Assembly (NCBI RefSeq): GCF_900102365.1
Contig: NZ_FOIN01000005.1
Span: 1-64,000, forward strand
DNA length: 64,000 nucleotides
Reading direction: 5' to 3'
From: Thomasclavelia cocleata
Lineage (GTDB): Bacteria > Bacillota_I > Bacilli_A > Erysipelotrichales > Coprobacillaceae
Shown: positions 1 to 64,000 of the stretch, piece by piece
How the letters are laid out: every line of letters starts with the position of its first letter
How positions within the stretch are numbered: the first letter of the stretch is position 1
Made by a program: the position numbers and the translations under genes
The notes under the pieces: model-generated
Told to the model about the DNA's origin: nothing
Databases searched by the model: none
Seen by the model: only the letters and a program-made list of their open reading frames with translations

Positions 1-62
1 GTCGGTAGAGCAGAGGACTGAAAATCCTCGTGTCGCTGGTTCGATTCCGGCCGGAACCACCA
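1..62 (+). tRNA. tRNA-Phe (GAA), 5' end outside window
   Basis: The anticodon stem GAGGA/TCCTC encloses the seven-base loop CTGAAAA, giving anticodon GAA. The T arm GCTGG-TTCGATT-CCGGC is intact, and the acceptor strand GGAACC is followed by A and an encoded CCA at 60-62. The first acceptor strand and the start of the D arm lie before the window. Confidence 0.93.
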
Positions 63-93
63 TTTATCTAACTGTGCAAACAGTTTTTATTTT

Positions 94-169
94 GGCCTGT
101 TGGAGAAACGGTTAACTCACATGCCTTTCACGCATGCATTCACGGGTTCGAATCCCGTACAGGTCACCA
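94..169 (+). tRNA. tRNA-Glu (UUC)
   Basis: A complete cloverleaf is visible. Acceptor GGCCTGT pairs with ACAGGTC, the anticodon stem CATGC/GCATG holds loop CTTTCAC (anticodon TTC), and the T arm is CACGGGTTCGAATCCCGTA-like with CCA encoded at 167-169. It follows tRNA-Phe by 31 bases and is probably the last gene of a tRNA cluster, since a terminator follows. Confidence 0.95.
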
Positions 170-178
170 TTGAAAGTT

Positions 179-203
179 AACAACCATTATGGTTGTTTTT
201 ATT
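179..203 (+). terminator. Intrinsic terminator after tRNA cluster
   Basis: A 7 bp stem AACAACC/GGTTGTT with loop ATTAT is followed by a T-rich run. It starts ten bases after the tRNA-Glu CCA. Confidence 0.8.
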
Positions 204-246
204 TTAGCTTATATGATATACTATTGAATATTAAAGAGGTGTTTAA

Positions 247-633
247 ATGAAATATAAAGAGTTTAGAATGTTAATATTTTCAATTGTTTTTTTCTTTGTA
301 ATTACTGGTGTATGTATTTATTTTGCCTTGGATCATAATCGTTCTAAAGTGATTATTGGAGTTATTTTATCGTTTGTAATTTTGATGATGTTAACAACCA
401 AGTATAATATGAAAATATTTAATGATTCAATATTGATTTATGAATTTAAAGGTATTGGAATTATGCCTGCATTAGTAGATTATGAGAATATTAAGGAAGT
501 AACATTAATTAGTAAACATAGAGTTAAGATTAAACATAAAGGAGCATCTATGCTGTATATTTTGGATGCAGAGTCTTTTTATGAAGAATTAATAGAAAAT
601 ATGAAAGAGTATAAAAAAAGCGTTAATCATTAA
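247..633 (+). CDS. Small membrane protein with PH-like C-terminal part
   Basis: The 128-residue product has two predicted membrane helices (about residues 8-27 and 33-50). A soluble part of about 75 residues follows, rich in alternating hydrophobic residues and beginning after a KYNMKIFNDS-type strand. This arrangement (two helices, then a beta-rich domain) resembles small bacterial PH-domain membrane proteins, but no diagnostic motif was seen. The ATG follows AAAGAGGTG at a good distance. The gene stands alone between the tRNA cluster and the convergent gdhA. Function unknown; the PH-like reading is inference. Confidence 0.7.
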   Translation: MKYKEFRMLIFSIVFFFVITGVCIYFALDHNRSKVIIGVILSFVILMMLTTKYNMKIFNDSILIYEFKGIGIMPALVDYENIKEVTLISKHRVKIKHKGASMLYILDAESFYEELIENMKEYKKSVNH

Positions 634-648
634 ATAATTAACGCTTTT
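616..648. terminator. Bidirectional terminator between the membrane protein gene and gdhA
   Basis: A 12 bp perfect stem AAAAGCGTTAAT/ATTAACGCTTTT encloses a nine-base loop that contains the stop codon of the upstream gene (631-633). The A-run on one side and T-run on the other suit termination from both directions, and gdhA ends nine bases further on the opposite strand. Confidence 0.85.
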
Positions 649-656
649 ATAAACAA

Positions 657-1997
657 CTAGTAAATTCCTTGAGAAATCATTGCATCAACAACTTTTTCAA
701 ATCCAGCAATATTTGCCCCTTTAATCAAATCATATCCTAAACCATATTTTTCAGCTGCTGCTACTGATGAATTATGAATATCGATCATGATATTATGAAG
801 TTTTTCATCAACTTCTTCAGCAGTCCAATTATAACGCATTGAATTTTGAGACATTTCTAATGCAGATACAGCAACTCCACCAGCATTAACCGCTTTACTT
901 GGTGCTACAACTACACCTTGTTCAACTAAATATGCAATTGCATCATTAGTTGTTGGCATATTAGAAACTTCAACTAAATATTTAATTCCATTAGCTACGA
1001 TTTGTTTAGCTTCTTCCATACCAATTTCATTTTGAGTAGCACATGGCATTGCAATATCAACTTTAACATCCCAAGGCTTTTTACCAGCATAGAATGGAAC
1101 ATTAAATTTATCAGCGTAATCTTGAACTTTATCTCTACCAGATGCACGCATTTCCAACATGTAATTGATTTTTTCATGATCTAATCCATTTTCATCATAA
1201 ATATATCCATCAGGACCAGAAATAGTTAAAACTTTACCACCTAATTGAGTGATTTTTTGAGCAGCTCCCCAAGACACATTTCCAAATCCAGATAAAGCAA
1301 ATGTTTTTCCTTTAATTTCTTCCCCAAAATGTTTTAACATTTCAACAGCATAGTAAGTAGCTCCATAACCAGTAGCTTCAGGACGAATTAAACTTCCTCC
1401 ATAAGATAATCCTTTACCAGTTAATACCCCATTTTCATAAGCACCAACAATGCGTTTATATTGACCGAATAAATATCCGATTTCACGACCTCCAACACCG
1501 ATGTCTCCAGCAGGTACATCTACATTAGGACCGATATGGCGATATAGTTCAGTCATGAATGATTGACAGAATCTCATAATTTCCCCATCTGACTTACCAC
1601 GAGGATCAAAATCACTACCACCTTTGCCACCACCAATTGGTAGACCAGTTAATGAATTCTTAAATATTTGTTCAAATCCTAAGAATTTAACAATTCCTAA
1701 GTATACAGAAGGGTGGAATCTTAAACCACCTTTGTATGGTCCAATGGCACTATTGAATTGAACACGATATCCACGGTTAACTTGTACTTTACCTTCATCA
1801 TCAGTCCAAGCAACTCTAAACATAATTATTCTTTCAGGTTCTACTAATCTTTCTAAGATAGCATAATTTTCATATTCTGGATGAGCTTCTATGACTGGTT
1901 GTAAGCTTCCCAATACTTCTTCAACTGTTTGAATAAATTCTGGTTGATCAGCATTTTTTTCTTTCACTTGATTTAATACTTTAGTAATATAATCCAT
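657..1997 (-). CDS. gdhA: Glutamate dehydrogenase, hexameric, probably NADP-specific
   Basis: This 446-residue enzyme interconverts 2-oxoglutarate plus ammonia and glutamate. The length is that of the hexameric short family (about 445-450). The substrate site is visible at YKGGLRFHP (about 88-96) and in GGGKGG at 122-127, where K125 is the expected catalytic lysine. PAGDIGVGGRE follows near 162-172, and the Rossmann fold segment LSGFGNVSWG lies near 235. The start is supported by AAGGAGG seven to eight bases upstream on the minus strand. It is monocistronic between a shared terminator and a long gene-poor stretch. NADP preference is inferred from family resemblance. Confidence 0.95.
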   Translation of the reverse strand: MDYITKVLNQVKEKNADQPEFIQTVEEVLGSLQPVIEAHPEYENYAILERLVEPERIIMFRVAWTDDEGKVQVNRGYRVQFNSAIGPYKGGLRFHPSVYLGIVKFLGFEQIFKNSLTGLPIGGGKGGSDFDPRGKSDGEIMRFCQSFMTELYRHIGPNVDVPAGDIGVGGREIGYLFGQYKRIVGAYENGVLTGKGLSYGGSLIRPEATGYGATYYAVEMLKHFGEEIKGKTFALSGFGNVSWGAAQKITQLGGKVLTISGPDGYIYDENGLDHEKINYMLEMRASGRDKVQDYADKFNVPFYAGKKPWDVKVDIAMPCATQNEIGMEEAKQIVANGIKYLVEVSNMPTTNDAIAYLVEQGVVVAPSKAVNAGGVAVSALEMSQNSMRYNWTAEEVDEKLHNIMIDIHNSSVAAAEKYGLGYDLIKGANIAGFEKVVDAMISQGIY

Positions 1998-2219
1998 TTT
2001 TATATTATCCTCCTTCTTATATATTTAATATAATACTATTAGTCTGATAATAAATAAATAATTTAAGAAAAAAATATTATAAATAAATTATTTTATTACT
2101 TTGCGTGTAAAAATGCAGTATATATAACTGTATTTATAAAATTATTATATAAGAAAACATCTAATTATAACATTTTTTACTAGAATTATATTAAAATATA
2201 AGATATAAAAGCAAGAAAA

Positions 2220-2631
2220 TTATTATAGATAAAGGGATTTTAATATTTAATGATATAATAAATTATCATAAACCTTTAAATTTAGATGTATTTAATGAAA
2301 TACTAAAAATGATATGAGAGAAGATTTAATTACTATTAAGGTTATAGAATTATCTGTTTTTGTTTATCTTGGATGGAGGTAATTAGTAGAAAGTTTAACG
2401 AAGTATATTGTTATTTCAAAAAATAAAGAAAGTGTAAAATCATTAATTAATGTAAATAAATTAGAGGATGCTGTCTAAAAAATAGAGAATACATTACAAG
2501 AAAAAAGTTTATAAATAGATTTAATAATAATATTTTCCAAATAAAAATTGAATGAAAAAGCAGTTAATTTATTATTATTTTATTTTAAGAATAAAGCTGA
2601 TACAACTAATAAGGATTTAAAGATAGGTTAA
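2220..2631 (+). pseudogene. Possible decayed reading frame, unrecognised
   Basis: The 900 bases between gdhA and the his promoter hold no intact gene. Short stretches with coding-like composition are interrupted by stops. The best is 2387-2631, which reads in one frame with three internal stop codons (TAA each time). No family could be recognised from the fragments. This is either an old pseudogene or AT-rich spacer; the first is favoured only weakly. Confidence 0.25.
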
Positions 2632-2663
2632 ATTTTGTAAAAGATTTACTTTAAAGCTAAATT

Positions 2664-2692
2664 TTGTCTTTTCATTTGATTAAAGATATGAT
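2664..2692 (+). promoter_or_regulatory. Promoter of the his operon
   Basis: TTGTCT at 2664-2669 and TATGAT at 2687-2692 are separated by 17 bases. Transcription would begin near 2699, about 20 bases before the leader-peptide start codon. Confidence 0.7.
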
Positions 2693-2720
2693 ATATTGTA
2701 TACAATGAGAGGTGCTAATT

Positions 2721-2771
2721 ATGAAAACAATCACAAATTTACAACTACATCACCATCATTGGATTGCCTAG
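2721..2771 (+). CDS. hisL: His operon leader peptide (four consecutive His codons)
   Basis: The open frame reads MKTITNLQLHHHHWIA and ends at TAG. Codons 10-13 are CAT CAC CAT CAT. A ribosome binding site GAGAGGTG lies at 2706-2713, seven bases before the ATG. The peptide sits between a promoter and an intrinsic terminator directly upstream of hisZ. That is exactly the arrangement of a transcription attenuator sensing charged tRNA-His: stalling at the His run should leave the ribosome at the edge of the first RNA segment. The assignment rests on the His run plus the alternative RNA pairings described with the attenuator. Confidence 0.88.
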   Translation: MKTITNLQLHHHHWIA

Positions 2772-2877
2772 GGTTTTATCAGTTTTTGATACAACCCATT
2801 TTGTATTAAATATAGTTTGGGTGTATCTAATGACAATATTACTTTAGCGAGTCATTAGTGTAATGACTCGCTTTTTT
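2771..2877 (+). promoter_or_regulatory. His operon attenuator with competing RNA structures
   Basis: Five pairing segments can be read. Segment 1 (2771-2780) pairs with segment 2 (2788-2797) with one mismatch. Segment 2 (2788-2798) can instead pair with segment 3a (2818-2827), with a single bulged A. Segment 3b (CTAATGAC, 2827-2834) pairs perfectly with segment 4 (GTCATTAG, 2851-2858), forming an antiterminator. Segment 4 (2846-2857) otherwise pairs with 2861-2872 in a 12 bp terminator stem with loop GTG and a T-run at 2872-2877. A ribosome stalled on the His codons would mask segment 1 and favour 2:3a stacked on 3b:4, allowing readthrough. The pairings are seen; the mechanism is inferred by analogy to enteric his attenuation. 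Confidence 0.82.
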
Positions 2878-2899
2878 ATAACTAAAAGGGGGAAAAGAA

Positions 2900-3880
2900 A
2901 TGGAAGAATTTAAATATTTAATACCAGAAGAAAGTATTGATGCAATTGTTACAAATGTATCAAAGTTGAGAGAAATTGAAAATAGTTTAAGAATGATATT
3001 TGCTAAAAACAATTATAATGAGGTATTAATGCCATCATTTGAATATGTAGACTTATATACACAATTGGATTGTGGTTTTGAACAAGAGAAAATGTTTCAA
3101 TATATTAACCATGAAGGTAAAAATGTTGCGATGCGCTGTGATTTTACAATTCCATTAGCTCGTTTTTATTCAACAAATAACTATGATAATGAAGTAGCTC
3201 GTTATTGTTATTTTGGTAAAGTATATCGTAAAGAAATTATGCATAAAGGACGTTCAAGTGAGTTTTTTCAAGGTGGTGTAGAGTTAATTAACAAACCAGG
3301 AATTGATGGTGATAAAGAATGTTTAAACATGATTCAAGAGTCTTTGCCTCACCTTTGTTTAAAGAATGTTTTAGTAGAAATAGGATCGGCTCGTTTCTTC
3401 AATCGTTTATGTACTTTAGTTGATGATAAAGCTGAAGAATTAACAGAAATTTTAAAGTTAAGAGATATTAGCGGAATGAAAAAATTTGTTGCTAATAATG
3501 ATTTTAATGATGAGCTAAATAATTTATTGTTAAAGCTTCCAACAGCTTTTGGGGATATTACTTTATTAGATGCTGCTATCAAAGGAATTAGTGATGAGGT
3601 ATTATTAAAAGCATTAGAGAGATTAAAAGAACTTTATAATTCATTGGATAATAAAGAAAGTATTATTTTTGATTTAGGAATGGTTCCAGCAATGAAATAT
3701 TATACTGGATTAATGATTAAAGGATATAGTGATAAAAGTGCTCAGCCAATTATTTCAGGGGGAAGATATGATGATTTATTACCAAGATTTAATAAAAATG
3801 TAGGTGCAATCGGATTTTGTTATCATATGAATCATATTTTAAAGGCAATTGATAAACAGGGGGAAGATAATGATGATTAA
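2900..3880 (+). CDS. hisZ: ATP phosphoribosyltransferase regulatory subunit HisZ
   Basis: This HisRS-like protein (326 residues) lacks the anticodon-binding domain of true histidyl-tRNA synthetase (about 420 residues). The class II synthetase core is clear: [12 protein letters not shown] and FFQGGVELI around residues 98-131, and GGRYDDLL near 290. HisZ partners the short form of HisG to form the ATP phosphoribosyltransferase complex that starts histidine synthesis and receives feedback inhibition. The next gene encodes just such a short HisG, confirming the assignment. AAAGGGGGAAAAG precedes the ATG. It is the first structural gene after the attenuator. Confidence 0.93.
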
Positions 3881-4502
3881 AATAGCGATTACTAAAGGGA
3901 GAATAGAAAAGCAGGTATGTAAATTATTACAAGAAGCTGGATTTGATATGGATCCAATTTTTAATAAAAATCGGGAATTGTTGATTGCTACTAAAGATGG
4001 TATTGAGATGATTTTTGGTAAAGCTAATGATGTTGTTACATTTTTAGAACATGGAATCGTTGATATTGGTTTTGTAGGAAAAGATACACTTGATGATGTT
4101 GATTTTAAAGATTATTATGAGTTGCTTGATTTAAAGATTGGCAAATGTTGTTTTGCAGTAGCAGCTTATCCTGAATATCGTGATAAAAAGTTTGAGCGTA
4201 GAAAGAAGATTGCTAGTAAATATACTAAGGTTGCTAAAAGTTATTTTGCTAAGAAACAAGAAGATGTTGAAATCATAAAGTTAGAAGGGTCAGTGGAACT
4301 AGGACCAATTGTTGGAATTAGTGATGCTATTGTTGATATTGTAGAAACAGGTTCTACTTTAAAAGCTAATGGTTTGGAAGTAATTGAAAAAATTAGTGAT
4401 ATTTCAACTCGATTGATTGTTAATAAAGTTAGTTTTAAATTTAAAAAAGATGAAATTATGAATTTAGTTACTAAATTGGAAGCAGTTATGGAGGATAAAT
4501 AA
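3870..4502 (+). CDS. hisG: ATP phosphoribosyltransferase, catalytic subunit (short form)
   Basis: It condenses ATP with PRPP, the first step of histidine synthesis. The 210-residue length is the short form that needs HisZ; the C-terminal regulatory domain of long HisG is missing. IAITKGRI lies at the N terminus, and the PRPP loop [14 protein letters not shown] is near residue 153. A TTG at 3849 would extend the frame, but the ATG at 3870 sits at the correct distance from GGGGGAAG (3860-3867) and gives the family's usual N terminus. It overlaps the hisZ end by 11 bases, so translation is probably coupled. Confidence 0.93.
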
Positions 4503-5800
4503 TGTTAAAAATAATTGATTACAAAGGTAATTTAGAAGCAATTGCAACTAAATTAGATAGTCGTAAAGAAAGTGTTAATAAAGAAGTAAATGATGCAGTA
4601 CTTAAGATTATTGATGATATTAATACTCGTGGTAATGAAGCCTTATTTGAATATTGTCTAAAATTTGATGGTTATAAAATAAATAATGAGAATGATTTAA
4701 TTGTTAGTGAAGAGGAAAAAGAAGAAGCTTTGAAACTGATTGATGAAGATTATATGCGAATTCTTGAACGAACTAAAGAACAAATTACTGCTTTTCATAA
4801 AAATCAGGTTGATAAATCATGGTCATTATTTAAAGATAATGGAGTGATTATGGGACAGATGGTTCGTCCAATTGAGCGTGTTGCTTTATATGTACCAGGA
4901 GGAACTGCTAGTTATCCATCAACTGTATTAATGAATGCTTTACCAGCTAAATTAGCAGGTGTTAAAGATCTGGTTATTATTACACCAGTAAAAGAAGATG
5001 GTAAAGTGAATCCTGTTATTATTGCTGCTGCAAAGGTTAGTGGTGTTAATACAATCTATAAGTTTGGAGGAGCACAAGGGGTTGCTGCAATTGCTCATGG
5101 TACTCAAACGATTAAAAAAGCTGATAAAATTGTAGGACCTGGGAATATTTTTGTGGCTACAGCTAAAAAGTTAAGTTATGGTTTAGTAGATATTGATATG
5201 GTGGCTGGTCCAAGTGAAGTATTAGTAATAGCAGATGAAAATGCTAATCCTAAATATATTGCAGCAGATTTAATATCTCAGGCAGAACATGATAAATTAG
5301 CTAGTGCCTTGTTAGTTACAACAAATAAAGATTTAGTAGCTAAAGTAGACATTGAATTAAAGCGTCAAATAGCTTATTTATCAAGAAAAGAAATTATTGA
5401 AGAGTCTTTAGCTAATTATGGCGGTGCAATTATTGTTAGTAATTTAGATGAAGCTTTTGATGTTTCAAATTATTTAGCACCAGAGCATTTAGAAATATTA
5501 GTAGACAATCCAGTTAATACATTGCCAAAGATAAAAAATGCTGGATCAATTTTCTTAGGAGAATATACACCTGAACCATTAGGAGATTATATGAGTGGAA
5601 CTAATCATGTTTTACCAACAGGAGGAACAGCTAAATTCTATTCAGCTTTAGGGGTATATGATTTTGTTAAATATTCATCTTATAGTTATTATCCAAAGAA
5701 TATTTTAGGAGATTTTAAGGATGATGTAATTAAGTTTGCTAAAAGTGAAGGCTTAGATGGACATGCTAATTCGGTAGCTGTAAGATTTGAGGAGGAATAA
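4502..5800 (+). CDS. hisD: Histidinol dehydrogenase
   Basis: A 432-residue zinc enzyme catalysing the last two oxidations, L-histidinol to L-histidine with NAD. Typical segments are present: ERVALYVPGGTASYPSTVLM near 123, GPGNIFVATAKK near 218, MVAGPSEVLVIAD near 238, the zinc ligands within SQAEHDK near 260, and PEHLE near 325. The ATG shares a base with the hisG stop codon (TAATG), a coupling arrangement. Length is normal for the family. Confidence 0.95.
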   Translation: MLKIIDYKGNLEAIATKLDSRKESVNKEVNDAVLKIIDDINTRGNEALFEYCLKFDGYKINNENDLIVSEEEKEEALKLIDEDYMRILERTKEQITAFHKNQVDKSWSLFKDNGVIMGQMVRPIERVALYVPGGTASYPSTVLMNALPAKLAGVKDLVIITPVKEDGKVNPVIIAAAKVSGVNTIYKFGGAQGVAAIAHGTQTIKKADKIVGPGNIFVATAKKLSYGLVDIDMVAGPSEVLVIADENANPKYIAADLISQAEHDKLASALLVTTNKDLVAKVDIELKRQIAYLSRKEIIEESLANYGGAIIVSNLDEAFDVSNYLAPEHLEILVDNPVNTLPKIKNAGSIFLGEYTPEPLGDYMSGTNHVLPTGGTAKFYSALGVYDFVKYSSYSYYPKNILGDFKDDVIKFAKSEGLDGHANSVAVRFEEE

Positions 5801-5802
5801 TC

Positions 5803-6390
5803 GTGAGAATTGGAAGATTAGAACGAGAAACTAAAGAAACTAAAATTTTAGTTCAATTAGATTTAGATGGTGAAGGTAAAAGTGAGATTGATACAGGGAT
5901 TGGATTTTTTGATCATATGTTAACATTATTTGCTTTTCATGGTAACTTTGATTTGATAGTTAAATGTGATGGTGATCTTGAAGTTGATACACATCATACA
6001 ATTGAAGATCTGGGGATTGCTTTAGGAAACTGTTTAAAAGAAGCCTTAGGGGATAAAAGAGGAATTACTCGTTATGGAGCATTTACGATTCCAATGGATG
6101 AAGCATTAGTTACAACTGATTTAGATATTAGTGGACGACCATTTCTTGTTTATAATGTAAATCTAACATGTGAAAGAATTGGTACTTTTGAAACTGAGAT
6201 GGCAGAAGAATTTTTTAGAGCCTTTGCTTTTAATTCATTAATTACACTACATATAAATGAACGATATGGAACAAATAATCATCATATAATTGAGGCTGTA
6301 TTCAAAAGCTTAGCAAGAGCATTAAAAGAGGCTGTAAAAATTGATGAACTAAACAAAGATAAAATAGTTTCATCAAAAGGGGTATTATAA
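5803..6390 (+). CDS. hisB: Imidazoleglycerol-phosphate dehydratase
   Basis: A monofunctional 195-residue dehydratase acting on imidazoleglycerol phosphate; no fused histidinol-phosphatase domain is present. The manganese-binding histidine motifs are visible: GFFDHML near 34, DTHHTIEDLGIALG near 61, and NNHHIIEA near 157. Translation starts with GTG two bases after hisD, preceded by GAGGAGG inside the hisD end. The separate phosphatase role is taken by the PHP-family gene at the end of the operon. Confidence 0.95.
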   Translation: MRIGRLERETKETKILVQLDLDGEGKSEIDTGIGFFDHMLTLFAFHGNFDLIVKCDGDLEVDTHHTIEDLGIALGNCLKEALGDKRGITRYGAFTIPMDEALVTTDLDISGRPFLVYNVNLTCERIGTFETEMAEEFFRAFAFNSLITLHINERYGTNNHHIIEAVFKSLARALKEAVKIDELNKDKIVSSKGVL

Positions 6391-6391
6391 A

Positions 6392-7000
6392 ATGGTTGTA
6401 ATTATTGATTATAATATTGGTAATTTAAGCAGTGTTACATCAGCTCTAAAAAGGGTTGGAATTGAAGCAGTAATTACTCGGGATAAAGAACTTATCAGAC
6501 AAGCAAGGGCAATTGTTTTACCAGGAGTTGGAGCTTTTCCTGTAGCAATGAATAATTTAAAAAAATATGATTTAATTGGTGTTTTAAATGAATGTAAAAA
6601 TGCTGGAATACCAATTTTAGGAATTTGTTTAGGAATGCAGATATTATTTGAAAAAGGGTATGAAGTTGAAGAAACGGATGGTTTAGGTTTTTTAAATGGT
6701 GAAGTAAAATTTATGGATATAGATGAAAAGATACCTCATATGGGTTGGAATCAACTGCATTTTAACCAAATTCATCCTATCTTAAAGAATATTCATGAAA
6801 ATGATGATGTTTATTTTGTACACTCGTTTATGGCAGAATGTCCTAATGAACAATTAGTAGCTTACAGCGATTATGGTGATACTAAAGTAACTGCTATTGC
6901 AGTTAAAGATAATATAATTGGATGTCAATTTCATCCTGAAAAAAGTGGTGCTGTAGGAATCCAAATATTAAAAGCGTTTAAGGAGATGATTGAATGTTAG
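6392..7000 (+). CDS. hisH: Imidazole glycerol phosphate synthase, glutamine amidotransferase subunit
   Basis: A class I glutaminase of 202 residues that passes ammonia to HisF. The nucleophile elbow GICLGMQ lies near residues 77-83, and the catalytic His-Glu pair is in QFHPEKSG near 178. IIDYNIGNLSSV at the N terminus is typical. It lies one base after hisB and overlaps hisA by seven bases. Confidence 0.95.
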   Translation: MVVIIDYNIGNLSSVTSALKRVGIEAVITRDKELIRQARAIVLPGVGAFPVAMNNLKKYDLIGVLNECKNAGIPILGICLGMQILFEKGYEVEETDGLGFLNGEVKFMDIDEKIPHMGWNQLHFNQIHPILKNIHENDDVYFVHSFMAECPNEQLVAYSDYGDTKVTAIAVKDNIIGCQFHPEKSGAVGIQILKAFKEMIEC

Positions 7001-7719
7001 TAATACCAGCGATTGATTTAAAAGATGGACAAGCAGTTAGATTATTTAAAGGAGATTATAATCAAAAAACAGTTTATAGTGATAAACCAGAAAAATTAGC
7101 TCAAGATTTTGAAACAATGGGAGCTAAATTACTACATGTAGTTGATTTAGATGGAGCTAAAGATGGAAAGTGTATTAATCTTGAAACGATAAAAAAAATA
7201 AAACAAAATACTTCAATGCAAATAGAGCTAGGTGGAGGAATTAGAAATCTGGAAACTGTAGCATTATATTTAGATGAAGTTGGTATTGATCGTGTGATTT
7301 TAGGAACTGCTGCAATCAATGATCCAGAATTTTTAAAAAATGCTTTATGTACATATGGGGCAGAAAGAATTGTTGTAGGTGTAGATGTTAAAGATGGTTA
7401 TGTTTCAACTTCAGGCTGGTTAGAAACAAGTGCAGTACCATATTTAGAATTTATTAAAGATTTAGAAAAATTAGGAGTCAAATATATTGTTGCTACTGAT
7501 ATTAGTAAAGATGGTACATTACAGGGACCTAATTTTGAAATGTATGAACAGATAACAAAAACATCTAAAATTAATTTTGTAGTATCTGGAGGAATCAAAG
7601 ATGCTCAAAACATTAAAGATGCTGCTAATAAAGATTATTATGCTTGTATAGTTGGTAAAGCATATTATGAGGGAAGAGTTGATCTCAAGGAGGTTATTGC
7701 ATGCTTACAAAACGGATAA
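6994..7719 (+). CDS. hisA: Phosphoribosylformimino-AICAR-phosphate isomerase
   Basis: A 241-residue (beta-alpha)8 barrel that opens the ribose ring of Pro[17 protein letters not shown] at the start carries the N-terminal catalytic Asp (D8). GGGIR near residue 80 and [12 protein letters not shown] near 167, with the second catalytic Asp, fit HisA rather than HisF. The start overlaps the hisH end by seven bases; the 3' end overlaps hisF by 19. Confidence 0.95.
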
Positions 7720-8465
7720 TTCCTTGTTTGGATATTAAAAATGGTAAAGTTGTAAAAGGGATAAATTTTGTAGGATTAAAGGATGTTGGAGATCCTATTG
7801 AGTTAGCTAAGCGTTATGATCAACAGTGTGCAGATGAAGTAGTATTTTTAGATATTACTGCTAGTTATGAAGAAAGAAATATTATTAAAGATTTGATTGA
7901 ACGTGGTGCTAGTGAGTTAACAATTCCCTTAGCTGTTGGTGGCGGAATTAGAACTATCGATGATTTTAGAATGATTTTAGCAAGTGGTGCTGATAAAGTA
8001 TCAGTTAACTCAGCTGCTATTGCTAACCCTAATTTGATTAAAGAAGCTGCTGATGAATTTGGTGTTCAATGTGTAGTAGTGGCAGTTGATGCTAAAAAAC
8101 GTGAAAATGGTGGTTATGATGTTTATGTCAAAGGTGGTCGTGAAAATACTGGGATTGATTTAGTTGAATGGGTAACTAAATGTGAAGCATTAGGAGCAGG
8201 AGAAATTTTATTAACTTCAATGGATGCTGATGGAACGAAAGCAGGTTATGATATTGATATGATTAATACTGTATGTAATGCTGTTGATATTCCCGTAATT
8301 GCAAGTGGTGGTTGTGGTAGTATTCAAGATATTGTTGATGTTTTTAAACAAACTAATTGTGATGCAGCTTTAGTGGCTTCATTGTTCCACTTTAAAGAAG
8401 CTACAGTAGAAGATGTACGTGTTGAACTACGAAAACATGATATTAATGTAAGGAGAGCAATGTAA
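7701..8465 (+). CDS. hisF: Imidazole glycerol phosphate synthase, cyclase subunit
   Basis: A (beta-alpha)8 barrel of 254 residues that receives ammonia from HisH and forms imidazoleglycerol phosphate plus AICAR. Diagnostic segments are [15 protein letters not shown] at the N terminus with catalytic Asp11, VGGGIRT near 82, and IASGGCGS near 200. AAGGAGG in the end of hisA precedes the ATG. Overlap with hisA is 19 bases, and its stop shares a base with the hisI start. Confidence 0.96.
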
Positions 8466-9103
8466 TGAAACCAGATTTTACTAAAATGGAGTTAATTCCT
8501 GCTATTATTCAAGATTATAAAACAAATGAAGTCTTGATGTTAGCTTACGTCAATGAAGAAGCTTATCAAAAAATGCTGGAAACAAATCAAACATATTTTT
8601 ATTCACGAAGTCGTAATGAATTGTGGCATAAAGGTGAAACTTCAGGGCATTTTCAAAATATTAAAGGAATGTATTTAGATTGTGATCTTGATACGCTATT
8701 AATTTATGTTGAACAAATTGGTGTGGCTTGTCATACAGGCGCATATTCTTGTTTTTTCAATGAAATAATGGCTTATGATAATACTAATATTTTTAGAAGT
8801 TTATCTAATTTAATTGAAGATCGTAAACAAAATCCAGTTGAAAAATCTTATACCAATTATTTATTAGATCAGGGGATTGATAAGATTTGTAAAAAAATTG
8901 GTGAAGAAGCTAGTGAAACGATTATTGCAGCTAAAAATGATGATAAAGAAGAATTAATTGGTGAAATTAGTGATTTATTTTATCATGTCTTTGTCTTAAT
9001 GAATAATCAGGGTATTTTACTTGAAGATATTGAAAATAAATTAAAAGAACGTCATAAAATAACAGGAAATAAAAAAGATTTTCATACTAAAGGGGAATAC
9101 TAG
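8465..9103 (+). CDS. hisIE: Bifunctional phosphoribosyl-AMP cyclohydrolase / phosphoribosyl-ATP pyrophosphatase
   Basis: A fused enzyme of 212 residues for steps 2 and 3 of the pathway. Residues 1 to about 110 are the cyclohydrolase, with [18 protein letters not shown] near 40 and the metal site DCDLDTLLI plus [11 protein letters not shown] near 75-95. Residues 120-212 are the MazG-like pyrophosphatase HisE, with [12 protein letters not shown] and [13 protein letters not shown]. The fused gene is common in Firmicutes and enterics. The ATG overlaps the hisF stop by one base. Confidence 0.95.
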
Positions 9104-9131
9104 TTCCCTTTTTCAATAGGAGGAAAAGATT

Positions 9132-9929
9132 ATGAGAAAAATAGATTATCATATGCATACTTGGTTTTCAGGTGATAGTGAAGCTGATCCTAGAGAACAT
9201 GTCAAACAAGCAATAGCTTTAGGTTTAGATGAAATATGTTTTACTGATCATCGTGATTTTGATTATCCAATAGATTCTTTTGAATTAGATATTGAAAAAT
9301 ATTATCAAATGATCATGTTTCTAAAAGAAGAATTTAAAGATCATATAATTATTAAATGGGGTATTGAAATAGGTTTAGATATGAATTATCAAAAAGAAAT
9401 CAATGAATTAATTAATCGTTATCCTTTTGATTTTGTAATAGGTTCAATTCATGTAATTAATCATACAGAATTTTATTATGGTGATTTTTTTAAAGGACTA
9501 GTAAAAGAAGATGCTCATCGTTATTTTTTTGAAGAAACATTAAGATGTGTCAAAAATTTTGATTGTTTTAATGTTCTAGGACATTTAGACTATATTATGC
9601 GTTATGGTCCATATGAAAATAAAAAAGTAGATTATAATAAATATCAAGATATTATTGATGAGATTTTTAAAACATTAATAACTAAAGAAAAGGGAATTGA
9701 AATTAATACTTCAGGTTATGCCGTTAATGGTAATTGCGGTTTTCCTAATTATCAGCAGATTAAACGATATTATGATTTAGGTGGGAAAATTATTACAATT
9801 GGAACTGATAGTCATACTAGTGATCGAGTAGGGCAGTATATTAATGATGTTGTTGAGCATTTAAAAAAAATTGGTTTTAAAGACGTTTCTACCTTTACTA
9901 AAAGAAGTTGTGATTTAAATGAACGATGA
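9132..9929 (+). CDS. hisK: Histidinol-phosphatase, PHP family
   Basis: A PHP-domain phosphatase of 265 residues that most likely dephosphorylates histidinol phosphate. Metal ligands are visible as DYHMHTWFSGDS at the N terminus, CFTDHRDF near 36, IGSIHVI near 104, LGHLDYI near 151 and GTDSHTSD near 229. The preceding AATAGGAGGAAAAG is a strong ribosome binding site. With it the operon has every histidine step except the aminotransferase HisC. The substrate is inferred from operon position and from HisB lacking a phosphatase domain. Confidence 0.9.
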   Translation: MRKIDYHMHTWFSGDSEADPREHVKQAIALGLDEICFTDHRDFDYPIDSFELDIEKYYQMIMFLKEEFKDHIIIKWGIEIGLDMNYQKEINELINRYPFDFVIGSIHVINHTEFYYGDFFKGLVKEDAHRYFFEETLRCVKNFDCFNVLGHLDYIMRYGPYENKKVDYNKYQDIIDEIFKTLITKEKGIEINTSGYAVNGNCGFPNYQQIKRYYDLGGKIITIGTDSHTSDRVGQYINDVVEHLKKIGFKDVSTFTKRSCDLNER

Positions 9930-10365
9930 AACAGTGTATATTTTTTTAGATGTTGATGGTGTTTTAAATAATGATATAGCTAGAAAAAAATATCGAGGAA
10001 CTGATATGCGGATGTTAAATGATAATAATTTAGCAGAATTAGCTAATTTAGTTAATAAAATTAATAAGCATTATTTAATAGTTCTTATTTCTACATGGAG
10101 ATATTATATTGATAATATTAATATATTGAAAAAATCATTAAATAAATATGGATTATCATTATCAGATTGTTTAGACATTGATTATACTAAAAGTCGAGGT
10201 GAATTAATTATTGAATATTGTCAAAAGAGAAACATTTTATTTAATAATATCTTGATTCTTGATGATACATATATTGGTGAATTATCAACAAGGCTAGTTA
10301 AATGTAATTTTAAATTTGGTTTAACTAAACAAGAAACTGAGAATGCACTGAAGCTTTTAAGATAA
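9919..10365 (+). CDS. HAD-superfamily protein, small
   Basis: A 148-residue protein with an N-terminal HAD nucleophile motif FLDVDGVLNN (about 9-18), a Thr/Trp-containing motif II segment LISTWRYY near 57, and an acidic motif ILDDTYIG near 113. The fold resembles the HAD domains found alone or in nucleic-acid repair contexts rather than the larger Cof phosphatases. Its ATG overlaps the hisK end by 11 bases, so it is likely co-transcribed, but nothing ties it to histidine synthesis. Confidence 0.7.
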   Translation: MNDETVYIFLDVDGVLNNDIARKKYRGTDMRMLNDNNLAELANLVNKINKHYLIVLISTWRYYIDNINILKKSLNKYGLSLSDCLDIDYTKSRGELIIEYCQKRNILFNNILILDDTYIGELSTRLVKCNFKFGLTKQETENALKLLR

Positions 10366-10625
10366 TATATTAGATTTGTGTATAAGGATTATTGGGGAAT
10401 GAAAAATATATGATTTGTTCTCAATTTTAATTTAGAAAATAAATCTTTTATGTTTTTAATAGTTATTAATACTGTAATTAAAATAGTTTGATTATATGGA
10501 CTATTTTAGAGTAATGGTATTTTTTGAGGAAGTTTTGTTGTTTTAAAAAAATATATTTTATAATAATTGTCATATTGTTATTGGGTTTATGATATAATGG
10601 GTATTATATATTTGGAGGTAAAGAC

Positions 10626-10973
10626 ATGGAATTATATAATAAAGAATTATTAAAAAATTTAAAAAATACTGTAGATGACAGTGGCTATTATATGCCTAAA
10701 GCACTATTTAGTGGCAGCAAGTTTGGAAATGTACGATTAGAGACTAAACTAGCATATGTAGCTTTATTAGATACATTATTAAAAAAACCTGTATATAATC
10801 AAGAAAATTTAGCATTATTAAAGATTGATAATCCTGTTATCGGACAAACATTGGCTATTTTAGCTAATAAAGAAGTTAATCAAGATAAAGTTGCTAGATA
10901 TATAGATGAATTAATTGAAGCTAATTTAATTGAAATTAATAAAAAAGATATTTATATTTATCATTTAGATTAA
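10626..10973 (+). CDS. RepA_N-like replication initiator domain protein
   Basis: A 115-residue protein resembling only the N-terminal winged-helix domain of RepA_N plasmid initiators. YYMPKALFSGSKFGNVRLETKLAYVALLDTLL (described here in parts: PKALF near 23, LETKLAYVALLD near 38) matches the usual opening of that family, and a second helical unit ends in LIEANLIEI. GGAGGTAAAGAC precedes the ATG, and a TATAAT at 10593-10598 lies upstream. Being this short, it is more likely a chromosomal regulator or relic than a working initiator. The 260 bases before it hold nothing else recognisable. Confidence 0.6.
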   Translation: MELYNKELLKNLKNTVDDSGYYMPKALFSGSKFGNVRLETKLAYVALLDTLLKKPVYNQENLALLKIDNPVIGQTLAILANKEVNQDKVARYIDELIEANLIEINKKDIYIYHLD

Positions 10974-10974
10974 A

Positions 10975-12141
10975 ATGTTTAAAATTTTAGCAAAGAAATT
11001 TATTAAGAATAATACTGAATTTAATAATCCTAAAGTAAGAGAACAATATGGCACTCTTTGTTCAATTATATCAATTGTATGTAATATTGTTTTAGTTATT
11101 TTTAAACTTACAATGGGAGCTATTACACACAGTATTGCTATTCAAGCAGATGGATTAAATAATTTATCTGATGTAGGTAGTAATTTGGCTTCATTATTTG
11201 GTTTTAAACTAGCTAATAAACATCCTGATATTGAACATCCTTATGGACATGGACGAATTGAATATGTAGCAGGTTTAATTATAGCATTTTTAATTTTATT
11301 AGTTGGTTTTCAAGCATTACGAGATTCGGTTTTTAAAATAATTGCTCCTGAAAAAGTTACTTTTACAATTGTTGCAGTAATTATTTTAATTGTTTCCATT
11401 TTAATTAAACTATGGATGGCTGTTTTTAATCGATATGCTTCAAAAAAAATCAACTCTGCAACACTATTAGCAGCTAGTCAGGATAGTTTAAATGATGTTT
11501 TAGCAACTTTGGCAACTTTAATTTCTTTGATTTTATCACTATATACTGATTTACCAGTGGATGGAATAATGGGAGCAGTTGTTTCAATTATTGTTTTAAA
11601 AGCGGGAATTGAAATTTTTAAAGATACTGTAAATCCATTATTAGGAATGGCACCTGATAAAGAATTGATTAAAGAGCTTGAAGAATATATTTTATCATAT
11701 CCTGAGGCTTTAGGGATTCATGATTTAATGATGCATGATTATGGACCTGGTAGAAAGTTTTTAACATTGCATGTTGAAGTTGATTGTAACGATAATATTA
11801 TGGCAACACATGATGCAATGGATAGAATCGAAAGGGCAGTTTTGGGTAAGTATCATATTTTAACAACTATTCATATGGATCCGATTGATTCTAGTGATGT
11901 TTTGACTAATGAATTAAAAGAAATTGTAATAGATGTTGTTAAAGAAATAAATGATGAATATAGTATACATGATTTTAGAATTGTTTCAGGGCCAACGCAT
12001 ACTAATTTGATTTTTGATGTTTTAATTCCGTCTAATGATCAAATAAAACATACTATATTAAAAGAACAAATAAATCAAAGGTTAAAGGCTATTGATCCTA
12101 GTTACTTTACAGTAATGCAGATTGAACATAGTTTTGTATAA
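10975..12141 (+). CDS. Cation diffusion facilitator, Mn-type site residues
   Basis: A CDF efflux protein of 388 residues: six membrane helices followed by a C-terminal cytoplasmic dimerisation region that looks duplicated or extended (family usual length about 300). The transmembrane metal site reads NNLSD in helix 2 and DSLND in helix 5. This is the NxxxD/DxxxD pattern associated with Mn/Fe-type members, unlike the HxxxD/HxxxD Zn type. HPYGHGRIEYVAG between helices 2 and 3 is the family loop. The ATG comes one base after the previous stop with no clear ribosome site, so coupling is likely. Substrate is an inference. Confidence 0.88.
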   Translation: MFKILAKKFIKNNTEFNNPKVREQYGTLCSIISIVCNIVLVIFKLTMGAITHSIAIQADGLNNLSDVGSNLASLFGFKLANKHPDIEHPYGHGRIEYVAGLIIAFLILLVGFQALRDSVFKIIAPEKVTFTIVAVIILIVSILIKLWMAVFNRYASKKINSATLLAASQDSLNDVLATLATLISLILSLYTDLPVDGIMGAVVSIIVLKAGIEIFKDTVNPLLGMAPDKELIKELEEYILSYPEALGIHDLMMHDYGPGRKFLTLHVEVDCNDNIMATHDAMDRIERAVLGKYHILTTIHMDPIDSSDVLTNELKEIVIDVVKEINDEYSIHDFRIVSGPTHTNLIFDVLIPSNDQIKHTILKEQINQRLKAIDPSYFTVMQIEHSFV

Positions 12142-12149
12142 AAAATAAA

Positions 12150-12190
12150 AAAATCAGAAATTTCACTAAAGTGTAAAATCTGATTTTTTA
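12150..12190 (+). terminator. Intrinsic terminator after the CDF gene
   Basis: AAAATCAGA at the 5' side pairs with TCTGATTTT at the 3' side, an inner CAC/GTG pair closes the loop, and a T-run follows. It lies about ten bases after the stop codon. Confidence 0.8.
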
Positions 12191-12261
12191 TTTACTATTA
12201 TATGCATTATAAGGGGTGGAATTTTGAATATATAAATACTTAAATTAAATCTATATTAGTA

Positions 12262-12375
12262 ATGGAACTTGTTAGACATTCAAATTTTGATTTAACTGAA
12301 AGAGTTTATACACATGTGAAAGAATCAAGCAAAGTAGAAGCGATTGAAAATGTGTTTGGAAAGGAAGGTATGTAG
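12262..12375 (+). pseudogene. C-terminal remnant of a tyrosine recombinase (integrase)
   Basis: A 37-residue frame reads like the end of a phage/ICE integrase: VRHSNFDLTERVYTHV contains the conserved histidine of the usual GHS segment and the catalytic tyrosine. Everything upstream of residue 1 is missing; the preceding 70 bases show no matching frame. It lies two bases before the TnpV gene, so the two appear to be the surviving end of one integrated element. Confidence 0.75.
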
Positions 12376-12377
12376 GC

Positions 12378-12731
12378 ATGAGTAAAATTGAATATAGTAG
12401 GGTGGGGGATTATTATATCCCTAATCTTAAAATAAAATCTAGATCAAAAGTGTCGTTAGGTAAATATGGAAGAATGAGATTAAATTATTTAAAAGAACAA
12501 GAGAGAGCGCATCATAATGCTCTCTTGATGAATAATAAATTATATGATCATTTAATTGAGATAGATAAACAAGCGTATGAAATGCATGATAGACTTGTTG
12601 AACAGTATAAAGAAAAAAGGGGAATTACTGAAGAATTAAAACAAACTAATCAAATGGAATGGGTTAGACAGATGAATATGATAAAAGGGATAATTGAACA
12701 AATTGTGTATGATGTTCTTATTATAATGTAA
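12378..12731 (+). CDS. tnpV: Transposon-encoded protein, TnpV family
   Basis: A 117-residue helical protein with the family's features: an N-terminal VGDYYIPNL segment (about 9-17), GKYGRMRLNYLKE near 28, and LIEIDKQAYEMHDRLVEQ near 60-77. The later part, LKQTNQMEWVRQMNMI, is also typical. TnpV genes are carried by conjugative and mobilisable transposons of gut Firmicutes; the role is unknown. AAGGAAGG gives a good ribosome site. Together with the integrase tail it marks the left border of a mobile-element remnant that leads into the restriction-modification genes. Confidence 0.8.
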   Translation: MSKIEYSRVGDYYIPNLKIKSRSKVSLGKYGRMRLNYLKEQERAHHNALLMNNKLYDHLIEIDKQAYEMHDRLVEQYKEKRGITEELKQTNQMEWVRQMNMIKGIIEQIVYDVLIIM

Positions 12732-12764
12732 AAATTACTCCCCATGAAACGTAGGGAGTAATTT
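12732..12764. terminator. Bidirectional terminator between tnpV and the methylase gene
   Basis: An 11 bp perfect stem AAATTACTCCC/GGGAGTAATTT with an 11-base loop. It overlaps the stop codon of the minus-strand methyltransferase gene and directly follows the tnpV stop. Confidence 0.85.
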
Positions 12765-13479
12765 ATTTAGATAAAATAAAAATATATTCATGGGCTAAGA
12801 GATAAAAATTAAGATTTCGTATTTTGTCTTGCCAGTATTTTGTTGATCCACAATTATGCTGTTCCTTGATTATAATCTCTTTTAAAATGAAACCATTGTT
12901 TAAGAAAACTTGCATTGTGTTAAAGGCTAAAGGAATAACATTTCCATTTTTTCTAATATCGCCAATCATAAAAGAACAATTATGTCCTTGTTTTAAAACA
13001 CGATATAATTCTTTACTCACTTTATCTATATGTAATAAAAAATCTTTATAATCTAATAACGATAAATCGTTCTCAAGATTTTTACTATATTTGATTATAT
13101 TTGCATAAGGTGGATGAGTGCAGATAAAGTCTATTGAATTATCTTTGATCATAGTCATTTTTTTAGCGTCACATTGATATAATTCGATTTTAGCAGAATT
13201 GTGACAATCAAAATGTAATCGTTCTTTAGAAATATTGAGAGCATCATTGTTAATATCTATTCCAATAGCATTTCTATTTAACAATTTTGCTTCAATAAGT
13301 GTTGTTCCTGAACCTGCAAAACAATCTAGTATAAGGTCATTCTGTTTGGTATATTTGAGAATTAAATTTTTAGGAATATGAGGAGACCAATTTCCTCTAT
13401 AATCACCTTTGTGTGTAGCCCAATTTCCTCGATCAGGAAAACTCCATATAGTAGTATTTTGTAATTCGTATGTTTTCAT
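12763..13479 (-). CDS. DNA methyltransferase, amino-type (N4/N6)
   Basis: A 238-residue amino-methyltransferase. The SAM-binding motif DCFAGSGTTLIEAKL (about residues 51-65) precedes the catalytic THPPYANI (about 130-137). A further motif, GNWSPHIPKNLI, comes before the SAM motif, as in the N4/N6 methylase Pfam family. The start chosen is the ATG at 13479, seven bases after AGGAGGT; a GTG nine bases earlier would run into that site. It is divergent from a second methyltransferase, with 174 bases between their starts. The likely role is to modify one strand or a special form of the restriction site. The target base cannot be told from sequence alone. Confidence 0.85.
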   Translation of the reverse strand: MKTYELQNTTIWSFPDRGNWATHKGDYRGNWSPHIPKNLILKYTKQNDLILDCFAGSGTTLIEAKLLNRNAIGIDINNDALNISKERLHFDCHNSAKIELYQCDAKKMTMIKDNSIDFICTHPPYANIIKYSKNLENDLSLLDYKDFLLHIDKVSKELYRVLKQGHNCSFMIGDIRKNGNVIPLAFNTMQVFLNNGFILKEIIIKEQHNCGSTKYWQDKIRNLNFYLLAHEYIFILSK

Positions 13480-13653
13480 ATAAAACACCTCCTACTATAT
13501 ATGTACGTAGAAAAATACAAAATTCCTTTAAAAAAATACAAAAAGATTTAATTTTCTTTAGTTATGCTTATTTTCCCCTGAAAAAATTCGTTTTTATTTA
13601 GTTTTATCTGAGAATATGATAAAATAGCCATGATATAGGAAGGAGTGTTTTTA

Positions 13654-14502
13654 ATGGCAAATCAGAAAAATTTAGTTTTAAGTCCAGTTTTAAAATGGGT
13701 TGGTGGCAAAAGACAGCTATTGAATGATATAATTCCTATGATACCTAAAAATTGTTCGACTTATGTTGAACCGTTTATTGGAGGAGGGGCTGTATTATTT
13801 GAATTACAACCCAAGAAAGCAATAATAAATGATTTTAATAGTGAGTTAATTAATGTTTATACAGTTATCAGGGACTATCCTGAAGAACTAATAAAAGAAT
13901 TGCAATTTCACAAAGATAATAATACATCAGAACACTTTTATGCAGTGAGAGAATATGACAGAAAACCAGAATTTTTTTCTCAAATGACACCAGTACAAAA
14001 AGCAGCAAGAGTTATTTATTTGAATAAAACTTGTTATAATGGCTTGTATAGAGTGAATTCTGCTGGACAATTTAATTCTCCATATGGGAAGTACAAAAAT
14101 CCCAATATAGTGAATGAAACAGTCATTAGAGCGATGTCAAAGTATTTCAATGAAAATAATATTGTCATTAAAAATGAGGATTTTAAAGAAGCATTAAAAG
14201 GATTGAGAAGAGGTGCATTTGTTTATTTAGATCCACCATACATGCCAATATCTAGTTCATCTTCATTTACAGGTTATACTGAAAATGGTTTTAATGAAGA
14301 CAAACAAAGAGAATTAAAAGAATTATGCGATAAATTAGATAAAAAAGGTATAAAATTCTTACAATCAAATTCTGATTGTGAATTTATACGAGAGTTATAT
14401 AGTGGTTATAGAATAAAAACTATTAAAGCGAAAAGAGCTATTAATAGTAAAGGGAATTCTAGAGGAGAAATAAATGAGGTGTTGATATACAATTATGAGT
14501 AA
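13654..14502 (+). CDS. DNA adenine methyltransferase, D12 (Dam) class
   Basis: A 282-residue N6-adenine methyltransferase of the D12 class. KWVGGKRQLL (SAM motif X/I region) lies near residue 13, YVEPFIGGGAVLFE near 38, and the catalytic VYLDPPYMP near 190. Dam, DpnM and the adenine methylases of several type II systems belong here. The ATG at 13654 is preceded by GGAAGGAG at the right spacing; the upstream GTG is inside that site. It overlaps the next gene by eight bases, so methylase and endonuclease are translated as a pair. Confidence 0.92.
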   Translation: MANQKNLVLSPVLKWVGGKRQLLNDIIPMIPKNCSTYVEPFIGGGAVLFELQPKKAIINDFNSELINVYTVIRDYPEELIKELQFHKDNNTSEHFYAVREYDRKPEFFSQMTPVQKAARVIYLNKTCYNGLYRVNSAGQFNSPYGKYKNPNIVNETVIRAMSKYFNENNIVIKNEDFKEALKGLRRGAFVYLDPPYMPISSSSSFTGYTENGFNEDKQRELKELCDKLDKKGIKFLQSNSDCEFIRELYSGYRIKTIKAKRAINSKGNSRGEINEVLIYNYE

Positions 14503-15835
14503 AAATAAGGATTTATCAGTAGATGAAGCTTGGGAAAAGTTATTAGAAAAATATGACATTGTAAAGAAAATAGAAGAAGATGGGATATTTCATATTGAGG
14601 CTTCACAAATAAAAGAATTTAAAGAACCAAGATTAATGTCAAAATGGGATAGTTCAGAACAATTGCCTTCTGCTTTGAAACGTAATAAAATCAATATCTT
14701 GCCTAATAGTAGACGTTCTTATGTATTAGGAGATTTTCTTTTGTATCAAGACATTCCTGAACTTGAAGAACATGTAACAAAAATGACTGCAGTAGAATTA
14801 CCAGAATATGAAAGTATAGATATTAACAACATTACATCTGAAGCTAATGCAATTAATGTATTGATATTGTCAAAAATATTAGATGACTTTTTGGGTACCG
14901 ATGAAAATGTTGGTACATTTAATGGACGTATGGGTACAGGTACATTTGATTTCAATGTTAATACTGTGAGAGGATCGAAACAACATATTCTAGTCAATAA
15001 CGCTCAGTGTGAAATAGATGGTGGATTTGAAAATTCGGAGTCAGTAGTAATCATGGAAGCCAAAAACGTAGTTCATCCTGATTTTCATGTTAGACAACTT
15101 TATTATCCATATAGATTATGGAAAACTAAAGTTAACAAACCGATTAGACTTGTTTTCTCAATATATTCAAATAAAATATATCGTTTATTTGAATATGAAT
15201 TTACTGATATAAACGATTATTCATCAATCAAATTGATTAGGAACAAAAACTATTCTCTTCAAGATATAGAAATTACATTAGAAGAACTAATTGAAGTTAG
15301 AAATGCTACACCAATAAAGTTTGATGATAATCAAGAAGATAAGAGTTTACCTCCATTTGTTCAAGCGGATTCATTTGATAGAATAATTTCTTTATTAGAG
15401 AATATGAATGATAATCCAATGAATGATGAAGAAATAGCAGAATTAATGCATTTTGGTTCTAATTTAAGTAACGGAAAACCAGTTTTCAGACAATCTCAAT
15501 ATTACTATAATGCAGGCAAGTATTTGGGATTATTTGAAAAGATTCGTACTGAAGAAAATGAAGTGAAATCAGTTTTAACATCCTTAGGTAAAAAAATTTA
15601 TAAAATGCAATATAAAGAAAGGCAATTAAAGTTGGTTTCTTTAATTTTAGAACATCAGGTATTTGCTGATTTCTTTGATGAGATTATTGCGAATTTTGGT
15701 AAATTACCTGAAAACAAGGATATTCAAGAAAGAATGAGAGAATTGAATGTTTGCAACGAAGGACAGATTGCTAGAAGGTCACAATCTGTGAGATGCTGGT
15801 TGAAATGGATTTTCAATTTAATTAGATTGTCATAA
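14495..15835 (+). CDS. Probable type II restriction endonuclease (PD-(D/E)XK)
   Basis: A 446-residue protein co-translated with the D12 methylase. A nuclease-like core is visible where CEIDGGFEN (about 175-183) is followed by VVIMEAKN (about 187-194), giving the spaced Asp and ExK of PD-(D/E)XK enzymes. The C-terminal third is helical and ends in SQSVRCWLKWI, resembling a winged-helix unit. The position right after a cognate-type methylase supports the call. The recognition site is unknown; two methylases suggest either an asymmetric site or a DpnII-like arrangement with a second methylase. A nonspecific defence nuclease is the alternative. Confidence 0.75.
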   Translation: MSKNKDLSVDEAWEKLLEKYDIVKKIEEDGIFHIEASQIKEFKEPRLMSKWDSSEQLPSALKRNKINILPNSRRSYVLGDFLLYQDIPELEEHVTKMTAVELPEYESIDINNITSEANAINVLILSKILDDFLGTDENVGTFNGRMGTGTFDFNVNTVRGSKQHILVNNAQCEIDGGFENSESVVIMEAKNVVHPDFHVRQLYYPYRLWKTKVNKPIRLVFSIYSNKIYRLFEYEFTDINDYSSIKLIRNKNYSLQDIEITLEELIEVRNATPIKFDDNQEDKSLPPFVQADSFDRIISLLENMNDNPMNDEEIAELMHFGSNLSNGKPVFRQSQYYYNAGKYLGLFEKIRTEENEVKSVLTSLGKKIYKMQYKERQLKLVSLILEHQVFADFFDEIIANFGKLPENKDIQERMRELNVCNEGQIARRSQSVRCWLKWIFNLIRLS

Positions 15836-15851
15836 AAAAGGAGGAAATTTT

Positions 15852-15989
15852 GTGAGCGATAAGATAAAATTGGACTTTCTTAACATGAAAAAAGAATTAA
15901 CGAAAAACGGCGGATTATTATATCAATATAGACCTTGTTGTAGAGATTCTACTAGTCCTATGTCAAGAATTCGGACTAACAAAATGTAA
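15852..15989 (+). pseudogene. 5' fragment of a DUF2971 gene
   Basis: A GTG-started frame of 45 residues with an excellent ribosome site (AAAAAGGAGGAAATTTT). It reads into LLYQYRPCCRDST and then into unrelated sequence and a stop. DUF2971 proteins begin with a short helix followed by a KYR/QYR strand and then reach NDPFD. The gene at 16858-18435 has the NDPFD part but no QYR strand. Joining residue 34 here to residue 24 of that gene restores an ordinary DUF2971 N terminus in frame. It is therefore read as the cut-off start of the downstream gene. Confidence 0.6.
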
Positions 15990-16926
15990 GAAATTTAGTT
16001 AGTTTCCTCTAACATGTGTCTGTGATGTTAGAATAAATTGTAGTGTAAGACTCCTTTAGTAAGAATATAAAATAAAATGTCTGCAGAAACAAGACTTTAT
16101 TCGTGACCATGTGTGTCTTGGGGCTGCAGGTGGAAAGGAATGTAAGGTTATTATTGAAAAGTTTGTAGAGAAATTTAATATTTTTGATATATTTACTATG
16201 TTATTGCCTGGAATAGTTATTTCTAGTTTATTTGGGATTTCTTTATCGTTTAAATATTATGGAATATGGGAAAAATTTGGGAATGAAAAATACATTTTGT
16301 TTTTTATAATTTCTTATGCTTGTGGCTTGGTTTTTCAGGAAGTTGGAACTGTTTTCGATAAGAAATTTATGTTTAAAATTTTGTATGGTGGAGAGCCAAG
16401 AAAAATTTTTTTGTTAGAAAACAAGTACAATAAAATTTTTAATGATGAGCTTTCATATAAAGATGCATTAAGGATTAAACAATATTTAAATGACTATATT
16501 AATATTAAAACATCCAAAAATGTAAATGAGGAAAAGTTGAATTCTCTCATGTTTGCATATTGCTTGAATATTTGTGAAATGAATGGGCTGGCATCTAAAG
16601 CTGATAAAATGATTGTTAATTCTGAGATGAGTAGGTCTTTATTTTGGGGCTGTATTGCAACAATTATTTTAAATATAATTATGATTTTTTGTTTTTCATG
16701 TCATTCACTATTCTTGTATGGTGAAATCCTATTTTTAATTATTATAGCAATAATATTTCTTTCTCGAAAAAGAAGATATGAGCAATATAGAATTAGAATA
16801 CTGTTGAGAATGTTTTTAATTTATACTCAGAAGCAAATGAGATAAAAGAATAAGATTTTGTTCTTGTTTTACATAAATTTAAATGAAAAGAGAGTTAATT
16901 TTATGATTGGTGAATTTATGTTTACT
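15954..16926 (+). mobile_element. Putative 973 bp insertion splitting the DUF2971 gene
   Basis: The segment lies between two copies of TACT (15950-15953 and 16923-16926). Removing it joins the two DUF2971 parts in frame. It carries one gene (membrane protein) and about 180 bases of structured-looking leader with several hairpins, including TCTAACA/TGTTAGA (16007-16031) and a CTGCAG-bounded stem (16081-16129). No transposase, recombinase or terminal inverted repeat is visible, so the mode of entry is unknown. The four-base repeat may be chance. Confidence 0.45.
16111..16845 (+). CDS. Four-helix membrane protein, unrecognised
   Basis: The product (up to 244 residues) has two hydrophobic segments near the N terminus (about 30-50 and 63-80), a soluble helical middle of about 100 residues, and two more near the C terminus (about 177-197 and 202-217), ending in a basic stretch. 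The natural start is uncertain: no ATG follows the GGAAAGGAA at 16134, and the residues before KFVEKFNIFDIF look unlike a normal N terminus. Membrane proteins of this layout are often found next to restriction and abortive-infection genes, but no named family was recognised. It is the only gene inside the putative insertion. Confidence 0.6.
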   Translation: MCLGAAGGKECKVIIEKFVEKFNIFDIFTMLLPGIVISSLFGISLSFKYYGIWEKFGNEKYILFFIISYACGLVFQEVGTVFDKKFMFKILYGGEPRKIFLLENKYNKIFNDELSYKDALRIKQYLNDYINIKTSKNVNEEKLNSLMFAYCLNICEMNGLASKADKMIVNSEMSRSLFWGCIATIILNIIMIFCFSCHSLFLYGEILFLIIIAIIFLSRKRRYEQYRIRILLRMFLIYTQKQMR

Positions 16927-18435
16927 ACCATATATGATATTGAAAATATTCGTCATGATGTTGTGTACTCTCAGACTCCATTAAATATGAATGATCCCTT
17001 TGATTCGAAAATAGCTTTTTCAAATGAAAAAATATGTGATAATATTATTTCTATGATGTTAGATACATTAGAATTAGAAAAAGAGCAGAGAAGAATAATA
17101 TTCTATTTGATCAAATACAGGATGTTAGATCAAATTGGTGAATTTATTTTGTTATTAAAAGAGTTGAAAACATATATACAGAAAAAGCGATTAGAGATGC
17201 ATCTAACCACTGTGCCACTGAAGCTATTTGTTACAAGACATTTAAATAACTTGTTTAAAAATGCCCCTAAAAGATGTAAAATCTATGGGAAAAGTTTATT
17301 TTATATTTTTGCTATTCTTGTTGAAGGTATGGAGGAAATATCAGAAGATAGTATTAATAGTATGGTGGCTAGCAATGATTTTTTAGATAAATTACAAAGG
17401 AAAATTGAGAAAATACACAAAGAAATATACATACCTAAATTAAAAGAATTTCTATCATCTATAACTATTTCTTGTTTTAGCTCAAGTGGATGGGATAATC
17501 AATTAATGTGGGCTCATTATGCAAGGAGTTATTCTGGTATTTGTATAGAATATGATTTTAATGAAATGAATGAATTTATTGGTTTTATTTATCCAGTATT
17601 ATATGATAAAGATAGACTGACAATAACCATGCAAGACATGGGAATAGAGAAATTTGAATTAAGTCAAGCTGATAAAATTAAATATTCGGAAGTTGATATG
17701 AAAAACATCTTTAGGTATTTATTAACTAAAAATGTATGTTGGGAATATGAAAAAGAATGGAGAATAATCAATCCTGGAGAACCAAATAAACCGATGTTTA
17801 TTCCAGTTCCTTTTGTAAAATCTATAACATTGGGTGTTAACATAGATTTATTCTGTAAAAAGTTACTTTTATCTTTATGTGAAGAAAAAAAGATTGATTG
17901 TTTTGAATTGTATATTAGTGATGAAAACTTTGAATTGAGTAGAAAACGAATTTCTACAAAAGATTTAGATTATGACATTAAACAAGATACAGAATACCTT
18001 GTATTGTTGCTTAATCAAACAAAGGAATATATGCTAAAATTTAGTAGTAATTGTCAGACATGTACAACAGAGTTTGAAGAAAATAAAATTAATGTTGTTT
18101 TGATAAATGAAATCTTATTAGAATTAATCGACATACTTACAAATGTATATTTCTTTAAATATGCATTAAATTTGTTAATAAATCAAAACATTGAAGAATT
18201 TAAAAATGTTGATACACCTAAAGAAATGCAAGATGGAATAAGAAATATAGAGAAATTTGTTAAAAGTTCTAATTCTGTAATGGACTCATTAGACACCTCA
18301 TTCACAAATTTTTTACAAAACTTGAGAATTAGCAGAAAAGAATATGTGACATTTCAAAATAAATTAAATAATATTAAAACATTAATTGAAAAAGTTGAAT
18401 TGTTAGATTGGCATGACATTTTAGAGTTAAATTGA
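16858..18435 (+). CDS. DUF2971 domain protein, probably 5'-truncated
   Basis: A 525-residue frame. DUF2971 landmarks are NMNDPFDSKI near residue 42, ISCFSSSGWDNQLMWAHYARSYSGICIEYDF (in parts; about 202-233) and VCWEYEKEWRI near 299. The C-terminal 170 residues are an extra helical region. DUF2971 proteins occur widely in defence islands; their activity is not established. The family's N-terminal QYR strand is absent here but present in the fragment at 15852-15989, so the first about 23 residues are probably read from inserted sequence. The gene ends the island. Confidence 0.72.
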   Translation: MFLFYINLNEKRVNFMIGEFMFTTIYDIENIRHDVVYSQTPLNMNDPFDSKIAFSNEKICDNIISMMLDTLELEKEQRRIIFYLIKYRMLDQIGEFILLLKELKTYIQKKRLEMHLTTVPLKLFVTRHLNNLFKNAPKRCKIYGKSLFYIFAILVEGMEEISEDSINSMVASNDFLDKLQRKIEKIHKEIYIPKLKEFLSSITISCFSSSGWDNQLMWAHYARSYSGICIEYDFNEMNEFIGFIYPVLYDKDRLTITMQDMGIEKFELSQADKIKYSEVDMKNIFRYLLTKNVCWEYEKEWRIINPGEPNKPMFIPVPFVKSITLGVNIDLFCKKLLLSLCEEKKIDCFELYISDENFELSRKRISTKDLDYDIKQDTEYLVLLLNQTKEYMLKFSSNCQTCTTEFEENKINVVLINEILLELIDILTNVYFFKYALNLLINQNIEEFKNVDTPKEMQDGIRNIEKFVKSSNSVMDSLDTSFTNFLQNLRISRKEYVTFQNKLNNIKTLIEKVELLDWHDILELN

Positions 18436-19024
18436 TTATTTTGCAATCAATTACAATTAATATAATCACTGTCAAAAAACTTTCAATTTTCTTTTAAGTG
18501 TTGTACAATAGGGATACACAAATAAAAATGTTAAGTTTTTAAGGGATATTTTCGAACTGTTTCTATTCCTAGATAACGATACTTTTCCAATCTCATATAA
18601 CATATTAAAAAACTAATTATTAATTTCTTTATTTAATGGTTAAATATCAAATTAAACGGTAATTAAAATACTTAAAAATTAATATTACTTGCAATGAAGC
18701 TCCTTGCAACAAGCAATGGAGTATCTTTATTTTTATATTCAAAGATAACACATCTTTGACAGAATATCAGGCATTTAGGAAAAGTTAATTGGAAAATCAA
18801 GTGGAATAACTGGTTTAAGAAAGTTTATTATGTAAATGTCAAACTAAAAGGCTCTATTATTACTGTTAAGATAACAGTTTAATAGAGCTGTAGTTATTTC
18901 ATCATATAGATTGTTCGTTTTTTTAGTGTTCTATTTTCTAATGCTTATTGATTTGATGCTTACCATTATAAAATGAAAGCGGGATTTATTAGAACGATAA
19001 GAATTATATCATTAGGTAATAACT
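18436..19024. other. Gene-free spacer between defence island and NatAB operon
   Basis: No coding frame was recognised in these 589 bases. Two hairpins stand out. A small one lies at about 18691-18711 (CTCCTTGC/GCAATGGAG with one bulge). A long one, 18851-18888, has outer stem GCTCTATTA/TAATAGAGC and inner stem ACTGTTA/TAACAGT. Leftward of the long hairpin the minus strand reads CTTTTAG, so it may terminate the minus-strand operon. The right border of the island must lie in this stretch. Confidence 0.5.
18851..18888 (-). terminator. Long hairpin, possible terminator of the NatAB operon
   Basis: Sixteen base pairs in two blocks (9 + 7) separated by a small internal loop, with apical loop AGA. 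It lies 137 bases after the NatB stop codon. The T-run on the minus strand is weak, so termination is only probable. Confidence 0.45.
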
Positions 19025-20197
19025 CTAAGCTCTAAAAATTACTTCTTCTTTTTCATACATCATTTTTGCGCCAATCATAGAAATTATAACATAGATTACA
19101 GACCAGCCAATTGTCATATACAAGTGAGTGTAATTTAATTGATTAAAAATGATTTCCTTAATTACAATAACTACATTTAAAATTGGAATATTCATCATTG
19201 CCATTGAAACAGAACTTGGTTCCATGTACATAGTAATTACTGAAAGTAATACAGGAATTAAAGTAACAGGTGTTAAATACGTATTAGCTTCTTTTAGTGA
19301 ACGGGCATATGTTGAAACTAATAACATTACTGCAGAGATAAAAATTACATATAATACAGCTAATAAAACAATTAATAGCATACTTTGAATTGATAGATCA
19401 ATTGATATTGCCATAGTATCACTCATTCCAAATTTAAAGGCTAACAGTAAACCTACAGCAGATAAGATTGATGTGATACTTCCAAACGTAGCAGTAACAA
19501 TCAGTTTTCCAATTAAGATAGAACTTCTTGATATGCTGGTAGAAAGTAATGGTTCCAAAGTACCACGTTCTTTTTCACCAGCTCCTAAATCAGTAGCAAT
19601 TGGAACTATTCCAGAACCAGAATATCCAATAATCATCATTGGAATCAGCATTCCTAACATCATTAATGACATACTATCGGCTTCTTCATCTTTGGCATGC
19701 TCATTATAGGTAAAAGGTTGCAATATTTTACTTGAAAGATTATTAGCTTCTAAATATGAAGCTAAATAGCTATTTTGGTAGTTACTAAACATTGTTTGTA
19801 CAGTACTTATAGCAGTTAATGCACGTTGAGAGGTAGTATCATAATATAAATCTACTTCTGGAATGGTACTTTTTGCTAATGATTCATTTATATCTTTTGC
19901 AATAATATATGCTGTGATTTTACCATCATAAGCTTCATTAATAGGATCTTTACTATTAACAAGTTCGTAAATACCACCTTCTTCAAAAACAGCTTTTATT
20001 TCAGGATTATTTGTTTCTAAAACGATTTTATATTTATTATCTTCACTTGGTGCAGCCATATCCCCAACTGATGAAAAGATAAAAGTAAAAACCAAAGGCA
20101 TAACAACAATAGGAATAACAAAAGTCATTAATAATGTTTTACGATCTCTTAAAATATCTTTAAATTCTTTTTTTACAATTGTCATTATATTATTCAT
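19025..20197 (-). CDS. natB: ABC-2 type exporter permease, NatB-like
   Basis: A 390-residue membrane component of an ABC exporter. One helix lies near residue 25 after a basic KKEFKDILRDRKTL start, a large extracytoplasmic domain (about 45-170) follows, then five to six helices. The motif DLGAGEKERGTLEPLLSTSISR near 210 is the NatB/ABC-2 signature. The start is the ATG at 20197, seven bases after GGAGGT; a longer TTG-started form is unlikely. It overlaps the ATPase gene by eight bases. The substrate could be Na+ or a small antimicrobial; NatB is named by similarity only. Confidence 0.85.
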   Translation of the reverse strand: MNNIMTIVKKEFKDILRDRKTLLMTFVIPIVVMPLVFTFIFSSVGDMAAPSEDNKYKIVLETNNPEIKAVFEEGGIYELVNSKDPINEAYDGKITAYIIAKDINESLAKSTIPEVDLYYDTTSQRALTAISTVQTMFSNYQNSYLASYLEANNLSSKILQPFTYNEHAKDEEADSMSLMMLGMLIPMMIIGYSGSGIVPIATDLGAGEKERGTLEPLLSTSISRSSILIGKLIVTATFGSITSILSAVGLLLAFKFGMSDTMAISIDLSIQSMLLIVLLAVLYVIFISAVMLLVSTYARSLKEANTYLTPVTLIPVLLSVITMYMEPSSVSMAMMNIPILNVVIVIKEIIFNQLNYTHLYMTIGWSVIYVIISMIGAKMMYEKEEVIFRA

Positions 20198-20921
20198 TGT
20201 TGTTACCTCCAATACACTCAATAAATAATTCCTCTAGATTTTCTTTTTTATAATTCTCTTTTAATTGTTCAATTGTACCACTAGTAACAATTTTACCTTT
20301 ATGAATAATAATAATTCGATCACATAATTTTTCAGTTTCATACATATTGTGACTAGAAAAAACAATAGCTTTATTTTCTCGTTTACATTTTAAGATAAAA
20401 TCATGAATTAATTTACTTGATAGAACATCTAAACCAGTAGTTGGTTCATCAAATAACATAACATCAGGATGATGAATAATACTGCGAGCTAAAGAAACTT
20501 TTTGTTTCATTCCACGACTATATTTTCCTACAGGGCGATCAATATAATCAGTCATTTCTAAATCTTGAGCGATTTGATCAACTGCATGCTTAGCTTCATC
20601 ATCACTCATACCGTTCAATTTAGCAAAATAAGTCATATTTTCACGTCCTGTTAAACGGTCATATAAAGCAACATCACCGCCAAATAAGATCCCAATTTTT
20701 TCTCTGATTTTACTTGGATTATCAATGATATTATAACCATCAATAATTGCATTTCCATTAGTTGGTTTCAACATCGTTGCTATCATTCGTAAAGTCGTTG
20801 TTTTACCAGCTCCATTTTCACCAAGTAAACCAATTATTTCTCCTGGGTTAACTTCAAAAGAAACATTTTCAACGGCATTTACCTTTTTAAATGTCTTGGT
20901 TAGATTTTCAACTTTTAACAT
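20190..20921 (-). CDS. natA: ABC exporter ATP-binding protein, NatA-like
   Basis: A 243-residue ATPase pairing with the downstream permease. Walker A GLLGENGAGKTTT lies near residue 33, the signature KYSRGMKQKVSLARSI near 133-148, and Walker B DVMLFDEPTTGLD near 153-165, with the switch His in FSSHNMYE. GGAGGAAAGAAT precedes the ATG. It is the third gene of a minus-strand set (regulator, membrane protein, ATPase, permease) and probably serves drug or ion export. Confidence 0.92.
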   Translation of the reverse strand: MLKVENLTKTFKKVNAVENVSFEVNPGEIIGLLGENGAGKTTTLRMIATMLKPTNGNAIIDGYNIIDNPSKIREKIGILFGGDVALYDRLTGRENMTYFAKLNGMSDDEAKHAVDQIAQDLEMTDYIDRPVGKYSRGMKQKVSLARSIIHHPDVMLFDEPTTGLDVLSSKLIHDFILKCKRENKAIVFSSHNMYETEKLCDRIIIIHKGKIVTSGTIEQLKENYKKENLEELFIECIGGNNNE

Positions 20922-20977
20922 ATTCTTTCCTCCATTAATTATATATGTGATATAAGTATATACATATTTTTTGTAAA

Positions 20978-21445
20978 TTAATATTTTCTATTGTAATAGA
21001 AATATAAACAAATTCGTATAATCATAATAATAAAGATACAGGTAATGATTCCTAATAATAAATCAAAGCTGTATAGGGGAGTTATTATAGATGCCAATGC
21101 CATACTAGTTATTTCTAAAGTAAATACTGAATTGTTACCAATTTTATCATATATGAATAATTTTCTTTCATCGTGGTGATTGATGTATTTATTGATTAAT
21201 TTAGTTTTATTTTTGGCTAGAAAAAAGTTAGAAATTAAATTAATGCATGGAAAGATGAGTAATGAAAACGATAAACCAGTTTGATAACCGCAAACAAAAT
21301 CTTTGTAATGTTCATTAGTTGAATTGACTGATAAAACATTGTTAAATAATAGAATAATTAGTATTAATGAAACTAATATTAAACCTATCATATAATAATT
21401 TGTCTTTTTTAGGTCTTCCAAGGCCAAAGTTACTCTTTTACCCAT
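20978..21445 (-). CDS. Four-helix membrane protein next to XRE regulator
   Basis: A 155-residue protein with four hydrophobic segments (about 20-40, 60-82, 107-125, 128-150) and a basic loop KNKTKLINKYINHHDERK in the middle. The ATG at 21445 follows GAGGAGG at the right distance and overlaps the regulator's end by eight bases. Small regulator/membrane-protein pairs of this kind are common in Firmicutes, where the membrane partner may sense envelope stress; that role is inference. Confidence 0.75.
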   Translation of the reverse strand: MGKRVTLALEDLKKTNYYMIGLILVSLILIILLFNNVLSVNSTNEHYKDFVCGYQTGLSFSLLIFPCINLISNFFLAKNKTKLINKYINHHDERKLFIYDKIGNNSVFTLEITSMALASIITPLYSFDLLLGIITCIFIIMIIRICLYFYYNRKY

Positions 21446-21650
21446 TATTAAATTCCTCCTCAAAGTCAAAAACTTCTTCTATCATTAAATCAAAATATTT
21501 AGCTATTTTATATGCTAAAACTAGTGAAGCAGTATATTTGCCTACCTCAATTGAGGTAATTGTCTGTCGGGTTACCCCGACAGACCTTGCTAGTTCTTCT
21601 TGAGAAATTTTTCTAGCTTTCCTAAGTTCTGGAATTCTAGTTTTCATCAT
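21438..21650 (-). CDS. XRE-family HTH regulator, small
   Basis: A 70-residue single-domain helix-turn-helix protein. RIPELRKARKISQEELARSVGVTRQTITSIEVGKY (in parts) spans residues 5-39, followed by SLVLAYKIAKYFDLMIEEVF, as in YozG-like regulators. It heads the operon with the membrane protein and NatAB. Three CTTTRCA half-sites, including a near-perfect dyad, lie 14 to 77 bases upstream of its start, fitting autoregulation. Confidence 0.9.
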   Translation of the reverse strand: MMKTRIPELRKARKISQEELARSVGVTRQTITSIEVGKYTASLVLAYKIAKYFDLMIEEVFDFEEEFNNG

Positions 21651-21663
21651 ATCATCCCTTCAA

Positions 21664-21727
21664 TGTAAAGTTAGCTTTACATATATAGTATAGTTAACTT
21701 TGCATATTTTGTCAAGTATACTTTGCA
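21664..21727 (-). promoter_or_regulatory. Operator region of the XRE/NatAB operon
   Basis: The 18-base near-palindrome TGTAAAGTTAGCTTTACA is at 21664-21681 (one mismatch between arms). Further CTTTGCA half-sites occur at 21698-21704 and 21721-21727, the first within AGTTAACTTTGCA. The spacing of two to three helical turns suggests cooperative binding by the regulator encoded just downstream. Binding is inferred. Confidence 0.6.
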
Positions 21728-21746
21728 AAACAGGAATTTACTGAAG

Positions 21747-22028
21747 CTAATCTTTAACTGGATATTTTTCTGTGTTTTTTATAAGTTTATTAGTTATAAT
21801 TTCTATTGTATCAAGATTTAGTGAGTATGCTAACTGAAAACAATAAATCATTACATCTGCTAACTCTTCACTAATTTTATTTTTATCACATTCATTATTC
21901 CATTGAATACATTCCAATAGTTCACCTGCTTCAATAACAATACTTTTAATTAAACTATCTGGATGTTCTAATTGATCCCATTTGCGTGCTTGAACAAATT
22001 CAATAATTTTATTTTCTATTTCTTTCAT
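21747..22028 (-). CDS. MazG-like nucleotide pyrophosphohydrolase
   Basis: A 93-residue all-alpha NTP pyrophosphatase. The metal-binding pattern is present as EAGELLECIQW (about 34-44) followed by EELADVMIYCFQ (about 53-64), i.e. ExxE then ExxD. The start at 22028 is set by AAGGAGG on the minus strand; a 12-residue longer frame lacks its own site. Such small MazG-like enzymes hydrolyse non-canonical or excess dNTPs. It stands alone. Confidence 0.85.
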   Translation of the reverse strand: MKEIENKIIEFVQARKWDQLEHPDSLIKSIVIEAGELLECIQWNNECDKNKISEELADVMIYCFQLAYSLNLDTIEIITNKLIKNTEKYPVKD

Positions 22029-22164
22029 AAAATCCTCCTTGTAATAATTATATAAAGTTATCATCTTAATTCAAGTATTTTGAATAAATGGTGGTTTAAA
22101 CGGGAATAAATAAATTAACGAAAACAACCATAGTAAAATAGTAGGAAATATTTTAAAATTATTC

Positions 22165-22196
22165 TTGACTTTTTAAATATATTTAGTTAATATAAT
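22165..22196 (+). promoter_or_regulatory. Promoter of the met T-box/metNIQ transcript
   Basis: TTGACT at 22165-22170 and TATAAT at 22191-22196. The gap is 20 bases, longer than ideal; TTAATA at 22186-22191 would give a shorter spacing. Transcription would start just before the T-box stem I. Confidence 0.5.
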
Positions 22197-22202
22197 TTCA
22201 AC

Positions 22203-22446
22203 GACAGTGAAAAGAAGAGTAATTCATGCTAGCTTGATAGAGAGTCCTTGGGTGGTGGAAAAGGATAGGTGAATATGAATGAAGATGGTCTTGGAGTTTT
22301 ATAGGCGATATTTAGTCTATGACGGGTGTGCCCGTTAACGCACTAGAGTATGATGGTACTCGAAGAGGTTATTATTGTGAGGTAATAATGAATTAAGGTG
22401 GTAACACGGGTTATAACTCGTCCTTTGTAGAGGACGGGTTTTTATA
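22203..22446 (+). promoter_or_regulatory. T-box riboswitch, methionine specifier
   Basis: A complete T-box leader. AGAGAGTCCTTGGGTGG is in the stem I apical region at about 22240, the specifier loop follows GGTGAAT with ATG (22276-22278) before A, and the T-box core AAGGTGGTAACACG is at about 22395-22410. The terminator AACTCGTCCT/AGGACGGGTT with a T-run is at 22416-22446. Uncharged tRNA-Met should bind the specifier and the T-box bulge and favour readthrough. The ATG specifier agrees with the methionine transporter genes that follow. Confidence 0.9.
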
Positions 22447-22462
22447 TTTTAAGGAGGGTTAT

Positions 22463-23467
22463 ATGATTGAAATTAAACAAGTTAGTAAAGTATATCGATT
22501 AAAAAATCGAGAGGTAATAGCTGTTGATGATGTTTCATTGACTATTGAAGATGGTGATATCTATGGGATAATTGGTTATAGTGGAGCTGGTAAATCAACT
22601 TTGGTACGTTTGATTAATCAATTAGAAATTCAAGATAGTGGAAAAATTTTTGTTGATAATCAAAATCTAGGAGACTTATCTTCTAATGAACTTAGAAAAT
22701 TAAGAACTAAAATTGGAATGATATTTCAACATTTTAATCTATTATGGTCACGGACTGTTAGTGAAAATATAGAGTTAGCACTAGAAATTGCTGGTAATAA
22801 GGATAAACAAGAACGTCATAGTAAAGTTCAAGAATTAGTTGATCTAGTTGGGTTAACAGGCCGTGAAAATGCTTATCCTAGTGAATTATCAGGTGGTCAA
22901 AAACAACGAGTTGGTATTGCAAGAGCTTTAGCTAATGATCCTAAAATTCTTTTATGTGATGAGGCAACTAGTGCTTTAGATCCTGATACAACTAAATCAA
23001 TCCTGGATTTATTATTAGAAATAAATAAAAAGTTAAATATAACAATAATTATGATTACTCATCAAATGGAAGTTGTACAAAAAATATGTAATCATATTGC
23101 TGTTATGTCTGAGGGAAAAGTAATTGAAACTGGTACTGTCAAAGAAATATTTACTGCTCCTAAACATTCAGTAACTAAGAGTTTTGTTCAGGAAGCAAAA
23201 AGCCATAATGATTTTAATGAAGAAATATTAAAACAAATTTATTCACAAGGAGAATTGTTAAAGGTTATTTTTGATGAAAAGATCAGTCGTCAACCAGTTT
23301 TGACAAAAGTCATTAGAGAAAGTGATGCAGATATCAATGTTATTGAGGCAAATTTAAATAATACTATAGATAGTTCATTTGGGATTATGATTTTACAAGT
23401 AATTGGAGATTATCAAAGAGTAAAAACTTTATTTGAAAAGTATTTAGCTAAAGTAGAGGTGATGTAA
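22463..23467 (+). CDS. metN: Methionine ABC transporter ATP-binding protein
   Basis: A 334-residue ATPase for D/L-methionine uptake. Walker A GYSGAGKST lies near residue 38, signature LSGGQKQRVGIARALA near 141, and Walker B ILLCDEATSALD near 162. After residue 260 comes the NIL domain found in MetN, where methionine binding inhibits transport. AAGGAGG precedes the ATG. It is first of three genes under the Met T-box. Confidence 0.95.
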   Translation: MIEIKQVSKVYRLKNREVIAVDDVSLTIEDGDIYGIIGYSGAGKSTLVRLINQLEIQDSGKIFVDNQNLGDLSSNELRKLRTKIGMIFQHFNLLWSRTVSENIELALEIAGNKDKQERHSKVQELVDLVGLTGRENAYPSELSGGQKQRVGIARALANDPKILLCDEATSALDPDTTKSILDLLLEINKKLNITIIMITHQMEVVQKICNHIAVMSEGKVIETGTVKEIFTAPKHSVTKSFVQEAKSHNDFNEEILKQIYSQGELLKVIFDEKISRQPVLTKVIRESDADINVIEANLNNTIDSSFGIMILQVIGDYQRVKTLFEKYLAKVEVM

Positions 23468-24133
23468 ATGAGTAGTATTTTAGAGAATATTGATTTTGAT
23501 ACAATGGTCAATGCATTAAATGAAACATTATTTATGACGTTTGTATCTTTGATTTTTGCAGTGATTATTGGATTGATTTTAGGAATAGCGATATATTTAA
23601 CCCAAGAAGATGGTTTGTATCCGAATTTATTTGTTAATAAAGTTTTAAATTTAATTGTTAATGTATTAAGAGCGATTCCATATATTATTTTATTGATTCT
23701 TTTATTACCATTAACAACAACTTTAGTTGGATCAATGATTGGAGCAAAAGCAGCTTTGCCTTCATTGATTTTATCAAGTGCACCATTTTATGGAAGAATG
23801 GTAATGATAGCTCTTAATGAAGTTGATAGTGGAACTATTGAAGCAAGCAAGGCAATGGGGGCAAATAATTGGCAGATTATTACTAAAGTATTAATTCCTG
23901 AAGCTAAGCCAGCTTTGATTTCATCAATTACTGTTATGGCAGTATCACTGGTTGGTTATACTGCAATGGCAGGGGCTATTGGAGCAGGAGGATTAGGTAA
24001 TTTAGCATATTTATATGGAATGGTTAGAAATAACAATTATATAATGTATACTGCGACAATTTTAATATTAATTATTGTGTTTATTATTCAATTTATTGGG
24101 GATTATTTTGTTAGAAAGATAGATAAAAGGTAG
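23468..24133 (+). CDS. metI: Methionine ABC transporter permease
   Basis: A 221-residue permease with five hydrophobic segments and the EAA-like loop EASKAMGANNWQIITKVLIPEA (in parts; near 137-158) that docks on the ATPase. Its start codon follows the metN stop at once, separated by no spacer, with GAGGTGATGTAA supplying the ribosome site. Length and layout match MetI. Confidence 0.95.
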   Translation: MSSILENIDFDTMVNALNETLFMTFVSLIFAVIIGLILGIAIYLTQEDGLYPNLFVNKVLNLIVNVLRAIPYIILLILLLPLTTTLVGSMIGAKAALPSLILSSAPFYGRMVMIALNEVDSGTIEASKAMGANNWQIITKVLIPEAKPALISSITVMAVSLVGYTAMAGAIGAGGLGNLAYLYGMVRNNNYIMYTATILILIIVFIIQFIGDYFVRKIDKR

Positions 24134-24142
24134 GGAAAGATT

Positions 24143-24964
24143 ATGAAAAAATTATTTACTGGAATTATTAGTTTATTATTGGTAATTACATTAACTGCTT
24201 GTGGTGGAAGTGGCAAACGTGATAAAAATACTTTATTAGTGGCAGCTACATCAAAACCACATGGAGATATTTTAACTGAAGCAAAATCAATTTTAAAAGA
24301 TGAATATGATATTGATTTAGAAATTAAGATTTTAGATGATTATTATATATTTAATAAGTCATTAAATAATGGTGATGTTGATGCAAACTTTTTTCAACAT
24401 ATTCCGTTTTTTGAAAATGATATAGAACAGAATAAATATAATTTGGTTAATGCAGGTGGAGTACATATTGAACCCTTTGGTTTTTATTCAAAACAAATCA
24501 AAGATATAAAAGAATTAAAGAAAAATGATGTGATTGTTATTTCTAATTCAGTTGCAGATCATGGGCGTATTTTAGCAATTTTAGATAAAGCAGATGTAAT
24601 TGAATTAAATAGTAATGTTAAAGTGCAGAATGCAACTATTGAAGATATTAAATCAAATCCTTTAAATTTACAATTTAAAGAAATCAAACCAGAGATATTA
24701 ACAAGTGCTTATGAAAATAATGAAGGAGCATTAGTTGCAATTAATGGGAATTATGCAATAGATGCTGGTCTAAATCCAACTAAAGATGCAGTTATTTTAG
24801 AATCTGCTGATGAAAGCAATCCATATGTTAATATTGTAGCATGTAAAAAAGGTCATGAAAAAGATGAGAAAATTAAAGCATTAGTTGATGTTTTACAGTC
24901 AGATAAAATTAAAAAATTTATAACAGATACTTATAGTGATGGTTCTGTAATTCCTATTGAGTAA
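24143..24964 (+). CDS. metQ: Methionine-binding lipoprotein
   Basis: A 273-residue NlpA-family lipoprotein. The signal peptide ends in the lipobox LTAC, with the acylated Cys at residue 20. The mature part has the NlpA landmarks: DYYIFNKSLNNGDVDANFFQH (in parts; near 72-92), GFYSK near 118, and AINGNYAIDAGL near 200. It delivers methionine to MetNI. GGGAAAG precedes the ATG, and a terminator follows immediately. Confidence 0.95.
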   Translation: MKKLFTGIISLLLVITLTACGGSGKRDKNTLLVAATSKPHGDILTEAKSILKDEYDIDLEIKILDDYYIFNKSLNNGDVDANFFQHIPFFENDIEQNKYNLVNAGGVHIEPFGFYSKQIKDIKELKKNDVIVISNSVADHGRILAILDKADVIELNSNVKVQNATIEDIKSNPLNLQFKEIKPEILTSAYENNEGALVAINGNYAIDAGLNPTKDAVILESADESNPYVNIVACKKGHEKDEKIKALVDVLQSDKIKKFITDTYSDGSVIPIE

Positions 24965-24990
24965 AGATGCTAAATGTGGCATCTTTTTTA
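24963..24990 (+). terminator. Intrinsic terminator after metQ
   Basis: AAAGATGC pairs with GCATCTTT around loop TAAATGTG-like sequence and is followed by a T-run. It begins within the metQ stop region. Confidence 0.85.
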
Positions 24991-25050
24991 ACTAAATTGC
25001 ATATTTAATCCAAATAATTTATAATTAACTAAAATAAAAGGAGAAGAAAA

Positions 25051-25410
25051 ATGCCAAAAGTAGAAGCTGTAGATTATCTAAATCAAAAGATTAATATAAT
25101 AATTGATCGACCACTAGGATTAAAGCATCCTAAATATAATTTTATATATCTACTTAATTATGGATATGTTCCAGAAACGATTAGTAGAGATGATGAAGAA
25201 TTAGATGCTTATTTATTAGGAGTGTTTGAACCAGTTAAAAATTATACTGGAAAAGTAATAGCAGTAATAAAAAGAATTAATGATAATGATGATAAACTGA
25301 TTGTTGTTCCAGAAGGGGTTAATTATAATAATGAGCAGATTAGAGCTTTAACTGAGTTTCAAGAAAGGTTTTTTAAATCAAAAATAATTAGAGGTATTGA
25401 TCATGATTAA
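25051..25410 (+). CDS. Inorganic pyrophosphatase-like small protein
   Basis: A 119-residue protein matching the start and centre of family I soluble pyrophosphatases: LNYGYVPETI near residue 30 and DDEELDAYLLGVFEP near 46. The last is the metal-binding acidic cluster. It is much shorter than the true enzymes (about 165-180), ending before their C-terminal active-site Lys/Tyr part. It may be a divergent phosphohydrolase or non-catalytic. AAAGGAGAAG precedes the ATG. Confidence 0.7.
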   Translation: MPKVEAVDYLNQKINIIIDRPLGLKHPKYNFIYLLNYGYVPETISRDDEELDAYLLGVFEPVKNYTGKVIAVIKRINDNDDKLIVVPEGVNYNNEQIRALTEFQERFFKSKIIRGIDHD

Positions 25411-25750
25411 AACTGTGGATGATTATATTAATAGTTTTCCTGATAATATTAAGGAAAAATTAATTTGTTTAAGAAAGATTATTGTAGAGAATGCTCCTGA
25501 TGCTAAAGAGGGTATATCTTGGGGTGTTCCTACTTATAATCTAAATGGATTTTTAGTTCAGTTTGCAGTTTGTAAAAAACATCTGGGATTTTATACTTCT
25601 CCTGCGACACTTGTATGTTTTCAAGAACAATTAAATGGATATAAAACTAATTCTAAAAATACTGTTCGATTACCAATAGATCAGGATTTACCAGTTAATT
25701 TAATTAAAGAAATGGTACTGTTTAAAGTTAAGGAAAATAATAGTGATTAG
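25403..25750 (+). CDS. DUF1801 (YdhG-like) protein
   Basis: A 115-residue protein of the iron-chaperone-like fold family. VDDYINSFPDNIKEKLICLRKIIVE (in parts; near 4-28), ISWGVPTYNL near 38 and KKHLGFYTSP near 55 are family hallmarks. The ATG at 25403 lies inside the end of the previous gene, with GAGG ten bases upstream; a TTG six bases earlier is less likely. Function is unproven. Confidence 0.8.
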   Translation: MIKTVDDYINSFPDNIKEKLICLRKIIVENAPDAKEGISWGVPTYNLNGFLVQFAVCKKHLGFYTSPATLVCFQEQLNGYKTNSKNTVRLPIDQDLPVNLIKEMVLFKVKENNSD

Positions 25751-26183
25751 AAAATTTAGTATTTTAGATATTGATCGAATTATGCAGTTATGGTTAGATG
25801 CTAATCTTGATGTTCATTATTTTATTAATAAAAGTTATTGGTTAAATCACTATGAAATGGTTAAGCAAATGATTTTAGATGCTGATATATATGTTTATGA
25901 AATTAATTACAAAGTATTAGGTTTTATAGGTATAGTTGATAATTATATAGCAGGGATTTTTGTTGATAAAACTTATCGTTGTCAAAATGTTGGTCATCAG
26001 CTAATCAATTATATAAAGAAAGATCATAAATATTTAATTTTATCAGTTTATCAAAAGAATCAAAAAGCAGTGAATTTTTATATAAAAGAAAAATTTAAGA
26101 TTATTAAAGAGCAGATTGATTTGGATACTAATGAAGTAGAGCTAGTAATGGAGTATAATCATAAAAGAATAGAATCAAAATAA
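25743..26183 (+). CDS. GNAT-family N-acetyltransferase
   Basis: A 146-residue acetyltransferase. The acetyl-CoA loop appears as VDKTYRCQNVGHQLINYIKK near residues 79-98 (a relaxed Q/RxxGxx form), followed by the beta-strand YLILSVYQKNQKAVNFYIKEKFK typical of RimI-like members. It starts at GTG and overlaps the DUF1801 gene by eight bases. The substrate is unknown. Confidence 0.85.
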   Translation: MIRKFSILDIDRIMQLWLDANLDVHYFINKSYWLNHYEMVKQMILDADIYVYEINYKVLGFIGIVDNYIAGIFVDKTYRCQNVGHQLINYIKKDHKYLILSVYQKNQKAVNFYIKEKFKIIKEQIDLDTNEVELVMEYNHKRIESK

Positions 26184-26760
26184 TTATTTATATTTGTTGT
26201 GAGATTTATCATATAATTCATGTAATATATACATAGATATTGTTTTAACTGTGGTAGTAATGTTTGCTTTTATTATTTGAAAAAATACATAATTATAACT
26301 AAAGAAATATATCATAAGGTCAATAATTTGTATAAAGTTTTTTCTAAAAATAAGTATATTTGAGCTAAAAAAACTTATTTTAATAGTTTTTAGCTCTTTT
26401 TGTATTTATAAGTTTTTTATCAGTTGATAATATATCAATTTTATAGTTGTGAATAGTATATGACTAAAGTTATAGAATATTCTAAATTGTGTTTTAAGTG
26501 ATGAAAAATGTATAAATGAAAGTATTAATTCTATTTTTTTAAAATTATAATAGATGATAAAAAATAAATTGCTTTTTATTGGGTATGTAATTATTTAGAG
26601 GTTTTGATATAAAGTATATATGGAAATAAAATTTATAATTTTCATAAAAAATTAATATATTGATTTAGGGGCATACTGTTTTAAATATATTTTTCTTGTT
26701 TGGTAAATTGAATAATTTAACTAAGTAATATGTTAAAATGGTTTTGGAGGTAACTAAAAT
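26184..26760. other. Gene-free AT-rich spacer
   Basis: No frame was recognised in 577 bases. The only clear element is a hairpin terminator at 26362-26401. A GGAGGTAACTAAAAT ribosome site for the next gene closes the stretch. Confidence 0.6.
26362..26401 (+). terminator. Intrinsic terminator
   Basis: A perfect 10 bp stem GAGCTAAAAA/TTTTTAGCTC with a 15-base loop and following T-run. It is about 180 bases after the acetyltransferase stop, so it may end a long transcript tail. Confidence 0.75.
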
Positions 26761-27537
26761 ATGAAACGTAAATTTTTCTTTTTTGATATAGATGGAACAT
26801 TAGCAGTTGGCACACCAGGAAATCAATATATTCCTGAATCAACTAAATTAGCTATTTCTAAACTTAAAGAAGCTGGTCACTTTTTAGCAATTGCAACAGG
26901 ACGAAGCTATGCTATGGCAGTTGATTATATGAAACAACTGGGGTTTGAAAATATGGTCAGTGATGGTGGTAATGGAATTACGATTGCTAATGAATTAATT
27001 AAAATTGAACCATTAGACTATAAAAAATGTTTAGCATTGATTAATGAGTGTATTGAAAAAAATTATATCTGGGCTATTTCTCCAGATAATAGTAAAAGAA
27101 GGTTAACACCTGATAAAAGATTTCTTAATTTTACTCATGATAATTATATGGAAACAATTGTTCAAGAAGATTTAGATCCTCGAAATTTTAAAGAAATTTA
27201 TAAGGTATATGTAGCGTGTTTTGCACCTGAAGAACAAAAATTGGAAAATTTAAAATATTTGCCATGGTGTCGTTTTCATAAAGAATATATCTTTGTTGAA
27301 CCTGATGATAAGTCTATTGGTATCAAAAAAATAGTAGATTATTTTAATGGTGATTACCAGGACGTAGTAGTTTTTGGTGATGAGAAAAACGACTTGAAAA
27401 TGTTTAAAGATGAATGGATAAGTATTGCTATGGGGAATGCTGTTGATGAGCTAAAACAAAAAGCTGATTATGTAACTAATGATTGTAATAAAGATGGTAT
27501 TTATAATGCCTGTAAATATTTTGGGTGGATTGATTAA
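26761..27537 (+). CDS. HAD-IIB (Cof-type) phosphatase
   Basis: A 258-residue sugar-phosphatase-type HAD protein. Motif I FFDIDGTLAVG is at residues 7-17, motif II IATGRSY near 47, motif III Lys near 200, and motif IV VVFGDEKNDLKMF near 203-215. The cap region between motifs II and III is of the Cof type. It shares a base with the regulator that follows (TAATG), so the two are coupled. The substrate is unknown. Confidence 0.88.
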   Translation: MKRKFFFFDIDGTLAVGTPGNQYIPESTKLAISKLKEAGHFLAIATGRSYAMAVDYMKQLGFENMVSDGGNGITIANELIKIEPLDYKKCLALINECIEKNYIWAISPDNSKRRLTPDKRFLNFTHDNYMETIVQEDLDPRNFKEIYKVYVACFAPEEQKLENLKYLPWCRFHKEYIFVEPDDKSIGIKKIVDYFNGDYQDVVVFGDEKNDLKMFKDEWISIAMGNAVDELKQKADYVTNDCNKDGIYNACKYFGWID

Positions 27538-28439
27538 TGGCAGTTAGTCGATTATTTGAAATTTTATACTATTTAGTTGATCATAAGCAAACTACTGCTA
27601 AAGAATTGGCTGAATATTTTGAAGTTTCAGTTAGAACCATTTATCGAGATTTAGACCGGTTACTTGTAGCTGGAATCCCTATTAATACAGTTCAGGGAAA
27701 CAATGGAGGGATATCAATTGATGAAAACTTTGTTGTAGAAAAAACGGTTTTTAATCCCCAAGAACAAAAACAGATTTTAACAGCAATTCAAACTATTGAG
27801 CATTTACAAGGTACTAATCAAAATGCATTAGTTACAAAATTAACAGCTATGTTTGATCAAGAGCAACGTGATTGGATTGAAGTGGATTTTAGTACATGGC
27901 ACAAAGCTAATAATCTTAATCATAAATTTTATTTATTAAAAGAAGCTGTTTTTAATAATCGAATAGTAGAATTTAATTATGTTAATTCTTATGGTGAAAA
28001 TTCTAAACGAAAAGTATTACCTAATAAATTATTTTTTAAAAGCAATACCTGGTATTTACAAGGATACTGTCTGATTAAAACAGATTATCGAATTTTTAAA
28101 TTAACAAGAATTAATGATCTGGTTCTAACTTCTGATGTGTTTAATGAAAAAATCAAATTTCCACCTGTAATAACATCTTATGATAATCATTTTATGATGA
28201 AAAAGGTTAAATTAAAGTTTAATAAGAATTTAGGAAATGTTGTTTTTGATGAATTTAATAAAGATGAAATTTTATTAGATCAGGGAGGTAATTATATTGT
28301 AGAAACTGATGTTTTTGATAATTATTGGCTAATAAGTTTTATTCTTTCGTTTGGTAGTCAAATTGAAATAATTGAGCCAATTGATTTAAAAGAAAAATTA
28401 CTAGATGAAATAGAAAAAATAAAAAAGATATATAAATAG
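27537..28439 (+). CDS. WYL-domain transcriptional regulator (YafY-like)
   Basis: A 300-residue regulator. The N-terminal winged helix has TTAKELAEYFEVSVRTIYRDLDRL (in parts; residues 18-42). A WYL domain follows, with the motif itself visible as NTWYLQGYCL near 177-186, and then a WCX-like C terminus. WYL proteins bind small ligands or nucleotides. It is coupled to the HAD phosphatase gene upstream, and its target may include that pair. Confidence 0.88.
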   Translation: MAVSRLFEILYYLVDHKQTTAKELAEYFEVSVRTIYRDLDRLLVAGIPINTVQGNNGGISIDENFVVEKTVFNPQEQKQILTAIQTIEHLQGTNQNALVTKLTAMFDQEQRDWIEVDFSTWHKANNLNHKFYLLKEAVFNNRIVEFNYVNSYGENSKRKVLPNKLFFKSNTWYLQGYCLIKTDYRIFKLTRINDLVLTSDVFNEKIKFPPVITSYDNHFMMKKVKLKFNKNLGNVVFDEFNKDEILLDQGGNYIVETDVFDNYWLISFILSFGSQIEIIEPIDLKEKLLDEIEKIKKIYK

Positions 28440-28482
28440 TAATTTGAGAAGAAATAAACTATTTAATTGGTTTTTAATAAAC

Positions 28483-28499
28483 ATGACAGACTATGTCAT
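28483..28499 (+). promoter_or_regulatory. Palindrome upstream of the YoaP-type gene
   Basis: ATGACA, five bases, TGTCAT: a perfect dyad. A TATAAT follows at 28511-28516, and no good -35 box is present at the usual distance, which suggests activator dependence. The binding protein is unknown. Confidence 0.4.
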
Positions 28500-28539
28500 A
28501 TTTGCTTTGTTATAATGGTAGTGCAAGGAGATGATTGTA

Positions 28540-29286
28540 ATGGAAATTATAACAGTTGATGAAAGTAATATTGATAAGGAGCATATTTGTTGTGCTATTT
28601 CATCTAATAATGATATTCAAGTAAAATCTAAAAAGAGTTGGTTAAAAGAACGTTTTAGTGATGGATTAGTGTTTAAAAAGATAAATGTTAGGGGAAAATG
28701 TTTTATTGAATATTTACCAATTGAAAATGCCTGGGTACCGATTAAAGGAAGTAATCTAATGTATATAGATTGTATATGGGTTTCTGGAAAATTTCAAGGA
28801 CAAGGTTATGCTAAAGGATTATTAGATAGTTGTATTTTAGATAGTAAAGAAAAGTATAAAGATGGTTTAGTAATTCTTTCTTCAAAAAAGAAGATGTCTT
28901 TTTTAATGGATAAACAATTTTTATTAAAATATGGTTTTGAAGTAGTAGACTGTATTGATGATAAATATGAGTTAATGTTTTTAGCTTTTCATGATAATGT
29001 AGAACAGCCAAAATTTAAGATTAAACAATTAAAGATAGAGGATAGAGGGTTTGTACTGTATTATAGTCATCAATGCCCATTTACTGCCAAATATGTTGAT
29101 TTATTAAATAAGTATTGTGATGAAAATGATATTGATATTGTTATAAGATATATAGATAATAAGGAGATGGCACAGACAAGTCCAACTATTTTTAATACTT
29201 ATAGTTTATTTTATGAGGGTAAATTTATAACTAATGAAATACTTTCAATAAAAAAATTTGAAAAGATTGTAGGAAAAGTAAAATGA
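28540..29286 (+). CDS. GNAT acetyltransferase with YoaP C-terminal domain
   Basis: A 248-residue protein. The N-terminal GNAT domain carries the CoA loop VSGKFQGQGYAKGLL near residues 85-99. The C-terminal part has a thioredoxin-like strand with YYSHQCPFTAKYVDLL, including one Cys, matching the YoaP family. The ATG at 28540 is nine bases after AAGGAG, while the in-frame ATG at 28531 abuts that site. It overlaps the GyrI-like gene by four bases. Confidence 0.82.
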   Translation: MEIITVDESNIDKEHICCAISSNNDIQVKSKKSWLKERFSDGLVFKKINVRGKCFIEYLPIENAWVPIKGSNLMYIDCIWVSGKFQGQGYAKGLLDSCILDSKEKYKDGLVILSSKKKMSFLMDKQFLLKYGFEVVDCIDDKYELMFLAFHDNVEQPKFKIKQLKIEDRGFVLYYSHQCPFTAKYVDLLNKYCDENDIDIVIRYIDNKEMAQTSPTIFNTYSLFYEGKFITNEILSIKKFEKIVGKVK

Positions 29287-29915
29287 AAAAAATAGATTAT
29301 AAGAAGGAGTATAGAGAGTTATATTTACCAAAGCAAGAACCCATGTTAGTTAATGTACCTAAAATTACTTATGTAACTGTATGTGGTAAAGGTGATCCAA
29401 ATACTTGTGAAGAGTATAAAGAAGCAATAGAATTATTATATGGTATTTCTTATACAATCAAGATGTCTAAAATGACAGATGATAAAATTGATGGTTATTT
29501 TGAATATGTAGTGCCGCCACTTGAGGGATTATGGTGGTTAGATAAAAAACCAGAAGATTTGTTTATTAGTGATAAAAGTAAGTTTTATTGGAAAGCAATG
29601 ATAAGGTTACCAGAGTTTGTTACAATAGATGTTTTTGAAATAGCTAAAAATAAATTAAAGGTTAAAAAACCTAATCTAGATATAAATAAAATTAATTATG
29701 AAGAAATAGAAGAGGGGAAATGTGTTCAAATAATGCATATTGGAAGTTATGATAGTGAAATTACTTCAATTAAAAAAATATATGATTTTATTGATGAAAA
29801 TGGTTTAGAAATTGATATAAATGATTGTCGCTTACATCATGAAATATATTTAAGTGATCCAAGAAAAACAAAAGTTGAAAATTTAAAAACAGTAATAAGA
29901 TATCCTGTAAAATAG
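29283..29915 (+). CDS. GyrI-like small-molecule-binding protein
   Basis: A 210-residue stand-alone GyrI-like protein. YVTVCGKGDPNT near residue 30, FEYVVPPLEGLWW near 72-84 and CVQIMHIGSYDSE near 148 follow the pattern of this family, whose members bind or hydrolyse toxic small molecules. Its ATG overlaps the preceding stop (ATGA), so it forms a two-gene unit with the YoaP protein. Confidence 0.85.
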   Translation: MKKIDYKKEYRELYLPKQEPMLVNVPKITYVTVCGKGDPNTCEEYKEAIELLYGISYTIKMSKMTDDKIDGYFEYVVPPLEGLWWLDKKPEDLFISDKSKFYWKAMIRLPEFVTIDVFEIAKNKLKVKKPNLDINKINYEEIEEGKCVQIMHIGSYDSEITSIKKIYDFIDENGLEIDINDCRLHHEIYLSDPRKTKVENLKTVIRYPVK

Positions 29916-29958
29916 AACCTATTTAATAATTTTTCATATTTTAATTATAGGTGATAGT

Positions 29959-30828
29959 ATGAAAAATTATGAAAAGACGGTTTTAAAAGTATCAATTATA
30001 ACTTTAATTGGAAATATTGTTTTATCAGTTTTTAAGATATTAATCGGGGTTCTTTGTGGGTCAAATGCAATTGTTTCTGATGGGATTCATAGTGCATCTG
30101 ATGTTTTAAGTACAGTTGTTGTGATGATAGGTGTTAGATTATCTAGCAAGGAAAGTGATAAAGAACATCCTTATGGTCATGAGCGATTTGAATGTGTGGC
30201 GGCAATTATACTATCAGTGATGCTTTTTTTAACTGCGAGTATAATTGGTTATTCAGCAATCAAGAATCTTTTTACTACTAATAATGAAATTCACTTTGGG
30301 ATGTTTGCAATTATTATTGCAATTATCTCTATAGTTACAAAAGAGGCAATGTACTGGTATACTAAAATTAATGCTGATAGAATTAATTCAAATGCGTTAT
30401 TGGCAGATGCCTGGCATCATCGTAGTGATGCATTTTCATCAATTGGAAGCTTAATTGGAGTAATTGGATTTTATTATGGTTATTATATCTTAGATTGTAT
30501 TGCAGGAATTATAATTTGTTTTTGTATTTGTAAAGTTGCATTTGATATTTTTAATGATGCAATCAATAAAATGATAGATCATGCATGTAGTGAAGAATTT
30601 GAAAATGAATTAATTACTTTAATAAAGAAACAAGAAGGTATATTAGGTATTGATGATTTTAAAACAAGGATGTTTGGTAATAAGATATATGTTGATATAG
30701 AAATTAAAGTTGCTGGTGATGATAGTCTTCAACATGCTCATTTGATTGCACATAAAACACATGATGCAATTGAAAATATTTATCCAATTGTAAAACATTG
30801 TAATATTCATGTAAATCCTGGAAAATAA
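29959..30828 (+). CDS. Cation diffusion facilitator, Zn-type site residues
   Basis: A 289-residue CDF transporter with six helices and a standard C-terminal domain. The metal site reads HSASD in helix 2 and HHRSD in helix 5, the HxxxD/HxxxD pattern of Zn(II)/Fe(II) exporters. This contrasts with the first CDF in the window. HPYGHERFECVAA is the family loop. A short gap of 43 bases follows the GyrI-like gene, and a terminator follows. Confidence 0.9.
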   Translation: MKNYEKTVLKVSIITLIGNIVLSVFKILIGVLCGSNAIVSDGIHSASDVLSTVVVMIGVRLSSKESDKEHPYGHERFECVAAIILSVMLFLTASIIGYSAIKNLFTTNNEIHFGMFAIIIAIISIVTKEAMYWYTKINADRINSNALLADAWHHRSDAFSSIGSLIGVIGFYYGYYILDCIAGIIICFCICKVAFDIFNDAINKMIDHACSEEFENELITLIKKQEGILGIDDFKTRMFGNKIYVDIEIKVAGDDSLQHAHLIAHKTHDAIENIYPIVKHCNIHVNPGK

Positions 30829-30850
30829 TCGGTAATAACCGATTTTTTTA
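30827..30850 (+). terminator. Intrinsic terminator after CDF gene
   Basis: AATCGGT/ACCGATT with loop AATA and a run of seven T. It overlaps the stop codon of the CDF gene. Confidence 0.88.
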
Positions 30851-31263
30851 TTTAATTGCAATCTTTATAGTAAATTTAAAGAAAAGAGTAAATTGTTATC
30901 AAAGAATTTTTTATAATATCAGACATAATTATTTTATAGAAATGGTAGAATATTATATAGAAATGATTGGTTGCATTTTTTATAGTAAAAAATTGTAATG
31001 ATAATCATAGGCTTATTTTTGATGGTGATAATATTTATTATTGTATAATAAGCAATATAGTAACGATTTAGTAAAAAGTTGTTTAGATATGATAAGTTTA
31101 ATCAAGTATATTTGATTTTGGGATAAATGATTTAGAGGGGGGATACTAGAGGGTTAATGATAAGTGAGATTTTTGCATATATGTTATATTGATGTGGGAG
31201 ATTGATATGGGGATTAATATGGCAATGTTTTAAAAACAACGGAATTATATATAAATGGATAAT
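30851..31263. other. Gene-free spacer before the polysaccharide locus
   Basis: No coding frame was recognised. Purine-rich patches near 31135-31215 (GGGGGG, GTGGGAG) stand out against the AT background and end at a strong terminator, so a small untranslated RNA is possible. No known RNA family was identified. Confidence 0.4.
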
Positions 31264-31264
31264 T

Positions 31265-31313
31265 AAAAAGCCATAAACTCAATTAATTTTTATTGAGTTT
31301 ATGGCTTTTTTTT
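31265..31313. terminator. Strong bidirectional terminator left of the invertible segment
   Basis: A 19 bp perfect stem (31265-31283 with 31292-31310) around an eight-base loop, followed by T-run. It sits 17 bases left of the left inverted repeat and should stop transcripts leaving the segment leftward, as well as those arriving from upstream. Confidence 0.88.
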
Positions 31314-31329
31314 ACAAAGTTTTACTTAT

Positions 31330-31354
31330 TTTCACAGAACTATTAATTCTGCGA
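31330..31354 (+). repeat. Left inverted repeat / recombination site
   Basis: It matches 32412-32436 in reverse complement over all 25 bases. It also has internal dyad symmetry: arms CACAGAA (31333-31339) and TTCTGCG (31347-31353), one mismatch, flank a seven-base asymmetric spacer CTATTAA. That is the build of a tyrosine recombinase core site. Confidence 0.92.
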
Positions 31355-31359
31355 CTCTT

Positions 31360-31387
31360 ATTATAGCACAAATAACTACAAAATCAA
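31360..31387 (-). promoter_or_regulatory. Invertible promoter, pointing left in this orientation
   Basis: On the minus strand: TTGATT (31387-31382), 16 bases, then extended -10 TGC-TATAAT (31368-31360). Initiation is expected near 31353, inside the left repeat. In this orientation the transcript meets the terminator at 31265-31313 within about 45 bases; after inversion it would run into the LoaP-like genes. Confidence 0.78.
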
Positions 31388-31475
31388 ACAAAATGTTATT
31401 TATCTTGCAAATCATTTATTAAATAAATTATTACTTTTATTTTTTTAAAACTTACTTTCATAAAGGAGAAAAAAT

Positions 31476-32423
31476 ATGCAAACAAATAAAAAATTTTTTT
31501 TAGTCACTAAAGAATGGCTTGAGTTAAAAAAGATGTCAGTAAAATACTCATCATATGTTAAATATGAAACAGTTATTTTAAAGCACATAATACCTTTTTT
31601 TGATGATTATACTATAGAACAAATTAATGATGATATAATTGTATCTTTTTTTAAAGAATTAATTGATACACAAAAATATTCTAATAGTACCCTTCATACT
31701 ATACGTTATGTTATGAAATCTATTTTAGAATATGCAGAAAAGAAATATTGTATTCAAACAATCAATTTTAGCTTTATTAAATTAAATCGGTCTAAGGGAA
31801 ATCTTAGAATTTTAAGTGAGAATCAAAAAATATTATTAGAAAAATATTGTTTTAATCATTATGAACCTATATCTATAGCTATTTTAATTGCTTTGTATGG
31901 AGGTCTTAGAATTGGTGAAATCTGTGCTTTGAAATGGGAAGATGTAGATTTAAATAATGGAATTATTACAGTTAGTAAAACTGTTGAAAGACTTAAAAAT
32001 AAAGAGAATATGGAATCTAAAACTATTTTAATGATTTTAGAGCCTAAAACCCAAACTTCAAAAAGAATTGTCCCAATACCAGTATTTTTAAAGGAATATA
32101 TACAAAATTACTATGATTATTTAACTGTAATTGATTCTAGCTATTATTTACTAACAAACAGTGAAAAAATCCCAGATCCTCGTACAATTCAAAATCAATT
32201 TCAAAGATTATGTCAGGATAATAATTTTCAAATCAATTTTCATTCATTAAGACATACTTATGCTACTCACTGTGTAATGCAGGAAGTGGATCTAAAGTCA
32301 TTAAGTGAAATGTTGGGACATTCTAATATTTCTACTACATTACAACTATATGTTCATTCATCAATTGAATTTAAAATGAATCAAATTAATAAGATCTCTG
32401 CACCTGTAATTTCGCAGAATTAA
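31476..32423 (+). CDS. Tyrosine recombinase (phase-variation invertase)
   Basis: A 315-residue integrase-family recombinase. The N-terminal SAM-like core-binding domain is residues about 5-95. The catalytic set is complete: Arg in GGLRIGEICALKW (near 144), HSLRHTYATH (near 260-269, His and second Arg), LGHSNISTTLQLYVH (His near 284, nucleophile Tyr near 294). AAAGGAGAAAAAAT precedes the ATG. Its last codons and stop fall inside the right inverted repeat. The gene is enclosed by the repeats with no other gene, which points to self-inversion. A weak promoter TTGCAA-17-TTATTA (31405-31433) may drive it. Confidence 0.93.
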   Translation: MQTNKKFFLVTKEWLELKKMSVKYSSYVKYETVILKHIIPFFDDYTIEQINDDIIVSFFKELIDTQKYSNSTLHTIRYVMKSILEYAEKKYCIQTINFSFIKLNRSKGNLRILSENQKILLEKYCFNHYEPISIAILIALYGGLRIGEICALKWEDVDLNNGIITVSKTVERLKNKENMESKTILMILEPKTQTSKRIVPIPVFLKEYIQNYYDYLTVIDSSYYLLTNSEKIPDPRTIQNQFQRLCQDNNFQINFHSLRHTYATHCVMQEVDLKSLSEMLGHSNISTTLQLYVHSSIEFKMNQINKISAPVISQN

Positions 32424-32436
32424 TAGTTCTGTGAAA
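32412..32436 (-). repeat. Right inverted repeat / recombination site
   Basis: The perfect reverse complement of 31330-31354. It overlaps the end of the recombinase gene (stop codon 32421-32423) and lies 21 bases before the first LoaP-like start codon. Flanking bases outside the 25 do not match, so the repeat boundary is sharp. Confidence 0.92.
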
Positions 32437-32457
32437 GCAAAAGAAATGAGGTTAATG

Positions 32458-32958
32458 ATGTACTGGTATATAGTTCATATAAAACTTGAACGGAGTTCTA
32501 AACTAGTTAAATTTTTTAATCAACAGAATAATACAATAGCTTTCGTTCCTAAAATGGAGAGATGGTACAACATTAAGGGAAAGAAAAATTATATTATTAA
32601 GGATTTGTATCCTGATTATGTCTTTATTAAAAGTGAGATGGATCAATTAGAATTTAATGAAAGATTTAAAGAATTTTTTAAATCAATTGATGGCATTGCC
32701 CAGTTGTTAGAATTTGAAGATGTTTATGTTTTAAAAACTGAAGAGCAGATTTTAATGGAAAGATTACTTGATAATAAAAACATAATTAGACACTCAGTAG
32801 GAAACATAGTTAATTCAAAACTTATTGTTGAAAAAGGACCATTAGTCAATTTAGAAAACAAAGTTATTAAAATTGATCGACATCAAAGACTAGCGGTTTT
32901 AAAGAGTGATTTTTTCAACAAAATAACTGTTCCTTTAGAAGTTGTTAGTAAATCATGA
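32458..32958 (+). CDS. LoaP-like NusG paralogue 1 (antiterminator)
   Basis: A 166-residue NusG-family protein: an N-terminal RNA polymerase-binding domain opening with WYIVHI, with the YPDYVFIKSEM strand near 52-62. A C-terminal KOW motif GPLVNLENKVIKIDRHQRLAVL (in parts) follows near 123-144. The long linker and sequence style match LoaP, the specialised NusG that promotes readthrough across polysaccharide and antibiotic operons. The start at 32458 is six bases after GAGG; frames beginning at GTG 32431 would use the recombination repeat. First gene after the switch. Confidence 0.85.
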   Translation: MYWYIVHIKLERSSKLVKFFNQQNNTIAFVPKMERWYNIKGKKNYIIKDLYPDYVFIKSEMDQLEFNERFKEFFKSIDGIAQLLEFEDVYVLKTEEQILMERLLDNKNIIRHSVGNIVNSKLIVEKGPLVNLENKVIKIDRHQRLAVLKSDFFNKITVPLEVVSKS

Positions 32959-33452
32959 ACTGGTATGTGTTATTTGTTTTATCAAATCGGACTAATCAAC
33001 TTCTTAGAAATTTAAATAAGAAAGATAATATCGAAGCATTTATACCTCAATATCAATATTATCGTAGGATTACTAAAGACTACGATATAAAACCTATGTT
33101 CACTAATTATATTTTTGTCAAATCTTTAATGAATCAAACTGAATTTAATACATTTTTAATGAAATTGGATAATGAAAAAGATGGTTTGATTAAACAATTG
33201 GTGTATTTAGATACATCTGCTTTAAAAGAGGCAGAAATTGAAATGTTTAATTACTTATTGGATGAATCCTATGTCGTAAAAATGTCCCAAGCATTTTTAC
33301 AAGATGGAAAGGCAAAAGTTTATCATGGTCCATTAAAACATTTTGAAAAAAATATTATTAAAGTTGATAAATATAATCAGGTGGCATATTTAAATTTATC
33401 TTTTATGAATAGAAGGATAAAAGCAGGATTAAAAATAACAAGCAAAAATTAA
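32955..33452 (+). CDS. LoaP-like NusG paralogue 2 (antiterminator)
   Basis: A 165-residue NusG-family protein, clearly related to but divergent from its neighbour. WYVLFVLSNRTNQLL begins the N-terminal domain, FTNYIFVKSLM lies near 48-58, and the KOW-like HGPLKHFEKNIIKVDKYNQVAYL (in parts) near 122-144. The ATG overlaps the previous stop (ATGA), so the two are translated as a unit and could act as partners or as rivals. A hairpin and terminator follow directly. Confidence 0.83.
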   Translation: MNWYVLFVLSNRTNQLLRNLNKKDNIEAFIPQYQYYRRITKDYDIKPMFTNYIFVKSLMNQTEFNTFLMKLDNEKDGLIKQLVYLDTSALKEAEIEMFNYLLDESYVVKMSQAFLQDGKAKVYHGPLKHFEKNIIKVDKYNQVAYLNLSFMNRRIKAGLKITSKN

Positions 33453-33481
33453 GCTGGGGAGAATGGTTTACCGCCCCCAGC
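33453..33481 (+). promoter_or_regulatory. GC-rich RNA hairpin, candidate antitermination element
   Basis: GCTGGGG/CCCCAGC (7 bp, mostly GC) with a 15-base loop, in DNA that is otherwise about 70% AT. It starts with the base after the second antiterminator's stop codon and precedes the terminator by nine bases. LoaP is known to act with an RNA hairpin in the leader of its target operons; this is the obvious candidate here. The role is inferred. Confidence 0.6.
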
Positions 33482-33490
33482 CATTATTTT

Positions 33491-33536
33491 GAACATAGTT
33501 CCTTACTTGGGGTAAGGGGAAACTATGTTCTTTTTT
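33491..33536 (+). terminator. Intrinsic terminator in the polysaccharide leader
   Basis: Outer stem GAACATAGTT/AACTATGTTC (10 bp), inner stem CCTTAC/GTAAGG, and a run of six T. It separates the antiterminator genes from the biosynthetic genes, so it would stop transcription unless overridden. Confidence 0.9.
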
Positions 33537-33565
33537 GTTTTTAGGGGGAGATTAAGATAAAAAAG

Positions 33566-34132
33566 TTGTTGATAGTAGGAGCAGGAGGTCATGGGAGATG
33601 TTGTCTAGATATAGCTAGAGAATATTATGATCATATTGCTTTTCTTGATGATAATCATATTAATAATATGATTAATGATTGTAAAGTTATTGGACAGATT
33701 GATGATATGCGATTATATTGTTCTGAATATAAAGATATTGTTATTGCTATAGGCAATAACAAGCTTAGGAAACAATTATTTAATAAGGCAGTTGAATTAG
33801 GTTATAACTTAATATCATTAATATCGAATAAAAGTATTATTTCTAATTATGCAAATATTGATAAAGGAACAGTTGTTTTTCCTAATGCTGTAATTGAAGC
33901 AAATGTAACAGTTGGTAAAGGCTGTATTATTTCAACTGGAGCAATAATTGATCATGATGCTGTTGTTGGTGATTATTGCCACATTAATGCTTTAGCTGTA
34001 GTTTCATCAATGACTAAAATAACTGAATATACTAAAGTTGATTATGGCCAGGTTTATCGAAAAAAAGATATGGATGAAACATGGAAGGAAGAGTATGTAA
34101 AACAGTTTGGCGAAGAACCGAGCTTTTTTTAG
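33566..34132 (+). CDS. Sugar O-acyltransferase, PglD/NeuD family
   Basis: A hexapeptide-repeat acyltransferase of about 190 residues: Rossmann-like start LLIVGAGGHGRCCLDIA, then a left-handed helix with repeats such as NVTVGKGCIISTGAIIDHDAVVGDYCHI (in parts; near 110-137). It acetylates an amino or hydroxy sugar precursor. The family normally begins MKKLLIIGAGGHG. Here the codon at the Met position (33557-33559) is ATA, correctly spaced after GGGGGAG, and the next plausible starts are TTG at 33566 and 33569. So translation uses an unusual start. Confidence 0.88.
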   Translation: MLIVGAGGHGRCCLDIAREYYDHIAFLDDNHINNMINDCKVIGQIDDMRLYCSEYKDIVIAIGNNKLRKQLFNKAVELGYNLISLISNKSIISNYANIDKGTVVFPNAVIEANVTVGKGCIISTGAIIDHDAVVGDYCHINALAVVSSMTKITEYTKVDYGQVYRKKDMDETWKEEYVKQFGEEPSFF

Positions 34133-34146
34133 TTGGGAGGTAAATA

Positions 34147-34758
34147 ATGTATCAAAAAGGAATTAAAAGAATTCTAGATTTTATTCTAGCATTAAGTGGA
34201 CTTATTGTTTTAAGTCCTGTTTTTATTTTTCTATGTATTTGGATTAAGCTTGATAGTAAAGGACCAGTTTTGTTTAAACAAAAAAGAGTAGGAATTAATA
34301 AAACATATTTTAATATCTTGAAGTTTAGAACAATGTATATAGATACTCCTAAGGATATGCCAACCCATATGTTGAAAGATCCAGATCAGTTTATTACTAA
34401 AGCTGGTAAGTTTTTAAGAAAGACATCTCTAGATGAATTGCCACAAATTATTAATATCTTAAAAGGAGAAATGGCAATTATTGGACCAAGACCAGCATTA
34501 TGGAATCAAGATGATCTAGTTGATCAAAGAGAAAAATATCATGCTAATGATGTAAGACCAGGTCTTACAGGATGGGCACAAATAAATGGAAGAGATGAAC
34601 TAGAAATTCCCATAAAAGCAAGATTAGATGGAGAATATGTTAAACGTATCTCTTTTTTGTTTGATCTAAAATGTTTTTTTGGAACAATTACATCAGTACT
34701 AAAAAGTGATGGTGTAGTAGAAGGTGGAACAGGTTCAATAACTGGGGATAATAAATAA
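34147..34758 (+). CDS. Initiating sugar-phosphate transferase (PglC type)
   Basis: A 203-residue monotopic phosphoglycosyl transferase that moves a sugar phosphate to undecaprenyl phosphate and so begins repeat-unit assembly. One hydrophobic helix lies at residues 11-30, followed by GPVLFKQKRVG, KFRTMY, TSLDELPQ (catalytic Asp-Glu pair near 98) and GPRPAL plus GLTGWAQINGRDE near 140. It is the only initiating transferase seen in the window. TGGGAGG precedes the ATG. Confidence 0.93.
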   Translation: MYQKGIKRILDFILALSGLIVLSPVFIFLCIWIKLDSKGPVLFKQKRVGINKTYFNILKFRTMYIDTPKDMPTHMLKDPDQFITKAGKFLRKTSLDELPQIINILKGEMAIIGPRPALWNQDDLVDQREKYHANDVRPGLTGWAQINGRDELEIPIKARLDGEYVKRISFLFDLKCFFGTITSVLKSDGVVEGGTGSITGDNK

Positions 34759-35957
34759 TGAAAATATTAGTTATTTGTCAATACTATTATCCTGAGCCAT
34801 TTAAAATACATGAAATTTGTGAAGAACTAGTTAAAAGAGGGAATGAAGTAACAGTAATTACTGGAAGGCCTAATTATCCTGATGGTAATTTATTTCCTGG
34901 ATACGACAATCAAGATAAAATGAATGAAATAATTAATGGGATACATGTAATTAGGACAAAAATCCCATTGAGAGGAAATAATTCTATTTCTTTGGTAAGA
35001 AATTATTTTAGTTATCCACGATATGCTAAAAAAGAGATAAAGAAACTTGATAAAGAGTTTGATGTAGTGTTTGTGTATCAGTTATCACCAGTTTTTATGA
35101 TTAAACCTGCTTTATATTATAAAAAAAAATATGAAAAAAAAGTATATGTTTATTGTTTAGATTTATGGCCTGAATCGTTAAAGGTTCTTCATATAAAAGA
35201 AGCTAACCCTATATTTAAAGTTTTAAATTTAATTTGCAACAGACTTTATAAAAAGTGTGATTTTATTAGTGTAACATCACCAGCATTTATTAATTATTTA
35301 AATGAGATTAATAAAGTGGAACTAAATAAGTTAAGTTGTATTCCACAACATGGGGAAAACTTTTTTTTAAAGGTGAAGCCATATGAAAAACAGGACAAAT
35401 TAAATATTACTTTTGCAGGAAATATAGGAAAGGCTCAGGATTTTGAATGCTTGGTAAGAGCAATAGCTCAAATACCTGATAGCTATTATCACAAGTTAAA
35501 AATTACGATAATTGGCAGTGGCTCGTATGAAACGAAATTCAAACAGCAGGTAAAGGAAAATAAACTTGATAGTATATTTGATTTTACTGGTAGAAAAAAG
35601 ATTGGAGAACTTATATCTTATTATAATGATACATCATTATTTTTATTGTCTTTAGAAAAAAATAGTAATATTGGTAAAACTATTCCTTCTAAGTTACAGA
35701 CATATATGGCAGCGGGAAGAGGAATTATTGGATCAATTGATGGGACATCGGCAGATATAATCCATAATGCTAATGCTGGTATGATTTGTAGTGCTGGTAA
35801 TGATAAAGAACTGGCAAAAATAGTTATGGAGATGGTTGATGCAGATGATAATTTGATTAAGATATTGTCAAAAAACAGTCGAGACTATTTCATGAGCAAT
35901 TTTACGATTGATAAATATATAGATAAGATTTTAAAGAAATTGGAGGAACTGGGATGA
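34758..35957 (+). CDS. Glycosyltransferase GT4, WbuB-like
   Basis: A 399-residue retaining GT-B transferase: ICQYYYPEPFKIHEIC at the N terminus, EVTVITGRPNYPDG near 30, WPESLKVL near 137 and IPSKLQTYMAAGRGI near 310. The sequence style is that of WbuB, which in other loci transfers L-FucNAc and sits beside fnlA. Here the next gene is capE/fnlA, so L-FucNAc transfer is a fair inference. It overlaps both neighbours by one to four bases. Confidence 0.85.
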   Translation: MKILVICQYYYPEPFKIHEICEELVKRGNEVTVITGRPNYPDGNLFPGYDNQDKMNEIINGIHVIRTKIPLRGNNSISLVRNYFSYPRYAKKEIKKLDKEFDVVFVYQLSPVFMIKPALYYKKKYEKKVYVYCLDLWPESLKVLHIKEANPIFKVLNLICNRLYKKCDFISVTSPAFINYLNEINKVELNKLSCIPQHGENFFLKVKPYEKQDKLNITFAGNIGKAQDFECLVRAIAQIPDSYYHKLKITIIGSGSYETKFKQQVKENKLDSIFDFTGRKKIGELISYYNDTSLFLLSLEKNSNIGKTIPSKLQTYMAAGRGIIGSIDGTSADIIHNANAGMICSAGNDKELAKIVMEMVDADDNLIKILSKNSRDYFMSNFTIDKYIDKILKKLEELG

Positions 35958-36997
35958 ATCAATTTAAAGATAAAACATTGCTGATTACAGGAGGAACAGG
36001 ATCATTTGGTAATGCAGTATTAAACAGGTTTTTAGAAACAGATATCAAAGAAATCAGAGTGTTTTCTAGAGATGAATTAAAACAGGATAATATGAGACAC
36101 GTTTATCAGGCTAAATATCCTAGTGTTTTTCATAAACTTAAGTTTTATATTGGTGATGTAAGAGACATAAACAGTATAAAAAATGCTATGTATGGTGTTG
36201 ACTATGTATACCATGCTGCAGCTTTAAAGCAGGTACCTTCTTGTGAATTCTTTCCAATTGAAGCTGTTAAAACAAATGTTTTAGGAACTGAAAATGTATT
36301 AACAGCAGCAATAGAATGTGGAGTTAAAAGAGTAGTATGTTTAAGTACAGATAAAGCAGCATATCCTGTAAATGCAATGGGTACAAGTAAAGCAATGATG
36401 GAAAAGGTAATTGTAGCTAAATCTAGAACAGTAGACTCAGAAAAGACAAGTATCATGTGTACAAGATATGGAAATGTTTTGGCATCAAGAGGCAGTGTTG
36501 TTCCGCTTTTTATTAACCAGATAAAAGAAGGTAATCCTTTAACATTGACAGAACCAAGTATGACAAGATTTGTTATGACACTAGAAGAAGCAGTAGACTT
36601 AGTACTCTTTGCCTTTGAAAATGGAGAAAGTGGAGATATATTTGTACAAAAAGCCCCAGCTTGTACAATAGAAATCTTAGCTAAGGCTGTTAAAGAATTA
36701 TTTCATGCTGATAATGAAATAAAAGTAATAGGAATCAGACATGGTGAAAAGATGTATGAAACGCTACTAACTGATGAAGAATGTGCAAATGCAATAGATT
36801 TAGGAAACTTTTATCAAGTACCAGCAGATAAAAGGGATTTAAACTATGATAAGTACTTTTATGAAGGAATAGAGAAGAACAGATTAACTCAGTTTAATTC
36901 AAATAATGCTAAACTAATGGATATAGAAGAAGTAAAGAATAAGCTACTAGAAGTAAAACTTGTTCGAGAAGAATTATCAGGCTGGAGGAATAGATAA
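35954..36997 (+). CDS. capE: UDP-GlcNAc 4,6-dehydratase / 5-epimerase (CapE/FnlA)
   Basis: A 347-residue SDR enzyme, first step from UDP-GlcNAc towards UDP-L-FucNAc. The NAD loop TGGTGSFGNAVL lies near residue 12, FSRDELKQDNMRH near 36, and the region AALKQVPSCEFFPIEAVKTNV with STDKAAYPVNAMGTSKAMME (in parts; near 87-145) holds the MxxxK that replaces YxxxK. This matches CapE/FnlA/WbjB. Its pathway partners CapF and CapG lie 12-15 kb downstream. Confidence 0.9.
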   Translation: MNQFKDKTLLITGGTGSFGNAVLNRFLETDIKEIRVFSRDELKQDNMRHVYQAKYPSVFHKLKFYIGDVRDINSIKNAMYGVDYVYHAAALKQVPSCEFFPIEAVKTNVLGTENVLTAAIECGVKRVVCLSTDKAAYPVNAMGTSKAMMEKVIVAKSRTVDSEKTSIMCTRYGNVLASRGSVVPLFINQIKEGNPLTLTEPSMTRFVMTLEEAVDLVLFAFENGESGDIFVQKAPACTIEILAKAVKELFHADNEIKVIGIRHGEKMYETLLTDEECANAIDLGNFYQVPADKRDLNYDKYFYEGIEKNRLTQFNSNNAKLMDIEEVKNKLLEVKLVREELSGWRNR

Positions 36998-38169
36998 TGT
37001 CAAAGATATTATTTATTAATTCAGTCTGCAATAGTTCTACAGGAACAATATGCAAAAACTTATATAAAGTTGCTAAAGAAGCAGGGCATGAATGTTGTAT
37101 AGCGTATGGGAGAGGGAATACTCCAGAAGGATACAATACAATAAGAATTGGTAATAAATTAGATTTTTATTTACATGTATTAAAGGCTAGAATATTTGAT
37201 GCAAGCGGATTTGGTAGTAAACATGCAACAAAGGAATTCATAAAAAGGATTGAAGAATTTAAGCCAGATATTATCCATTTACATAATATACATGGATATT
37301 ATGTGAATATTGAAATACTTTTTAAATATTTAAAAGATCATCCAGAGATAAAGAAAATATGGACACTGCATGACTGTTGGGCATTTACAGGGCATTGTGC
37401 ATATTACACATATGCTAAATGTGATAAATGGCAAATATGCTGTAATGTAAAATGTCCAAATAAATGGGAATATCCTAAAACATTATTTTCTAATATTGAA
37501 AGTAACTTTAATAAGAAAAAAGAAGTATTTAGTGGTATTGAAAATATGATCTTGATAACTCCTAGCAAATGGTTAAAAAGTGAAGTTGAGAAATCATATT
37601 TAAAAAATTATCAAGTTGAGGTTATAAACAATGGTGTGGATACGAATGTTTTTAAACCTACATCATCAGATATAAAAAAACAATATAATATAGAAAATAA
37701 AAGAGTAATTTTAGGTGTAGCATCTGTATGGGATAAAAGAAAAGGGTTAGATACTTTTATTGAATTATCAAAACAGCTAAATAGTGAATATCAAATTGTT
37801 TTGATTGGATTAAATAAAAAGCAGATTAAAATTTTACCAAAAAATATTATCGGTATTTCTAGAACTGAAAATATTCAGGAATTAGTTAAATGGTATAGTG
37901 TAGCAGAAGTGTTTTTTAATCCAACATTAGAAGATAATTATCCAACTGTAAATTTAGAAGCAATTGCATGTGGAACACCAGTAATTACTTTTGATATAGG
38001 AGGAAGTCCAGAAAGTGCTAAAATATATGGGCGAGTAATTAATTTATTTGATGATTTATTTTCTATATTAAAAAAAAGAGAAAGATATAATTATGGATTT
38101 TTTTATATTTCAATAGAAGAAAAATATAATGAGTATATAAATTTATATAGTAGAAAGGAAAAAATATGA
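36997..38169 (+). CDS. Glycosyltransferase GT4
   Basis: A 390-residue GT-B protein. NSVCNSSTGTICKNL at the start, the region LHNIHGYYVNIE with TLHDCWAFTGHCAYY near 105-132, a Cys-rich loop CDKWQICCNVKCPNKWEYP (near 138-156), and NPTLEDNYPTVNLEAIACGTPVI near 309 define a WcaC-like subgroup. It overlaps its neighbours by one and four bases. The sugar is unknown. Confidence 0.88.
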   Translation: MSKILFINSVCNSSTGTICKNLYKVAKEAGHECCIAYGRGNTPEGYNTIRIGNKLDFYLHVLKARIFDASGFGSKHATKEFIKRIEEFKPDIIHLHNIHGYYVNIEILFKYLKDHPEIKKIWTLHDCWAFTGHCAYYTYAKCDKWQICCNVKCPNKWEYPKTLFSNIESNFNKKKEVFSGIENMILITPSKWLKSEVEKSYLKNYQVEVINNGVDTNVFKPTSSDIKKQYNIENKRVILGVASVWDKRKGLDTFIELSKQLNSEYQIVLIGLNKKQIKILPKNIIGISRTENIQELVKWYSVAEVFFNPTLEDNYPTVNLEAIACGTPVITFDIGGSPESAKIYGRVINLFDDLFSILKKRERYNYGFFYISIEEKYNEYINLYSRKEKI

Positions 38170-39338
38170 ATTTAGTATTTTTAACTAATATTTTAACTCC
38201 ATATAGATTGAGTTTTTTTGATCAATTATATAAAAATTGTGAAAAAAATGGTATTAATTTTTATGTTTTAGTTATGGTGGGAGAAAAATCGGATAGACCA
38301 GGATGGGAATATAAAAAATTCCGAAGAAAATATACAGTTCTTTTAGAAAATAAAACTATTTTAGTAGGAAAAATATATTTTCATTTTAACAAAAATCTTT
38401 CAGAGATCCTATTGAAATTAAGTCCTGATATAGTTGTATGTAGTGGTTCATATCTGCAACCATCAGTAATAAAAACATTAAAATTTAAAAACAAATTTAA
38501 TTATAGAGTATATTTTTGGTCTGAATCACATTTATTAGAAAAAAGAAATTATAATAAAATTATTTTAAAATTAAGAGAAATTATAAGGATTAATATTTTA
38601 CAAAAATTTGATGGTTTTCTTTATGCAGGTAAATATTCAAAAGAGTTTATAGATGTATATAAATCAAAAAAAGCTAGGTTATTTTTGTTATATAATTCAA
38701 TCGAGGATGATATTTTTTATTCTAAAAATCAACTACTTAGACAAAATAGGAATGATTTAAGGAAAAAATATGATATATCTAATGAAAAATATATGTTCTT
38801 TTCGCCAATTCGTTTAGAGGTGGTAAAAGGTTTTGATGTCTTTTTAAAAGGTATAAGAAGTTTAGATAACGAAATAAAAGAAAAAATTATTTTTGTAGTA
38901 GCTGGAAATGGTTCATTAAGAGATAAGTTAGTAATGATAGCAAAAAAATCAAATATTGATGTTCGTTTTTTAGGACAGTGTAATCAAGATAGCATAATAG
39001 AGCTATATGCAATGTCTGATTGCTTTTTATTACCATCAATTTCTGATTCTAATCCCTTGACTGTGGTCGAAGCATTATGGTCTGGGTTACCTATTTTAAT
39101 TTCTAAACATGTAGGCAATGGTCCTGAAACTGTAGAAGAGGGGATTAATGGGTATGTATTCGATTATGAGTACCCAGATACCATAATTGATTCAATTACT
39201 AAGTTGGTTAACTCTTCGTCTATTTGGAATGATGTAGCAAGATTAAAATCAATTGAGATTGCACAAGAAAAGTATAATAAAAACAATATTTGTAATGATT
39301 TAATAGCATATTTTATGGAGATTTTTAATAATGTTTAA
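38166..39338 (+). CDS. Glycosyltransferase GT4
   Basis: A 390-residue transferase. FLTNILTPYRLSFFDQL at the N terminus is typical, FSPIRLEVVKGFDVFLKG near 214 begins the donor-binding domain, and LPSISDSNPLTVVEALWSGLPILIS near 293 holds the E(x7)E pattern. It is coupled by short overlaps to its neighbours. The sugar is unknown. From here to 46500 the coding sequence is even more AT-rich than the first genes of the locus. Confidence 0.87.
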   Translation: MNLVFLTNILTPYRLSFFDQLYKNCEKNGINFYVLVMVGEKSDRPGWEYKKFRRKYTVLLENKTILVGKIYFHFNKNLSEILLKLSPDIVVCSGSYLQPSVIKTLKFKNKFNYRVYFWSESHLLEKRNYNKIILKLREIIRINILQKFDGFLYAGKYSKEFIDVYKSKKARLFLLYNSIEDDIFYSKNQLLRQNRNDLRKKYDISNEKYMFFSPIRLEVVKGFDVFLKGIRSLDNEIKEKIIFVVAGNGSLRDKLVMIAKKSNIDVRFLGQCNQDSIIELYAMSDCFLLPSISDSNPLTVVEALWSGLPILISKHVGNGPETVEEGINGYVFDYEYPDTIIDSITKLVNSSSIWNDVARLKSIEIAQEKYNKNNICNDLIAYFMEIFNNV

Positions 39339-40746
39339 AATAAAAAAAAATAATCTTATTATATTTTTATTTGTTCTATTTTGTATTAATCTTTACATAA
39401 TATTTTTTTTCCAAAATAATATTTCAGTTATTTTAAAAAAAAATTTATATTTTGATATTATTTATTTGAATATATCTTTAATACTTCTTTTTATAATATA
39501 TAATTGCTTAAAGTTAGATTTAATTGATCCTTTAGTTTTTGTTTCTATAATATATATCATGATGTTTTTTTTCTGTCCAATTTATGATATTTATACTGAA
39601 AATACAATTGTTTTTGGAGTTCATGATTTATTTGATTATGGTATTTCTGGAAGCTTCTATGCATTATTAGGATATATTGCTTTTATTTTTTCATATACCT
39701 TTTTTAGATTAAAGTATAGAAAGAGGAAATCAAAAAATATAAAACGAATGATATATATAAATACTTCTAGAATAGCGAGAATTGCTTTTATTGTATGGTG
39801 TTTATGTTTTTTGATAGAAATGCTAATTATTGTGATTGTAAAGGGATATAACATTTCTTATATTTTGACACTTGGATTTATTGGAGAAAATCAGATTCAA
39901 TATGAATTTAGTAACAGTATGTTAGGATTTATAGATCAAGCAACTCGAGCAATAGTACCACTTTATTTAATATATTATTATTTTGGAGAAAAAAAGATAC
40001 TTAAATATATTATGTTTATTTTGAATTGTATAATAATTTTAATAACTGGTTTTCGATATTTAGTGGTTATTTTCGTTTTATCGGTAATGATTTTTGAATT
40101 TATTTTAGAAAACAAAAGGATTAGAATTGATAAAATATTGTTTATTGGTTTAATGTTGGCTCTGATAATATCAATGATAGGTTACACTAGAAATTCAATG
40201 AGGAGTGGGATAGGATCAAGTTTAGAAGGATTTACTCTAAATACTATCTTAGAAACTATAATGGATAATTTTGGAATCTATAAATGTTATTATGCAGTTA
40301 TAAAAGCAACACCTAATTTAACTCCATATATCTTTGCTGATCAAATGATTGTTTACACTGCAATATTATTTGTACCTAGAGTGTTATGGAAAGGTAAACC
40401 TGGTAATCCAGGTACAACAGTTCAACTTTACGGATTGAATAAAGTCGCAGTATTAAGTGGTTATGCATATCCATGTTTGGGTGAATATTATTATAGTTTT
40501 GGCCTGATTGGAATAATATTTTTTATGGGATTGTTTGGTTGGTGGATGTCCAAAACCATAGTAAAATATAGAAAATCAGTAAGAGATCCATTTAATTTTA
40601 TGATATATAGTTTAATAGTGGCTGTAACATTTCAATTATTAATCCGAGGTTATACACCAACAAACTTTTATCTTGTGATGGTTTTGATCATTCCATGTAT
40701 ATTATTTAAAAAATTAAATAAGAAAGTAGTTGTGACTAATGAATAA
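39331..40746 (+). CDS. wzy: Wzy-type repeat-unit polymerase
   Basis: A 471-residue membrane protein with about ten to twelve hydrophobic segments and a large loop near residues 285-370 (RSGIGSSLEGFTLN, RVLWKGKPGNPGTT). This layout fits O-antigen polymerases that join undecaprenyl-linked repeat units outside the membrane. It is followed by a flippase gene, as usual. Primary sequence of polymerases is poorly conserved, so the call depends on topology and context. Confidence 0.85.
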   Translation: MFKIKKNNLIIFLFVLFCINLYIIFFFQNNISVILKKNLYFDIIYLNISLILLFIIYNCLKLDLIDPLVFVSIIYIMMFFFCPIYDIYTENTIVFGVHDLFDYGISGSFYALLGYIAFIFSYTFFRLKYRKRKSKNIKRMIYINTSRIARIAFIVWCLCFLIEMLIIVIVKGYNISYILTLGFIGENQIQYEFSNSMLGFIDQATRAIVPLYLIYYYFGEKKILKYIMFILNCIIILITGFRYLVVIFVLSVMIFEFILENKRIRIDKILFIGLMLALIISMIGYTRNSMRSGIGSSLEGFTLNTILETIMDNFGIYKCYYAVIKATPNLTPYIFADQMIVYTAILFVPRVLWKGKPGNPGTTVQLYGLNKVAVLSGYAYPCLGEYYYSFGLIGIIFFMGLFGWWMSKTIVKYRKSVRDPFNFMIYSLIVAVTFQLLIRGYTPTNFYLVMVLIIPCILFKKLNKKVVVTNE

Positions 40747-42184
40747 GTTAATAAAAAATTACATCTATAATGTGGGCTATCAAATATTTTTAATTGTTGT
40801 TCCTGTTATTACTGCGCCATATTTAGCAAGAATTTTAGGCCCAACTCAGTTAGGTATATACAGCTATGTTAATTCTGTAACGAGTATAATTACTACTGTT
40901 GGATTGCTAGGGCTTCAAAGTTATGCTTATAGAGAAATTGCATATGTTAGAGATAATAATATCATGTTTACAAAAACAGTTTCCCAAATTTTTCTTTTAA
41001 GGATTTTTATATTTGTTATTATATCTATTTTTTATGTTCCTTATTGTTACATTAGTGATTATTCGACATATTTTTTTGTACAGTATTTGCTTGTGTTATC
41101 AGTTTTTTTAGATGTTTCTTGGATATTTATTGGTATGGAAAATTTAGGGATTGTAGCCTTTAGAAATTTCGTAGCAAAATTAATTACAGTGATTGGAATA
41201 TTTATTTTTATAAAAAGTAGGAACGATTTATGGATATATTTCTTTCTATTTTCATTTGTTACATTCATTACAACTATAAGTATGTTTCCTATTGTAAAAA
41301 AATACATAAAATTTTCAAATATAAGTTTAAAAGATATATTTAATCATATTATTCCATCAATAAAGCTTTTCATACCACAAATTGCAACTATGTTATATCT
41401 TCAATTTGACAAGATAATGTTACAAATTTTAGGTTCTGGTAGTGAGCAAGTAGCTTTTTATGATCAAGCTGAAAAATTTATTAATATTCCTTTAACAGTA
41501 ATTACCGCTTTATGTACTGTTATGGTTCCAAGGATAGCAAATTTATATGCAAATAAAAATTTTCAAAGTATTGAATATTATATGAATAAAACTATTAAAT
41601 TTTCATTATTTTTGTCTGTTCCTATGATGTTTGGTCTTATTTCAATTTCAGAAGAATTGATTCCATGGTATTTAGGAAGTTCTTTTCAAAAGGTTTCTTT
41701 GTTAGTGATATTTCTTTCACCTTTGACTATTATGAATTCAATTTCTAATGTTTTTGGTGCACAATATTTGACAGCTACAAATAAAACTCAGGCTTTAACG
41801 ATTTCATACTATAGTGCAGCAATTCTAAACATATTTTTAAATGCATATTTGATTCCAACTTTTGATTCAATAGGGACTGCAGTAGCAACAATAATTAGTA
41901 TTTTGTTTTCTATTATTATTCAATATGTGTTTGTTAAACGTGATTTGATTTTTAATTTTAATTTAAAAAATATATTAAATTATTTTTTTGCATCAATGTT
42001 AATGGGTATTATAGTTAAATTTATTGGTATTTCTTTAGGCTCCCATTTGTATACAACTTTTTTACAAATTTTAATAGGTGCGTCAATTTACATGATGCTA
42101 ATGATATTATTTAAGGATGAAATATGTTTATTATTATTAACAAGAATAAAAAAATTAAATAGAAAAAGAGTTAAGGAAGATTAG
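40739..42184 (+). CDS. wzx: Polysaccharide flippase, Wzx type (first)
   Basis: A 481-residue MOP-superfamily protein with about 12-14 membrane helices. The N terminus YNVGYQIFLIVVPVITAPYLARILGP (in parts) with QLGIYSYVNSV is the Wzx opening pattern. It moves the lipid-linked repeat unit across the membrane. It overlaps wzy by eight bases. A second flippase gene lies at the end of the window. Confidence 0.9.
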   Translation: MNKLIKNYIYNVGYQIFLIVVPVITAPYLARILGPTQLGIYSYVNSVTSIITTVGLLGLQSYAYREIAYVRDNNIMFTKTVSQIFLLRIFIFVIISIFYVPYCYISDYSTYFFVQYLLVLSVFLDVSWIFIGMENLGIVAFRNFVAKLITVIGIFIFIKSRNDLWIYFFLFSFVTFITTISMFPIVKKYIKFSNISLKDIFNHIIPSIKLFIPQIATMLYLQFDKIMLQILGSGSEQVAFYDQAEKFINIPLTVITALCTVMVPRIANLYANKNFQSIEYYMNKTIKFSLFLSVPMMFGLISISEELIPWYLGSSFQKVSLLVIFLSPLTIMNSISNVFGAQYLTATNKTQALTISYYSAAILNIFLNAYLIPTFDSIGTAVATIISILFSIIIQYVFVKRDLIFNFNLKNILNYFFASMLMGIIVKFIGISLGSHLYTTFLQILIGASIYMMLMILFKDEICLLLLTRIKKLNRKRVKED

Positions 42185-42187
42185 GAT

Positions 42188-42943
42188 ATGTATTTGAAAA
42201 TATTAATTTTAGGGGATAGTATTAGTGAAGGATTGGGTTCGAAAAAATATAATTATTCCAATTTTTTAAAAGAAAATTTATATAAAAGAGGAATTAATGC
42301 AGAAATTTTCAATTTGGCATATTCAGGAACTACTATTAAATATGTTGAAAGTATTAAAAAAAATATTCTGGAAATTAATCCAGATGTAACAATTCTATTT
42401 TATGGTAATGTTGATGGTATGTTACGGCCAAATATTAACCACTATCCAAACTATTTTGGAATCTTGCCAAAGAGATATCAAAAAAATGGTATGCTTAACC
42501 CACGTCCATTTTATTCAGGTCTATGGTATAAAAAATTAATTCAAATGATTGATTCATTTATAAGAACAATCTTAAATAAAATATTATTAAAATTTCAAGG
42601 AAGTTACACTTGGGTTTCACTTGATGATTTTAAGCATACTTATGATAATGTCATAAATTATTTATTAAGTATTAATTCAAAAGTTATTTGTACTTCTACT
42701 GTGTGTATAGATGAAAATTTTTTTCCTGGAACACTTGAAAGTTATAAAAAATTTAATAATATTATACAATCTATATCACTAGGAATAAAAAATGTTTGTT
42801 TTTTTGATATATTTAATGAATTACAGAGTTATAAAATAGAAGACGTATTTTTAGCAGATCATTTTCATCTTTCTATAAACGGTTATAAAATTTTAGCAAA
42901 TAGATATGCTGATTTAATAGATGAAATGTATAGATGTAGGTAG
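42188..42943 (+). CDS. SGNH/GDSL hydrolase family protein
   Basis: A 251-residue protein. Block I LILGDSISEGLGS is at residues 5-17 with the catalytic Ser, block III FYGNVDGML is near 78, and block V ADHFHLSINGY near 231 carries the Asp and His. No signal peptide is visible, so it would act in the cytoplasm, for instance in trimming or moving an acyl group on a precursor. It starts three bases after wzx. Confidence 0.83.
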   Translation: MYLKILILGDSISEGLGSKKYNYSNFLKENLYKRGINAEIFNLAYSGTTIKYVESIKKNILEINPDVTILFYGNVDGMLRPNINHYPNYFGILPKRYQKNGMLNPRPFYSGLWYKKLIQMIDSFIRTILNKILLKFQGSYTWVSLDDFKHTYDNVINYLLSINSKVICTSTVCIDENFFPGTLESYKKFNNIIQSISLGIKNVCFFDIFNELQSYKIEDVFLADHFHLSINGYKILANRYADLIDEMYRCR

Positions 42944-43000
42944 GTGTGAAAATAAAATTTGTATTAAAATATGTAAAATCATTCTAAAAATGTTTTAATT

Positions 43001-43028
43001 AATAAAAATAACATATTTTTATTAATTA
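43001..43028 (+). repeat. Hairpin just upstream of the group II intron
   Basis: ATTAATAAAAAT/ATTTTTATTAAT forms a perfect 12 bp stem around ACAT-like sequence, five bases before the intron's GTGTG. It could be the terminator of the previous operon part; some bacterial group II introns insert after such hairpins. Confidence 0.5.
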
Positions 43029-43032
43029 GATA

Positions 43033-44359
43033 GTGTGCCAGGTATGGCACGAATTCAGTTGGAGATAAATCAACCACAGGTAATTACCGCCAAGTGTAGT
43101 GAACTACAAGTCATTAACAGTAATGTTGAGGATGGAGGCAGTGGTGTAGCAATTCTTTCGAATGTATGAACAGAAATCTGATATAAGGCTAAATGATGGA
43201 TGAGATTGCTATCCAAACCTAAGTTCAAAAGGTAAATGTAAAACCAAGATAGTAAATCAGGGCGTTGTGAAAGAAACAGGATTTGTGAATTACCCTTGGA
43301 GGTCTTGTGGACGATGAAATCCAATATCTTTAAAATCATTTTGGGAGATAAGCAGATGATAGCAATATCTTCGTGAAAAGTGAGATGGCAGCAAATCGAG
43401 TGATGAAGTCGGTCACCTCATGGCTAGAGAGAAAATTATTTCTAAAGGTCAGTGTGACCAAACAAAGGTAGTGTTGATTTGCAGATTAATTTACAAGGTT
43501 TAGTCAAATTAAGATAATTGTAAAAAAAGTAAAACAAATTAAAATATATTCAAATTTCATTAACAATAAAAGCAAATTAAAATAACAGTTTATTTATTCC
43601 GATTTCTTTTTGACAGAGAGCCTAAGCATTTTATGCAATAAAAAGGTGCCATAAGCTCAAAAAAAGAGCTTATGACTAATTAATAAGCAAAAATGATCTT
43701 CCTTGTCAAAAGTTTTTTCAGTATAAATAGTTATCATAAAGTGCTTATATAATTGTCAAATTATTTTAATTTTCAGTTAGCTTATTTTGAATAAAGTCAT
43801 TAATTTAAAATTCGGGTTAACAAGGTAGTACGACCAACGAAAAGCAGTTATCTAGGCTTTACATATTTTAAGAACTTATCAAAATGGGAGTGTATACCTA
43901 CAAAGAAAAGTCTGTATGACAAATGTTGAAAAAAGTTCATTCGAAAGAAGTGCCTAGCCTATTGTAATATCAATACCGTTTTACTAGGATAAATCAAATC
44001 GTCAAAGGATGGATAAACTATTATTGAATCGGGAAGATGAAAGTATTCATTGAAGAATTTGGATAATGGCTAAGACATAAAATAAGGGTCTTATCACTTC
44101 AGTGATGAGTAAATCTACTCGGTAGCAAATACAAGAGTTGGTGGTATAAGCAAGCAAATGGAAATGTAGTTAATTTCTTACTAAATGCAGAAGTACTAGC
44201 TATAAGAAAAGAGGAAAGACCTGTACTGGTCAATCCACCATTATACTATTTAAGATAAGTTGTATTAACATATAAATGTAGCGCCATATAGTATGCGAGA
44301 CCCATACGTATGGTTCAATGAGAGAGGCGAAAATAGGAATTATTTTCCCTCTATTCTAT
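43033..44359 (+). mobile_element. Degenerate group II intron
   Basis: The 5' end GTGTGCCAGGTATGGCACG is a typical intron start. The 3' end shows a domain V-like stretch, GCGAGACCCATACGTATGG-TTCAATGAGAGAGGCG (44297-44332). It is followed by a domain VI-like hairpin ending CCTCTATTCTAT (about 44348-44359). Total length about 1.3 kb is well under the usual 1.9-2.5 kb because most of the reverse transcriptase frame is gone. The part at 43500-43800 looks unrelated to intron sequence. It cannot mobilise itself; self-splicing is uncertain. Confidence 0.8.
43820..44256 (+). pseudogene. Remnant of group II intron reverse transcriptase/maturase
   Basis: A broken frame with several stops matches the C-terminal maturase domain of LtrA-type proteins: NQIVKGWINYY, IGKMKVFIEEFG, WLRHKIRVLSL and later SKYKSWWYKQANG can be read (around 43990-44165). 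The reverse transcriptase domains are missing. The internal stops and frameshifts rule out a working enzyme. Confidence 0.8.
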
Positions 44360-44402
44360 TTTGGGTTGGAAGAAAGAACTATCAAATGGAGGAAAAATAT
44401 AG

Positions 44403-45665
44403 ATGAAAATAATTGTAGCACATCCTGGTAAACAACATTCTTACAGAACTGCTTCTGCTTTAAAAAAAAGGGGATTTTTATTCAAATATATTACAACTAT
44501 TTACGATTCTGAAAAATGTTTTTCAATAAAAATTTTAAAACATTTATTGCCTTATAACGAAAAAAAAAGGATAACAACGAGAAGAAATATAGATTTAGAT
44601 GATGATGATGTTATACAGTTTTGTGTTATAAGTGGTTATATAGAAGCTTTTTTGTCTAGATTTTCTAAAATAAATTATATTTATAGATTTTGGCAACAGT
44701 TTAATGCAGATAGATTTGGAAGAAAAGTTGCAATATATGCGATTAAAAATAATGTAGATGCAATAATTATTTATGATTCAAATGCTTATAAGTGTTTTGA
44801 AATATTAAAAAAAAAGAGAAGTAAAATTGTAAGAATAATGGATGTTTCGCATATTAATAGAATATATCAACATGAAATAGTATTTAATCTAAGAAATAAT
44901 GATGTTAATGATAATGAAGATTGTTTGCCTTATTTATTTCCAAAATGGTATTTAAAAAAAATTATTAAAGAAAATGAAAACACTGATTATTTTCTTGTAC
45001 CTTCTCATTTCGTTGCAAAATCATTGGAATATAGTGGAATAAATGAAAAAAATATTTTTGAAATACCATATGGTTCAAATTTTAGTTTTAGTTCGAAAAT
45101 AAAATTAAAAAAAATTAATAAAATTGTGTTTTTATTTGTAGGAAAAATAAGTTTTGCAAAAGGAATTACTTTTTTGTTACAAGCATTTGAAAAAATATCT
45201 AATAATAATGTGGAATTAAGATTAGTTGGGGAATATGATGATTCTAAGTGGTTTTATAAAAAATATTGTGATAAAAAAAATATATGTTTTGTTGGAAAAA
45301 AATTACATAATGAGGTTTTAGAAGAATTAAGTAGTGCAGATGTTTTTATTTTACCTTCATTAATGGAGGGGATGTCTCTTGCTGGTTTAGAGGCAATCAG
45401 TTGTGGTTTACCAATTATTTGCACAAATAGTTCTGGTTTGGATAAATTTGTTGATGAAAGAATAAATGGATTTATTGTAGAACCTAAAAATATTGATCAA
45501 TTATATGAAAAACTTAAATGGTGTATAGAACATAAAAATAATTTGATGACTATGGGAGAATATTCTCTTGAAAAATCTAAAATGTGTACTTGGGAAAATT
45601 ATGAGAATAATTTTATAAATACAATAATAGATATTTTAAATAGGGAGGGAATTTTTTATGAATAA
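44403..45665 (+). CDS. Glycosyltransferase GT4
   Basis: A 420-residue transferase. The N-terminal half is unusual (IIVAHPGKQHSYRTASALKKRG). The donor-binding half is ordinary: FLFVGKISFAKGITFLLQAF near 240, LRLVGEYDDS near 270, and LPSLMEGMSLAGLEAISCGLPII near 318. TGGAGGAAAAATAT precedes the ATG, after the intron. It overlaps licD by eight bases. Confidence 0.87.
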   Translation: MKIIVAHPGKQHSYRTASALKKRGFLFKYITTIYDSEKCFSIKILKHLLPYNEKKRITTRRNIDLDDDDVIQFCVISGYIEAFLSRFSKINYIYRFWQQFNADRFGRKVAIYAIKNNVDAIIIYDSNAYKCFEILKKKRSKIVRIMDVSHINRIYQHEIVFNLRNNDVNDNEDCLPYLFPKWYLKKIIKENENTDYFLVPSHFVAKSLEYSGINEKNIFEIPYGSNFSFSSKIKLKKINKIVFLFVGKISFAKGITFLLQAFEKISNNNVELRLVGEYDDSKWFYKKYCDKKNICFVGKKLHNEVLEELSSADVFILPSLMEGMSLAGLEAISCGLPIICTNSSGLDKFVDERINGFIVEPKNIDQLYEKLKWCIEHKNNLMTMGEYSLEKSKMCTWENYENNFINTIIDILNREGIFYE

Positions 45666-46500
45666 TAATGAATTAAGAAAAGTACAACTTCTCCAATTAA
45701 AACTTGCATTAAAAGTAAAAGAAATTTGTGATAGACACAAAATAAATTATTTTCTTATTGCAGGTTCATTATTAGGAGCCGTTAGACATAATGGATTTAT
45801 TCCATGGGATGATGATTTAGATATTGGTATGCTTCGGAAAGATTATGAAAAATTTTTATTTTTTGCTAATAAAGAATTACCACATTATATTTTTTTACAA
45901 AATTGGTATACAGATAAAAAAATGGCGTTACCATATACAAAACTTCAATTAAAAAACACAAAATATATTGAACAAAATATTCAGCGAGCAGAAATTGAGA
46001 AAGGTATTTTTATAGATATATTTCCATTTGATAATGTTCCTCAGAAAAAGAATGATTTAAAAAAACAAAAAATACTTTCTTTTTTTTATACAAGAGTTTT
46101 ATTGATGAAATCAAATTATATTTTATGGAAGAAGAATCAATATTTAAAAAGATTTATCTATATTTTTATTAAGATAATATCTTTTTTTTATAGTTATAAT
46201 TTTTTGCACAAAAAATTAGAAGATATTATGAAAAAATATAATAATGTACCTTCTAAGTTTATTGTTAATATAGGTGGCTCTTATGGATATGATAAAGAAA
46301 TTTTATTTTTTGAGTGGATTAATAAGACAATAGATTTAAATTTTGAAAATAATCAATTTTCTTGTCCAATTATGTATAAAAGATATTTGCAGCATTTTTA
46401 TGGAAATTATTTAAAATTCCCACCTGAAAATGAACGATATAATAGACATAATATCGTTATTATTGATTTTGGAAATTATAAAGATATTAGTGATTTATAA
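45658..46500 (+). CDS. licD: LicD-family phosphotransferase
   Basis: A 280-residue LicD protein. The core is VKEICDRHKINYFLIAGSLLGAVRHNGFIPWDDDLDIGMLRKDYEKF (in parts; residues 18-64): GSLLG plus the WDDDLD metal site of nucleotidyltransferase-fold enzymes. LicD proteins transfer phosphocholine or similar phospho-groups from a CDP carrier to glycans. The donor here is not known. The gene ends the first half of the locus. Confidence 0.9.
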   Translation: MNNNELRKVQLLQLKLALKVKEICDRHKINYFLIAGSLLGAVRHNGFIPWDDDLDIGMLRKDYEKFLFFANKELPHYIFLQNWYTDKKMALPYTKLQLKNTKYIEQNIQRAEIEKGIFIDIFPFDNVPQKKNDLKKQKILSFFYTRVLLMKSNYILWKKNQYLKRFIYIFIKIISFFYSYNFLHKKLEDIMKKYNNVPSKFIVNIGGSYGYDKEILFFEWINKTIDLNFENNQFSCPIMYKRYLQHFYGNYLKFPPENERYNRHNIVIIDFGNYKDISDL

Positions 46501-47649
46501 ATTTATTTAATTATAGTTAGTATTTAGTATGGAGTTTAAATTTAAAGATATACAAAAATTATTTTTTAATGTATCGATTTTAATACTTTTTCAGTGAAAA
46601 TATGAGTATATATTATGAATTTGTTCAAAAGTAATAATAGATAAATTTAGCATGTCAAATCTAAATCTGAGAATTATATTATTGAACCATAAATTTTAAA
46701 CATCATTTTTATTGCATCAACTGCAAATTAATTTATGTTGAAAAAATTCATTGTTTTAGATAATTATTAAATTCGGTTTATGAAACAATCAAGGGATTGG
46801 AATAATATAATTTGCAGTTTGTAGGGAAAGAATGTACAAAAAGGTGATAAGAAATATGTGAAGAGATTTTGTAACATAATACATAATATAAAATTTAAAA
46901 AAATCTTTTAAATAAAAAATTAAACAGGGTAAACACATAAAAAAATTTTAGATAAGTCTATGTTTAATTTTTAAGCATAGACTTTATTTATTTAATATTA
47001 ATCATTTTAAATATTTTTTCTAATTCTTCTTCAGTATTCATAAATCTAATCTCTTCACAATTTTTACAAAATTATTTAATACACTCAAATCTGTTTCTTC
47101 ATAATTTATATCTAATTTTTTGGTTTCTTTGCTATTAGCACTACTTTTATTCTTTACATTAATAATACCACAAAAATGCACTATTTCTTATGTGTTTATC
47201 CTGAAAATTTACTAGTCAGTATTCTAAAAAATAGATACATATTTACAGGCTCATATATAATAAGTACGAAAATATCTAAATGACATTTTCTGCTTAAGAG
47301 CGTTTCTTCGCTACTTGCGGTGAGAGCTTCATTTTGAATTATAGTGTTATTTAAACATAATTTTATTAAAAGATTAGAAATATTATTTTTGAGAAAGAAT
47401 AAATAATATTTATATATTAAACGAATTGATTTGCTATAATTATGAAAAAATTATTATACCCTAATTATTCATGACGTTTTGATAAAACCATATAAAATGC
47501 TTATTTCATAGTAGTTTTGGAAGATTTATTATTTTCATCCTTTAGGTGAATGAATTTTATTTATATACAATAAAATCTCTTGTATAATATAGATGTCTAA
47601 ACTACAATACAAGAAGCACTTATATAATACATTCTAATTACATTCTAAT
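46501..47649. other. Gene-free, decayed spacer
   Basis: No intact frame. A hairpin at 46954-46984 (AAGTCTATG/CATAGACTT) with T-run resembles a terminator. On the minus strand, 47180-46990 holds a coding-like stretch with one frameshift (pieces such as NYEETDLSVLNNF and NTEEELEKIFKMINIK), perhaps the tail of a lost gene. The remainder shows nothing recognisable. Confidence 0.4.
46954..46990. terminator. Terminator-like hairpin in decayed spacer
   Basis: A 9 bp stem AAGTCTATG/CATAGACTT, 13-base loop and TTATTTATT tail. It could serve the minus-strand relic or the plus-strand genes. Confidence 0.5.
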
Positions 47650-47652
47650 TAC

Positions 47653-48883
47653 ATTTTTGACAACATAAACTTTAACGGTGGAAACATTTCTTATGATGGT
47701 GGTAGTATTTTACTTTTATCTTTTCTAAAAAAATACAATCTCTTATCTCAATTATGTTCCATCTCTTTTAACAACACTAGAAAATTACTTAAATATTCCA
47801 ATTCTGATATCACTTGTCAAATTATTTTACGTAACTTATTGGATTATTTTAATCAAGCTGAACAGTTAGCACTTATTGATGATCCGCTTTTATCTCAATG
47901 TTTTAATGCCTGTTTGCAACCTACTTTATCTAGATTCTTTGATAGATTGATATTAAAACGAATATGGCTCTTAAAGAATATGTTCAAAAACTTGGCTACG
48001 AATATGTCAACAGACATGGGGATAACATCATTCTTGATGTTGATTCGACAAAAACAATAATTAACGGACATCTGGAAGGATCTGCATATATTTTTCATTA
48101 TGGTATCAATGGATATAATATAAAATTATTACTAAGTTCTCATTTTAGAACTGGATCAGCATATTCATCAAATGGATTTATTAATGAATTAAAGGAAGTT
48201 TTATCACACCTTGATAGAAAAAAATTTATTTCTATAAGAGGTGATAGTGCCTTCTATAATGTTGAATTCATGGATTATATGCATCATGAAGACATCCAAT
48301 ACTATATTAGAGCCAAAAATTATATAAAAATTCAAAATAAAATTATTGAGCAATTAGCTAATGAAGGGATAAACTATTTAAATTATACTCATCAAGAACC
48401 CTATTATGGAGAAATTGAATATTCACTTCAAAATTTATCGACACCATGTAGATATATCTTTAAAGTATTTCTCTCACAAGACAAGTAATTAACAATGTTT
48501 CTTGTTATATATTGTATAATCACAAATGATATGAATAAATCATATGAAGAAATTTGTGATTTTTATGAAGAAAGAGGGAATTCAGAAAACTTCACAAAAG
48601 AATTAAAGGATGACTTTAATGGTAACAATGTAGGACATCATGATTTTGAAAAAATTGTTTTCAGTTCATGATTGCATCACTATGTTATAACATCTATCAT
48701 ATTTTTAGACTAATTGTATTAGAAGGCACAGATCTATTAATGCGTATGAATTCATTTAGAAATAAATATCAAAAAATAGCAGTAAAAGTTGTGCGTCACG
48801 CGAGAAAAATGAATTTATCATTAGTAGTGCATATAGATATAAAAAAAGAATTCATAAAATACTATCAAAAAATACAAATCTGA
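47653..48883 (+). pseudogene. IS1380-family transposase, decayed
   Basis: Four pieces in different frames read through an IS1380 transposase in order. They are: FNGGNISYDGGSILLLSFL to PTLSRFFDR (47668-47950); YVQKLGYEYVNRHGDNIILDVDST with RGDSAFYNVEFMDY (47964-48488); EERGNSENFTKELKDDF (about 48568-48620); and CYNIYHIFRLIVLEG with KIAVKVVRHARKMNL (48668-48883). At least three frameshifts or stops separate them, so it is inactive. The catalytic Asp stretches DVDST and RGDSAF are still legible. Terminal repeats could not be set with confidence. Confidence 0.85.
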
Positions 48884-49190
48884 CACATAAATTTTATACA
48901 TTATCGAGTGTAGTAAAAAAAACTACATTTTTTAGCTACAGTTATTCACGATTTGATGGTGAATAACTATTTCAAACATAATAAATAGGTATTATTTGAC
49001 AGTTTTTCGTTACTCATTTATTTCCATGAATAATTGGAGTTATATATAGAACATTTAATTTATGTTAGGCATTTAAATTTTATTAAAAGAACTAAAGTAT
49101 TATGTAAGTATTTAATTATTGTGGTAAGTTCTGATACTTTTAATGTTTAAATAGGGAAAAATGTATATTTATAGTAATTAGGATTATAAA

Positions 49191-49394
49191 ATGATCTTTG
49201 AAGAAATTATATATGTTGATAAAGTTATTTTTGAAGAGTCATGAGTTCAGAAAATTATGAATGTAAAGGAATATAATGTTGATATTTTTGTTATTGGGGA
49301 TGATTGGAAAGGTGATTTTTTTAAAGATTATTGTGAAGTAGTATATTTACCTTGTATAGAAGGTATTTTAACTATAAAAATTAAAGATAATTAG
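49191..49394 (+). pseudogene. C-terminal remnant of glycerol-3-phosphate cytidylyltransferase (tagD)
   Basis: One frame reads YVDKVIFEES, a TGA, QKIMNVKEYNVDIFVIGDDWKGDFF (in parts), EVVYLPCIEGI and ends at TAG. This matches the last 60 residues of TagD-type CDP-glycerol synthases, where the TGA replaces the Trp codon of an ES-W-QKI segment and STTKI has become LTIKI. The nucleotide-binding N terminus (with HxGH) is absent. The fragment abuts capF and shows that teichoic-type genes were once here. Confidence 0.75.
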
Positions 49395-49419
49395 TAAAAA
49401 TATTAGAAAAGAGGATTAT

Positions 49420-50565
49420 ATGAAAATACTAATAACAGGTGCTAATGGATTTGTAGGCAAGAATCTGGTTAGTACATTAAAGAATATCAAAGACGGTAAA
49501 GACAGAACTCGTAATATAGATATTGAAGATATCTATAGCTATGATGTTGATAATACCATTAATGATTTAAAGAAGTATACAGGTGACTGTGATTTTGTCT
49601 TTCATTTAGCTGGTATCAATAGACCTAAAGATATTAGTGAATTTTATCAAGGGAATGTAACATTTACAGAAACATTATGTTCTTTATTGAAAGAACATAA
49701 TAACAAAAGTCCAATATTAATTAGTTCTTCAATTCAGGCTTCAAAAGACAATGACTATGGTAAAAGTAAAAAAGAAGGTGAAGAATATCTTTTAAATCAT
49801 GGTAAAAAAATGAATTCAAAAGTATATATTTACAGACTTGCTAATCTGTTTGGTAAGTGGTGTAGACCTAATTACAACAGTGTAACAGCAACATGGTGTT
49901 ATAATGTTGCTAATGGAAAAGATATTCAAATCAATGATCCTAATGTTGAATTACCTTTATGCTATATTGATGATGTAGTAGATGAATTTATAAATGCATT
50001 AGAAGGACATCCAGCAGCATGTAAAGAAGGAATATATGAGGTTACTCCAGTTCATTACATTAAATTAGGTGAATTAGCTGATATCATCAAATCATTTAAA
50101 GAATCAAGAGGGACATTGAGTGTACCAAATATGAAAGAAGGAAGTTTGGAAAAGAAATTATATAGTACGTATTTAAGCTATTTACCAAAAGATAAATTCA
50201 GCTATCCATTAAAGATGAATATAGATCAAAGGGGATCATTTACTGAATTTATAAAGACAGAGGAATATGGACAGGTAAGTGTGAATGTATCAAAACCAGG
50301 GATAACCAAAGGACAGCACTGGCATCACAGTAAAAATGAAAAGTTTTTAGTAGTAAGTGGAAAAGGATTGATTCAGTTTAGAGATATATATAGTGATGAA
50401 GTGATAGAATATTATGTAAGTGGAGATAAACTAGAAGTAATAGATATCCCAACAGGGTATACTCATAATATAATTAATATTGGTGAAACTGATATGGTAA
50501 CAATAATGTGGGCAAATGAAAAGTTTGATCCAGAGCATCCAGATACATATTATGAGGAAGTATAA
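49420..50565 (+). CDS. capF: UDP-2-acetamido-2,6-dideoxy-hexulose reductase (CapF/FnlB)
   Basis: A 381-residue bifunctional-looking protein: an SDR domain (ILITGANGFVGKNL at the start; SSSIQASKDNDYGKSKKEGEE near 102-122 with YxxxK) and a C-terminal cupin (residues about 265-381; KGQHWHHSKNEKFLVVSGKG holds the metal ligands). Both halves are typical of CapF/WbjC, second enzyme of UDP-L-FucNAc synthesis. AGAGGATT precedes the ATG. It begins the second half of the locus after the IS relic. Confidence 0.92.
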   Translation: MKILITGANGFVGKNLVSTLKNIKDGKDRTRNIDIEDIYSYDVDNTINDLKKYTGDCDFVFHLAGINRPKDISEFYQGNVTFTETLCSLLKEHNNKSPILISSSIQASKDNDYGKSKKEGEEYLLNHGKKMNSKVYIYRLANLFGKWCRPNYNSVTATWCYNVANGKDIQINDPNVELPLCYIDDVVDEFINALEGHPAACKEGIYEVTPVHYIKLGELADIIKSFKESRGTLSVPNMKEGSLEKKLYSTYLSYLPKDKFSYPLKMNIDQRGSFTEFIKTEEYGQVSVNVSKPGITKGQHWHHSKNEKFLVVSGKGLIQFRDIYSDEVIEYYVSGDKLEVIDIPTGYTHNIINIGETDMVTIMWANEKFDPEHPDTYYEEV

Positions 50566-50670
50566 AGAAAAAACACTTTTATCAAAGTATATAATAATGA
50601 AGGATAAAATATCGTATTGAAACGATAGACCAGTTTGGGTATTATATATACATGATAGGAAGTGATAGAT

Positions 50671-50985
50671 ATGATGATGGAAATGGTATTAAGTGAAGAA
50701 AAAGCTAAGGAAAATAATATTGATATTGATGAATGTTATGAGAAAGTAGATCATGTTTTTGAAAAACGTGGGATTAAAAAAATAGCAAGGGGAGTATACC
50801 AGGGCGTTAAAAGTGATTTTAGCGTATTTATGGAAGTTCAGTGGTATTTACCTGATACCCCATGGTTTTTAAAGATAGTAGATGAGTGGTATTTTCGTTA
50901 TGAAGGCGATACGATAGAATATCGGGAAGATGCATTGGAATCATATTATCGGGTAGAAGAAAGAAATGCCAACTATCCATGGTAG
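50671..50985 (+). CDS. Small protein upstream of VapD-like gene, candidate antitoxin
   Basis: A 104-residue acidic protein: a helical N-terminal third (EMVLSEEKAKENNIDIDECYEKVDHVFEKRG in parts), then alternating residues rich in aromatic amino acids (YEGDTIEYREDALESYYRV near its end). The ATG at 50671 is eight bases after AGGAAG; the GTG at 50662 is part of that site. It overlaps the next gene by 20 bases. No family is recognised; the antitoxin role is inferred only from order, size and overlap. Confidence 0.6.
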   Translation: MMMEMVLSEEKAKENNIDIDECYEKVDHVFEKRGIKKIARGVYQGVKSDFSVFMEVQWYLPDTPWFLKIVDEWYFRYEGDTIEYREDALESYYRVEERNANYPW

Positions 50986-51301
50986 AAAAGCGGTAAATTT
51001 TGATTTAAATGATAATCTTCTAAAACAATATTATCCTTCAAAAAGTTATAAGAATGCCTGGCGGGATATTAAAATGTATTTGATAAATAATCAATTTGAA
51101 CATCGTCAGTATTCAGGATATGTATCCAACAGTGCAATGAGCATGGCAGAAGCAGGGAATATAATTGGAAAGATGTCAAGAAAGTGGACATGGCTTAGTA
51201 AAAGTGTGATGCAGTTTGATGTAACAAATGTTGGTCAAGAGTACAGTCTTATTCCTAAAATAAAACAAGAATCAGGATTGATAAAAGATGAGCTGATATA
51301 G
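50966..51301 (+). CDS. VapD-like protein
   Basis: A 111-residue protein resembling VapD: KAVNFDLNDNLLKQYYPSKSYKNAWRDIKMYL (in parts; 9-39), FEHRQYSGYVSN near 44-55 and MQFDVTNVG near 87-95. VapD proteins have a Cas2-like ferredoxin fold, and some are RNases acting as toxins. The gene overlaps the preceding small gene and sits between capF and capG, which are normally adjacent, so the pair appears to be an insertion in the sugar cluster. Confidence 0.65.
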   Translation: MPTIHGRKAVNFDLNDNLLKQYYPSKSYKNAWRDIKMYLINNQFEHRQYSGYVSNSAMSMAEAGNIIGKMSRKWTWLSKSVMQFDVTNVGQEYSLIPKIKQESGLIKDELI

Positions 51302-51335
51302 CTTATCTTTTATTAATGGAAAATAGAGGTAGAAA

Positions 51336-52520
51336 ATGGAAATAGTGACAGATTATTCAAATGTAAGATGGAAAGAAAATGATAAACTAAAGTTACTGAT
51401 TATTGTAGGAACAAGACCAGAGATAATCAGATTAAGTGCAGTAATTAATAAATGTCGTAAATACTTTGACTGTATCTTAGCTCATACAGGACAGAACTAT
51501 GATTATAATTTAAATGGAGTATTTTTTCATGATCTAAAACTGGATGATCCAGAAGTATATATGAATGCAGTAGGTGATGATCTAGGGGCAACAGTTGGCA
51601 ATATTATCAACTGTTCATATAAATTAATGAATCAGATCAAACCAGATGCATTACTTATTCTAGGTGATACCAACAGCTGTTTAAGTGCTATCAGTGCAAA
51701 AAGACTTCATATACCAATCTTCCATATGGAAGCAGGAAACAGATGCAAGGATGAATGTTTACCAGAAGAAACAAACAGAAGAATTGTAGATATTATTTCT
51801 GATGTTAATCTAGCCTACAGTGAACATGCAAGAAAGTATTTACATGAATGCGGTCTACCAAAGGAAAGAGTATATGTAACAGGGTCACCAATGGCAGAAG
51901 TATTATCAAATAATATAGAAGAAATAAAAGCATCAAAAATATTGAATAAATTAAATTTAAAAGCTAAAAACTATATATTATTAAGTGCCCATCGGGAAGA
52001 AAATATAGATACAGAAAAGAACTTTGTGTCATTATTTACAGCTGTAAATAAAATGGCAGAGAAATATGATATGCCGATATTATATTCATGTCATCCACGA
52101 AGTAAAAAACGATTAGTGGAAACAGGATTTAAATTAGACAGAAGAGTAATGATGCATGAACCGTTAGGATTTCATGATTATAACAATTTGCAGATAAATG
52201 CCTATGCAGTAGTAAGTGACAGTGGGACATTACCAGAAGAGAGTTCATATTATACAAGTATAGGAAAACCAATCCCAGCAGTATGTATAAGAACAAGTAC
52301 AGAAAGACCAGAAGCATTGGATAAAGGGAGTTTTGTATTAGCAGGGATAGATGAAAGATCACTACTGCAGGCAGTGGAAACAGCAGTGGAAATGAATGAA
52401 GACAAAGATTTAGGAATACCAGTACCAGATTATGTAGAAGAGAATGTAAGTACAAAAGTAGTAAAACTGATTCAGTCATATACAGGAGTAGTTAATAAAA
52501 TGGTTTGGAGGAAATATTAA
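51336..52520 (+). CDS. capG: UDP-HexNAc 2-epimerase (CapG/FnlC, WecB-like)
   Basis: A 394-residue non-hydrolysing 2-epimerase, third enzyme of UDP-L-FucNAc synthesis. LIIVGTRPEIIRLS near residue 22, HTGQNYDYNLNGVFFHDL near 51, HMEAGNRCKDECLPEETNRR near 130-149, SAHREENID near 218 and SDSGTLPEES near 287 are the family's catalytic and nucleotide-binding segments. The N terminus is about 15 residues longer than WecB, as in CapG. The minus-strand frames in this region are shadows. Confidence 0.92.
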   Translation: MEIVTDYSNVRWKENDKLKLLIIVGTRPEIIRLSAVINKCRKYFDCILAHTGQNYDYNLNGVFFHDLKLDDPEVYMNAVGDDLGATVGNIINCSYKLMNQIKPDALLILGDTNSCLSAISAKRLHIPIFHMEAGNRCKDECLPEETNRRIVDIISDVNLAYSEHARKYLHECGLPKERVYVTGSPMAEVLSNNIEEIKASKILNKLNLKAKNYILLSAHREENIDTEKNFVSLFTAVNKMAEKYDMPILYSCHPRSKKRLVETGFKLDRRVMMHEPLGFHDYNNLQINAYAVVSDSGTLPEESSYYTSIGKPIPAVCIRTSTERPEALDKGSFVLAGIDERSLLQAVETAVEMNEDKDLGIPVPDYVEENVSTKVVKLIQSYTGVVNKMVWRKY

Positions 52521-52604
52521 TAACATTAAATATTAAAATGAAATTAAGAGTTAGCATTATTAATCATGATAACATGATAATAAAATAATGAAAGGGGATA
52601 GTTG

Positions 52605-53489
52605 ATGACAAAAAGAGTATTGATAACTGGAGCAAATAGCTATATTGGAACATCATTTGAAAAATATATAAAAGAAAACTATTTGGATAATTTTAAAATA
52701 GATACTTTAGATATGTTAAATCCTAAGTGGAGAGAATATGATTTTTCAAGATATGATTCTATATTCCATGTAGCTGGAATAGCTCATGTTGATGTAGGTA
52801 AAGTAAGTGAAAAGAAAAAACTATTACACTATAAAGTTAACTGCGATTTAGCATATGAAACAGCACTGAAAGCAAAAAAATCTGGAGTAAAACAGTTTAT
52901 TTATATGTCATCAATTATTGTATATGGTGAAAGTGCACCATATGGTAAAATGAAGATTATTACTAAAGATACTAAACCTAAGCCAGTTAATTATTATGGA
53001 GCTAGTAAGTTACAGGCAGAAATAAAATTATCATCTTTACAAGATAATTGTTTTAATATTGCTGTAATCAGATCACCAATGATATATGGACCTGGTAGTA
53101 GAGGAAACTATCCAATGCTTTCGAAGATGGCACAAAAGCTACCATGTTTTCCAAATATAAAAAATCAAAGAAGTATATTGTATATAGAGAATTTATGTGA
53201 GTTTATTAAGTTATTAATATTGAATAATAATTATGGAATCTTTTATCCACAAAATAAAGAGTATGCAAGTACAACAACAATAGTAAAAATAATCAACCCC
53301 AAGATAAAAATATTAAGTATATTAAATTTTGGGGTTTTTATTAGTTCTAAGATACCAGGAAGAATAAGCCGACTTTGTAATAAGGCATTTGGAAGCATGT
53401 TATATGCTAAATCAATGAGTATCTATGATGAAGAGTATTGTCGTTATGATTTAGAGGAATCAATTCAAAGAACTGAGGTGATTAAATGA
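52605..53489 (+). CDS. NAD-dependent sugar epimerase/reductase (SDR)
   Basis: A 294-residue extended SDR. VLITGANSYIGTSFEKYI begins the Rossmann fold, HVAGIAHVD is near 54, the catalytic Ser and YYGASKLQAE (YxxxK near 130) are intact, and RSPMIYGPGSRGNYP near 159 is the substrate region. Proteins like this reduce or epimerise UDP-4-keto sugars ahead of an initiating transferase. AAAGGGG with nine-base spacing supports ATG 52605. Confidence 0.86.
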   Translation: MTKRVLITGANSYIGTSFEKYIKENYLDNFKIDTLDMLNPKWREYDFSRYDSIFHVAGIAHVDVGKVSEKKKLLHYKVNCDLAYETALKAKKSGVKQFIYMSSIIVYGESAPYGKMKIITKDTKPKPVNYYGASKLQAEIKLSSLQDNCFNIAVIRSPMIYGPGSRGNYPMLSKMAQKLPCFPNIKNQRSILYIENLCEFIKLLILNNNYGIFYPQNKEYASTTTIVKIINPKIKILSILNFGVFISSKIPGRISRLCNKAFGSMLYAKSMSIYDEEYCRYDLEESIQRTEVIK

Positions 53490-54670
53490 AAAAGGCAGTT
53501 ATAATAGCATCTGTTGCTTCTATGATTGACCAGTTTAATCGAGATAATATAAATCTTTTGCAGAAACTTGGATATGAAGTTAGTGTTGTATGTAATTTTG
53601 AACATGGTAGTTCTACATCAAATGAACAAGTTAAAAAGTTAATGACGGATTTAGATAATTTAAAGATAAAGCGTTATCATGTACCAATTCCTAGAAGTAT
53701 GTTTGATATTAAGAATATGATTAAATCCTATTGTTTATTAAAAAAACTGTCTTTTGATAAACAGTATGATTTAATGCATTGCCATTCACCTATTGGTGGT
53801 GTTGTGGCAAGATTGGCTTTTAAGAAATCTCATCAACAAGGAACGAGGGTAATATATACTGCTCATGGTTTTCATTTTTACGATGGTGCGCCTTTGAAAA
53901 ATTGGATAATTTTTTATCCAGTTGAGAAACTGTGTTCTAAATTGACAGATTGTATAATTACAATTAATAAAGAAGATTATAAAAGAGCTAAAGAAAAATT
54001 TTGTGTTAAAGAAGTCGAATATATTCCAGGAATTGGAATACATGTTGAAGAAATTCAAAATATATATACTGATATAGAAAAGAAAAAGACTGAATTTAGT
54101 ATTACTAATGAAAAGATTCTTGTATCAGTAGGAGAATTAAATAGTAATAAAAATCATGAAATAATTATACGAGCTTTAGCATTATTAAAAACAGATACAA
54201 AATATAAATATATTTTGTGTGGAAAAGGTGATAAAGAAGAATATTTGAAAGATTTAGTTAAACAGCTAAATCTTCAAAATAAAGTTATTTTTGCTGGATA
54301 TAGAAATGATATAAAAGAGATTTTAAAACTTGCTGATATATTTTGTTTTCCATCATATCGGGAGGGACTATCTGTTGCATTGATGGAAGCTATGGCTATT
54401 GGATTACCTGTAATCTGTTCAAGAATAAGGGGTAATATAGATTTAATTGATGAAAATAAAGGAGGATTGTTTTTTGATTCAAATGATATTATTGAATGTT
54501 TAAACTGTATAGAAGTGTTATTGGGCAATGAAAAAAAATGTAGTGATTATAGTTTATATAATTTAATAAAGATAAAAAAATTTGATATTAATAAAATAAA
54601 TTTTTTGATGGAAAAAATTTATTTGGGGAATGGAGAAAGTTATGATCAGTGTTATAGTACCAGTTTATAA
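53486..54670 (+). CDS. Glycosyltransferase GT4 (EpsD-like)
   Basis: A 394-residue transferase. IASVASMIDQFNRDNINLLQKLGYEVSVVCNF (in parts) at the N terminus, HCHSPIGGVVARL near 95, YTAHGFHFYDGAPLKNWIIFYPVE (in parts; near 117-140) and FPSYREGLSVALMEAMAIGLPVI near 287 place it with EpsD-type enzymes. It overlaps the SDR gene by four bases and the next transferase by 29. Confidence 0.88.
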   Translation: MKKAVIIASVASMIDQFNRDNINLLQKLGYEVSVVCNFEHGSSTSNEQVKKLMTDLDNLKIKRYHVPIPRSMFDIKNMIKSYCLLKKLSFDKQYDLMHCHSPIGGVVARLAFKKSHQQGTRVIYTAHGFHFYDGAPLKNWIIFYPVEKLCSKLTDCIITINKEDYKRAKEKFCVKEVEYIPGIGIHVEEIQNIYTDIEKKKTEFSITNEKILVSVGELNSNKNHEIIIRALALLKTDTKYKYILCGKGDKEEYLKDLVKQLNLQNKVIFAGYRNDIKEILKLADIFCFPSYREGLSVALMEAMAIGLPVICSRIRGNIDLIDENKGGLFFDSNDIIECLNCIEVLLGNEKKCSDYSLYNLIKIKKFDINKINFLMEKIYLGNGESYDQCYSTSL

Positions 54671-55685
54671 TGTAGAAAATTATTTGGGAAAGTGCTTAGA
54701 TTCACTTATAAATCAAACATATAAAGATATTGAGATTATTTGTATCAATGATGGTTCAACTGATAACAGTTTAAATATTTTAAGGGAATATGAGCAGATG
54801 GATAGTCGCATTATAATTATTGATCAGAAAAATGGTGGGTTATCAAATGCAAGAAATATTGGTTTAAAGGAAGCTGCTGGTGAATATATTATGTTTGTAG
54901 ATAGTGATGACTGGATTGATTTGGAAACTTGTAAAAAAGGTTTGGATGTGATGTTAAAATATTCTACAGATATAGTTATGTGGTCATATATTAGAGAATA
55001 TGGAAATAAATCACTACCCAAAAGTATATTTGATAATGATATCTATTTTGATAAAAAGGATACTAAGGAAAAAATATATAGGAGATTGTTTGGATTATAC
55101 AAAGAGGAATTATCACAACCTGAAAATGCTGATGCACTAGTTACAGTCTGGGGAAAATTGTATAAAAGTGAATTGATATTAAAGAATAATATTAGATTTA
55201 TAGATACAAAAAAAATAGGAACGTGTGAGGATGCATTATTTAATATGGAAGTATTTAAAAATGTAAAATCTTCTTATTTTATAAATAGCTGTTTTTATCA
55301 TTACCGAAAGATTAATACTTCAGTTACTTCGCGTTATCGAGAAGATCTATATATTAAATGGGATAATTTATATGAATTAATGAATAAGCAGATTGAAGAT
55401 AATGATCTAGGATTAATTTTTAATGAGGCATTATCAAATAGAATTGCTTTGAATATGATTGATTTAGGACTAAATGTTACATATAGTAATAAAAATACTA
55501 GAGATAATTGTTATGAGTTAAAGAAAATTTTAAAAAATTCTAAAGTTAGTAAAGCTGTAAAAAATATGGACTTACAATATTTTCCAATTCACTGGAAAAT
55601 ATTTTTTTATTTCATAAAAAGAAATCTGATATTTCCTGTTTATATGATGCTGATTATAATGAACAAATTGAGAGGTATAATATGA
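54642..55685 (+). CDS. Glycosyltransferase GT2
   Basis: A 347-residue inverting GT-A enzyme: ISVIVPVYNVENYLGKCLDSL at the start, INDGSTDNS near 38, GGLSNARNIGLK near 66 and the metal-binding FVDSDDWID near 87. The C-terminal half ends with a hydrophobic, basic helix likely to lie on the membrane. ATG 54642 after GGAGAAAGTT gives the family's normal N terminus; the frame is open from 54630. Confidence 0.9.
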   Translation: MISVIVPVYNVENYLGKCLDSLINQTYKDIEIICINDGSTDNSLNILREYEQMDSRIIIIDQKNGGLSNARNIGLKEAAGEYIMFVDSDDWIDLETCKKGLDVMLKYSTDIVMWSYIREYGNKSLPKSIFDNDIYFDKKDTKEKIYRRLFGLYKEELSQPENADALVTVWGKLYKSELILKNNIRFIDTKKIGTCEDALFNMEVFKNVKSSYFINSCFYHYRKINTSVTSRYREDLYIKWDNLYELMNKQIEDNDLGLIFNEALSNRIALNMIDLGLNVTYSNKNTRDNCYELKKILKNSKVSKAVKNMDLQYFPIHWKIFFYFIKRNLIFPVYMMLIIMNKLRGII

Positions 55686-56809
55686 ACAAGCCTATTAGAG
55701 TATTGAATTTATTTACAATAATGAATCGTGGTGGAGCAGAAACTATGGTCATGAATTATTATCGCAACATAGATAGAAATAAGATTCAGTTTGATTTTTT
55801 AGTTCATAGAGAAGAAGAGGGAGCATATGAAAAAGAAATACTAGAACTTGGCGGAAGAATATATCGAATGCCACCTATATATCCTAAAAATTTTTCTTTA
55901 TATAAAAAGAAGATCAAAGAATTCTTTAAAGAGCATCCAGAATATAAAATAATTCATTCACATATGTCAGAATTAGGTTATTTTGCATTTAAAGAAGCAA
56001 AACGGCAGAATATTCCAATTAGAATTTGTCATGCTCATAATGCTCCCCATGGTTTTGATTTAAAAATGATAGTAAGAAATTATTTTAAATATGCGATGAT
56101 ACCCTATGTTACTCATATGTTTACATGCGGTAAAGAAGCAGGGGATTGGCTTTTTGGAAAAGAAAATTCACTAAATGTAATCATGTTGAATAATGCTGTA
56201 GATGCAAAAAAGTTTATATATGATTTTGAACTATCAAAAAAATTAAAAAAAGATATGAATCTTGAAAATAAATTTATCATTGGACACATAGGGAGATTTA
56301 CTAAACAAAAAAATCATGTGTTTTTAATAAATATATTTAATGAAATTCAAAAAATGGATAAATCAGCAAGATTAATATTGGTAGGCATGGGTGAAGAAGA
56401 AGATAGGATTCGTAATAAAGTAAAATCGTTAAAATTAGAAGAAAAGGTAAAGTTTTTAGGTGTACGCAATGATATCCATCAATTGATGCAGGTCTTTGAT
56501 GTTTTTTTATTTCCTTCTTTATTTGAGGGATTACCTGTTACATTAATTGAAGCACAGGCTGCTGGATTACCTTGTATTATTTCTGATAATATTACTGATC
56601 AATGCGTTATAACTGATATGGTAAGAAAAGTATCTTTGGATAAATCAGCAATTCAGTGGGCAGAAGAATTAGTTGAATTTAAAGACTGTGCTAAAAGAAA
56701 AAAAACTTTAGATTTAATAGTAAAAAATAAATTTGATATTAAAGAAAATGCACAATGGCTCACTAATTTTTATCTAAAAAGTATAAATAATTTATCGGAG
56801 ATAAAATAA
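55682..56809 (+). CDS. Glycosyltransferase GT4 (EpsF-like)
   Basis: A 375-residue transferase with NRGGAETMVMNYYRNIDRNKIQFDFLVHR (in parts; near 15-43), CHAHNAPHG near 116, IGHIGRFTKQKNHVFLI near 197 and FPSLFEGLPVTLIEAQAAGLPCI near 277. These are hallmarks of EpsF and its relatives. It precedes an EpsG-type polymerase, as in B. subtilis eps. Overlap with the preceding gene is four bases. Confidence 0.9.
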   Translation: MNKPIRVLNLFTIMNRGGAETMVMNYYRNIDRNKIQFDFLVHREEEGAYEKEILELGGRIYRMPPIYPKNFSLYKKKIKEFFKEHPEYKIIHSHMSELGYFAFKEAKRQNIPIRICHAHNAPHGFDLKMIVRNYFKYAMIPYVTHMFTCGKEAGDWLFGKENSLNVIMLNNAVDAKKFIYDFELSKKLKKDMNLENKFIIGHIGRFTKQKNHVFLINIFNEIQKMDKSARLILVGMGEEEDRIRNKVKSLKLEEKVKFLGVRNDIHQLMQVFDVFLFPSLFEGLPVTLIEAQAAGLPCIISDNITDQCVITDMVRKVSLDKSAIQWAEELVEFKDCAKRKKTLDLIVKNKFDIKENAQWLTNFYLKSINNLSEIK

Positions 56810-58090
56810 ATGCTTTTTTTTATATGTATACTCATATTTGAAATGGTAATAACTGATTTTTTGCCTGCAAATATGAAAAATGATAGTACTGCTATAACCT
56901 GCATTTTAATAAACAGTTGTGCCATAATATTCCTACTTTCAAAAAGTCAAAAATATTATAATGATGGAAAAAAATCAAATTTTGAATTTTTAGTAATGAT
57001 TTCTTATATTTTGCGAGTTATTTTTATGTTTTGGGATAAATACTGTCGAAATATCTTCATTTTTCCTAATAGTGGGTTAGATACAGGAACATTTGATCAT
57101 GCTGCAAGAGCATTTTTATCAGGAAAATCAGTCGATGGATATGGAAGAATACTAGGATATATATATAAACTGTTTTATCCAAATACATTATGGGGGCAGT
57201 ATATAAATATTTTAGCTGCAATCTTAACAATATACATATTAAAAAAAATACTAGATATGTTAGATATTCATCTGAAATACAAAAGTATTGGTGCTTATTT
57301 AATTTGTTTTTTACCAAATTATCTTATTATGTCTGCTATATTATTAAGAGAAAGTTTTATTACATTGTTTTTAGCAGTTAGTATCTGGCAGTTTTTAAAG
57401 TGGTGGAAAAGTGGTAATAAACTAAATTTAGTTCTATCACTTGTTGTTTGTTATGGGGCTGTATATTTGCATACTGGAACAATTGCATATGCAGTAGCAA
57501 TTATCATAATTTTTATTTTAACAAATAATAAAAAACGTGAATTTCAAATAACTTTAAAAAATATTTTTATATTGATTTTATTTATAATTTGTTTTTTTAT
57601 TTATTATTCTAATTCAAGTGATGATTTTGGATATCTTAGTGGTGTTAATTCAGTCTCAGATATTTCAAATAAAGCAGCATCAATGAATAGTGGTGGTTCA
57701 GGCTATTCTATAAGCATTGTACCAGATGATACAATGCTGGGAATGATTATTAATAGTCCGTTTAGGATTTTTTTCTTTTTAGCTTCACCACTGCCATGGT
57801 ATTGGAGAGGTATAAATGATATTATAGCGTTTTTATTTAGCGCTTTTTTTTATACAATAAGTATTTATTATTCATTTAAAGCAATAAAATTAACATCAAA
57901 AAATAAAAATATCATCATTTGTTTACTGATTTTTGCAATATCATCAGCATTTATATATTCATGGGGGGTATCCAATGCTGGAACTGCTTTACGACACAGG
58001 GATAAATTTTTACCAAACTTTATTTTACTTTTTATTATAGCTAGTGATGCAATCGTTTCAAAAAGATTACAATTAGGGAGTAAACAATGA
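56810..58090 (+). CDS. EpsG/Wzy-like polymerase (second polymerase)
   Basis: A 426-residue membrane protein with about ten helices. The N-terminal FPNSGLDTGTFDHAARAFLSGK (in parts; near 85-106) contains a DxxxF-H pattern. ILLRESFITLFLAVSIWQFLKW follows near 180, and a long extracytoplasmic loop near 265-310 is rich in Ser and Gly. The layout resembles EpsG and other polymerases of EPS loci. It is unrelated in sequence to the Wzy earlier in the locus. Confidence 0.8.
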   Translation: MLFFICILIFEMVITDFLPANMKNDSTAITCILINSCAIIFLLSKSQKYYNDGKKSNFEFLVMISYILRVIFMFWDKYCRNIFIFPNSGLDTGTFDHAARAFLSGKSVDGYGRILGYIYKLFYPNTLWGQYINILAAILTIYILKKILDMLDIHLKYKSIGAYLICFLPNYLIMSAILLRESFITLFLAVSIWQFLKWWKSGNKLNLVLSLVVCYGAVYLHTGTIAYAVAIIIIFILTNNKKREFQITLKNIFILILFIICFFIYYSNSSDDFGYLSGVNSVSDISNKAASMNSGGSGYSISIVPDDTMLGMIINSPFRIFFFLASPLPWYWRGINDIIAFLFSAFFYTISIYYSFKAIKLTSKNKNIIICLLIFAISSAFIYSWGVSNAGTALRHRDKFLPNFILLFIIASDAIVSKRLQLGSKQ

Positions 58091-59175
58091 AAAATATATG
58101 TTTTTTAGAAGGAGATATTTCAAGAAGTGGCGGCACTGAAAGAGTAACGTCAATTATCGCTAACGAACTAGCAAAAAGAAAAGATGAATTTAATATATTG
58201 ATATTAAGTATCTGCAAAAGAAATGATCAGTTATTTTTTTATTTGGAACCAAATATAAAGATAACAACAGTATTTGCTCAACCTGATTATAACGGAAAAA
58301 AAGAGTTTTTTAAAATTGTATATAAAATTAGAAAGTTTTTAAAAGAGAACAGTGTAGATATCTTAATAGATGTGGATACAATCCTTGATATTTATGGAAT
58401 TCCTGCTACTAGATTTAATAAAACTAAAATTGTATCTTGGGAACATTTTAATTTTTATGAAAATTTAGGTGTTAAATTAAGAGATTATGGAAGAAAACTG
58501 GCAGCTAAATATTCGGATGTAATAGTTACTCTTACAAAGGAAGATAAAAATTATTTTAAGCAAAATCTGAAGATAAAACATAATATATATACAATTTATA
58601 ATCCGCTTATCTTAACTAAAAAAAATAATGATTATGATTTAAACAGTAAAATTATATTAAGTGCAGGGAGACTAACATATCAAAAAGGTTTTGATATGTT
58701 AGTTGAAGTAGCTAAAGAAGTATTAATGCATAACGATGAATGGAAATGGATTATTTTAGGTGAGGGAGAAGATAGAAAAAAATTAGAAACACAGATTCAT
58801 AAATATGGATTAGATGGAAAAGTTATCTTAAAGGGAAATGTAGAGGACATAGACAGCTTTTATGATAAGGCTTCTATTTTTGTATTGACATCTAGATTTG
58901 AAGGTTTTGGTTTGGTATTAACAGAGGCAAAGACTTTTAAACTGCCATGTATTAGTTTTAAGTGTAAAGCTGGTCCAAATGAAATTATTTTAAATGATGT
59001 AAATGGATATTTAATTGAATCTTTTGATTTAAATGAGATGGCAGAGAAAATAAGATATTTGATAAATAGTGAATTAAAAAGAAAACAATTTTCTGATAAT
59101 GCATTAAATGATACTGAAAAATTTCAATTAGACTTTATAAAGAAACAGTGGATTGATTTATTAAATAATCTTTAA
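58087..59175 (+). CDS. Glycosyltransferase GT4
   Basis: A 362-residue transferase. FLEGDISRSGGTERVTSIIANELAK (in parts) at the N terminus, LSAGRLTYQKGFDMLVEVA near 193, WIILGEGEDRKKLE near 221 and LTSRFEGFGLVLTEAKTFKLPCI near 274 are diagnostic. The donor sugar is unknown. It overlaps the polymerase gene by four bases. Confidence 0.9.
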   Translation: MKNICFLEGDISRSGGTERVTSIIANELAKRKDEFNILILSICKRNDQLFFYLEPNIKITTVFAQPDYNGKKEFFKIVYKIRKFLKENSVDILIDVDTILDIYGIPATRFNKTKIVSWEHFNFYENLGVKLRDYGRKLAAKYSDVIVTLTKEDKNYFKQNLKIKHNIYTIYNPLILTKKNNDYDLNSKIILSAGRLTYQKGFDMLVEVAKEVLMHNDEWKWIILGEGEDRKKLETQIHKYGLDGKVILKGNVEDIDSFYDKASIFVLTSRFEGFGLVLTEAKTFKLPCISFKCKAGPNEIILNDVNGYLIESFDLNEMAEKIRYLINSELKRKQFSDNALNDTEKFQLDFIKKQWIDLLNNL

Positions 59176-59191
59176 TTAATAGGAGATTGAT

Positions 59192-60175
59192 ATGGATAAT
59201 TTAAAGATGATTTCAATTATTGTTCCTATATACAATGTAGAAAAATATTTAGATAAATGTTTAGAAAGTATAGTTAATCAAACATATAAAAATATGGAAA
59301 TTATTTTAGTAAATAATGGTTCAACCGATAATTCTTTAACTATAGCAAAAAGTTGGCAGTATCAAGATAACAGAATAAAAGTTTTTTCAATAGATAATAA
59401 AGGTGTTTCGTATGCAAGAAATTATGGAATAAAAGTTTCCAACGGTAATTATATAGCATTTGTTGATTCTGATGATTGGATTGATAGAGACATGTATGAA
59501 ACCTTGATGAATGGAATTGTTGAGTATGATGCAGATATTGCTCAATGCAGTTATTATATAAACAGTAAAAATAAACAGGTTTTAATAAAAAAAGGAAAAG
59601 AAAATTTATTGTTAAATAATACTGAAGGAGTAATAAATGTTTTAACTGCAGATATCTTTTTTCCTGCAATATGGAATAAACTTTATAAAAAGAAAATTAT
59701 AACTGAGAATTTTAAAAAATTAAATATAGCAGAGGATCGTTTGTTTAATATTGAAGTATTTAAAAACGCTAAATCAAGTATTTATATAGATGAATGCAAG
59801 TATCATTATTATCAAAGAAATGATTCTGTTATTCATCAAAAATTTAGTGAAAAGAATCTTGATGTTTTAAAAAGTTATCAAATTATCAGCAGTATAATAA
59901 AAAAAGAGTATCCACTATTTCTTGATTTAGCACTTAAAAATGAAATAATAGAGTGTTTTGTACAACTAGGGTCGATATGTTTAGAGAAAAAAGTAAATAA
60001 TTTTATAAATGAAAAGAACTATATTTTAGATAGACTTAATGATTTATACAAGACAGGAATAAAAAATAAAACGTTAGGAATTCATTATCGACTACTGTTA
60101 ATAGTTTATTGTATTAGTAGCAGCCTATTTATATTTTTTTTAAGATGTCTATTTATGATTAGGATGGGAAAATGA
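59192..60175 (+). CDS. Glycosyltransferase GT2
   Basis: A 327-residue GT-A enzyme: SIIVPIYNVEKYLDKCLESIV at residues 8-28, VNNGSTDNS near 41 (N-N in place of the usual N-D), GVSYARNYGIK near 69 and FVDSDDWID near 90. The C terminus has a membrane-associated hydrophobic helix. AATAGGAGATTGAT precedes the ATG. Similar to the GT2 genes at 54642 and 60299. Confidence 0.9.
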   Translation: MDNLKMISIIVPIYNVEKYLDKCLESIVNQTYKNMEIILVNNGSTDNSLTIAKSWQYQDNRIKVFSIDNKGVSYARNYGIKVSNGNYIAFVDSDDWIDRDMYETLMNGIVEYDADIAQCSYYINSKNKQVLIKKGKENLLLNNTEGVINVLTADIFFPAIWNKLYKKKIITENFKKLNIAEDRLFNIEVFKNAKSSIYIDECKYHYYQRNDSVIHQKFSEKNLDVLKSYQIISSIIKKEYPLFLDLALKNEIIECFVQLGSICLEKKVNNFINEKNYILDRLNDLYKTGIKNKTLGIHYRLLLIVYCISSSLFIFFLRCLFMIRMGK

Positions 60176-60298
60176 TTGGAAAAAGAATAAAAAGTAAATT
60201 GATAAATTTGATGAATCATTAATATTAAAAAGATTAGATGGGTATTGGTTATTTTAAAGCAGTATGATTGATTTTAATAAGTTAGAGGAGTTAAATAA

Positions 60299-61303
60299 AT
60301 GAAGTTTAGTATAATAATGCCTGTTTATAATGCAGAGAATTATGTTGATAAGGGGATAATGTCAATTGTTAATCAAACATATAATAATTGGGAATTAATT
60401 ATTATTGATGATGGATCAAATGATAATACTTATAATGTTTGTAAAAAAATGATATTTGATCCTAGAATAAGATTATTTAGGATAAATAATTCAGGACCAT
60501 CATATGCTAGAAACTATGGATTAGATAAATCAGATGGTGATTATATTCTATTTTTAGATAGTGATGATTATTTTGAGATAAATGCACTAAATATTTTAAA
60601 GGGAGAAATTGAAAAAAATAATTCAGAGTTGATTTTTTTTGCAAACTACACAGATAAGTATAAAAACAATAATTATATTATTGAAAAAAATAATTCAATA
60701 AAAGAAGTAGTTTATAAAAATAATAATGATTTAAAAAATGATTTTATAAATTTATTTCAGTATTCATATATCTATCCTGTATGGAATAAAGTTTACTCAA
60801 GGAAAATAATTGATAAATATAATGTAAGATTTCTAGAGTCAATAAAATTTGCAGAAGATCTAGTTTTCAACATGAAAATATATCCTCATATAGAAAAGGC
60901 TCAAATAATAAAAGAAGCATTATATCATTATGTAAGTAGGGAAAATGAAAGTATAACAACTAGTTTTAATATTAATCGATTTGAACAGTTAAATACAATG
61001 TATAACTATTGCATTACAGTTATAAAAAAATGGTGTCCTAAGGCTATAAACCTTTTTTCAAATAATTATATTTTAGAAGTTAGTGTATGTATGAATAGTT
61101 TGTTTAATAAAGATTCAATACTAAAAAACAAAGAACGAAGAACATTTATAAAACATATGGTAAATGATAAACGTGTTAGAGCAGTTATAAAAGAAACGAC
61201 TCTTATTGGAAAACGAAATATATTGATTGGAAAGTTGATAATGTTTCATCAGATAGATTTATTGTATATGATTGCTAAATTATCACGTACGTCATTTAGA
61301 TAG
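60299..61303 (+). CDS. Glycosyltransferase GT2
   Basis: A 334-residue GT-A enzyme: FSIIMPVYNAENYVDKGIMSIV at the start, IIDDGSNDNTYNV near 37, GPSYARNYGLDKSDG near 66 and FLDSDDYFE near 87. AGAGGAGTTAAATA precedes the ATG. The 123 bases before it hold no gene. The donor and acceptor are unknown. Confidence 0.9.
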   Translation: MKFSIIMPVYNAENYVDKGIMSIVNQTYNNWELIIIDDGSNDNTYNVCKKMIFDPRIRLFRINNSGPSYARNYGLDKSDGDYILFLDSDDYFEINALNILKGEIEKNNSELIFFANYTDKYKNNNYIIEKNNSIKEVVYKNNNDLKNDFINLFQYSYIYPVWNKVYSRKIIDKYNVRFLESIKFAEDLVFNMKIYPHIEKAQIIKEALYHYVSRENESITTSFNINRFEQLNTMYNYCITVIKKWCPKAINLFSNNYILEVSVCMNSLFNKDSILKNKERRTFIKHMVNDKRVRAVIKETTLIGKRNILIGKLIMFHQIDLLYMIAKLSRTSFR

Positions 61304-61473
61304 ATAAAATATGCAAAATAGAAGATTGCTATAGTTTCAGCATTATATAAATATAATATTTTTAGATATATCTTTCGCTGAAATATAATTAAATGAAATG
61401 TAAAAACAGTTATAAAATTGTTGATTATTTATAAATATTTGATATTTTAAAGTGTAATATTTTGGAGGAAATG

Positions 61474-62550
61474 ATGAAAGCTGCAATAATAACCATACAA
61501 GATATTAATAATTATGGTAATAGACTACAAAACTATGCTACTCAATATGTTTTAGAAAAAAAAGGATATAAAGTGATTTCATTGATGAATAGTAATCAGA
61601 GTGGGAATGTATATATAAAAGGAAAGGTTAAATATTTGTCAGGGCTATATCACTCAACTTTTTTTGCAAAATATATAAAACATGATATGAGATTATATAA
61701 TTTTATATTATTTGATAAAAAAAATATTAAATTTTCTAAAGAATTTTATAATAAGTCAAAGCAATATAAAAATTTAAATAAAAAATATAATTATTTTTTT
61801 GTTGGAAGTGATCAGGTTTGGAATAGTAGTTTCCACCATGCTAAAAGATTAGATTTGTTAGAAGATATAGATTATGATAAATCGATATCATTAAGTGCTT
61901 CTGTTGGTGTTTCTAAGCTTAATGATAAAGATATTAAAAGTTTTGAGAAAGCATTGCCTAATATTAAATATATATCTGTTAGAGAAGATAAAGCAAAAGA
62001 ATTATTGCAGCCATTTACTAAATCAAAAATTGAGGTTCTTATTGATCCAACAATGATGCTTACAGCAAATGAATGGGAAAAGTTAGAAATAAGACCTAAT
62101 TTTTTTACATATAAAAATTATGTTGTTGTCTATTGTTTAGGGAATATGTCTGTTGAAAGAACAGCATTTATTAACAGAATTGCAAAAGAAAATAATTATG
62201 AAATAATAGATTTAATGAATTCTAGTGATATTGCATATACAAGTGGACCAAGTGAATTCTTGTATTTAATTCATCATGCAAAATTAGTCTGTACTGATTC
62301 ATTTCATGCATGTGTATTTTCTATTTTATTTGATACACAATTTTATGTTTTTGAAAGAGAAGATAAATTAGAATCAATGAACTCTAGAATTGAAACATTA
62401 TTAAATAAATTTGCTCTTAATGAACATAGAAAAAAAGACTATATTGAATATTCAATTAATCATGATTATACAAACGCATATAAAATTTTAGAAAATGAAA
62501 GAAAAAAATTTAATTTATTTTTAGATAATTGTTTTGGTGATGAAAAATGA
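61474..62550 (+). CDS. Polysaccharide pyruvyl transferase
   Basis: A 358-residue protein that adds a pyruvate ketal to a sugar of the repeat unit. ITIQDINNYGNRLQNYATQ near residue 6, FFVGSDQVWNSSF near 110 and the motif TDSFHACVFSILF near 271 (the catalytic-site histidine loop) are typical. ATG 61474 is five bases after GGAGG. It overlaps the flippase gene by four bases. Confidence 0.9.
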   Translation: MKAAIITIQDINNYGNRLQNYATQYVLEKKGYKVISLMNSNQSGNVYIKGKVKYLSGLYHSTFFAKYIKHDMRLYNFILFDKKNIKFSKEFYNKSKQYKNLNKKYNYFFVGSDQVWNSSFHHAKRLDLLEDIDYDKSISLSASVGVSKLNDKDIKSFEKALPNIKYISVREDKAKELLQPFTKSKIEVLIDPTMMLTANEWEKLEIRPNFFTYKNYVVVYCLGNMSVERTAFINRIAKENNYEIIDLMNSSDIAYTSGPSEFLYLIHHAKLVCTDSFHACVFSILFDTQFYVFEREDKLESMNSRIETLLNKFALNEHRKKDYIEYSINHDYTNAYKILENERKKFNLFLDNCFGDEK

Positions 62551-64000
62551 AAATAAATCAATTAAAAATGGGTGTAGTATTGTCTTATATAACAATGTTT
62601 ATTCATAATATTATCAGTATTTTATATACCCCTATAATGTTACGATTATTGGGGAAGAGTGAATATGGTTTATATCAACTGGTATTTTCTGTTGTTAGTT
62701 ATTTGGGTCTGTTAAGTTTTGGTTTTGGCAGTGCCTATGTCAGGTTTTATTCAAGATATAAAGTTAAGAATGATGAAGATGGTATTGCTAGGTTAAATGG
62801 CATGTTTATTACTATTTTTTTAATTATTGCTTTAATTAGTATTGTATCAGGAAGTATTTTAGTATTTAATATTGAAACGATATTTAAACAGGGTTTGACA
62901 GGTTCAGAAATTGACACTGCTAGAATATTAATGATTTTAATGGTATTTAATTTAGCTGTTACTTTTCCATCAAGTGTTTTTGATTCATATGTAACTGCTC
63001 ATGAATGTTATTTTTTTCAAAGAGTTATTGGGCTGTTACAAACAGTACTGAATCCTTTTTTAACTTTGCCATTACTTTTAATGGGCTATAAATCAATTAG
63101 TTTAGTTACTATTACTACTGTTTTAACACTTGGTAAATTTATCATGAATATATATTACTGTAGAAAAAAGATTAATATGAAATTTAGGTTTAAAAATATT
63201 CAGTTTTCATTATTAAAAGAAATATGGATATTTTCTTTTTTTATCTTTTTAAATATGATTGTTGATCAAATAAACTGGAGTGTTGATAAATTTATTTTAG
63301 GTATGTTTGGTGGAACTGTTGCAGTAGCAGTATATGCAGTTGGCGGGCAAATAAATAGTATATATATGAGTTTATCAACATCAGTCTCGTCAGTATTTAT
63401 TCCTAGAATAAATACGATTGCAGCTGACAGTAATGATAACAGACAGCTTACAGATATTTTTACTAGGGTTGGAAGAATTCAGTTTATAGTTTTAGCATTG
63501 ATATTATTTGGATTTATTTTATTTGGAAAATATTTTATTTCTATATGGGCAGGAAATGGATATGAGCATGCATATTATGTTGCTTTACTTTTAATTATTC
63601 CTGTTACTGTACCATTGATTCAAAATCTTGGAATTGAGATACAAAGAGCAAAAAATATGCATAAATTTAGATCAGTTGTTTATTTTATTATTGCAATTGG
63701 AAATGTATTATTAAGTATTCCCTTAACTAAAGTATATGGTGAAGTTGGGGCAGCATTAGGAACTGCAATAACAATGATATTGGGAAATATTATTATAATG
63801 AACTGGTATTATCAGGCACGAGTTAAGTTAGATATGAAATATTTTTGGGGTAATATTTTTAAATTATTTCCAGCAGTATTAGCAAGTTTTGGGACTGGAT
63901 TAATAGCATTAAAATTAATAACTTTAAATTCAGTTATTGATTTTGTTATTGTAGGATGCATATATGTATCAGTTTATTTGATTTGTATGTATTTATTTGG
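62547..64000 (+). CDS. Polysaccharide flippase, Wzx type (second), cut by window end
   Basis: The frame starts at ATG 62547 inside the end of the pyruvyltransferase gene and stays open to the last base (484 codons visible). It encodes a multi-helix MOP-superfamily protein: MGVVLSYITMFIHNIISILYTP (in parts) and GKSEYGLYQLVFSVVSYLGLL begin it, and later DQINWSVDKFILGMFGGTVAVAVYAVGGQI (in parts) is typical of Wzx. It would translocate the second kind of repeat unit or replace the first flippase. Confidence 0.9.
   Translation, partial: MKINQLKMGVVLSYITMFIHNIISILYTPIMLRLLGKSEYGLYQLVFSVVSYLGLLSFGFGSAYVRFYSRYKVKNDEDGIARLNGMFITIFLIIALISIVSGSILVFNIETIFKQGLTGSEIDTARILMILMVFNLAVTFPSSVFDSYVTAHECYFFQRVIGLLQTVLNPFLTLPLLLMGYKSISLVTITTVLTLGKFIMNIYYCRKKINMKFRFKNIQFSLLKEIWIFSFFIFLNMIVDQINWSVDKFILGMFGGTVAVAVYAVGGQINSIYMSLSTSVSSVFIPRINTIAADSNDNRQLTDIFTRVGRIQFIVLALILFGFILFGKYFISIWAGNGYEHAYYVALLLIIPVTVPLIQNLGIEIQRAKNMHKFRSVVYFIIAIGNVLLSIPLTKVYGEVGAALGTAITMILGNIIIMNWYYQARVKLDMKYFWGNIFKLFPAVLASFGTGLIALKLITLNSVIDFVIVGCIYVSVYLICMYLF

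Follow-up and report, generated by a model that had tools for sequence, protein, structure and literature searches.

Genes and sites at the locus

The window, meaning the whole stretch of 64,000 nucleotides that was analysed, contains a 1107-bp segment bounded by inverted repeats and followed on its right by two NusG-like genes and a long series of polysaccharide genes. From left to right the features are:

31265-31310, no strand assigned: intrinsic-terminator hairpin with a 19-pair stem and an 8-base loop, an A-tract on one side and a T-tract on the other
31330-31354, plus strand: left inverted repeat and recombination site, TTTCACAGAACTATTAATTCTGCGA, with its 8-7-8 core at 31332-31354
31360-31387, minus strand: outward promoter TTGATT-N16-TATAAT with a TG extended -10, transcription start predicted near 31353, inside the repeat
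31388-31475, plus strand: 5' region of the recombinase gene with the ribosome binding site AAAGGAG, recognised by its sequence and its conservation in loci L070-L072
31476-32423, plus strand: tyrosine recombinase of 315 amino acids, wholly within the segment, its stop codon inside the right repeat
32412-32436, minus strand: right inverted repeat and recombination site, matching the reverse complement of the left repeat at every base
32458-32958, plus strand: NusG1, a LoaP/UpxY-like NusG paralog, first gene beyond the segment
32955-33452, plus strand: NusG2, likewise a LoaP/UpxY-like NusG paralog, its first 4 bases shared with NusG1
33566-46500, plus strand: polysaccharide genes, among which 43114-43286 bears the signature of a group II intron
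49420-62550, plus strand: further glycan genes, after a transposase remnant at 47964-48488

The complete tyrosine recombinase gene that the first-pass annotation placed between the repeats is there, with intact domains and the full catalytic set. The protein is full length, with matches to PF00589 (1.4e-27) and to the N-terminal SAM-like domain (4e-10), and the residues R145, K191, H256, R259, H282 and Y292 are invariant in an alignment of 14 sequences. This R-K-H-R-H-Y set together with the C-terminal catalytic domain defines a tyrosine site-specific recombinase. Judged by its sequence the enzyme should be active in the source strain, and the gene presumably has its own promoter within 31388-31475. 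A housekeeping XerC or XerD recombinase was considered and rejected, the NCBIfam equivalog scores being 89.5 against a cut-off of 335 and 69 against 330 bits. Two contigs of the same genome, C80 and C19, carry homologues of the recombinase, neither of them flanked by a convincing site pair.

The homology of NusG1 starts at the ATG at 32458, past the repeat, while the mechanical start of the open reading frame, a GTG at 32431, falls inside it. NusG1 and NusG2 are about 32% identical, and the tandem pair is found together in nearly all related loci. The best NCBIfam match of both is LoaP (NF033641) with scores of 94.8 and 92.8, below the cut-off of 125; the genes are therefore LoaP-like, as first described, without being full members of the family.

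The genes in 33566-46500 encode a PglD/NeuD-type acetyltransferase, an initiating sugar transferase, GT4 glycosyltransferases, a Polysacc_synt_2 dehydratase/epimerase, Wzy, Wzx, a GDSL esterase and LicD, and those in 49420-62550 a UDP-GlcNAc 2-epimerase, epimerases, GT2 and GT4 glycosyltransferases and a pyruvyl transferase. The earlier estimate, glycan genes over about 30 kb, is roughly right in extent, with the qualification that the cluster is interrupted by the group II intron, recognised by its D1-D4 signature, and by the remnant, which is of a DDE transposase. Two terminator-like hairpins on the plus strand, at 34104-34124 and 34198-34217, lie inside the first polysaccharide genes and are possible targets of NusG-type antitermination. 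The Rfam search over the window gave nothing at the switch and no family relevant to a LoaP-type antitermination hairpin. The sequence before the left repeat, at about 30930-31260, was considered as a regulatory leader and rejected as such, being a degenerate copy of a reading frame that is open in L070-L072.

Recombination sites, promoter and terminator

The two repeats are 25 nt long, 100% complementary and 1057 nt apart; the 64-kb window has no longer perfect inverted repeat of such spacing. In 30 random sequences from an order-1 Markov model, each as long as the window, the longest repeat was 21 bp and the mean 16, so that the pair proposed initially exceeds every control. Each repeat contains a core, TCACAGAA-CTATTAA-TTCTGCGA, of structure 8-7-8 with one arm mismatch, the general form of the core site being TCRYAGAA-N7-TTCTRCGA. 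These are the only two sites in the 64-kb window with more than 13 of 16 matches to the arm consensus. The two inverted arms and the asymmetric 6-8 bp spacer, the same in both partners, that characterise core sites of tyrosine recombinases are all present. The asymmetric CTATTAA spacer had been recognised at the outset; the arms, then given as 7 bases, are here scored as 8, a near-equivalent description. A search of the source genome with the core pattern yielded no further pair and no more matches than the control, and hence no additional inverton of the same type.

The 7-base spacer occurs in 31 forms over 35 loci, none of them palindromic, and is the same at both ends of the locus in 33 of the 35. 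Between partner sites, 0 of 231 spacer positions and 46 of 528 arm positions are mismatched in the 33 score-aligned pairs (Fisher p = 5e-8, an approximate value because some of the loci are close relatives). The repeats were detected at a threshold of at least 16 of 20 matches with mismatches allowed at any position, which lifts identity overall and partly conditions the spacer test, and by itself gives no bias to the spacer over the arms. Strand exchange by tyrosine recombinases demands matching spacers, and the constancy of the spacer within a locus fits this demand. The sites thus follow a clear code of constant arms and private spacers.

Of the remaining two loci, L084 appears to have been scored in a slipped register. 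In the other, L072 (about 4849-4870, genome G007), the promoter-proximal site is shorter than its partner, which may mean that inversion is disabled in G007 or that the assembly is in error. In L082, L087 and L099 the site together with a following T-run resembles an intrinsic terminator, and the site may double as a terminator there.

An extended -10 promoter within the segment, part of the original description, was located on the minus strand from 31387 to 31360. It faces away from the glycan genes, through the left repeat and into the hairpin, and the segment thus has inverted repeats flanking a promoter, as an invertible promoter should. The number of promoter-like matches in the region (14, with 21.8 expected) is not above chance, and the support for the promoter therefore comes from relatives, which keep it in the same position next to the repeat, with the -10 ending a few bases inside. 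Across 316 genomes of the order the TATAAT-plus-site pattern turned up 18 times, and the reversed control gave few hits. The promoter is predicted to be strong.

The hairpin has a folding energy of -25 kcal/mol in context. The 19 bp stem had been noted correctly; its distance outside the left repeat is 19 bases and not 17. With an A-tract on one flank and a T-tract on the other, it is plausibly bidirectional. A hairpin is found at the same place in L070-L073, L077, L079, L080, L082 and L100, with differing sequences.

Conservation and inversion among relatives

A search for the recombinase in 196 relatives gave 44 loci, which were taken with their flanks; a single-protein search of contigs had given one close relative only, G002. 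The order recombinase, NusG1, NusG2, polysaccharide genes is found in about 20 of these loci, the repeats enclosing the recombinase, and congeners as well as more distant members of the family and the order share this design. Also conserved are the direction and place of the promoter, the terminator beyond one repeat and, beyond the other, the NusG and polysaccharide genes. The recombinases of relatives with the same promoter position are just 42-59% identical to that of the window. In a class-wide profile search the relatives of the recombinase outside the order were mostly without a site pair in the short flanks obtained, L134 and L135 having one.

That the segment flips, as suggested from the single sequence, is strongly supported by the comparison of two congeneric genomes, G083 (L092) and G074 (L096). 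Here the segment of 1144 bp lies in opposite orientation with 96.2% identity, while the flanks, 8961 bp upstream and 1375 bp downstream with the NusG set rightward, are direct and 95.7% identical. The breakpoints fall in the inverted repeats. Adjoining the start region of NusG1 is the outward promoter in L096 and the 3' end of the recombinase gene in L092; a further genome, G153 (L094), shares the L092 form. G074 and G083 belong to another family of the order, with recombinases 42-43% identical to that of the window.

Among the NusG-linked recombinase loci, four of about 20 (L081, L086, L096 and L107) have the recombinase pointing away from the NusG genes, here called ON, and about sixteen have the form of the window. 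Both orientations are thus found between the congeneric genomes and over the homologous loci, in a comparison between species with one genome each. Together, the L092/L096 pair and the four ON loci indicate that both forms are real products of inversion at the repeats.

Short versions of the segment, lacking the recombinase, also occur. In G012, of the same family, all six well-matched NusG2 loci (L114-L119) have a promoter and a site pair upstream, and all six segments face OFF in the assembly. Five are short, 159-375 bp, without recombinase; the sixth, L117, is 4.46 kb long and holds a recombinase and a transposase-like open reading frame. Short versions in ON orientation were found in G005 (L120) and G192 (L121), one in each. 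G012 thus has several NusG-headed loci with invertible promoters of their own, whereas the genome of the window has one such inverton. Each polysaccharide locus of G012 has its own 7-base spacer, the arm sequences are shared among the sites and there is one close homologue of the recombinase. The shared arms and private spacers suggest that this one recombinase may act in trans on several promoters without cross-recombination between them.

The proposed switch, its alternatives and known systems

The segment is very probably a self-contained invertible promoter cassette, or inverton, in which the recombinase flips the 1107 bp and thereby switches the NusG pair and the capsule-type genes. The recombinase would bind the 8-7-8 cores in both 25-bp repeats and synapse the sites, and strand exchange over the 7-base spacer would invert the segment. 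In the given form the strong extended -10 promoter is predicted to fire outward into the terminator, which is the OFF state. In the inverted form it would adjoin GCAAAAGAAATGAGG of NusG1 at the junction, start transcription within the repeat, some dozens of bases upstream of NusG1, and drive the NusG pair and the polysaccharide genes. The recombinase would then point at the terminator, where its transcripts would be stopped. The NusG pair probably prevents transcription from stopping within the putative long operon; this role as processive antiterminators is suggested by the likeness to UpxY and LoaP. Judged from the gene content, the cells probably switch a surface polysaccharide coat ON and OFF.

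Alternatively, a once invertible cassette could now be fixed, with a silent or inactive recombinase, a promoter facing away and glycan genes read by leakage from the recombinase promoter. The three nearest relatives, L070, L071 and L072, share the OFF-facing orientation, and locked forms do occur: besides the shortened site of L072, the catalytic domain of the ON-form recombinase of L086 (9512-10477) is interrupted by an in-frame TAG, which likely makes that locus a locked-ON switch. The window, however, has an intact recombinase, two perfect sites and a consensus-like promoter, parts that decay would be expected to erode, and G074 and G083 represent live inversion among wider relatives. A fixed cassette is very unlikely.

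Under the cassette reading the window had been called the OFF form. This is upheld for the strong outward promoter and not for full silence. The recombinase and NusG1 are co-directional and no terminator was found between them, so that read-through from the recombinase may give a basal level of the operon, and high/low may be a better description than ON/OFF. The same arrangement would also allow the reverse logic, where the given orientation, the commonest among the assembled relatives, is the expressed one, by way of a recombinase transcript that reaches NusG1, and expression of the operon falls on inversion. This is very unlikely, as the promoter that is both strong and conserved faces outward, inversion sets it just ahead of NusG1, and the outward promoter is the only switchable part of the short invertons. 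A weaker version, low against high, is compatible with the invertible promoter cassette as well.

It is extremely improbable that the recombinase and repeats are a small mobile unit that integrated beside NusG, inversion being incidental: a single recombinase between inverted repeats, the existence of integrases of the same type and the swollen L117 segment with its transposase-like open reading frame would agree with this, but the place ahead of NusG1 is constant in about 20 loci across the order, the outward promoter has a fixed position, the spacer varies by locus and matches within it, recombinase-free short versions head other NusG pairs, synteny is kept with inverted orthologs, and no cargo or empty-site variation was found among the loci compared.

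The invertible promoter cassette combines properties of several known systems. As in the Hin system of flagellar phase variation, the recombinase and the promoter both lie within the flipping segment. The H segment of Salmonella is about 1 kb and carries the recombinase gene with the promoter that it turns, and Hin, which controls flagellin, is a serine recombinase acting at hix sites with Fis; the window differs by its tyrosine recombinase, its 8-7-8 core sites and its NusG-headed polysaccharide genes. Hin is the recombinase of an invertible flagellar locus (PMC11868660).

Phase-variable capsules of gut bacteria are best known from Bacteroides. In Bacteroides fragilis the capsule loci, several per genome, have UpxY antiterminators of the NusG family (PMC7819879). 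The likeness is in the invertible promoters ahead of a NusG-family gene and polysaccharide genes, with six such loci in G012. In Bacteroides the Mpi recombinase acts in trans on short segments and UpxZ partners UpxY, whereas in the window the recombinase is inside the segment, there are two tandem NusG-like genes and the host belongs to Erysipelotrichales. LoaP proteins are specialised NusG paralogs adjoining the long operons they serve (PMC7819879); the NusG proteins of the window differ in scoring below the cut-off and forming a tandem pair.

Providencia stuartii has a fimbrial locus with an 844-bp invertible segment that encloses a recombinase open reading frame between 14-bp imperfect repeats (PMC5903667). 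A recombinase gene inside the segment and an adjoining surface-structure locus are common to both; the differences are the host, a gammaproteobacterium, and the fimbriae, with no NusG or polysaccharide genes reported. The enzyme is read here as tyrosine-type, the text itself saying recombinase only. Clostridioides difficile has RecV-driven switches, of cwpV and of the flagella (PMC5903667, PMC5386303), and shares inversion of the tyrosine-recombinase type, surface structures as targets and a Gram-positive gut host; RecV acts in trans on short segments from outside them. In a survey of 209 sequencing datasets, just a single sample from class Bacilli had a signature of inversion (PMC5903667).

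The literature search, of partial coverage and so weak evidence on this point, gave no paper joining the design to Erysipelotrichales. The Hin-like layout with a tyrosine recombinase and a Bacteroides-like target is, as far as the papers found go, a new combination for this order. It represents a complete and widely kept switch of Bacteroides logic whose flipping segment includes its own recombinase, a compact and testable unit that predicts switchable polysaccharide loci in many gut species, a matter of relevance to phage resistance, strain variation and recognition by the immune system. For a wider proposal the chances are about even: that capsule switching is lineage-wide in Erysipelotrichales and convergent with Bacteroides, built-in tyrosine-recombinase cassettes existing beside short arm-sharing invertons flipped in trans, with private spacers barring recombination between loci.

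The genome of the window carries another NusG2-like gene, followed by a sugar transferase, on contig C29 at about 500-1274 (L126/L128). No site pair was found there; the upstream promoter resembles the outward promoter of L107, and the locus is perhaps the remnant of a lost inverton.
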